A DNA stretch of 35,670 nt from a virus, in the IMG/VR virus record IMGVR_UViG_3300021378_000077, positions 1 through 35,670 of that record. One strand, given 5' to 3'. The notes beneath the pieces are model-generated. The model had not been told where the DNA came from and searched no databases. It saw only the letters and a program-made list of their open reading frames with translations. The position numbers and the translations under genes are program-made. Below are positions 1 to 35,670 of this stretch, piece after piece. The number at the start of each line of letters is the position of its first letter. Within the stretch, counting starts at the first letter, position 1.

Positions 1-93
1 CAGAAGGCTCACCGGTTCCTAGTAGCACCCGAGGTTAAGATGGCGACGGCATCACATGATGACATCATTCTCACCTGTATAGGTGAGTTATGA
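1..93 (+). CDS. Possible 3' end of a truncated upstream reading frame
   Basis: Frame 1 is open from the first base to a TGA at 91-93 and encodes about 30 residues ending in DDIILTCIGEL. The other two plus frames hit stops within about 40 bases. The frame would converge on the minus-strand operon ending at 200, which is a normal arrangement. Against it, the first 60 bases are about 55% GC and use codons (CAG, AAG, CGG, CCC, GCG) that the rest of the window avoids. The stretch could instead be a structured RNA or a transferred segment. I do not recognise the peptide. Confidence 0.25.
   Translation, partial: QKAHRFLVAPEVKMATASHDDIILTCIGEL
70..87. repeat. Perfect 7-bp hairpin
   Basis: CTCACCT and AGGTGAG form a perfect stem around a GTAT loop. 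A smaller palindrome, ATGATG-A-CATCAT, lies just before it at 56-68. No T-run follows on either strand, so an intrinsic terminator is not supported. The pair could be RNA structure at the end of the upstream gene. Function unknown. Confidence 0.4.
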
Positions 94-179
94 CCCAAAC
101 ATACATGATAACGGTATTACTTAAAAACTTTCAAACAAAAGAAAGAGTGTAGTGAAACGAAACGATTGATTGTAGTTTG

Positions 180-197
180 AAAAGGTCCGTAGGACCT
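180..197 (-). terminator. Intrinsic terminator of the gp55-gp47-gp46 operon
   Basis: Read on the minus strand, AGGTCC-TAC-GGACCT forms a six-base-pair stem with a three-base loop, followed at once by TTTTC. It starts a few bases after the stop codon of the last minus-strand gene at 200-202. The stem is short and the T-run modest, but position and orientation fit a rho-independent terminator for the leftward operon. Confidence 0.6.
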
Positions 198-199
198 AT

Positions 200-988
200 T
201 TACTGTGTTGCAATAATAGAATGTATATATCTATTTTGCTTAATAAGGTCTTTACTTGGTTCGTGAGTTAATTTCCCTAATGGTATTTTACCTATTGCTA
301 GTTTCTTATCTTCCATAGAATAAGGAAGTTTGTTGTGTATTTTAGATAAAAATCTTTTCTGAGCAATATCTAATCTGTCCGTCCATATTCTATCAGGATT
401 GAACCAACCGAATAAATCATTTTTAAGAATACTTGTAGGCATAATTTGTTCTGCAGGAATATCTAAATCGTTATTTTGATACATGCCCATAATTTCTTTG
501 CCTACATGAGGGTAATTCATATACAGATGATTCCTTAATATATTTTTATCAAATAAATCATAATCATCATCTTGCAATGTTTCCCCTTCATCTTCTGTAG
601 TAGTTATAAATCGTGTTGGTAATCCTATATCAAAAGTTTCTAAATGATGGATATCGTAATTGAATTTACTAAGCCAGTGTCTTGCTTCGTCCTCGTCTTG
701 TCTAAGAGAATTATGTACTTCTACAAAATTTTCATGCAAATAATTTAAATCGTCTTCTGGAAGATATAAATCGGGTTTAAGTCTCTGAAGATTTTCTATA
801 TCCTCTTGTAACTTAATTTCTACTTCTTGTTTAGTTTCTCCGAAACCGTAAAATCTATCATGGCTTAAAAGTTTAAATTCTTGTTGCTTAAATCTTTGCC
901 AAATTCTTCTGGATACCCTATGATCAAATAACTTGTAAATTAAGGTATAGTTTATTTTTTCTTTGCCAAGATTAACATTAAGTAACAT
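200..988 (-). CDS. Hypothetical protein downstream of gp46
   Basis: A protein of 262 residues that I cannot assign. It is soluble-looking and rich in charged residues, with an acidic stretch (EDEGETLQDDDYD) in the middle and a motif NYPHVGKEIMGMYQNNDLD. I see no membrane segment or signal peptide in this version. I chose the ATG at 988, which overlaps the end of gp46 by 11 bases. The frame can be extended to an ATG at 1033, but that adds a hydrophobic leader read entirely from gp46 sequence and is probably not real. No Shine-Dalgarno is obvious before either start, so translational coupling to gp46 is likely. It is the last gene of the operon, before the terminator at 180-197. The link with gp46/47 hints at a replication or recombination accessory role, but that is only context. 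Confidence 0.75.
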   Translation of the reverse strand: MLLNVNLGKEKINYTLIYKLFDHRVSRRIWQRFKQQEFKLLSHDRFYGFGETKQEVEIKLQEDIENLQRLKPDLYLPEDDLNYLHENFVEVHNSLRQDEDEARHWLSKFNYDIHHLETFDIGLPTRFITTTEDEGETLQDDDYDLFDKNILRNHLYMNYPHVGKEIMGMYQNNDLDIPAEQIMPTSILKNDLFGWFNPDRIWTDRLDIAQKRFLSKIHNKLPYSMEDKKLAIGKIPLGKLTHEPSKDLIKQNRYIHSIIATQ

Positions 989-2744
989 ATTCAGTATCAG
1001 TATTATATGAAGTAAAGCCGCCTTCTTTGACAACTGTTAGTACATTATTTACACGACCTACAAGTTCTTCTTTATGTGAGATTAGCATAATATTTTTATT
1101 TTGTTCTCTATGCATTTTTTTAAGTATACCTAAAGCATTTTCTACACCTGTAGAATCCATGCCACTGTCTATAAGTTCATCTATACACATTAAGTTCATA
1201 GGCCTATTAAGGCTTTCATAGATGTCTCTAAATGACCAGGATAGTCCTAATATAAGTCTATTACGCTCACCTCTACTTAAATTATCAAAGTCTAAATCTC
1301 TACCGTATTCTGTAATTTCAACACCTAAATCACTTGCAAATTTAACATCATGTGGCAATCCTAATTTATCTAGATAGTATGCAAGTCTGTGATTTAAATA
1401 AGCAATATTTTGATCTATTATTCTTCTACGAATAAAACTATCTTTGCTGGTTAACAGTTTGTATAAGAAATCCTGATGATCTTGTAAATGGGTTAACTCA
1501 TTCATTATCTCAAAACTTATTTCTTGTATACCTGTAGTCTTTAATCCTTCTATTTGTTCTATATAGGGATTAACGTCTAATGCCATTGTTTCTAAGTTTG
1601 TTTGCATAGTTTCTACATTGTGTTTGTGTTCCAATGCTTCTTCTAATGTACTGTAATATACTTCAGGATCAGAGGGTACAGAACCAAACTGTTTAATGGC
1701 TTCTGTTGTTTCAATCATTATACCTTCTATCTCTGTATAGTATTCTTTTTCCTTATCTATTTTTTCTATTAATTCTTGAGTATATGCTTCATGTGTATCC
1801 AAGTGTGATGTACCTTGTTCGCATGTAGGACATACGCCTGCTTTTGCACTTTCTAGATTGCTTTCTAGTTCTTGTAACTTTTTAGAGCTTCTAGATATAC
1901 TTGTTGATGTACGTTTTTCTTCAGCATATAAATTATTTAGAGTAACACGTTGTTCTTTGTATGTAGTTAATAATTTATGATTAGATAGTTCAGTATCTAT
2001 ATCTATTCTTTCCATACGGATTATCTTTTCACCTAATTCTATTAGTTTATTTTCTTTATTCTTTTCCCATGCTCTACTACGACTGTCTATCTCAGCAATA
2101 TTTTTTTCTATTCGTTTATTACTTTCTTCTACAGCATTAATTCTTATTTCTTCTTCTTTAATACTATCTCTTGTATACTTTTGTCTTTCTTTTAAAACTT
2201 CTGCTTTTTGAGATAACTCTGTTATACCTAGCAATTGTTCAATCATATCTCTTTGATCATTGTTTTTCATTGCTAGAAAAGGTTCTGTGTAGGTATTTAA
2301 TGCAATTAAATGCTTAAACATATTATGCGGAAAGCCAATTATTTTTTCTATTTCTTTTTGTGTTTCTCTACTATCGCCTTGTTGCTCATTCTCTAAGGCG
2401 TCTTCACCGTCTATAAAAAGTTTTAAAACATTAGGACGTCTACCTCTTTCTATACGATAAGATTTCCCCTCAATTTCAAACTCAACTGTAGTGATCATTC
2501 CTTTACCATTTGTTTTGTTTATAAGGTTGTCTTTACGAATGTTTGTTAATGCATCGCCATATAATGCATAACTTAATGCATTTATTATAGTAGTTTTACC
2601 AGTACCATTTCTGCTACCGTCTCCGCCCATGTCTAAGTTATGTCCTAATACAAGTGTAAGTTGACAGTTATCAAAATTAACTGCCTGTGTGTTGTTTCCA
2701 ACACTCATAAAGTTCTTTGCTGATACGTTTTTTATCTTTAACAT
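978..2744 (-). CDS. 46: Recombination endonuclease subunit gp46 (SbcC/Rad50-like ATPase)
   Basis: Large subunit of the phage Mre11-Rad50-type complex, which resects DNA ends for recombination-dependent replication. At 588 residues it is close to T4 gp46. Visible elements in order: P-loop NGTGKT at residues 46-51, a long charged coiled-coil region from about 170 to 400 broken by the zinc-hook CPTC at 305-308, the ABC signature LSRGE at 489-493, Walker B LMCIDE at 518-523, and the H-loop ISH at 555-557. All key ATPase residues are present, so it should be active. Its ATG shares one base with the gp47 stop codon (TAATG), which points to coupled translation and balanced subunit production. No strong Shine-Dalgarno precedes it. 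Confidence 0.95.
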   Translation of the reverse strand: MLKIKNVSAKNFMSVGNNTQAVNFDNCQLTLVLGHNLDMGGDGSRNGTGKTTIINALSYALYGDALTNIRKDNLINKTNGKGMITTVEFEIEGKSYRIERGRRPNVLKLFIDGEDALENEQQGDSRETQKEIEKIIGFPHNMFKHLIALNTYTEPFLAMKNNDQRDMIEQLLGITELSQKAEVLKERQKYTRDSIKEEEIRINAVEESNKRIEKNIAEIDSRSRAWEKNKENKLIELGEKIIRMERIDIDTELSNHKLLTTYKEQRVTLNNLYAEEKRTSTSISRSSKKLQELESNLESAKAGVCPTCEQGTSHLDTHEAYTQELIEKIDKEKEYYTEIEGIMIETTEAIKQFGSVPSDPEVYYSTLEEALEHKHNVETMQTNLETMALDVNPYIEQIEGLKTTGIQEISFEIMNELTHLQDHQDFLYKLLTSKDSFIRRRIIDQNIAYLNHRLAYYLDKLGLPHDVKFASDLGVEITEYGRDLDFDNLSRGERNRLILGLSWSFRDIYESLNRPMNLMCIDELIDSGMDSTGVENALGILKKMHREQNKNIMLISHKEELVGRVNNVLTVVKEGGFTSYNTDTEYVT

Positions 2745-3760
2745 TATTGAGTTTCTATGCCATTATAAAGATCTATTAAAAAATCTTTTTGTATTGTATT
2801 GCTTTCTATTGTTTCTAATTGCTGGATAACTATTTGATCAACACTTTCAAAAGTTATTTCGCCGCCTTCGTATTCCTCTTCTTCTTTAATAGGTATAAGT
2901 TGTAGTTCTCTTACATTATATTGTTCAGCAAATTTTTCTCTGATAAAGTTTGCTTCTTCGTAACTAATACTAATATCAAGTTTTACTCTAGCATAAGTAT
3001 ATCTGTCTAATAATTTTTGATGATCATCTAATAATTGTTTAAGAGTAAACACTCTGTACTTAGGACACTCAGACCAATTTACATATTGAGGTTCTTCTCC
3101 CCAAGTAAGAAACATAGCACCTCGTTCGTCATCATCTACATCTGCGTAATTATGTGGGAAAGCATTTCCTATATAATGTATATTGTTTTTAAACTGTCGT
3201 TTGTGAAAATGTCCACTGAATACATATTCAGGGCCACTTAGCATTTTATCATTGATGCCGCCATGATCAGGCATCTCTACCATTGCGTTCATTTTAAAGT
3301 AAGGTAATTCAAAATGTCCAAACATGTATTTGCATTCCATTTTTTGTACTTGTTTAAATTCATCGCCTACTAACCAAGGTATAATAGCAACATCATCTTG
3401 TAGAAAATGCTCATCTACCATTACAAAGTTAGAAAGATCTCTAGCATACTCTATACTATTAAGTTCTCTTTTATCTTTGTAATATAAATCGTGATTGCCT
3501 GTAATAAAATATACAGTTTCAAATGCATCATTAAGTTTCTTAAAATCTTCAAGAGATGCATTCATAGTAGCAACACTAATACTTGCCCTGTGATGATTCC
3601 AGTCACCTAAAAATATACAAGTTTCTGCATTTCTGGCTTTTGCTTCTGCAATGAACCAGTCTACATACCTGTGACAGTCTTCTATATGTAAACGGCTGTT
3701 TTGCTTTAATCCGTAATGTATGTCAGTAAAACAGGCCGCTGTCTTAAACAGTTGAGCCAT
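2744..3760 (-). CDS. 47: Recombination endonuclease subunit gp47 (SbcD/Mre11-like nuclease)
   Basis: Nuclease partner of gp46, acting on double-strand ends. Its 338 residues match T4 gp47 in length. The calcineurin-type metallophosphoesterase motifs are all visible: DIH at 13-15, GDWNHH at 52-57, GNHD at 88-91, GHFE at 148-151 and GHFHKR at 183-188. Together these would bind the two metal ions. The C-terminal part after about residue 250 is the likely gp46-binding and capping region. The gene begins just after the gp55 stop codon (spacing of three bases) and ends in a one-base overlap with gp46, so the three genes are one transcription unit. Confidence 0.95.
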   Translation of the reverse strand: MAQLFKTAACFTDIHYGLKQNSRLHIEDCHRYVDWFIAEAKARNAETCIFLGDWNHHRASISVATMNASLEDFKKLNDAFETVYFITGNHDLYYKDKRELNSIEYARDLSNFVMVDEHFLQDDVAIIPWLVGDEFKQVQKMECKYMFGHFELPYFKMNAMVEMPDHGGINDKMLSGPEYVFSGHFHKRQFKNNIHYIGNAFPHNYADVDDDERGAMFLTWGEEPQYVNWSECPKYRVFTLKQLLDDHQKLLDRYTYARVKLDISISYEEANFIREKFAEQYNVRELQLIPIKEEEEYEGGEITFESVDQIVIQQLETIESNTIQKDFLIDLYNGIETQ

Positions 3761-3763
3761 AAA

Positions 3764-4621
3764 TTATTCTTGATTATCGTTTTGTGCAGATTCTCTAATT
3801 AAACGCATTTCTTCTTCGTGCTTAATCTGTCTACCGTAACTTGGTAAATGTCCACTGTCAATTAATATATCATCTCTGATCATTTGATTTCGTTTTTCTA
3901 AATTTAAAATTCTAGTAAAACTATTATTCACAGCCGCAGTATAGTATGCAAAAGGATTATCTGATTTTGCTTCATTAAACTGTAGACCTATTTGACTAAG
4001 TTGTACTAATGCTTGTCCACGCATTTCGTCTACATAAGTATAACCACGCCAGTTTGCTCTGTGTGAATACCTTTCAACTAGTTTTAAAAACATAGTTCCT
4101 AGTTTGTTTGTAATCCTTCCGTGGTCAACACAAAATTCTCCATTACTTAAACTACCCTGCCAATGACTTCTGGCAACCTCTTTAATTTCGCCGCCTACAA
4201 AGGCATAATGTTTGAAAGGAGGAAAGTTTACTTTTGCTTTTGTTTCCGCTTCGTTTCTGGGATTCTTTTTTCTACCCGGTTCTAAAGGAATATGTTCCAT
4301 ATCCATAACTCTAAAAATTAAATCTTCTTGATCTATACTTTTAGGATCTATGGCGAACTCTTTTTGTTTGGGTTTGTTTTTATAATCTTTGACATCATGT
4401 AACGCCATTGCGGCTTGGTAACCTGCTGATTGTATTTGTGCCGCTCTGTTTTCTCTAGCAACTTTTATGCTATTTCTGTTTATTTTCTTTACGTCTTCCA
4501 GTATAACATCAAAATTTGTATACTTTTCATCCGCAACATAACAGTAAGTCATCTTACTTTTATGTATTTCTTTTAGAATATCTTTATTGTTTAGGTAATT
4601 TACCTTTTTAGGCTGTGCCAT
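3764..4621 (-). CDS. 55: Late-transcription sigma factor, gp55-like, with a long insertion
   Basis: Phage sigma factor that directs host RNA polymerase to late promoters. The N-terminus VNYLNNKDILKEIHKS (7-22) matches the start of T4 gp55. Residues about 170-245, including NWRGYTYVDEMRGQAL and SDNPFAYYTAAVNNSF, match the sigma region-2-like part that reads the TATAAATA-type -10 element. T4 gp55 is 185 residues; this one is 285. The excess lies mainly between the two conserved parts (about 27-165), a basic stretch with many Lys/Arg and no family I recognise. The ATG is preceded by GAGGAG. A near-consensus sigma70 promoter lies upstream (4663-4690), so the gene is expected early or middle, before the late genes it activates. 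Confidence 0.88.
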   Translation of the reverse strand: MAQPKKVNYLNNKDILKEIHKSKMTYCYVADEKYTNFDVILEDVKKINRNSIKVARENRAAQIQSAGYQAAMALHDVKDYKNKPKQKEFAIDPKSIDQEDLIFRVMDMEHIPLEPGRKKNPRNEAETKAKVNFPPFKHYAFVGGEIKEVARSHWQGSLSNGEFCVDHGRITNKLGTMFLKLVERYSHRANWRGYTYVDEMRGQALVQLSQIGLQFNEAKSDNPFAYYTAAVNNSFTRILNLEKRNQMIRDDILIDSGHLPSYGRQIKHEEEMRLIRESAQNDNQE

Positions 4622-4662
4622 TAATAACTCTCCTCAAAATTATAATTCATTTATATTGTAGT

Positions 4663-4690
4663 ATTATACACAGTTCTAGTGTATTGTCAA
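4663..4690 (-). promoter_or_regulatory. Sigma70-type promoter for gp55-gp47-gp46
   Basis: On the minus strand TTGACA (4690-4685) and TATAAT (4668-4663) are both perfect consensus hexamers, separated by 16 bases. The predicted start is near 4656, giving a leader of about 35 bases with GAGGAG before the gp55 ATG. This is the strongest host-type promoter I see in the window. Confidence 0.8.
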
Positions 4691-4693
4691 TAA

Positions 4694-4702
4694 GTATTTA
4701 TT
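4694..4702 (-). promoter_or_regulatory. Possible minus-strand late-promoter-like element
   Basis: AATAAATAC on the minus strand differs by one or two bases from the T4 late consensus TATAAATA and lies just upstream of the sigma70 -35 hexamer. It could give late, gp55-dependent expression of gp55 itself. In AT-rich DNA such a match also arises by chance. Confidence 0.25.
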
Positions 4703-4714
4703 GGAACTGGCAAT

Positions 4715-4730
4715 TTAAAACTAGTTTTAA
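4715..4730. repeat. Perfect 16-bp palindrome in the divergent control region
   Basis: TTAAAACTAGTTTTAA is fully self-complementary. It lies between the leftward sigma70 promoter and the rightward late promoter, ending 7 bases before GATAAATA. It could be an operator for a dimeric protein, or a structural element. A similar AT-only inverted repeat occupies the same place before gp25 (12104-12127). Confidence 0.55.
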
Positions 4731-4737
4731 TGAATAC

Positions 4738-4745
4738 GATAAATA
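4738..4745 (+). promoter_or_regulatory. T4-type late promoter for the gp48 operon
   Basis: GATAAATA matches seven of eight bases of the T4 late -10 element TATAAATA. The same octamer occurs before gp25 and before the gene at 33562. Transcription should start about six bases downstream (near 4751), leaving a 15-base leader that contains AAGGAG at 4755-4760 and then the gp48 ATG at 4766. Confidence 0.75.
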
Positions 4746-4765
4746 GTTACATACAAGGAGATTAA

Positions 4766-5695
4766 ATGCCAAGCGGAAAAGACTATTTAAAAGGATTAAT
4801 AGGCGGTGTGGGTAACAACCTAATAGGTAATGTGCCAGGCGGAAAAGTTATATCTGGTGCTTTATTAGGCGGATTATCTGATGCTGATTTCTATTCTTTC
4901 TTTTATGATGGCAATGCAGGCCCTAGCAGAAACCCTGGTAGTAATTTATTATTCGGTGCTAGGCAATTAAGTGAACAACAATTAAAACAACAGTTAGGTC
5001 AGCAAAGTAATCAGGCCGCAAGTTCTACAGCAATAAATCCAAGTGAAGGACAAGGATTTACTAGTAACTTTGACTGGCGAGCAAGACTAAGACCTAAGGC
5101 AGGTGGTGCGGATCGATTCTACGGGACTGATAAGAACAGTATAATGAATCCAATCAAGGCATCAGGCGGTTTAGTTTGGCAATATGTACCTCAGATTTAT
5201 GTTTCTGGCTCAGCAGAATATGACCAGGCACAGATGCAAGGAATGAATTACCCTATCAATACCTACCAAATGTCAACCCCTCCTAGGCTTACATTAACAT
5301 CCACATTCACAGTAAACAATATAGATGAAGGTAGATACTATCTAGCAATGATGCAATTTTGTAGAGTAGTTACAAAATCTTTTTATGGTGATCAATCAGT
5401 TGCAGACGGTACATTTGGTACCCCTCCTCCTGTAATGTTATTTGAATATATGGGAGATCATGGATTTAATAAGGTACCAGTAATTGTACTATCATACTCT
5501 TTAGAATTACCGGCTGACATTGACTATGTCCCGGTAGAAATTAGAGTGGGAGATGATGCTACTACAACATATGTACCTACAGAATCTACAGTTACATTGG
5601 ATGTTTACCCTAGTTATACACCACATAAATTGCGTAAAAACTTTAATCTTAATACATTAAGAACTGGACAAGCATATAAAGACGGATACATCTAA
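4766..5695 (+). CDS. 48: Baseplate tail-tube cap protein gp48
   Basis: Caps the baseplate hub and, with its paralogue gp54, starts tail-tube polymerisation. At 309 residues it is shorter than T4 gp48 (about 364). The N-terminus is Gly-rich and probably flexible. The conserved part runs from about residue 95 to the end and contains MNYPINTYQMSTPPRLTLTS, a segment ending RVVTKSFYGDQ, PPPVMLFEYMGDHGFNKVPV and LELPADIDYVPVE, which I recognise from the gp48/gp54 family. gp54 is the alternative call. It is the first gene of the rightward operon, with a clear AAGGAG six bases from the ATG, and its stop overlaps the next start (TAATG). Confidence 0.85.
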   Translation: MPSGKDYLKGLIGGVGNNLIGNVPGGKVISGALLGGLSDADFYSFFYDGNAGPSRNPGSNLLFGARQLSEQQLKQQLGQQSNQAASSTAINPSEGQGFTSNFDWRARLRPKAGGADRFYGTDKNSIMNPIKASGGLVWQYVPQIYVSGSAEYDQAQMQGMNYPINTYQMSTPPRLTLTSTFTVNNIDEGRYYLAMMQFCRVVTKSFYGDQSVADGTFGTPPPVMLFEYMGDHGFNKVPVIVLSYSLELPADIDYVPVEIRVGDDATTTYVPTESTVTLDVYPSYTPHKLRKNFNLNTLRTGQAYKDGYI

Positions 5696-5994
5696 TGGCA
5701 GATTTTCATAGAAGAGACAGTTTTTTAAGGAATACAAGTTCGTTCGGAGGCTTTCTGGACATTAATACCTTACCTAAATTACCTGAAGACCCTTTTGAAG
5801 TAGACTATAAAATAAAAGAATCGGAAAACGGTAGACCAGATATATTAGCAACACAATTATACGGAAGTCCGAGATTATGGTGGGTCTTTGCAATTAAAAA
5901 CCCAGATATTATTAAAGATCCTTTAGAAGATTTTAAAACAGGTGTAATTATTAAAATACCTTCACCGGAAACTGTCAAAACAATAGTGGCATAG
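5695..5994 (+). CDS. 53: Baseplate wedge protein gp53 (short form)
   Basis: Wedge component that links neighbouring wedges around the hub. Residues 50-65 (ILATQLYGSPRLWWVFAI) match the hallmark of T4 gp53 (a segment like AIYGNPQLYWVL), part of a LysM-like fold spanning roughly 34-95. The protein has only 99 residues against about 196 in T4, so the domain is nearly all that is present, which seems usual for marine relatives. Its ATG overlaps the gp48 stop by one base. There is no clear Shine-Dalgarno, so coupled translation is likely. Confidence 0.82.
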   Translation: MADFHRRDSFLRNTSSFGGFLDINTLPKLPEDPFEVDYKIKESENGRPDILATQLYGSPRLWWVFAIKNPDIIKDPLEDFKTGVIIKIPSPETVKTIVA

Positions 5995-5997
5995 AGC

Positions 5998-8658
5998 ATG
6001 GCTGACGAAAAATCAAGACTTAACTCAATGAACAACAGTTTTTTAGGACAGATTCCTACAAATCCTTTAGACAATTTTGACAATGTTACATATAATATAA
6101 AATTATATATGATACCGCCTGATGAAGATAATACAGAAAATAAATCAGATAGCACAGAAGGTGAAGAAAGATCCGATACAGGTGGTGAAGTAACATCTCG
6201 AGGAGGCTTTTTAAATGGAGCCTATGTAGCCAGACCGGAAAATACTGTAGTACTAGCACAGACCGGAGTCACAGCGACATTCATAGACAATGTAGTATTA
6301 ACAACAGTACCTAGTGGCAAGGGCGGTAAGATTACACAAGGGATTGATTGCACAATTAAACAACCAGGCGCCGCAACCTTTTTTGACATGATTGTATTAG
6401 GTAGAGAACGTTTAGGAATACCTCATATAGGAGGATCAGGTGTCGATGGTAATCCTTTCTTCTTTGAAATTAATTTTCAAGGTTACGGAGACAATGCTGA
6501 TGACCATGATGATCAGGCTAGTGGGGACATAAAACATGTAGCAGGTCCTTATAGGTTTAAAGCATTATTACAATCAGCAGACTTCCAACTAGACAGTACA
6601 GGAACAAGTTACGATTTAAAATTTGCTGTGGCCGATGATCTTGCTTTTTCTGATGCAAATTATAAAACACCAACACAAATAATTTCTTTGGGTGAAACTA
6701 TAGAAGAGCATATAGATGACTTCACAAATCAATGGAACGAACATATAAAACAAACTAATGCTGATAGTAAAACAGAATTAGATTCTATTAAATTTGAATT
6801 AAAAAATTTAACAGGTGACGGACAAGAGATAATAAAAAACTCCCAATTAGAAAAAGGAATAGATTCTGTGACCTCAGCAGAAAATACAGAAATAGTTCCA
6901 TCTTCAGGTAAAAGTCTTGATGCTACAACATCAAAAGACGGAACTACTAGAGATTTTGAGAATGTAGAATCAAATAAAGTTAAAATAGAAGTACCACCGG
7001 GAACATCTGTAGAGACATATATAGGAATGTTACTTGCTAGAAATACTGATTATACATCAAGTATGACACGAAGCACAATCGATGATAATGGAGAAGCAAA
7101 ATTAAGTGGGAAAGTTAATATAAATGACTTCAAGATAAACGCATTAGTAAGGCAAATGAAATACGATGAAGAACGCGAAGGATTTTCTAAACAAGTAATA
7201 TATGTGCCTACCCTATACGGTACTCCTTCAGAAAAACAATTTGGTTGTGTCGAAGAATTAACATTAGATGAATCGACAATTAGGCAACGTGTGAATAACA
7301 TGGAAATAAAAAGAGCCTATGAATATATGTTCACTGGTAGAAATGATCAAATTCTTCAAGTAGATTTAAAATATGATTTAGGGATAAATTTCTTAATACC
7401 TCCTGCAGGAGCAGGTGGTAAATTTGGTAATGCTGTATTAAATAATATCAGTAGTTTTTCTGTTGATCCGGCAAAACCGGGCACACAACTTTCTGGAAAA
7501 GACTTAGCAAATTTTGCCGCAACGTTTCAAAATGCCAAAAAGTTTCTAAAATTATTTAAAGCGGCAAAAGACGGTAGTATATCAGAACTAGCAAAAGCGG
7601 CAGGTTTGGATGCAAACCAAATTAAAGAAGTGGTACAAGATCGTGCTGGTGCTACAGCAAAAGGATTGATAGAAAGTTTATCTAATAGACAGATAGGACA
7701 AGCCGTAGCAGATTCTATCTTACCTAAAGGAGCATCTAACCAATTAAATGTTGCAACGGAAAGTGATAGACAACGTTTAATAGATAGTAACGTAGGTGAG
7801 GAATACACACCGGAATTAAGCGGGTATATATATGGTGGAGATTTATTAGGTGGCCAACAGATATATGCTGATGCATTGACCGAAGATGAAGCAAAAGAGA
7901 GTATCCAGGATAACATAGCAGAAAAGAAAAATATTTTAAAACCTGGTACAGAAAATGCATTGATACAACATGAAACATATTCAGGCGGACCCACCTCAGT
8001 AGGACAAAATTTATTTGGTTATATGTATGGTCAAAAAGATACATCAGATATACTATATACTTTAGATATGGTTGTAAGGGGCGACCCATGGTATCTGGGC
8101 GAACCAGATAAAACCGGTGGAATAAATTATGACAAAATTCCTTCTGCTAAAGATGAAAAATCTACTGATGATGGCATTAACCAGTACGGTAGTGATAGTT
8201 TTATATTATTTGAATTAAGACAACCTATGTACTTTGATCCCTTTATTAATCAAGAGGATTTGAATGAGGGATTATATGCCGCAGGAAGACAAAGTTATTT
8301 TATAACTGGTATATATAGAATACTAGAAATAGCAAGTAGTTTTGATAATGGAAGATTTACAGTAAATGTTCGTTCAGCAAAAGAAGTAACTTTAGATTTA
8401 TCACAAATTAAGAACAGAGACGATTTAACTTTAGATGATATTCAAAAGACATTTGAAGAAAATATACGGGTTAAAGCGGCACTTGACGCGGCTGATCATA
8501 ATAGCGAAGAAGACAGAACAAGATTCGATGATCCTGCATATACACAAGGTGTACTAGATCTGAGTGGAAATACACTCACTATAGAAGATTTAATACAGCA
8601 AGGTGCGATAACTAGTGAACAGCAACAAGCATATAATAACTGGAAGAGAGGTGGATAA
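5998..8658 (+). CDS. VrlC-like baseplate hub structural protein
   Basis: An 886-residue virion protein of the type annotated VrlC-like in marine T4-like phages, where it lies between gp53 and gp5. The N-terminal domain (about 25-215) has NVTYNIKLYMIP and GIDCTIKQPGAATFFDMIV. Near the C-terminus, DMVVRGDPWYLG (690-701) followed by a beta-rich stretch with FILFELRQPMYFDP and a segment ending GIYRILEIASSF resembles hub proteins of the gp27/gpD fold. The middle is Asp/Glu/Lys-rich and low in similarity to anything I know. It probably replaces T4 gp27 as the hub ring on which the gp5-like spike next door sits. Start and stop are tightly packed: three bases after gp53, and TAATG with the next gene. 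Confidence 0.65.
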   Translation: MADEKSRLNSMNNSFLGQIPTNPLDNFDNVTYNIKLYMIPPDEDNTENKSDSTEGEERSDTGGEVTSRGGFLNGAYVARPENTVVLAQTGVTATFIDNVVLTTVPSGKGGKITQGIDCTIKQPGAATFFDMIVLGRERLGIPHIGGSGVDGNPFFFEINFQGYGDNADDHDDQASGDIKHVAGPYRFKALLQSADFQLDSTGTSYDLKFAVADDLAFSDANYKTPTQIISLGETIEEHIDDFTNQWNEHIKQTNADSKTELDSIKFELKNLTGDGQEIIKNSQLEKGIDSVTSAENTEIVPSSGKSLDATTSKDGTTRDFENVESNKVKIEVPPGTSVETYIGMLLARNTDYTSSMTRSTIDDNGEAKLSGKVNINDFKINALVRQMKYDEEREGFSKQVIYVPTLYGTPSEKQFGCVEELTLDESTIRQRVNNMEIKRAYEYMFTGRNDQILQVDLKYDLGINFLIPPAGAGGKFGNAVLNNISSFSVDPAKPGTQLSGKDLANFAATFQNAKKFLKLFKAAKDGSISELAKAAGLDANQIKEVVQDRAGATAKGLIESLSNRQIGQAVADSILPKGASNQLNVATESDRQRLIDSNVGEEYTPELSGYIYGGDLLGGQQIYADALTEDEAKESIQDNIAEKKNILKPGTENALIQHETYSGGPTSVGQNLFGYMYGQKDTSDILYTLDMVVRGDPWYLGEPDKTGGINYDKIPSAKDEKSTDDGINQYGSDSFILFELRQPMYFDPFINQEDLNEGLYAAGRQSYFITGIYRILEIASSFDNGRFTVNVRSAKEVTLDLSQIKNRDDLTLDDIQKTFEENIRVKAALDAADHNSEEDRTRFDDPAYTQGVLDLSGNTLTIEDLIQQGAITSEQQQAYNNWKRGG

Positions 8659-10691
8659 TGGCTAAGAATTTTTATGTTTCCAACCCTATGAAGGCAACAT
8701 ATGACAATCCTGTAGATAGAAAAGATACAGTTAAAAGATACTGGGGTATATATACAGGAATTGTAGACTTTAACAAAGACTCTTTACGAACAGGTAAAGT
8801 ATCAGTATATATAGCAGAGTTAAATAAAGACCCATCTCAAAGAATATTATTTGATGCTATGTATACATCTCCTTTCTATGGCCTTTCCGATCCAACACAT
8901 TCTGATGATTCAGATATTACCTTAGATAGTAAATCTAGAAATTCCTATGGATTATGGACACCACCCCCTGACGTGGGTAATACGGTGTTAATAGGTTTCG
9001 GAGATGGGTTATTATCTAAACCTTTTATATTAGGTCATGCAATGCCAACACCGTATAATCAAATGGTGCCGGGAATAGGAGGCGGTCCTAGTTTTCAAGG
9101 AGGACCCTTTAATACGCCTACAGTAGAAAAGAATACATATGATACAGACCGAAAAAATAACGGTAAATTAAGACCTATATATCACGATTTTACAGAGAAT
9201 ATTGTAAAGCAAGGACTAATAAACGATCCTTTAAGAGGAGCAACGTCAAGTAGTGCTAGAAGAGAGACACCAAGTGAAGTTTTGGGAATCTTAACAAAAG
9301 GACCCAGAGACGACAAAGGTAAACCAATAGGACCTGGACACCAGTTTATAATGGATGACAACCAAGGTAATTCTAATATCAGATTAAGAACCGGTGGCGG
9401 AAATCAGATATTATTAGACGATACCACAGGTGCTATATATGTTATTAATAAAAACGGTACTGCATGGTTCGAATTAGATAAAGACGGTAATATTAATTTC
9501 TTTGGTGAAGGCTCTATGAGTATAAGAAGCAAAGGTGACTTTAATTTACGATCAGATAAAAATGTTAATATTGAAGCAGGACAAGATATTAATATGAAAG
9601 CCACAGGTGATAATGATGCAGGTGGGTATAAAGGAATTTCAGGTAAATTAGGTGCTTTAGGCGTACCACCGTTAGGAACAGGTGGTAATTTAAGATTCCA
9701 TGCGGCCGCTGATGCTTCTATACATGCAAATCTAAATTCACAAATTACAGCGAATGCTGGTGAATTACAATTAAATTCTGCAGGCAGATTAACAGCAACA
9801 AGTACATTAGGTATTGCATTGCAATCACAGGGTTACGCAACAGTTTCAGCAATGGGTAAGGTTGATGTATTAGCAGGTGGAGCCGCAACAGTTTCTGCAG
9901 GTGGAATAGTAAATTTATTTGGGGCGTCTGTTGGTCTTAATAACCCAGGCACACCTCCTACACCTGATCTAGTACCGGCGATACCGGCACCACAATTAGG
10001 AGGAACTGAAAAACCTGATCAATCATCTGCACAACCAGAATATGACAGAGATGAAGCAAACCCAATAATTAACGGTGGACAGCGACCTGAAAAGGGACCG
10101 GCAATAAACACTATAGTAGGTAAATTAATTACAGCAGAACCTTATATAGGTCACGGACAATATGATCCAAGTACAGAAGATCCTAATAGTATAGAAGAAG
10201 ATGAAACTGTAGATAGTGAAACTTTGGAAAATCAAATAGACCCTACAGATGATACACCTGCAGATGCCGATACTCCAGAAGGATCAAGAATAGGTAAAGG
10301 ATTTGCAGAAGGTATAGATGGCGTAAAATCTGTATATGCAGATTATTCTGCAGAAGTAAGTAACTTCACAGCATTATTAGATGTGGATTTAGGCAGTATA
10401 GAAGGCATAAGTAAAATGGCTGATTCTTTAGGTATTGCTATACCTCCATATAGGGTTCCTACAAGTAATTCTATAATGCAAAAAATTATTGGACAATCAA
10501 AAATATTAACAGACTTAGAAGCACAATTAAAACAGTTCTCTTTAGATCAACAAGGCTTGAAATTAGACTTACAGAACGAAGTTATTTCTGAGATGAAGGG
10601 AGAAATCAGTAATGTAATTGGTGATGTGACATCCGGCAAAGCAGAAGAATTTAAAAAAGAAGTAAAGGCTAAAATGTCAGGAGGTGGATAA
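8658..10691 (+). CDS. 5: gp5-like baseplate central spike protein, no lysozyme domain
   Basis: Central membrane-puncturing spike. The N-terminal OB-fold is visible at about 25-130, with YWGIYTGIVDF, GLWTPPPDVGNTVLIGFGDG (98-117) and PFILGHAMP, as in gp5 and VgrG. From about 228 a run of short beta strands begins (HQFIMDD, NIRLRTGGGNQILLDD, ININF-type repeats, IEAGQDINMKA), typical of the triple-stranded beta-helix needle; it extends to about 430. A Pro/Glu/Asp-rich segment follows and a helical C-terminus (about 560-677). T4 gp5 carries a lysozyme domain between OB-fold and needle; here it is absent and a lysozyme-like protein is encoded by the next gene. A strong AGAGGTGG precedes the ATG. 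Confidence 0.82.
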   Translation: MAKNFYVSNPMKATYDNPVDRKDTVKRYWGIYTGIVDFNKDSLRTGKVSVYIAELNKDPSQRILFDAMYTSPFYGLSDPTHSDDSDITLDSKSRNSYGLWTPPPDVGNTVLIGFGDGLLSKPFILGHAMPTPYNQMVPGIGGGPSFQGGPFNTPTVEKNTYDTDRKNNGKLRPIYHDFTENIVKQGLINDPLRGATSSSARRETPSEVLGILTKGPRDDKGKPIGPGHQFIMDDNQGNSNIRLRTGGGNQILLDDTTGAIYVINKNGTAWFELDKDGNINFFGEGSMSIRSKGDFNLRSDKNVNIEAGQDINMKATGDNDAGGYKGISGKLGALGVPPLGTGGNLRFHAAADASIHANLNSQITANAGELQLNSAGRLTATSTLGIALQSQGYATVSAMGKVDVLAGGAATVSAGGIVNLFGASVGLNNPGTPPTPDLVPAIPAPQLGGTEKPDQSSAQPEYDRDEANPIINGGQRPEKGPAINTIVGKLITAEPYIGHGQYDPSTEDPNSIEEDETVDSETLENQIDPTDDTPADADTPEGSRIGKGFAEGIDGVKSVYADYSAEVSNFTALLDVDLGSIEGISKMADSLGIAIPPYRVPTSNSIMQKIIGQSKILTDLEAQLKQFSLDQQGLKLDLQNEVISEMKGEISNVIGDVTSGKAEEFKKEVKAKMSGGG

Positions 10692-11275
10692 TGGCTGGTG
10701 TATTTGATACAGTTGTACAAAAATTAAGTGACAAAGGTATAGACGTTGTTTTAGACGGACCTAGTATTGTATATGTCCATAGAAAAACAGGTTATACATT
10801 AGTAGAATTTATAGACGGACTAGGCCCTAGCTCAGAAAGACTTGCTTTAGAATCAGAACTTAAACAAGCGATTAAAGACATAAGTAATTTAGTTACAGCA
10901 CCTTTAAATCAAAATCAAATGGGTGCTCTTGCAAGTTTTGTTTCACATATTGGTGTAGATAATTTTGCAAAAAGTCAGGTATTGGCTGTTCTTAATTTAG
11001 GGAAGTATGAAGCAGTACCTAAACTAATGCAGAGATTTAGGGTAGGTAAAATAGGAAAATTTTCGAGACCTCAAATTAGAGCAGACTATATTGCACGTAG
11101 AAAGTATGAAGCAGAATTATTTTCTACACCAGATTTCTTAAATTGGCAGACAGAATTAGATGAGGTAGAGAACACATTGTACCCTGCACAAAGAAATTTA
11201 AATTTTACAGAATTGAGAGAAGTTTTAAAACTTGCTAAAAAGAGAGCGTATAATAAGTTAGGATTTTTCTTTTAA
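10691..11275 (+). CDS. Lysozyme-fold protein lacking the catalytic half
   Basis: A 194-residue protein whose middle resembles the C-terminal lobe of GH24 phage lysozymes: LNQNQMGALASFVSHIGVDNF (72-92), a helix with LNLGKYEAV and RADYIARRKYEAELF (130-144). In the T4 lysozyme family the catalytic Glu, Asp and Thr lie in the N-terminal lobe. Here the first 70 residues (VYVHRKTGYTLVEFIDG) show no equivalent of the usual E-G-x-R-L...TIGxGH pattern. It therefore probably does not cut peptidoglycan but may bind it or sit on the spike. It directly follows gp5 (TAATG, strong AGGAGGTGG), as if the lysozyme domain had been split off and inactivated. Its end overlaps the convergent coiled-coil gene by 18 bases. 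Confidence 0.7.
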   Translation: MAGVFDTVVQKLSDKGIDVVLDGPSIVYVHRKTGYTLVEFIDGLGPSSERLALESELKQAIKDISNLVTAPLNQNQMGALASFVSHIGVDNFAKSQVLAVLNLGKYEAVPKLMQRFRVGKIGKFSRPQIRADYIARRKYEAELFSTPDFLNWQTELDEVENTLYPAQRNLNFTELREVLKLAKKRAYNKLGFFF

Positions 11276-11455
11276 ACTCTTCTTTAAATCCATATTTTCC
11301 ACTAGCAATCTGTACTTCTGCTCTTGCTCTTCAGCAACTGCTTTTTCTAATAACCCTATATGAGATCTTAAAGAGGCATTCTCATTGTTTTTATCAACAA
11401 GCATAATTCTTAATTCTTCTTCTAAAGTATCATTTAATGGTTTTAATTGTGTCAT
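11258..11455 (-). CDS. Small coiled-coil protein
   Basis: A 65-residue, highly charged, Leu/Glu/Lys-rich peptide with heptad spacing through most of its length (EEELRIML, SLRSHIGLLEKAVAEE, KYRLLVENMDLKKSL). It has no membrane segment, so it is not a holin or spanin. It starts one base after the stop of the hydrolase gene and is probably translated from the same mRNA. Its 3' end overlaps the lysozyme-like gene on the other strand by 18 bases. Function unknown; a partner or oligomerisation factor for the hydrolase is a guess. Confidence 0.65.
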   Translation of the reverse strand: MTQLKPLNDTLEEELRIMLVDKNNENASLRSHIGLLEKAVAEEQEQKYRLLVENMDLKKSLKEKS

Positions 11456-11456
11456 G

Positions 11457-12065
11457 TTATTTCTCTAATATTATTTTTTGTAACATATCTGTCACATCAT
11501 TATTTAACAAAACTCCGCTGTGGCCTGCTTCTATAAAGACATTCTCGGTGTTTTTAAATTTAGGGGGTGTGGAGGATTGACTGGCTACTGATATCATACC
11601 ATCATTTGCTTGGCCGCCTAATCCTGCTAAAGGATTAGAACTACCTGTACAAACAATATTAGTGTGTTTACCTGTATAAGTTTTCTCTTGTAGGAGTCTC
11701 AATACATCAGCACCGGGTTTGGTGTTTTCAAATACTTTTCTATTTCTAAAAATCATAGATAATATTCTAGCCACTGGCGTACCTTGCCATGGTGTTGCTA
11801 TTGTGATTAAGTGATCAACATTTTTTGGATAAACACTAGCATACCAACTTGCTAGTAACCCTCCGAAACTGTGACCTACTATTATCACTTTGCTTTTACC
11901 CCATTCTCTTTCTTTTTGCATTTTAACATATTCAACTAAATCATAAGGATCTTGTTCCATATCGTATGCAGGAGCGAAAAAAGGATGCTCAGGAATCCTT
12001 AATGTATAATAATTAAAGTTATCTGGGTCAGCATTAGCACCGTGTAAGTAGATTACATTTTTCAT
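11457..12065 (-). CDS. Alpha/beta hydrolase (esterase/lipase-like)
   Basis: A 202-residue enzyme with the full signature of the alpha/beta hydrolase fold. YLHGAN (6-11) is the oxyanion-loop strand, GHSFGG (64-69) is the nucleophile elbow with Ser66, ANDGMIS (153-159) supplies a likely acid Asp155, and EAGHSG (179-184) a likely catalytic His182. The TPWQGTP segment after the nucleophile is common in PGAP1/lipase-like members acting on lipids or acyl esters. No signal peptide or membrane segment is visible, so it acts in the cytoplasm or is packaged. It lies on the opposite strand to the late genes around it, with its own sigma70-like promoter, so it is probably expressed at a different time. 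Substrate unknown; host lipid or acyl groups are possible. Confidence 0.85.
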   Translation of the reverse strand: MKNVIYLHGANADPDNFNYYTLRIPEHPFFAPAYDMEQDPYDLVEYVKMQKEREWGKSKVIIVGHSFGGLLASWYASVYPKNVDHLITIATPWQGTPVARILSMIFRNRKVFENTKPGADVLRLLQEKTYTGKHTNIVCTGSSNPLAGLGGQANDGMISVASQSSTPPKFKNTENVFIEAGHSGVLLNNDVTDMLQKIILEK

Positions 12066-12071
12066 GTAACT

Positions 12072-12100
12072 AGTGTAACACCTAATAGGTTCAAAGTCAA
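12072..12100 (-). promoter_or_regulatory. Sigma70-like promoter for the hydrolase cassette
   Basis: On the minus strand TTGACT (12100-12095, 5/6 match) and TACACT (12077-12072, 4/6) are 17 bases apart. Transcription would begin at or next to the ATG at 12065, so the hydrolase mRNA may have almost no leader; no Shine-Dalgarno is visible close to the start. The -10 is weak, so confidence is moderate. Confidence 0.45.
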
Positions 12101-12103
12101 GTA

Positions 12104-12127
12104 TTAATTAAAACTATATTTAATTAA
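12104..12127. repeat. AT-only inverted repeat in the divergent control region
   Basis: TTAATTAAA and TTTAATTAA are perfect 9-base inverted arms around ACTATA. The element lies between the leftward promoter of the hydrolase and the rightward late promoter, ending 3 bases before GATAAATA. It could be an operator or an A/T-rich UP-type element. It has the same position as the palindrome at 4715-4730. Confidence 0.5.
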
Positions 12128-12130
12128 ATT

Positions 12131-12138
12131 GATAAATA
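12131..12138 (+). promoter_or_regulatory. T4-type late promoter for gp25-gp6-giant gene
   Basis: GATAAATA, identical to the octamers at 4738 and 33549. The last A is six bases from the A of the gp25 ATG (12144), which is about where a T4 late transcript would start. No Shine-Dalgarno fits between them. Confidence 0.75.
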
Positions 12139-12143
12139 CTTAC

Positions 12144-12518
12144 ATGGCAACATTATTCAAAGGCTTCAGTACAATAGATAAAAATAGGGCTCCTTATACC
12201 CTTACTGACACTGATCTTATAAAAAGAGATTTATTAAATCATTTTTATACAAAAAAAGGCGAAAGAGTAATGAGACCGAATTTTGGAAGTATTATTTGGG
12301 ATATGTTGATGGAGCAAGACAGCCCGACTTTACAAGAAGACATAAAAGAAGATATAGAAAGAATAGTAAATTTGGATCCTAGGGTATCGTTGGAAAATAC
12401 AATTTTATACATAAACGATCAAACCATAAGGGCAGAAGTAATTATAAAATATTATAATATAGAACAATCTGAGACACTATTCTTAGAATTTAGTAGAAGA
12501 AATGCAGAGGACTTTTAA
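12144..12518 (+). CDS. 25: Baseplate wedge protein gp25
   Basis: Wedge and sheath-initiator protein that joins the baseplate to the contractile sheath. At 124 residues it matches T4 gp25 (about 132). The key element is GERVMRPNFGS (residues about 39-49), the EPR-type motif of gp25-like proteins, here with a variant residue in the middle (ERVMRP). The downstream DPRVSLENTILYINDQTIRAEV is also typical. I start at ATG 12144; a TTG at 12129 in the same frame lies upstream of and inside the late promoter and is unlikely. The predicted mRNA begins at or next to this ATG. The stop overlaps the gp6 start (TAATG). Confidence 0.92.
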   Translation: MATLFKGFSTIDKNRAPYTLTDTDLIKRDLLNHFYTKKGERVMRPNFGSIIWDMLMEQDSPTLQEDIKEDIERIVNLDPRVSLENTILYINDQTIRAEVIIKYYNIEQSETLFLEFSRRNAEDF

Positions 12519-15500
12519 TGGCATTAGTTAATAGACAAAATAATTTATTTGCGGCAGAGGATTGGAAAGTCGCATATAAAGCCTTTAGTGAAGTGAATTT
12601 TCAAGCATATGATTTCGATACTATGAGGACTAGTTTAGTCCAATATGTAAGGACTAATTTTCCAGAAAACTTTAATGACTATATAGAAAGTTCAGAGTTT
12701 ATTGCAATAATAGAATTATTAGCATTTTTAAGTACAAGTATTGCATTTAGAATGGATGTTAATACCAGAGAAAACTTTTTAGAAACTGCAGAAAGAAGAG
12801 ACTCAGTATTTAAACTAGCAAGAATGTTAGGATACAATCCTAAAAGAAATATTCCAGCAAGTGGATTAATGAAAGTTACAGGATTAAAAACTAGTGAACC
12901 CTTGCAAGACAGTCAAGGTAATCAATTAGCAAACCAGGAAATATTCTGGGACGATGCAAACAACCCAGACAGTTACGAACAATTTATTACTGTATTGAAT
13001 GCGGCTATGGGGACAACAAATAGATTCTCAGCACCTGTAAAGTCAGGTAAAGTTTCAGGCGTAAGTACTGATCAATATACAATAAGTACTCCTATAACAT
13101 CTCCAATTGCACACTCCTTTAATATAAATGTAAATGGTGTTACTAGAGGATTTGAGATTGTTAACGGTGATTTTTTCGATAATGAATATTTTTATGAAAA
13201 GCAACCTAATCCAACAAATGATTTTGGTATGTTTTATAGAAATGATGGCTTAGGATTATCTAGTAGTAACACTGGTTTCTTTTTAATGTTTAAGCAAGGC
13301 GAATTAGCATTTGAAGACTTTAATTATGAAACACCATTACAAAACAGATTCCAAGATATTTTAAAGAAAAATATAAATGAAACTGATGTGTATATTCAAG
13401 AAGTTAATACACAGGGTGTAGTAGAAACCCAATGGACAAAGATACCAAATACAGTTGGTCAAACTTTAAATTATAACAGTAAAGCATTAAATACAAGAAA
13501 CTTGTATTCAGTAGAAAATTTAAATAACGATGGAATACGAATTAAGTTTCCAGATGGTAATTTCGGCAATGTTCCTACAGGAATATTTAGAGTATGGCAT
13601 AGAACAAGTGCTGGAGAAAGATACTCTATACATCCAGATGATGCAAAGAGTTTATCAGTAACTATTCCTTATGTAAACGCAACAGGAGAGACTTATCGTT
13701 TATCATTAACATTTGGATTAGAGTCAACTGTAAACAACAGTTTGCCTGCAGAAAGCCTACAAAATATTAAATCAAGAGCACCGCAAACATACTATACTCA
13801 AAATAGAATGGTGTCAGCACAGGATTACAATGTTTTTCCTTTGAGCCAAACAACAAATATATTAAAATTAAAGGCTACAAATAGAACACATGCAGGACAT
13901 AGTAGATATATAGATATTAACGACCCAACAGGGACATTCCAAAGTGTAGAAACATATACTGAAGACGGGTATCTATATAAAGATAATGATCCTATTACTA
14001 AAACAGTTACGGTAAGTGATAATAATACTCCTGCAGAAGTTGTAGACAATACTATAGTAGGGTACTTAAAAGAACAAAGATTAAACAATGTTATATACGA
14101 CACATTAAGAGAAAAATGGAGTAACTATATTCCAACCAAGTTCCAAACTGATACACTTAATATTAGATGGCAACCTCTACCAGTTGCAACAGATAGCACA
14201 ACAGGATATATGACGGAAACTTTTAGTAGTGAAAATACTGTAGTAATGGTTAACAATACAGCAACTACTAAGGTATTTCAAGAAAATACTTTTATAAAAT
14301 TTGTTGATACAACTAATATAGCAAATTATAAATGGGTAAGAGTTACAGGTATACAAAATAATGGTGCTTTATCTAGTGGATTAAGTACAAGTATAGGTCC
14401 ATGGACGTTAAGCGATAGTGTAAATTCTAGTTGGAGAGCTGAAGAAGTTATAGCAAGTTTAAGAAAAACATTTACAAATTCAGAACAAGTACTTATAGAA
14501 AATGCTTTAAGCAATAAAAGTACATTTGGTATTGGGTTTGATTTAACTGATCAATCCTATTACATAATTAATAATTCTGATTTATTAAAAACAGGGACTT
14601 TAGATATACAAAATGCCAAAGACACAAGTTTATCAGGTAAAGACAATAGTTGGATTATGTTATTTGAGTACACGCCTATAGATACAAGCACTTACAAATA
14701 CAATGTGACGATAAGGGGATTATCGTATGTTGTACAAAGTGCAAATAATTTAAAATTTTATAATGTTAGATCTGTAAAAGTAACAGACGGAACTACACAG
14801 GCAGTTAAGGATAGCATTACATTTAATACATTAAACTATAAACCAGGTGTTACAGAAAGTTTTGTTTGGGCAGATTCAAATAGCGACGATGTTGCAGATG
14901 CATGGCAAAGTTTAGATAATTCAGCATACTATGACCCTAATGGTTTAAGAACAAATATTGCATTAAGAACAAGAGATATAAAATGGTTCGACGTAAATGT
15001 TACATGGCAAAGTACGTTTGGGCTAATGAGAAACGATATCGTTACAGATGTACACACACCAGCAAATATTTTTGCTGTAAATAGATTTGTAAATGCGTCA
15101 AACGTAAGTTTAAATGCTTATTTTGACGACGGTAATGTATCTACAAACAATGTAACACTTTCTAACAACGATGGTCGCATATCTAGATTACCAAGTAATC
15201 TAAACTTTACATTTGATAATACAACATTTGGATATGATATTTTAGACGATAATGGTAATATTACATATAAGCAATATAATAATAATACAGGTTTAACAGA
15301 GATTTATCACGGTAACTCCACAATTTATACATACGGTATAGACGGAACATCAGCAAATGCAAATGCTGTAGGAAGAATGTTCTTAACAAATGCAAATGCT
15401 ACAGCAGGTACAGGCACATTAACGTACGATGAACTAGACGATAATTTCCATTTATTTGCATCAGATACAACCGGTGCTATCAGTCGAGATAAAATTTTAG

Positions 15501-16684
15501 TTGAATATAAATCTGCAAAGGATAGATTAGATGCAGATATTGTATATGAGATTACAGATGTATTTAAATACTCAGATGGGTATACTGATAATAGAAAAGT
15601 TAAAGTGGCACCAGTAGATACAGATGGAGACATGGTGCCCGATAAGCCATTTCAATTCAATGAATTTGTATCTAGTACAGATTTAATTATATTTGAAAAC
15701 TATACAGACTTTGATGGTTACGTCTACGACAGACCGGCTAGTGGTGTAATTTTAGATTGGAGAGGAGAAACAGATTGGGATAATACTCGGGCTAGTAGCA
15801 ACCCAGCAACTATATCCCCTATAAGTTATTCAGATCCTGTAGAATGGAGTACGGTAAATTATGTTATTGTTGATACTCTAGCATTAGCACAGAAGTTTGA
15901 AAATACTGCTGATCAATATTTTGGTATTAAAATTTATGTTGTAGAAAATGAAAAGTTCTATATAATGACAAGAAGCAGTACGAATGCTAATAGTATTAAT
16001 TTAGTAGAATCAACAGATTATTTTGTAAAAGTAGGAAGAGGTAAAGATCAAAATACTAGATTAACAGACGTAAGACCATGTGTAATGAAATGGGATCATA
16101 AGGCTCCCAATGATGTTAGAATAGATCCTAGTATTAGTAATGTAGTAGAAATGCTTGTTTTAACAAATTCTTACTATGCAGATATACAAAAATATATAAA
16201 TGTACCAGGTACAGTTTATCCTTTAGCACCTACAAGTGATAACTTGGCAAATGAATTTCAAAACTTAGAAGATTTTAAAAATGCAAGTGATACACTTGTT
16301 TATAGAAGTGCAACATTTAAAAGATTATTTGGGGCAGATGCAGATGAAAGTGTGCAGGCTAAATTCAGAGTTGTAAAATTAGCCGGTACTACATTAAGTG
16401 ATAATGAAATTAAAACTAAAGTTATAAAATCGTTTAATAACTATTTTGATGTTAGTAATTGGGAGTTTGGTGAAAACTTCTACTTTACAGAATTGAGTAG
16501 TTATGTACACCAACAGTTAAGTGGTGTAATAGGTAGTATTATTATAGTGCCTAAGAATAACTTAGGTGTATTTGGTGATTTATTCCAAATCAAAGCAGAA
16601 AGCAACGAATTCTTTGTTAATACAGCAAAGGTTTCAGACATAGAAATTATAGATAAAATTACTAAAACAACATTGGCTAATTAA
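12518..16684 (+). CDS. 6: Baseplate wedge protein gp6, about twice the T4 length
   Basis: Main wedge protein that forms the inner ring of the baseplate. The N-terminal part (about 25-120) is clearly gp6: VQYVRTNFPENFNDYIESSE, FIAIIELLAFLSTSIAFRMD, NTRENFLETAERRDSVFKLA and MLGYNPKR. The C-terminal part (about 1215-1388) has the dimerisation-type region with IKSFNNYFDVSNWEFGE and FYFTELSSYVHQQL. T4 gp6 has 660 residues; this one has 1388, with extra beta-rich, Asn/Thr/Ser/Asp-rich sequence from about 480 to 1200. Two Asp-rich motifs there, DSNSDDVAD (786-794) and DTDGDMVPD (1034-1042), resemble calcium-binding thrombospondin-3-type loops. AGAGGA precedes the ATG. It is followed after two bases by the giant gene. 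Confidence 0.92.
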   Translation: MALVNRQNNLFAAEDWKVAYKAFSEVNFQAYDFDTMRTSLVQYVRTNFPENFNDYIESSEFIAIIELLAFLSTSIAFRMDVNTRENFLETAERRDSVFKLARMLGYNPKRNIPASGLMKVTGLKTSEPLQDSQGNQLANQEIFWDDANNPDSYEQFITVLNAAMGTTNRFSAPVKSGKVSGVSTDQYTISTPITSPIAHSFNINVNGVTRGFEIVNGDFFDNEYFYEKQPNPTNDFGMFYRNDGLGLSSSNTGFFLMFKQGELAFEDFNYETPLQNRFQDILKKNINETDVYIQEVNTQGVVETQWTKIPNTVGQTLNYNSKALNTRNLYSVENLNNDGIRIKFPDGNFGNVPTGIFRVWHRTSAGERYSIHPDDAKSLSVTIPYVNATGETYRLSLTFGLESTVNNSLPAESLQNIKSRAPQTYYTQNRMVSAQDYNVFPLSQTTNILKLKATNRTHAGHSRYIDINDPTGTFQSVETYTEDGYLYKDNDPITKTVTVSDNNTPAEVVDNTIVGYLKEQRLNNVIYDTLREKWSNYIPTKFQTDTLNIRWQPLPVATDSTTGYMTETFSSENTVVMVNNTATTKVFQENTFIKFVDTTNIANYKWVRVTGIQNNGALSSGLSTSIGPWTLSDSVNSSWRAEEVIASLRKTFTNSEQVLIENALSNKSTFGIGFDLTDQSYYIINNSDLLKTGTLDIQNAKDTSLSGKDNSWIMLFEYTPIDTSTYKYNVTIRGLSYVVQSANNLKFYNVRSVKVTDGTTQAVKDSITFNTLNYKPGVTESFVWADSNSDDVADAWQSLDNSAYYDPNGLRTNIALRTRDIKWFDVNVTWQSTFGLMRNDIVTDVHTPANIFAVNRFVNASNVSLNAYFDDGNVSTNNVTLSNNDGRISRLPSNLNFTFDNTTFGYDILDDNGNITYKQYNNNTGLTEIYHGNSTIYTYGIDGTSANANAVGRMFLTNANATAGTGTLTYDELDDNFHLFASDTTGAISRDKILVEYKSAKDRLDADIVYEITDVFKYSDGYTDNRKVKVAPVDTDGDMVPDKPFQFNEFVSSTDLIIFENYTDFDGYVYDRPASGVILDWRGETDWDNTRASSNPATISPISYSDPVEWSTVNYVIVDTLALAQKFENTADQYFGIKIYVVENEKFYIMTRSSTNANSINLVESTDYFVKVGRGKDQNTRLTDVRPCVMKWDHKAPNDVRIDPSISNVVEMLVLTNSYYADIQKYINVPGTVYPLAPTSDNLANEFQNLEDFKNASDTLVYRSATFKRLFGADADESVQAKFRVVKLAGTTLSDNEIKTKVIKSFNNYFDVSNWEFGENFYFTELSSYVHQQLSGVIGSIIIVPKNNLGVFGDLFQIKAESNEFFVNTAKVSDIEIIDKITKTTLAN

Positions 16685-16686
16685 TA

Positions 16687-19600
16687 ATGGCAAATAAAAT
16701 TTATAAAAAATTACCCGGTATTTTACAAACTGATACTATCAAAAATTTCTTTGAGGGTACAGTAGAGCAATTATACAGTAAAGCAAATATAGTACCGTTA
16801 AGTGGATTTGTAGGTAAGAAAAACTCTGTTGATAAAGGCGTAGACGGAACCTGGATATATGAAGAAGACGTAGATAAAGAATTCTACGGTCTTACACCAG
16901 TAATTAATAACACTAACCCTGATACAGAGTTAAGTGAAAATTTTATATTTTATGATGAATTTGTTGCAACACTTAAGAATTATAATGTAGATCTAACAGA
17001 TCAAAATCGCATATTTAAAAATCATTATCAAACATTTTTACCACCAATAGAATTAAACAAATTTTTAAACTATCAAGAATACTATTGGAGTACAACGGGC
17101 CCTACAGCAATATCTATATCCGGTACATTATCAGCACCTATTAATGTAGATGTAGATATACTAGGTAAAAAAGATTATACTCCTACAGGTGGTAAGGCAT
17201 TCCGTAACGGCATGAAAGTTACTTTTGCAGGTGACTATGTAATTAGTTACAATACATACGTAGGTAAAGAGTTTATAGTTGAGGGAGTTGGCCAAAGTAT
17301 ATCACTAGTTGCTGTTGATGTAAGTTATGCAAATGGTATTGCTAATCCTCAAACAAGTAAGGACTATGTTGTTTTAGGCAGAGGGTCTGCAAACAAAAAT
17401 GTGTGGAGTAGGGTAAACTTTTGGTATCACAAAGAAAATTTTACAGATGCAGGTGACGACATACCTGCTAAAACTTCTCAAGCAGACAGGCCTATTTTAG
17501 AATTTAATAAAGACTTAGAACTTTTTAATGCGGGTAAAACAAGTCGAGGTGACGTTGATGTAAGTTCTACATTAATGTACAGTGAAGTTATAGGTCTTGA
17601 TGCAAGTAATGTTACTATAGATACAGTTACTATACAGACGGGCACAAAAATAATATTCCCTAATGAATCTAAAGATATCTCTTCAAATGTATATGTTGCA
17701 ACTGTGGCAAATACCTCACTTTCTAATGCAATCAGTCTTAGTACAGAAACTACCTTAACAGAAGGAGATACAATATTCGTATCCTCAGGTAGTGCAGAAA
17801 TTGGCAAAGAATATTATTATAGCAATAAATTAGTAGAAGCACAAATTAAATCAACACTTAACCAAGCACCTTTATTTAATTTATATGATGACAAGCAACG
17901 ATATCTAGGCGACACAACTATTTTTCCAAATAATAATTTCAAAGGAAATAAAATATTTGGTTTTGAAGTTGGCACTGGCTCATTAGATGAGAAATATAAG
18001 TTGCCACTTACATATAGAGCATTTAAAAATGCCAGTGAGATAAGTTTTGAAAACTTTATGGAAACTACAACTTATAATAATATAGTTTTAGGTAGTAGCA
18101 CATCAACTGATATAGATGGATATTACTATTATAAACTTTTAAAAACAGATTCCGAATACCATAATAACTTTAAAACTGTAAATGATTTTAGTGAACAACG
18201 AGTTGAACGAGTTACAGAAATAACAAGAACAAGATATGATAATTTTAACAATGAATTGGACTTAGGTTGTGTACCTGATGTGCGTAACGCTTCAACAAGC
18301 GGCCGTGATATTATTGTAAGAAAAAATGGTAATATATTTACTGACTTTTCGTATACTAGAAATGACGATAAGATCATTATAGAAAGACAATACATGGCTA
18401 TAGGTGACATATTTGAAACATCATGTCATACATCAAACTTATTAGAACGTACTAACAATACCAGCAGGTTTAGTTTACCGTTAGCATGGAGTAAAAATAC
18501 ATCAAAAGATGAAGTTATTAAGATTTCTGAACCGGAGTATCTCCCTCATTTTAAAAACTATATAGAAAATCAACCTGCATTTACAGGTGAGGTTTTAGGT
18601 AGTAATAATTTTAGTGACATAGAATTATATGAAACACTTGCTACAGATATTGTAAAATCCAATTACGATTTAATACTAGGTGCATTCTTACTAGACGACC
18701 AGCCACACAATATAATAGATGCATTGAGATTTAATGCTAACGAGTATAGTAAGTATAAGAAAAGATTCTTTAAAGAATTAACTGATTATTATAATATTGT
18801 AGATTTCGAAAATATTAGTAATGAAGAAATTTTAGAAAAAGTTTTAAGAAACTTAGTATCATTTAGTGTGGGTAGAAATGTTTTTGGTAATACATACATA
18901 CTTCCTTCCGGTGATAATTATGTTAAAGAAACATTAATAATAAATGATGTAACATTATCCTCTTACACGTTAAATGCCTCAACGGATTTAGAAAAAATAG
19001 AAAATAGTCTTTTAATATACTATATAAGAAATAATGTTAAAACATTAATGACTGTAGGAGAGGAGTATACCTTAACATTTAATCCTCTTACAGTAACTTT
19101 CAAAAATTACAGTCCTGAACTATTAGATGAATTAGAATTTAAGATTTATAATACTAATAGGGATAGTATAGAATGCCCACCAACACCTAGTACAATGGGT
19201 TTATATCACTTGTACACTCCTGCAAAAATTACAGATGATTCTTTTCAAACAGAACAGGAAGTAATTGTAGGCCATGACGGAAGTAGAACACCTACATTTA
19301 ATGATGCTAGGGATGAAATAATATTAGAGTTTGAAAAAAGAATATTTAACTCTGCTAAATCCGAATTTAGAAATAAAGACAGTTTACCAGATATCAATTT
19401 ATTAAAAGTAAGACCAGGAGAGTGGAGATCAGGAACAATGCTGGGCGATACTTTTTATGATGTATTGCAAACAAATTTTGAGAATTGGGTAGTAGAAAAT
19501 AAAGTAGATCCTGTAGTAAACGAGTTTTACGACAACAATAATAAATGGACTTGGAATTATCGAGGCACAACTGATGAACCAGGACATTGGAGAGGCTGGT

Positions 19601-22600
19601 ACGAATATCATTACGACACAGTAAGACCTCATACACATCCTTGGGAAATGTTAGGATTTACAGAAAAACCAACATGGTGGGATACTCAGTATATTACAAC
19701 TGAATACAGCGATTATGGTAGTAATAACATTCCTATGTGGAAAGATCTCGAAAAAGGAATAATTAGACAAGGTGATCGAGAAAACTTTACTGATGGTTCA
19801 TATGACGGAATATATAATCTATATAGAAGAAACAAAGATGGTTTCAGAATAGCACTTTTAGAGAAATTACCTGTTGATAGTAATGCTAATCTCTTAGCAC
19901 CTTATGATATTTCAAGCACAGGCGTATCAACTGTCAAATACAGATGGCAGGAAACACAGGGTAACACTAGTCAAGGTTACAAAACTACAAGTTTTATTTC
20001 AGATGATGGCATAAATGTTCAATTTACAACTGATCATCGATATATCACAAGTTACAATAGTCCTACTTATAGCAGAAGATTAATAGATGAAACGTTATCA
20101 GTGCCAGAGCAGGGTATATTTAAATCTACATATAGAATCCCTAATAACATAAATTACAACACTCTTGGTCTAGGCAATGAAGCAACAACTAATAATACTT
20201 TAGAAAGATATGCTAGTGCTGTTTTAGTAGGCGGTTTACCTTTATATAGTCCTATATCTAACTCAGCATATGGGGATTGGAATTATAATTTAGCATATCA
20301 AAACAGATTTAGTAGAAGTAACGGATATATTTCTAATACAGATACCAATGGTCAGGTTTATTCTGCAACAATAACGTCTGAAATGAGTAACTCTTCAATT
20401 TGGGGAGACAGCACGACACACTCTGGAATAGTGGGTTGGGCATTTGACGGCTTACCAATTTATGGGCCTTACGGATATACAGACGAAAGTAATACTAGTA
20501 GTAGCATTACAAATATTAAAAGTTCATTCCAACTTAAATCTGGAACTAGAAGCTCTGGTCCTGGTGGAGCACATACAGGGGAATTCGTGCAAGATTACGA
20601 ATACAGTCCTACATTATATGCACAACCTGGTACAGCAGATAGATTTAATTCAAGATACGGATACACACCGGAGTCTCCTAGTACTAAAATAAGATATTAT
20701 GTTGTTACAATAGATGATGACGGTAGCGACATGTTCCCTTATGCTGTAGGCGGAACAATGCCAAGTGCGGGGTCATTAACATGGCAAGGGCACACAGTAG
20801 CAGAATTACAAGATTTAGATACAAATAAAAACGGAACTGCTCCTTCAGATGCTACGGCAACATACGCCAGAAAAAGTGAATTAAATAAAACGTTTAGTGA
20901 TAACGGATTAGGGTCTAATCAATGGAGATTCGGTGACGGATCACCTGTAGAAAATGCTTGGAAATATAGTGAAAAATATCCCTTTGCTTATGTAGAAGCA
21001 GTATGTTTGGTAGACCCAGGCGGATTCGCAACATTGTTTAGTGATCCTACTAAAATAATTAAGACTAAAGCAAATAATAAAATATTTGTTAATAAAGATA
21101 CTAGAAAATCTTGGATGTTTAAAGATAAAGAACATTTCGCTATTCACGGTGATAAAGATTTAAATAATAATACTATTACAAATATAGGTTACACACAATT
21201 TATTAACAGTTGGTTAAAATTTCAAGGCTTAGATGTAATAGACAATTTTGTTAATAAATTAAGAAATCTTAATGTTAAATTAGGACACAGATTCTCAGGT
21301 TACATAGATAAAGACACTATGACTATGTCTATGGATCAATATAGTACAACAGGTAGTAGTACAAATTTAATTATACCACAAGAAAATATTACTGTAGATA
21401 TACATAATTCTCCTTATAAATCCAGAAATGTTTATCAAGGTGTTATTATTCAGAAAACTACAACTGGATATAGAGTAAAAGGTTATGATAAAAATTTAGG
21501 GCACTTTAAAATATTAGAAAGTGATCTAACAGGAAGATCTGAAAAGGTACAAGTGGGAGGCGAGGCACACCCATTTGTTGCCTGGAAACAGAATACGTCT
21601 TATAATAAAGGAACTATTGTACAATATAATGAAAGTTATTATGAAGCACGAGACTATATTCCTAAAGCAACAACCTTTAGTAATTTACAATATAAAAAAC
21701 TTAATAAATTGCCACAAATTAATTACAAAGAAGGCGCAGTATATTTAGATACTACAGGAGTAATTAAAAAAGTAGAATACGAAACAGTATATACAACAGA
21801 ACAAGAAGTATTTAATTTCTTAGTATCTTTAGGAAGATATCAGAAGCATTTAGGATACACCTTTAATAATTATGATAATTCAATTAATGAAACTAGAGAT
21901 TGGGTATATTCTGCAAAACAGTTCTTATTCTGGCTACAAGGAAATTGGCAAACAGATACTACTTTAGAGCTATCGCCGATGGCAACAAAGGTATCTTTCG
22001 AATCAACAAAAGGCTTTGTAGCAAAAATTAAACGTAACGAATTCAATATGTTTAATATTATGGATAAAGACGGAAGGTCAATAAATCCAAAAGAATGTTC
22101 TATTAATAGACAAGGACTAGTAATAGAAATTATTCCACCAACTGGAAAAGAAATTTATGCAGTTTGTTTATTTGTAAGAGAAATAGAACATGCAATGGTA
22201 TTAGATAATACTACTGATTTTGCAGATACACTTTTCAATCCTTTGTATAATCAAAGACAAACAAGAATTAAATTAAAAGGAAGTAGGACAGCAAACTGGG
22301 ACGGTAGATTTATAAGTGAAGGATTCTTAATACAAGGAGATTCTCTTAAACCTAACTTAGACAACTTAGCAGAAAGCATGGGAAGGTACCATGAACTAGG
22401 TTTCATACCAGTTGAACGACAAGTTTACGAAACTGCTAGAAGTTTATTTGGGTATCAAGAAAAAGATTACTTAGCAGAACTACAAATAGATGATGATCAA
22501 CAATTTGAATTCTATAAAGGCTTTATACAGAATAAAGGCACTAAAACAAGTTTAAGCAGAATTGGTAGAAGCAGTTCAATCATACAAGGTGATATGGACA

Positions 22601-25600
22601 TATATGATGAGTGGGCTATTAAAGTAGGATCGTTTGGAGATTTAGAAAATAATCAAAGTATTGAACTAGCATTAGAAAAGAAAGATTTTGTACAAGACCC
22701 ACAGTTGTTTACACTATCCTTCCCTGAAGATACAACAGGAGTTGTAGATAGAATAGATGTTTTAAATACAAAACATCAATATTTCGATATACCAGAAGTA
22801 GTAATTACACAATCAACAGATGGCACTCAAGCAAAGGCAACAGCCGTACTGAATAGTGACGGTGAAATTAGTTCTATAAATGTAACAGAACAAGGCACAG
22901 GATATACTGATACTGTAGGACTAACGATTATAACAGGTGAAATAAGTGTAGGTAACGTTTCAAATAGGTTAGCAAGTGTAAATGCTAGATCTTCAAATTA
23001 TATTACATCCATTACAAATAATATTTCTGGTAACGTAGTAAGTAGTAATACAGCAAATATTAATTCTTTAGGAACTATAACGATTGCAGATAACTTTGGT
23101 GCAACAGCATCATTAAATTTAAGTTCTATTACAGATGTAGCAAACATTACATCAGCAATTAATTTAGATGCTACGATTAATGCTAATATTACAGCTCATA
23201 CAATAGAAAATTATATTTCTAATAATGGTAATATTGAGATTACTAAAGGCTTAAAAATATCCGGAGATGATTTTACAATAGGAGGACATGCACCTACACT
23301 AGCAAATCTAAATATTACGGCAGGTAGATATCAACCAAGACAAAGATATGCACTTAATATTGCTAATAATACGGTAAGTTCTGATATTGTAGTTTCTGTT
23401 GATAATGTCAATTTAACAAGTTCTAATTTTATATTTGATGCAGGTGATAGATGGAAAATAAATGCTCCTTCTACAACTACAGGAAATAATTCTGTAAGTT
23501 TTGCTGTAAACACAGGGATTTTAAACGCAAACACATCTTTTGATAGTAATAATATTACAGAATACGATGGACAATATCCTTTTGTTGACGTATACGTTAA
23601 CGGTACAAAAATTACAAATACAGGTTACGAAACAAGATATCAAGTTGCTAACACCACAGCGGTAACCTTCCCAGATGTAGGATTACTACCTGATGAAAAA
23701 ATTATTGCAGGTTCAAATGTTTATATTGTAGAAAGAGCAACAATAGATTTAGAAGATACTTATCAAGGTGATTTACCTGGTAGCACATTAAATGTTAAAG
23801 CAACAACAAATGATGATATTGCAGTACATGTTAAAAGTGTAAGAATTTATGAAATTACTCCAGATGCAAAAGATGATGAAGTAATATTAATTGATATAGA
23901 TGATACATCAAGATTTCTTAAGAAGCCAAGTGGTGTAAGAGAAAGTAATTTATGGCCTAAAACAGGAAATGTTACCTTCCAAGGATTACAAGACAGTAAG
24001 TATAATCCTTTACCTAATGCAGGATATGTAAATGAGTCTAATGTTAATTTTAGTGCTTTTGATCTAGGCGGTGTTGCAGAATTATTTGGTGATAATATAA
24101 GATTTAAACCTACAGGAAATGATTTTATACATGTTGCTAAAAGTGAAAATTTAGATTGGAACGTCTATAAATTAAAACAAGCAAATAAAGGAAATGTAAC
24201 CTTTGTTGAACAAGATGATTTAACAGATACTGCACACTTATATACAGAAAGAAGTTTATTTAATTATGTAGACAGTAATCAATTACTAGAAAATGATTTA
24301 TCTAGATATTTAGATTATGCTCTTGTTATTAAGAAAGCAGACTTAACAGAAGAATTTGTTGTATGGCAGAACGAAGATATTGTAAGAAGGAAATCTGTAC
24401 AGATATCTAACTTTGGTAGAGCAAACATGATTACTGCTAATATAGGAAGTATAGCACCTACAAGAGTTGTTAGTATTTCTAATATAACACCGGCCATAAG
24501 TGCATTTACTAATGCAGATGCAAATATTTTAGGTAGTAATATAGTACAAATTACAGGCTCTCAAAGCACCTTACAGAATGGCGAACAAGTAGAATTCTTT
24601 GTAAGTAGTGTTACCGATAGATCATTTACAACAAGTAATGTAGAATATGTAACACTTACAGATACTGCTAATTTAAACAATTCCTCATTAGTAAATAGAA
24701 CATTAAACTTTACAGAAAATGCAGGTTATGAATTTGCAAACGTAAAATACACTGGTAATGCAAATACTATACCTCTAGAAAGTTTAGAAATGGCTGTCTA
24801 TAGTGCTAATGCAAATAGTACAGTTAGTTACTTTAACGAAAGTAATATTGTTATTCCGGCAACACATTTACCTGCTACTAATACAAGTGTTACATTAACA
24901 CAATTCCATACAGGAAAATTAAAACTTGGTGTTTTAAATATTAATGTACATGGTACAGGCATTGTTGCCGCAAATAATATTGTAAGATTATCAACAGACG
25001 ATTCTAATTCACCATATAGCAATGCATCGTTTACAGTTTCAGATGTAGATACTGCAAATAACACTATTACTATTGATATAGACATTTTTAATAAAAATAT
25101 TGACCTTACAGATGATTTTGATAACCAATTTTTAGACAATGCAGATTTAGGTATTAACGGTTTTGTATTTGAAGAACAACACCCATTACATGCACAAAGA
25201 CATACTATTAGTGATGTAAGTTTAACAGGTTTCACAGTTGAACAGGCAAATGTCACAGCAAATATAGATTCTGGAAACTTATCTTACGGAATATTTGGTA
25301 AAACACAGATTACTGCCAATGATCATGATTTAACGTCTGGAGAATTAGTAAAACTAGATGCAAATGCATATTCAGGTTTTTATTATGTAGAAAGTGCAAG
25401 TAAGGATACATTTAAGATTAATGCTCCTTACAATGCAAACGTGGCCGCTAACGGAAATATCATACCTGAAGGAATTACAATAACAACTACAGAAAATCAC
25501 GGTATAAATGTATCTTATACTGGTAAACGTGTTGCAGTACATTTAGCAAACCCTAGATATTACAACCAAGTTTATACAGTAGGTGATGTTACAGCAAATA

Positions 25601-28600
25601 CAATAATAATTGATAATTCTTTTGCTTTTTATCCGTATTCCGTTGTTCAAAATGAAGCAATAGTTACTACATTAGACCATGGTGCTGTTACATTGAACAA
25701 TTCTTTAATTAATATTAATAATGTTAACTCACCTGAATCTATAAAAGAAGAATTTAACAGGCAAATAGATTTAAGAAGAGGAATTATAGACGACGAAGGC
25801 ATGACTATCCCAATGCTTAACAATATTGAGTGTAGTGAAAAGGTTTATGCAGGAATACCAGCAACCGAAATACAAGGTTCCGGGCCTTATGTTCCAAGAT
25901 CTCCAAATATGGAAGGCCTCACATTAAAAGGTATGATGCCTTTTGCTACAAAAGATGATATGTTGTATGGTTTCCCTGGAGAATCTGTAGATGATGTAAT
26001 TATGGGAGACCACAGGCAGAAACAAGGTGATTACCCAGGATTTGGACTTAATAATCCTAAAGTATCAGGTAAAAATATAGGACAGGCTATACCACTAACG
26101 CAAATACCACTTTATGATATTAAAGGAAGCGGAAAAACTAGACAAAGAACAGACTATGTTGGCGTACCTATTTTAGATCCAACCAAAGCCTTTGCATCAC
26201 TGGATGTAAAATTATGCGATATTTGTGCACCTGCACCACCACCAGTATCATCAAGTGTAACAAATGCTAATGGTAAAAAATATATTAATAAAAATTACGG
26301 TGGTACTATATCTGTAAGTGCATCAGGTAATGGTAAAGGTAAAAGATCTTGGCAAAATGCGTATTCAGGCTATTATGCAACTACAGGAACTAAAAGAGGA
26401 CAGTTTACACAATACGGTGGTAGCAGACACATGCCAGCAGATGCATTATTAGGTGCAATCACATGGGCTGATAACGGTAGCAGAAATACATTTAATTTAA
26501 GTTGTACATTTAGCGAAGCAGGAACCTTCTATGTACATGCATATTACTCGGCGAAAAGTGCAGGCGGTACAAAATCTATTACAGTAGGTGGTGCTTCTAT
26601 AACACCTAAATATTTAGGTAAAACAGATAGTAATTATTCTGGTGCAGGAGCAATATATGAATTAATTGTAACTGCAGGACAAACAGTGACAATCAGTGGT
26701 GTTGCACAATGGGGTAGTAATCATTGGAATTCTGTAGGATTCCATTTAAGTACTAGATCAGGTTCATTAAGTACGACAGCAACAATTGAAGATCCTGCAA
26801 CGTCAACACCAACAGAGCCGGCAAATACAAGTACAAATAGTTCTTTAGTACAAACTGAATTTTTAGAACAATCTACAACAGGCTGGGCACAAGGAAATGC
26901 AGGAAATAAAGACGAATGGCTCTTTAATCCAGGTGCAAGTGGTACTATAGAAGTATTATTCGATATGTATAGTGGTGCAGACGGCATTGAGGTATATCAA
27001 GGAGACCAAGTTACACAGTCATCATTAATATCCTCAACTCAACCACAGAATTTAAGTGCATTAACAGAAGCAGAAAAAAATGAAATTTTAACTAACGCAC
27101 AAAAACCAGGCTCTAGAAGAAATACAGGAGCATCAGGAGTTATAAGAAATTACATACAAAGTTCTATATCTGCACCAAATAATACTGGTGTAAAATATGG
27201 TGGAGCAATAAGATTTAACTTTAATAAAGGCTCCGGCGATTTTATAAAAATTGTTGTATATAAAACAAGTAGTGTTTATAGATTCTTATTAAAATACCCT
27301 AAAGTAGGCCCTAATATTCCAAATCCTGGAGTAAATCCGACCACTACAGGGCCTTGTGATACTGCAAGTAACGGTAATACAACAGTATCAGGAAATAGTT
27401 TGCCACAAACACCGGTAAACACACCTGTAGGAGGCACAACTACTGGAGGCTCTACTGGTGGCTCTACTGGTGGCTCAACTGGAGGCTCAACTGGAGGCTC
27501 AACAGGCGGTGGCGTCAACAGAGGCGGTGGCGGTGGCGGAAAAAGCGGCGGTGGCGGCGGTTCTGTTAGCAGAATACAGGCTCAGGCACAAAAAACATAC
27601 GGACCGGTATATACTCCACCTCCTACAGCACCGTTCCCAACACCTCAACCTGTAGTAGTGAGCCCTATTAATCCATATATTCCGCCTATAGCGAATATAC
27701 AGCCCATGCCTATACAGGTACCGTTTACACCTTTTATTGTACCACAAGTTATTTCAAAACTTATTAGTGGTAAAGGAGTAAAACTTAGGACTGCTGGAGG
27801 AAGAGACCCTAGTGCATTCTTTAGTGCCAACTTCGGTGATGTTGGGTTACCTAGTTTAGCAGGATATAGATTTATACCAAATGTTTTAAGAAAAACAGTA
27901 AAAGTAACCAAAGCAAATAATATTGGTAGATTTATTCCACTAGAAGGCAATCAATATGTTAATACTACTATGCAAAAGGTTACAGGCGGCAAGAAAATAC
28001 CTCTAGCAACACCTTTAGCAGACAAGATTCCACTTAAACCTAGCCCATTAAGAGCTATAGACGTTAAAGAGTATAATTATAACTTTATTACTAAATTAAA
28101 TAATCCTTATTTTAGTAAATCTGATAGTGCAGTATCTTTTACAGCCCAAAAGATTGGTGGAGACTTAATATTACCAGATGGAAGTAGTATTAGAAACGTA
28201 TTAGGTAGTGCAGGTGGTATAGATGCGAATAATATTAGTATAAGATATCCTGGAAGTGAGATAATAGACTTTGTAAATCGAGGACCTAACACTCCGGATT
28301 ATGATTATCTACCAGCAGACTCCACGATACCAACAGAAATATCACCACCGGATACAGACAATATAGATTTTAATAGAGATGTAAATCTTTCTATACAACC
28401 TTTACTAAGAACACCCGAAGGTAACTATATACCTGGTGGACCTAAAGTAGGATGTCACTTAACACAGCCTACACCGGGTATATCTATACCATTAGACAAT
28501 ATGACAGGTATTAAACCAGGTGATGAATTAATTATTAACAACAGAAAATTTGTTTTTCCAGGAAGTGATCCTAAAGTAGTAGTAAACACTCTAAAATGTG

Positions 28601-31600
28601 GACCTAAAGGCAGTGGAATAGAAATTAAAGATACTAAAGTTAACGGCCAAGATGCAATTAGAATCAGTAGTTGTAGTAATGCACCAATAATTATTAGAGA
28701 TGGTTGTGCAGGTGGCGTATATAAAGAAGTATTAGACTTCCACGTTGTCAGAGGGTTCGAACAAAGTGTAACTGATACCAGCAATACAATGGTCTTACCG
28801 GCGATATTTAGTTCTAGCGATACGCCTATAACGGTAGGATATGTCGGATACGGTCCAACTGGAACAAACTTAGGTCCTATACAAGACGATACAACTACTC
28901 CTATACAGACCGGGGCCGATGGTGCTATATTATCAAGCAGTACATCAAGTAGATCAACAGGTGGTAGTGGCTATTCTGTAGGAGATAGATTAAGACTAGT
29001 TGGAGGTACTCCAGTAGCAGATCCATATGGTAGTATTACAGAAATATGTATTGATGCTCCGGGCACCGGTTATTCTGATTCTGCAAATATTGTAGTTTAT
29101 ATTGGTGACGGCAATACTCCTGGTAGTGGTGCAAAAGCAGGTAGTGTAATTCTAGATGATCAAGGTGCCATTACAAATATTTTAATGGTAAGTGGCGGAG
29201 AAGGATATGATATAACTAATCCTCCTGCAGTAAGAATTATAGATTTAAATGACACTGGGAGTGTTTTAACCGCAACAGCACATGCCAAAGTATCCTCAGG
29301 TGAGAGTGTACCTCCTAGAGTAGCAAAGTTTGTTGTTACATCTATAGACGCAGTAGGAACAATCACAAGTTTACAAATTATAGATAGAGGTATCTACAAA
29401 ATATTCCCAAGTGATTTAACAATGGGTATACCTTTAGAATATGATTATGTAAATCTAGGAGACGAAACTGGTACAGATGCAGATGGAAACTTTTATCAAG
29501 GCACTGGATTAGGTCAATTTGATCCTTTAAATAATGGAAAACGTCTTGGAACACCTGGTGGATATGACCCAATTAACGACACATTAGGTGGCGGGTCAGG
29601 TGCAAGAGTATTCTTAACAGCAAGAGAGATTCCTGACTGTTCTGAAAAAGGCAATGCAAGAGGACAATTAGGACTACCAGAAAGAATTACAGAAATTAAC
29701 ATACCAGAAGACATTGCGGCATGTTTCAATAACAATTTAGCAGGTCCAGGTTACGATGATGATTTATATTTAGAAACAGAACCGGTAAACGATTGTATCA
29801 CAGCAATTAAGATAAGACATCCGGGTTTTGATGGTATAAGGTTAGATGAAGACACACCTGGATTCTTAGATAGATTAGGATTACCTAGAGGTGACTACAA
29901 CCAAGATATGTTGTGTATGGTTTCAACGGTTATTACAAAGTCTTATGAACAAGATAGAGACAATAGAGCAGAAAAAACAACTGGATTAGATATTATAGAC
30001 GTAGACGGGTATGGTGTGTCAGGATTTGCCACAACTGAAGCAACAACTCTTGAAATAAATTGTATAGATAATTTACGAACTGATCCAAATAGTTTATTTG
30101 GTGTTGCAGGTAACACAGGTGGTGGCGACTCTGCAAATAATGTAGGATTAAATTTTACAACTGATTTATATCAATACGAATTAAGAACTTTACAGGGTAC
30201 ATCTGTAAACACAATAAATTTACAACAGAATTGTGATGTATATTACTTAGAAAGTCATAGATTTGCAAATACTTCTGTAATAGACAGTCATACACATATT
30301 GATGACGGTAACGTAAATATTACAGACTACGATAAAGTATGGGTAGACGAATATAATACATCTGTAGGCTGGGCTTATTTAGAATCCAATGTAATACAAA
30401 AGCAAAAAGAAAATTTAGTTGATTCTAAGTTTGTAAATAATACTATAATATACGATTCCGAAACAGGCGAAAAAGACTGGGACTTATATGAATATGATCC
30501 ATATAAAGGCGTAATACCAGGGTTTATAGATAAAGAAATAACATTTAAAAGCGAAAACGACCCAGTTGTATATAATACAGCAAGAACAAGATTTGGTAGT
30601 AAAGACGTTGGTAAAATTTGGTGGGACACTAGTACAGTTAGATATTATTGGTATGAACAAGGCACTAACAGAGAACGTTGGCTAAATTGGGGTAAAACTT
30701 TCCCTGGTAGTAGTATTACATTATATGAATGGGTAGAAAGCAAGGTTTTACCACAGTCCTATCAAGGAACAGGTAATCCTAAAAATACAGTAGACTATAT
30801 AACAGAATCATTTAAAGACCCAATAACAGGTACTAATCAAACTTGTTATTATTTCTGGGTACAAAATGTAAGGGAGTTAGATACTCATGTAAGTAAGGAT
30901 TTAGGAAGAACACATAATACATTTGAACTTGCTAGACTACTTGCTGATCCTATTGGACAAGGTTTACCTTTAATAAGTTTTATTAGTGACTCGTCTTTTG
31001 TTTTAACAAACGCAAGTTCTATTATTAAAGAACAAGATCAAAATTTACAAATAAATTTAAGTAGAAACTTAAATCCAATTGGTCAAAAGCATGATGCATG
31101 GAAACTTCTTAGAGAAGGTGACAATAATAGTATAATACCGGAAGACTTAGGAAACAAATTAATAGATAGTTTATGTGGCGTAGATGCGGATGGCAAAACA
31201 GTTCCAGATACATTACTAAGTGAAGTAGAAAAATATGGTGTTGCATTTAGACCTAGACAAACATTATTCAAAGATATTAAACAAGCAAGAAGAGAACTTG
31301 CTTACACATTAAACGAAATATTAGCAGATGTAAAATTAAATAGTGAATACGTTAATTGGGATAAAGAATTACCAACATCCAGAACGTATATAGAAACAAC
31401 AAATTGGTTTAATACTATAAGAACTGATGCATCTAATAATAAAAAAATACGATATGATAGTTCTTATAAACCAATATTAAATGTTGGAAGTATATCTGAA
31501 CTTACAGCAATTACAGGCAGTATCAAAGATGGTGCAATTATACAAGTACAGCCAAATATTACTAGTAGATATGAACTATGGAAATATGTTGCAGGCACAA

Positions 31601-33528
31601 ATAAATTCACACAGATTGCTATTGAAAACGAAACTGTAAAATTAAGAGATACCTTATTTACAGATAACTCTAACGTCACAATGCAAACAGAATTGAGAGC
31701 ATTGTTAATTGCATTAAGAGACAACGTATTTAAAAATTCAGTACTATGGAACAGATTATTCTTTGCACTTTTAAAATATTCAGCAGTTGAGCAAGAACAA
31801 TTAAGTTGGGCATTCAAAACAAGTTATGTGTATGTAGAAAAATCAGAAGAAGATTTAGTTAAGGTAGACGGATTTAAAGTAGATAATTTTGATAAAGTAT
31901 TAAATTACTTTGAAGATGCTAAACCTTACACCTCAAAAATTAGAGAATATAAAGATGGTAAGAGCCCTGCTAAAGAACTAATACAATATACACAGATAAG
32001 TGATTTTGATAAACCACCTTATCCTGATAGTGTAACCGGTAATGTCAGAATATTAGACGATTTCTTAGCGGCAGACTCAAACATTATACAGACAAATAAT
32101 AATTATGTCAAGTATTATGGCTTCAGTAGTAATGCTAATGTAGATACACCTATAAGAAAAATTAAATCAACAATTAAATTTGATAGAACTAATACAGTAC
32201 TAACAGACTTTGAACCTTTAGTTAGTGCTAATGCAGACTATACAAAGACAGATACTAATACAAGTATAGCGACAAATATTGTAACACTTATGGGCTTTGG
32301 TAATACACATAACAGTAATACTTTTATAGCAAGTAATGTATATTATAGATATGCTGACAGAGTATTTAAATATGATACAGAAGTACAAGCACAATTTAAA
32401 GTAGATCTAGATAGTTACTTTAGTGTAACAGACTCAATTGCTAATGCAAATATTATAGGTAGTTCTGCAAATATCCTAGCGGCCATAAATGCAGGAAATC
32501 TTAATACAACATTAGACTTGGTAAGCTCTAAAGTAGGCGGTAAATTTAGAGGAACAACGTTAGACGCAAATATATTTACTAAAGTGGTAGCAGGTGCAAG
32601 TACATCAGACTACCAAACACAATTTGGATTTGGTAGTGAACCGTTTGGTAAAGTAGTATATGATAATCCTATAGAAGTAGATAATTACATAGGTTCTTTT
32701 ACAGAGGCAAGTACACTTACAGATGATAATGTGGCTTACGAAGGATTTGACGGAGTAACTTTCCAAAGAGTAGGTTACGGCGAACGTGTACCAGAAGAAA
32801 TGGCATTGTTTGATCCTTATGAAACACTTATTGTAAATGTTTTAACTGATACAAATTCTAAGTATGCAAACGGAGTTATAATAGCAAATTCTACTACATA
32901 CCAGCCACCATTTGCGTACACAGGTAATACAGTAAATAGATTTGGAACAAATGTTATACTAGACGGTAATGATGTGGACTCTACTGGTAATATACATTTT
33001 GCAAATGGAAGTGTGCAACCTAATAAAACTGTATTTGCAGGTACTGTGATTACTCCTAGTACAGATGCATCAACAGTAGAATATCAAGTAACAATGGATT
33101 TATTTGGTAATACAGATTATATGAGAAAATTACAGGACGGTAGTGCAAATACACTACTAACTGCTAACTTACTGATGTCAGATAATGAGATATCAGTTGC
33201 AAATGCAAATATATGTGCTGAGCCAACAGCAACAGTAAACGGTGTTGTTTGGGTAGAGAGTGAAAGAATAGAATACACAAGAATAGATTTAGCAAATAAT
33301 AAGTTATCAGGATTGATTAGGGGTACAAGCGGTACAACTATACAAGACTGGTACAGTAATAATACTGTTATTGTTTGGGACGGAAGTGAATCTCAAATAT
33401 TTAAAAACTTTGTTGATAATTCTGTAGATAGTAATGTTTGGTTAGACGTTGGAGCAACAAGTTTAACAGATAAGGGTAATGTAAGTGCTAATACATCGGT
33501 GATGAATTTCTTACATAATCTTAAATAA
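16687..33528 (+). CDS. Giant baseplate/tail structural protein (gp7/gp8 position)
   Basis: One uninterrupted frame of 5613 residues (about 600 kDa), directly after gp6, where T4 has genes 7 and 8. The N-terminus (YKKLPGILQTDTIKNFFEGT, EQLYSKANIVPLSGFVGK) is of a type I know from large structural proteins next to gp6 in marine T4-like phages. Regions visible: conserved N-part with VWSRVNFWYH (239-248); YHYH-like domain about 1150-1357; a second conserved part about 1420-2050 with a carbohydrate-binding-like WKQNTSYNKGTIVQYNESYY (1633-1652) and FYKGFIQNKGT; long Asn/Thr/Ser-rich beta region about 2050-3170; CDIC and Pro hinge (3177-3186); beta module about 3190-3360; Gly-rich linker 3582-3625; beta repeats about 4085-4240; conserved C-part with KPYTSKIREY (5079-5088) and WVESERIEYTRI near the end. 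No Shine-Dalgarno is seen. The call as wedge protein is from position; receptor binding is inference. Confidence 0.8.
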   Translation: MANKIYKKLPGILQTDTIKNFFEGTVEQLYSKANIVPLSGFVGKKNSVDKGVDGTWIYEEDVDKEFYGLTPVINNTNPDTELSENFIFYDEFVATLKNYNVDLTDQNRIFKNHYQTFLPPIELNKFLNYQEYYWSTTGPTAISISGTLSAPINVDVDILGKKDYTPTGGKAFRNGMKVTFAGDYVISYNTYVGKEFIVEGVGQSISLVAVDVSYANGIANPQTSKDYVVLGRGSANKNVWSRVNFWYHKENFTDAGDDIPAKTSQADRPILEFNKDLELFNAGKTSRGDVDVSSTLMYSEVIGLDASNVTIDTVTIQTGTKIIFPNESKDISSNVYVATVANTSLSNAISLSTETTLTEGDTIFVSSGSAEIGKEYYYSNKLVEAQIKSTLNQAPLFNLYDDKQRYLGDTTIFPNNNFKGNKIFGFEVGTGSLDEKYKLPLTYRAFKNASEISFENFMETTTYNNIVLGSSTSTDIDGYYYYKLLKTDSEYHNNFKTVNDFSEQRVERVTEITRTRYDNFNNELDLGCVPDVRNASTSGRDIIVRKNGNIFTDFSYTRNDDKIIIERQYMAIGDIFETSCHTSNLLERTNNTSRFSLPLAWSKNTSKDEVIKISEPEYLPHFKNYIENQPAFTGEVLGSNNFSDIELYETLATDIVKSNYDLILGAFLLDDQPHNIIDALRFNANEYSKYKKRFFKELTDYYNIVDFENISNEEILEKVLRNLVSFSVGRNVFGNTYILPSGDNYVKETLIINDVTLSSYTLNASTDLEKIENSLLIYYIRNNVKTLMTVGEEYTLTFNPLTVTFKNYSPELLDELEFKIYNTNRDSIECPPTPSTMGLYHLYTPAKITDDSFQTEQEVIVGHDGSRTPTFNDARDEIILEFEKRIFNSAKSEFRNKDSLPDINLLKVRPGEWRSGTMLGDTFYDVLQTNFENWVVENKVDPVVNEFYDNNNKWTWNYRGTTDEPGHWRGWYEYHYDTVRPHTHPWEMLGFTEKPTWWDTQYITTEYSDYGSNNIPMWKDLEKGIIRQGDRENFTDGSYDGIYNLYRRNKDGFRIALLEKLPVDSNANLLAPYDISSTGVSTVKYRWQETQGNTSQGYKTTSFISDDGINVQFTTDHRYITSYNSPTYSRRLIDETLSVPEQGIFKSTYRIPNNINYNTLGLGNEATTNNTLERYASAVLVGGLPLYSPISNSAYGDWNYNLAYQNRFSRSNGYISNTDTNGQVYSATITSEMSNSSIWGDSTTHSGIVGWAFDGLPIYGPYGYTDESNTSSSITNIKSSFQLKSGTRSSGPGGAHTGEFVQDYEYSPTLYAQPGTADRFNSRYGYTPESPSTKIRYYVVTIDDDGSDMFPYAVGGTMPSAGSLTWQGHTVAELQDLDTNKNGTAPSDATATYARKSELNKTFSDNGLGSNQWRFGDGSPVENAWKYSEKYPFAYVEAVCLVDPGGFATLFSDPTKIIKTKANNKIFVNKDTRKSWMFKDKEHFAIHGDKDLNNNTITNIGYTQFINSWLKFQGLDVIDNFVNKLRNLNVKLGHRFSGYIDKDTMTMSMDQYSTTGSSTNLIIPQENITVDIHNSPYKSRNVYQGVIIQKTTTGYRVKGYDKNLGHFKILESDLTGRSEKVQVGGEAHPFVAWKQNTSYNKGTIVQYNESYYEARDYIPKATTFSNLQYKKLNKLPQINYKEGAVYLDTTGVIKKVEYETVYTTEQEVFNFLVSLGRYQKHLGYTFNNYDNSINETRDWVYSAKQFLFWLQGNWQTDTTLELSPMATKVSFESTKGFVAKIKRNEFNMFNIMDKDGRSINPKECSINRQGLVIEIIPPTGKEIYAVCLFVREIEHAMVLDNTTDFADTLFNPLYNQRQTRIKLKGSRTANWDGRFISEGFLIQGDSLKPNLDNLAESMGRYHELGFIPVERQVYETARSLFGYQEKDYLAELQIDDDQQFEFYKGFIQNKGTKTSLSRIGRSSSIIQGDMDIYDEWAIKVGSFGDLENNQSIELALEKKDFVQDPQLFTLSFPEDTTGVVDRIDVLNTKHQYFDIPEVVITQSTDGTQAKATAVLNSDGEISSINVTEQGTGYTDTVGLTIITGEISVGNVSNRLASVNARSSNYITSITNNISGNVVSSNTANINSLGTITIADNFGATASLNLSSITDVANITSAINLDATINANITAHTIENYISNNGNIEITKGLKISGDDFTIGGHAPTLANLNITAGRYQPRQRYALNIANNTVSSDIVVSVDNVNLTSSNFIFDAGDRWKINAPSTTTGNNSVSFAVNTGILNANTSFDSNNITEYDGQYPFVDVYVNGTKITNTGYETRYQVANTTAVTFPDVGLLPDEKIIAGSNVYIVERATIDLEDTYQGDLPGSTLNVKATTNDDIAVHVKSVRIYEITPDAKDDEVILIDIDDTSRFLKKPSGVRESNLWPKTGNVTFQGLQDSKYNPLPNAGYVNESNVNFSAFDLGGVAELFGDNIRFKPTGNDFIHVAKSENLDWNVYKLKQANKGNVTFVEQDDLTDTAHLYTERSLFNYVDSNQLLENDLSRYLDYALVIKKADLTEEFVVWQNEDIVRRKSVQISNFGRANMITANIGSIAPTRVVSISNITPAISAFTNADANILGSNIVQITGSQSTLQNGEQVEFFVSSVTDRSFTTSNVEYVTLTDTANLNNSSLVNRTLNFTENAGYEFANVKYTGNANTIPLESLEMAVYSANANSTVSYFNESNIVIPATHLPATNTSVTLTQFHTGKLKLGVLNINVHGTGIVAANNIVRLSTDDSNSPYSNASFTVSDVDTANNTITIDIDIFNKNIDLTDDFDNQFLDNADLGINGFVFEEQHPLHAQRHTISDVSLTGFTVEQANVTANIDSGNLSYGIFGKTQITANDHDLTSGELVKLDANAYSGFYYVESASKDTFKINAPYNANVAANGNIIPEGITITTTENHGINVSYTGKRVAVHLANPRYYNQVYTVGDVTANTIIIDNSFAFYPYSVVQNEAIVTTLDHGAVTLNNSLININNVNSPESIKEEFNRQIDLRRGIIDDEGMTIPMLNNIECSEKVYAGIPATEIQGSGPYVPRSPNMEGLTLKGMMPFATKDDMLYGFPGESVDDVIMGDHRQKQGDYPGFGLNNPKVSGKNIGQAIPLTQIPLYDIKGSGKTRQRTDYVGVPILDPTKAFASLDVKLCDICAPAPPPVSSSVTNANGKKYINKNYGGTISVSASGNGKGKRSWQNAYSGYYATTGTKRGQFTQYGGSRHMPADALLGAITWADNGSRNTFNLSCTFSEAGTFYVHAYYSAKSAGGTKSITVGGASITPKYLGKTDSNYSGAGAIYELIVTAGQTVTISGVAQWGSNHWNSVGFHLSTRSGSLSTTATIEDPATSTPTEPANTSTNSSLVQTEFLEQSTTGWAQGNAGNKDEWLFNPGASGTIEVLFDMYSGADGIEVYQGDQVTQSSLISSTQPQNLSALTEAEKNEILTNAQKPGSRRNTGASGVIRNYIQSSISAPNNTGVKYGGAIRFNFNKGSGDFIKIVVYKTSSVYRFLLKYPKVGPNIPNPGVNPTTTGPCDTASNGNTTVSGNSLPQTPVNTPVGGTTTGGSTGGSTGGSTGGSTGGSTGGGVNRGGGGGGKSGGGGGSVSRIQAQAQKTYGPVYTPPPTAPFPTPQPVVVSPINPYIPPIANIQPMPIQVPFTPFIVPQVISKLISGKGVKLRTAGGRDPSAFFSANFGDVGLPSLAGYRFIPNVLRKTVKVTKANNIGRFIPLEGNQYVNTTMQKVTGGKKIPLATPLADKIPLKPSPLRAIDVKEYNYNFITKLNNPYFSKSDSAVSFTAQKIGGDLILPDGSSIRNVLGSAGGIDANNISIRYPGSEIIDFVNRGPNTPDYDYLPADSTIPTEISPPDTDNIDFNRDVNLSIQPLLRTPEGNYIPGGPKVGCHLTQPTPGISIPLDNMTGIKPGDELIINNRKFVFPGSDPKVVVNTLKCGPKGSGIEIKDTKVNGQDAIRISSCSNAPIIIRDGCAGGVYKEVLDFHVVRGFEQSVTDTSNTMVLPAIFSSSDTPITVGYVGYGPTGTNLGPIQDDTTTPIQTGADGAILSSSTSSRSTGGSGYSVGDRLRLVGGTPVADPYGSITEICIDAPGTGYSDSANIVVYIGDGNTPGSGAKAGSVILDDQGAITNILMVSGGEGYDITNPPAVRIIDLNDTGSVLTATAHAKVSSGESVPPRVAKFVVTSIDAVGTITSLQIIDRGIYKIFPSDLTMGIPLEYDYVNLGDETGTDADGNFYQGTGLGQFDPLNNGKRLGTPGGYDPINDTLGGGSGARVFLTAREIPDCSEKGNARGQLGLPERITEINIPEDIAACFNNNLAGPGYDDDLYLETEPVNDCITAIKIRHPGFDGIRLDEDTPGFLDRLGLPRGDYNQDMLCMVSTVITKSYEQDRDNRAEKTTGLDIIDVDGYGVSGFATTEATTLEINCIDNLRTDPNSLFGVAGNTGGGDSANNVGLNFTTDLYQYELRTLQGTSVNTINLQQNCDVYYLESHRFANTSVIDSHTHIDDGNVNITDYDKVWVDEYNTSVGWAYLESNVIQKQKENLVDSKFVNNTIIYDSETGEKDWDLYEYDPYKGVIPGFIDKEITFKSENDPVVYNTARTRFGSKDVGKIWWDTSTVRYYWYEQGTNRERWLNWGKTFPGSSITLYEWVESKVLPQSYQGTGNPKNTVDYITESFKDPITGTNQTCYYFWVQNVRELDTHVSKDLGRTHNTFELARLLADPIGQGLPLISFISDSSFVLTNASSIIKEQDQNLQINLSRNLNPIGQKHDAWKLLREGDNNSIIPEDLGNKLIDSLCGVDADGKTVPDTLLSEVEKYGVAFRPRQTLFKDIKQARRELAYTLNEILADVKLNSEYVNWDKELPTSRTYIETTNWFNTIRTDASNNKKIRYDSSYKPILNVGSISELTAITGSIKDGAIIQVQPNITSRYELWKYVAGTNKFTQIAIENETVKLRDTLFTDNSNVTMQTELRALLIALRDNVFKNSVLWNRLFFALLKYSAVEQEQLSWAFKTSYVYVEKSEEDLVKVDGFKVDNFDKVLNYFEDAKPYTSKIREYKDGKSPAKELIQYTQISDFDKPPYPDSVTGNVRILDDFLAADSNIIQTNNNYVKYYGFSSNANVDTPIRKIKSTIKFDRTNTVLTDFEPLVSANADYTKTDTNTSIATNIVTLMGFGNTHNSNTFIASNVYYRYADRVFKYDTEVQAQFKVDLDSYFSVTDSIANANIIGSSANILAAINAGNLNTTLDLVSSKVGGKFRGTTLDANIFTKVVAGASTSDYQTQFGFGSEPFGKVVYDNPIEVDNYIGSFTEASTLTDDNVAYEGFDGVTFQRVGYGERVPEEMALFDPYETLIVNVLTDTNSKYANGVIIANSTTYQPPFAYTGNTVNRFGTNVILDGNDVDSTGNIHFANGSVQPNKTVFAGTVITPSTDASTVEYQVTMDLFGNTDYMRKLQDGSANTLLTANLLMSDNEISVANANICAEPTATVNGVVWVESERIEYTRIDLANNKLSGLIRGTSGTTIQDWYSNNTVIVWDGSESQIFKNFVDNSVDSNVWLDVGATSLTDKGNVSANTSVMNFLHNLK
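20134..20757 (+). other. YHYH-like domain inside the giant protein
   Basis: Residues about 1150-1357. HSGIVGWAFDGLPIYGPYGY (1245-1264) is the most typical segment of the YHYH family, and FVQDYEYSPTLYAQPGTADRFNS-type sequence, a following GYTPESPSTKIRYYV and MFPYAVGG complete the expected order. The four-residue YHYH motif that gives the family its name should lie just before the first segment, but here the stretch reads VYSATITSEMSNSSIWGDS, without paired histidines. The fold may be kept while a metal site is lost. Function of the family is poorly known. Confidence 0.6.
26254..26766 (+). other. Beta-sandwich-like module in the giant protein
   Basis: Residues about 3190-3360, just after a CDIC motif and a Pro-rich hinge. 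It is rich in alternating hydrophobic/Thr/Ser strands with aromatic residues (FYVHAYYSAKSAGG, AQWGSNHWNSVGFHL), like surface-exposed ligand- or sugar-binding beta modules. I cannot name the family. Confidence 0.35.
27442..27501 (+). repeat. Five 12-bp tandem repeats coding TGGS, start of a Gly-rich linker
   Basis: Five units of ACTGGAGGCTCT type (with third-position changes) encode (TGGS)x5 at residues 3586-3605, continuing as a run of Gly with few Lys/Arg/Ser to about 3625. This is a flexible linker inside the giant protein. The stretch is much richer in G+C than its surroundings. Confidence 0.9.
28939..29406 (+). other. Tandem beta repeats of the G-x-G-Y type in the giant protein
   Basis: Residues about 4085-4240 contain successive units built as G-[ST/E]-G-Y, a strand, then a strand of the form D-x-G-x-I-T-x-I. 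Copies: GGSGYSVGD, PGTGYSDSANIVVYIG, GGEGYDITNPPAVRI and a weaker DRGIYKIFP. A single related unit (EQGTGYTDTVGLTI, near 2069-2082) lies far upstream. Such repeats are common in phage tail and fibre proteins. Confidence 0.6.
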
Positions 33529-33548
33529 ATACGCACATAACCAATAGT

Positions 33549-33556
33549 GATAAATA
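33549..33556 (+). promoter_or_regulatory. T4-type late promoter after the giant gene
   Basis: GATAAATA, identical to the octamers at 4738 and 12131, in the short gap after the giant gene. Its last A is six bases from the A of an ATG at 33562, the same geometry as at gp25. A related AATAAATA (33524-33531) overlaps the stop codon of the giant gene. Confidence 0.7.
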
Positions 33557-33561
33557 GTATG

Positions 33562-34209
33562 ATGGAAGAGAGCAAAGATAAAATGAACGAACAAAAAGAT
33601 TTACAGCCTAATGAAAATGCCGGTTTAAATATGAACGGACACATATTAATCAGAGATAAAGAAACTGGTGAAGAATTAGTTAATAAAAGAAATGCCATTC
33701 ATTATGGTAATATGGCATATATTGTAGCAAATGCTCTTAACGGAACCGATAATGCTAGGGTATATTACATGGGTTTCGGCAACGGTGGAACGAGTGTTGA
33801 TACTACAGGAAAAATAATTTACAAGTCACCTAGAGTCAGTGAAGCATTCCAATCTTCTGCAAGTTTATATAGTAGAACTTATAAAAAAATTGTAGGAGCA
33901 TCAGGTGATGCAACAAACCAAATAGAAGTAATTACAGGAACTTCTTATTCTGATATTAAAGTTACAGCAACATTAAGTTATTCCGAACCAGCAGATCAAG
34001 ATTTATTTGATACAAGTACAAATAACGATGGTTCTTATGTTTTTGATGAATTAGGACTTTTTAGTTATCCAACTGATCCTTCACCTAGTGACGGCAGTGA
34101 TCCTATAGAAACAAGTAGAATGTTGACTCATGTTGTTTTTCATCCTGTACAAAAAGCACAAAATAGGGTAATAGAAATAATATATACAGTTAGAGTTCAA
34201 TTGAGTTAG
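33562..34209 (+). CDS. Probable small virion/baseplate protein
   Basis: A protein of 215 residues that I do not recognise with certainty. The N-terminal 20-25 residues are charged and look disordered; the rest is beta-rich (GHILIRDKETGEEL, YYMGFGNGGTSVDTTGK, VTATLSYSEPADQDLF) and ends with HVVFHPVQKAQNRVIEIIYT, in the manner of marine-phage structural proteins near the wedge and fibre genes. Possible starts are GTG 33547 (inside the late promoter, unlikely), ATG 33559, ATG 33562 and ATG 33583. I chose 33562 because the predicted late transcript begins there, but 33583 is preceded by GGAAGAG and is a good alternative. The stop is followed closely by the fibre-like gene. Confidence 0.7.
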   Translation: MEESKDKMNEQKDLQPNENAGLNMNGHILIRDKETGEELVNKRNAIHYGNMAYIVANALNGTDNARVYYMGFGNGGTSVDTTGKIIYKSPRVSEAFQSSASLYSRTYKKIVGASGDATNQIEVITGTSYSDIKVTATLSYSEPADQDLFDTSTNNDGSYVFDELGLFSYPTDPSPSDGSDPIETSRMLTHVVFHPVQKAQNRVIEIIYTVRVQLS

Positions 34210-34218
34210 GAGTATTAA

Positions 34219-35670
34219 GTGGCATATAGTATAACAAATACAGACGGTACAGTTACAGTTAATGTTGCTGATCAGTCCATTGACTCTACATTTTCTTTAA
34301 ATCTTATAGGCCCTAACGCAACTAATTACGGTGATGATATTGCAAGAAATACTGTAAGACAATTAGAAAACTTTGCAGGAACAACAGCACCTAATCCAAC
34401 AACAAAATTAATAGGCCAACTTTGGTACGATAAAAATGATAATGTATTAAGAGCATGGAACGGTACAGTTTGGCAAAAATTAAGACCACAAGTATTAAAT
34501 GCAGAGCCAACAGGAACAGGTATAGAAGCATCAAGTTCAGGAGATGTTTATTTTAATAGTGTAAATAACCAATCTTATATACATGATGGAACATCTTGGA
34601 AATTACAAAGTTATGCTGGTGAAGTTTCAGGTGCATATAAGTCTGTAGATGCAATCGGAGAACCTCAGACAGCATATGGTTCTAAGTTTAAAACAATATA
34701 CTTAAAGGATAGCGGAAACATATCAAGAGCAGTAGCGGCACTAGTATCAGTAAATGATAGTACAAACAGTTTATATAAAGGTGTAACAAACGGTGAAACG
34801 GTAATGGCTGTATTCACAGATGATACATTTACATTAGGTAATTTTAATTCAGAAGCAGAAGGCGTAGAAGTAAATTACTACCCAGAATTTGCAGGAACAG
34901 GCGGAATTGGCCTAAACTTAGTTAAAGGTATGAACTTGAGAGCAGATTATTCTCAAACGTCAGTACCATTAGCAGACTTGGCCACAGTAGCAACAACAGC
35001 CAATGCTTTATATAGTCCAACTTTAGGTGTTACTATAGAATCTCAATTTAACACTATTGGTGACACATATATTTTCAATAGTGGATTAGATATTATACCA
35101 GCAGATGACAACTTTAGAAACCTAGGTGATGCTACTAGAATTTTTGCAAAAACATACACTAACGAGTTACACCTAGGTAAAGACAGTACTTCAGCAGGTA
35201 AAATACTGTTTGAAAATGCTGATATCCAAATAGGTGAAGATGTAGATAATAGTAATCCAGCAGTTAATGGATACCCAGCAGGTCACATTTATACAAAAGA
35301 TTTAACAGTTTCAGGTAACGTAAGTTTTGATACTGGTGTACAAAATCTAGGTTCAGAAAGCACACCTCTAGAAAACTTGTATGCTAATACAACAATAGTA
35401 TTAGGTGGAGCAAGTGGTGATATTACACTTAACAACTTTGGATTTCCATCAGCAAGTACACCTAGTGACAACCAAGCATTAACTTTTGATAGTGCAACAG
35501 GCAATTTAGATTTTACAAGTGTTGCTCTAAGTACAACACAGATGATAGCAGGTGATGGTCTAAGCGGTGGTGGTGATTTATCTGCAGATAGAACATTCTC
35601 TGTAAATGGAACAACAGACTTTGTATTCCAATCAGGTGTATTGGCTATAGTATCATCTGACAATACACAG
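34219..35670 (+). CDS. Tail-fibre-like structural protein (3' end cut by the window)
   Basis: A frame of 484 codons open to the last base, so incomplete. It starts at GTG 34219, with AGGAG six bases upstream that overlaps the stop of the previous gene. The N-terminus (STFSLNLIGPNATNYGDD, ARNTVRQLENFAG, LIGQLWYDKNDNVLRAWNGT) is a domain I know from many marine myovirus fibre or baseplate-attached proteins. Later parts are beta-rich, with DNFRNLGDATRIFAKTYTNE and AGDGLSGGGDLSADRTFSV, the latter a common fibre-repeat signature. It probably forms a peripheral fibre that contacts the host surface. The adhesive C-terminus and any chaperone gene lie outside the window. Confidence 0.8.
   Translation, partial: MAYSITNTDGTVTVNVADQSIDSTFSLNLIGPNATNYGDDIARNTVRQLENFAGTTAPNPTTKLIGQLWYDKNDNVLRAWNGTVWQKLRPQVLNAEPTGTGIEASSSGDVYFNSVNNQSYIHDGTSWKLQSYAGEVSGAYKSVDAIGEPQTAYGSKFKTIYLKDSGNISRAVAALVSVNDSTNSLYKGVTNGETVMAVFTDDTFTLGNFNSEAEGVEVNYYPEFAGTGGIGLNLVKGMNLRADYSQTSVPLADLATVATTANALYSPTLGVTIESQFNTIGDTYIFNSGLDIIPADDNFRNLGDATRIFAKTYTNELHLGKDSTSAGKILFENADIQIGEDVDNSNPAVNGYPAGHIYTKDLTVSGNVSFDTGVQNLGSESTPLENLYANTTIVLGGASGDITLNNFGFPSASTPSDNQALTFDSATGNLDFTSVALSTTQMIAGDGLSGGGDLSADRTFSVNGTTDFVFQSGVLAIVSSDNTQ

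Follow-up and report, generated by a model that had tools for sequence, protein, structure and literature searches.

The window, by which we mean the whole stretch of DNA that was analyzed, is a virus record of 35,670 bases, a fragment rather than a whole genome. Its plus strand carries, in order, genes for a virion protein, gp53, a second virion protein, a gp5-type hub, lysozyme, gp25, gp6, the giant protein that is the subject of this study, a protein of 220 aa and a fiber-like protein. The minus strand encodes a late sigma factor of the gp55 type as well as SbcC- and SbcD-like proteins (gp46/gp47). The gp53-type wedge protein lies at 5695-5994 (+) (phrog_7145, E 2.4e-19; PF11246 weak) and the gp5-type hub protein at 8658-10691 (+) (phrog_13211, E 6.3e-33). 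Between these two, at 5998-8658, is an 886-aa virion protein (phrog_11190) with no Pfam match, and relatives have a virion protein at this site too. Between lysozyme and gp25 the baseplate operon is interrupted by a minus-strand alpha/beta-hydrolase gene (11457-12065), and in some relatives this site is taken by other small genes on that strand.

The gp25-type wedge gene (12129-12518, +; PF04965, E 2e-10) is followed by a gp6-type baseplate wedge gene encoding 1,388 aa (12518-16684, +; phrog_10646, 1056.8 bits; phrog_219, E 1.4e-21), and the giant gene begins after a spacing of only 2 nt, at the gp7 position of the wedge operon (16687-33528, +; 5,613 aa; phrog_10938 family). Downstream of the giant is the 220-aa gene (33547-34209, +; phrog_11259), a companion with matches in 60 jumbo-phage records, which from its conservation and place is probably a baseplate partner. 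The last gene, tail-fiber-like and truncated where the record ends (34219-35670, +), matches the PA5oct fiber gene only at its N-terminus.

Neither strand of the window contains TATAAATA, the late-promoter word of T4 (0 occurrences vs 10.9 expected from shuffles), and ATAAATA is the most depleted 7-mer of the window. Two variants, GATAAATA at 4738-4745 (+) and AATAAATA at 4695-4702 (-), lie in the intergenic stretch, flanked by divergent genes, that precedes the structural operon and adjoins the gp55-type sigma gene, and these may be the late promoters. An exact TATAAATA does occur 43-47 nt upstream of the giant gene of Munch and of that of Vibrio phage 2.275.O (L006:14892 and L015:14474), so the giant may have its own late promoter there.

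Conserved blocks and variable inserts

Pairwise comparison of the giant with its homologues resolved three conserved blocks, A, B and C, whose order is constant in all homologues, with the differences lying between the blocks. Block A spans residues 1-1087 (16687-19947, +) and was delimited by blastp and HMM comparison with jumbo-phage homologues, while block B (residues 1409-2083; 20911-22935, +) and block C (residues 4572-5352; 30400-32742, +) come from sequence comparison with homologues.

The insert between A and B contains a YHYH domain at residues 1165-1340 (20179-20706, +; Pfam PF14240, E 1e-18, 68.4 bits against a cut-off of 25). YHYH domains are predicted metal-dependent hydrolases in which the histidine motifs form the predicted metal site (PMC7824862). 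The window domain has lost its Tyr-His-Tyr-His motifs, with GQVYSA and RYYV in their stead. These histidine motifs are replaced throughout the clade of the window and partly retained in three other relatives (L041, L042 and L096). With these motifs missing from the window and its near relatives, the domain is here more likely to serve in binding or as a spacer. The YHYH domain sits elsewhere in the chain in L096 and in the cyanophage giant discussed below, and its presence at different places in different giants marks it as a mobile module.

Within block B, a small domain resembling chitin-binding type 5/12 domains was found at residues ~1628-1673 (21568-21705, +), with a Pfam score below cut-off (PF02839, E 1.4e-4). 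Its structural model matches chain 8fqc_P1 of the Milano baseplate (Z 7.6, rmsd 1.4, 45 aligned), and in several relatives a similar stretch, as judged by eye, is inserted again slightly further on. The end of block B carries the motif FYKGFIQNKGT at residues 1942-1952 (22510-22542, +), in which KG is invariant in 77 relatives. The AlphaFold model of block B reached a pLDDT of 75, and that of the region around the KG motif (residues 1857-2081) was of low confidence, with a pLDDT of 64. When block B was compared with viral models, the named good matches were YHYH-domain proteins and the Atu_ph07 giant. Neither the block B model nor the KG-region model matched a gp7-type chain, a negative result that does not speak for a different fold.

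The largest variable part is the B-C insert of ~2,490 aa (residues 2084-4571; 22936-30399, +), which has no homologue in sequenced phage isolates and gave zero matches among 50,697 phage records. The spacing between B and C is ~200 aa in RaK2-type phages and ranges from 224 to ~2,500 among IMG/VR members. The insert holds a Gly/Ser/Thr-rich linker of tandem repeats (TGGS units and a Gly tract; 27442-27557, +), followed by a Pro-rich stretch, and it carries a G-Y repeat module in common with the cyanophage giant.

The blocks are not always joined in one gene. On the L044 contig (L318:7926-18130), the giant is present as two adjacent genes encoding ~8,400 aa together: a 5,027-aa gene with blocks A and B and, behind it, a frame of 3,390 codons that carries block C, has its own ribosome-binding-like site and shows the same C-terminus as in the giants. 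In L042 the frame length is identical to that in L044. Joining the two ends of the giant in a single chain is therefore not obligatory.

In the window, the frame starts with ATG and runs through 5,613 codons with zero internal stops. At ~33% G+C and a stop frequency of ~0.075 per codon, simple arithmetic puts the odds of such a frame arising by chance at ~10^-190. A preliminary description of this DNA had claimed a single unbroken frame of 16.8 kb, and this claim holds beyond the window, with a complete, open giant in three independent IMG/VR contigs: L009 (5,568 aa, 80% identity to the window giant), L010 (5,645 aa, 77%) and L013 (6,445 aa, 46-48%). Their architecture is identical to that of the window giant, including the YHYH and B-C inserts, and L013 is still longer, having an additional ~490-aa insert near residue 215.

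When the window giant was compared with L009 and L010 by the Nei-Gojobori method, dN/dS was 0.09-0.23 in all segments, the part that lacks outside homologues among them. Blocks A, B and C gave 0.09-0.17, the A-B insert 0.21-0.23 and the length of the B-C insert 0.10-0.22. The YHYH domain taken separately gave 0.21-0.39 and is the fastest-evolving part in the comparison with L009. Since dN/dS is low over the full giant, the whole length is translated and held by selection. The 5,613-codon frame is thus real: purifying selection acts on all of it, and independent contigs preserve it intact.

A widespread family of jumbo-phage virion proteins

In a profile search the two halves of the giant match phrog_10938 (E 3.7e-248 and 3.8e-73), a family annotated as 'virion structural protein'. 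The N-terminal 900 residues matched 57 jumbo-phage records by tblastn, and hundreds of IMG/VR contigs carry family members. Named members are PA5oct gp355, RaK2 ORF070, GAP32_230, CBB_236, Munch_262, SCTP-2 gp140 and Atu_ph07 gp180, with XacN1 as a divergent one. The jumbo-phage members share with the window the blocks A, B and C in order, the place after gp6 and gp25 and, mostly, a phrog_11259 companion in the genome. They differ from it in length (3,326-4,555 aa, and ~3,300 aa in RaK2-type phages, vs 5,613 aa) and in the size of the B-C insert (~200-1,490 aa vs ~2,490 aa), and a degenerate YHYH domain between A and B marks the window. The window giant is among the longest of the family because of its large B-C insert. 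The gene is thus not confined to this phage but is an extended member of a family that is found widely.

The surroundings of the gene are strongly conserved. Among IMG/VR loci fetched with block B, gp6 is immediately upstream of the giant in 75 of 75, and the companion gene is downstream in 33 of the 35 loci with enough sequence. The locus order is the same or nearly so in PA5oct, Munch, GAP32, RaK2, XbC2, CBB, Phosso and Vibrio phage 2.275.O, and Atu_ph07 and XacN1 keep the gp25-gp6-giant part of it. The preliminary description had placed a single giant gene at the gp7 position of a T4-like baseplate operon, in the order gp25-gp6-giant; synteny bears out the position, and the profile matches to PF04965 and to phrog_10646 and phrog_219 confirm the order.

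Relatives of the giant are present in virions. The PA5oct gp355 record bears an ESI-MS/MS note, and CBB_236, the CBB giant, was represented by 21 peptides in virion mass spectrometry (PMC5259590). In phAPEC6, gp245 has a mass of 381.88 kDa and 17 unique peptides, and its gene lies directly after that of the wedge protein gp244 (PMC7247149); we count it as a homologue by place and mass. Peptides of the kind that the preliminary description had proposed looking for in the virions of relatives are on record for CBB_236 and phAPEC6 gp245.

Comparison with gp7, gp8, gp10 and VrlC

In T4, gp7 comes directly after gp6, which is the position held by the window giant. The two are alike in this place and, as far as a short motif can show, in the register of FY..KG, and they differ in size and company: T4 gp7 has 1,032 aa, the window giant is about five times longer, and T4 has separate gp8-gp11. 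In cyanophages and pelagimyophages, gp7 appears to be substituted by VrlC (PMC7029224). The giant of the T4-like cyanophage ACG-2014b, gp87, has 3,544 aa and its gene follows gp6 directly; by place and size it can tentatively be equated with VrlC. Its core aligns with the T4 gp7 core in hhalign (Prob 95.8, E 7e-9) at an FY..KG[T/I]..S motif, and the gp7 profile finds the cyanophage giant only at this KG-motif site (E 1.4e-4). The VrlC-type giant resembles the window in being a giant virion gene after gp6, with a YHYH domain, G-Y repeat modules and a KG motif in the same register. In contrast, the HMMs of blocks A, B and C have no match in ACG-2014b gp87, and the core similarity is not significant.

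In the jumbo giants the end of block B holds the invariant KG, with F-Y and helices before it, and its register corresponds to that of the KG[T/I] of T4 gp7 and VrlC. A KG-region profile built from 35 sequences aligned with the cyanophage core in this same register, with a best hhalign E of 0.058, which for this short motif is not significant. Against gp7, hhalign likewise gave no significant alignment for the KG region or for any of the three blocks. These comparisons are a weak test, as T4 gp7 against P2 gpI, its structural counterpart, also fails. The N-terminus of the giant against gp7 and VrlC-type N-termini was not significant in hhalign either, and was left unused as its register is unlike that of the block B motif.

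The preliminary description had further suggested that residues 1-1100, 1400-2050 and 4300-5613 might correspond to gp7, gp8 and gp10. This assignment is not supported: blocks A, B and C have no significant profile similarity to T4 gp7, gp8, gp9, gp10 or gp11, and PDB sequence searches with pieces and block profiles matched only a chitin-binding domain. The sole gp7-like signature, the KG at residue 1950, falls inside the segment that had been given to gp8. The remark that the window has no gp8-gp10 is true of the window and proves little, because the window is a 35,670-base fragment. More informative are ten complete or nearly complete relatives, in which genome-wide profile searches found neither gp7 nor gp8, with the T4 control positive in both, a result compatible with strongly diverged copies. 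The separate gp7 and gp8 genes that would have spoken against the preliminary description are thus not detectable in these genomes. For phrog_438, a gp8-related profile, Atu_ph07 and Phosso were positive only on repeats inside their giants. In PA5oct a gp10-type C-terminal domain is found in a separate gene. The fiber-like ORF at 34219 was considered as evidence of gp10 in the window and rejected, since it matches only the N-terminus of the PA5oct 'gp10-like' gene.

Probable role in the baseplate wedge

Since neither gp7 nor gp8 is found in the ten relatives, the giant most likely does the job of gp7, as VrlC appears to do in cyanophages. We favor, with a probability of roughly 0.7, the reading that it is a structural baseplate-wedge protein that replaces T4 gp7 and whose inserts tune contact with the host surface. 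The giant would be a late product, present at one to a few copies in each wedge, and would build the wedge together with gp6, gp25 and gp53 where T4 uses gp7. The scaffold would consist of blocks A, B and C, and from it the degenerate YHYH domain, the chitin-binding-like domain in B and the ~2,490-aa B-C insert would hang, probably facing the cell and tuning contact with its surface. The carbohydrate-binding-like and YHYH modules fit such a role, and adhesion by the inserts is plausible, though unproven.

The giant could alternatively be an adhesin or fiber anchor on the rim of the baseplate, the role of gp7 falling to another, unrecognized gene such as that of the 886-aa virion protein at 5998-8658 or one outside the window. 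The carbohydrate-binding-like and YHYH modules would suit this arrangement as well, as would the companion and fiber genes that come next after the giant and the absence of significant gp7 similarity in A, B and C. However, a rim adhesin does not sit easily with the strict adjacency to gp6, as seen for T4 gp7 and the cyanophage giant, with the KG motif in register, or with profile searches that found no other gp7 candidate in ten complete genomes, and we consider it unlikely. A fusion of wedge proteins, joining gp7 with gp8 and/or a gp10-like protein and perhaps cleaved after synthesis, seems more improbable still: separate gp8 is missing from the ten relatives, and the adjacent A+B and C genes of the L044 lineage indicate that parts can work as separate chains, but no block resembles gp8 or gp10, and the gp10-like domain of PA5oct is in another gene. 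That the window, a metagenomic contig, presents an assembly artefact or several genes joined by chance is ruled out by the comparison with relatives, where the frame is open in independent contigs at 46-80% identity and cultured-phage homologues have identical block order, and by a dN/dS far below 1 throughout.

The reading of the giant as a wedge protein in place of gp7 admits a bolder form, to which we give a low probability. A gp7-type core might be hidden in the chain, with the KG helices at residue 1950, >1,900 residues before them and 3,600 after. A single chain would then serve as wedge core, periphery and host-contact surface, replacing gp7 to gp11, and the B-C insert would be an exchangeable, built-in receptor-binding part.

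The phrog_10938 family is known by sequence, not by role, and is almost unstudied; a literature search for described giant phage proteins returned nothing useful. Although jumbo phages of the RaK2/PA5oct/Atu_ph07 group are common, annotations of their giant go no further than 'virion structural protein' or 'hypothetical'. A very large ORF at the gp7 position is typical of this family rather than the oddity of a single phage. A scaffold at the gp7 position with an insert of variable length could provide a concrete hypothesis for these phages, that of a wedge without recognizable gp7 or gp8 in which host-contact domains would be swapped.
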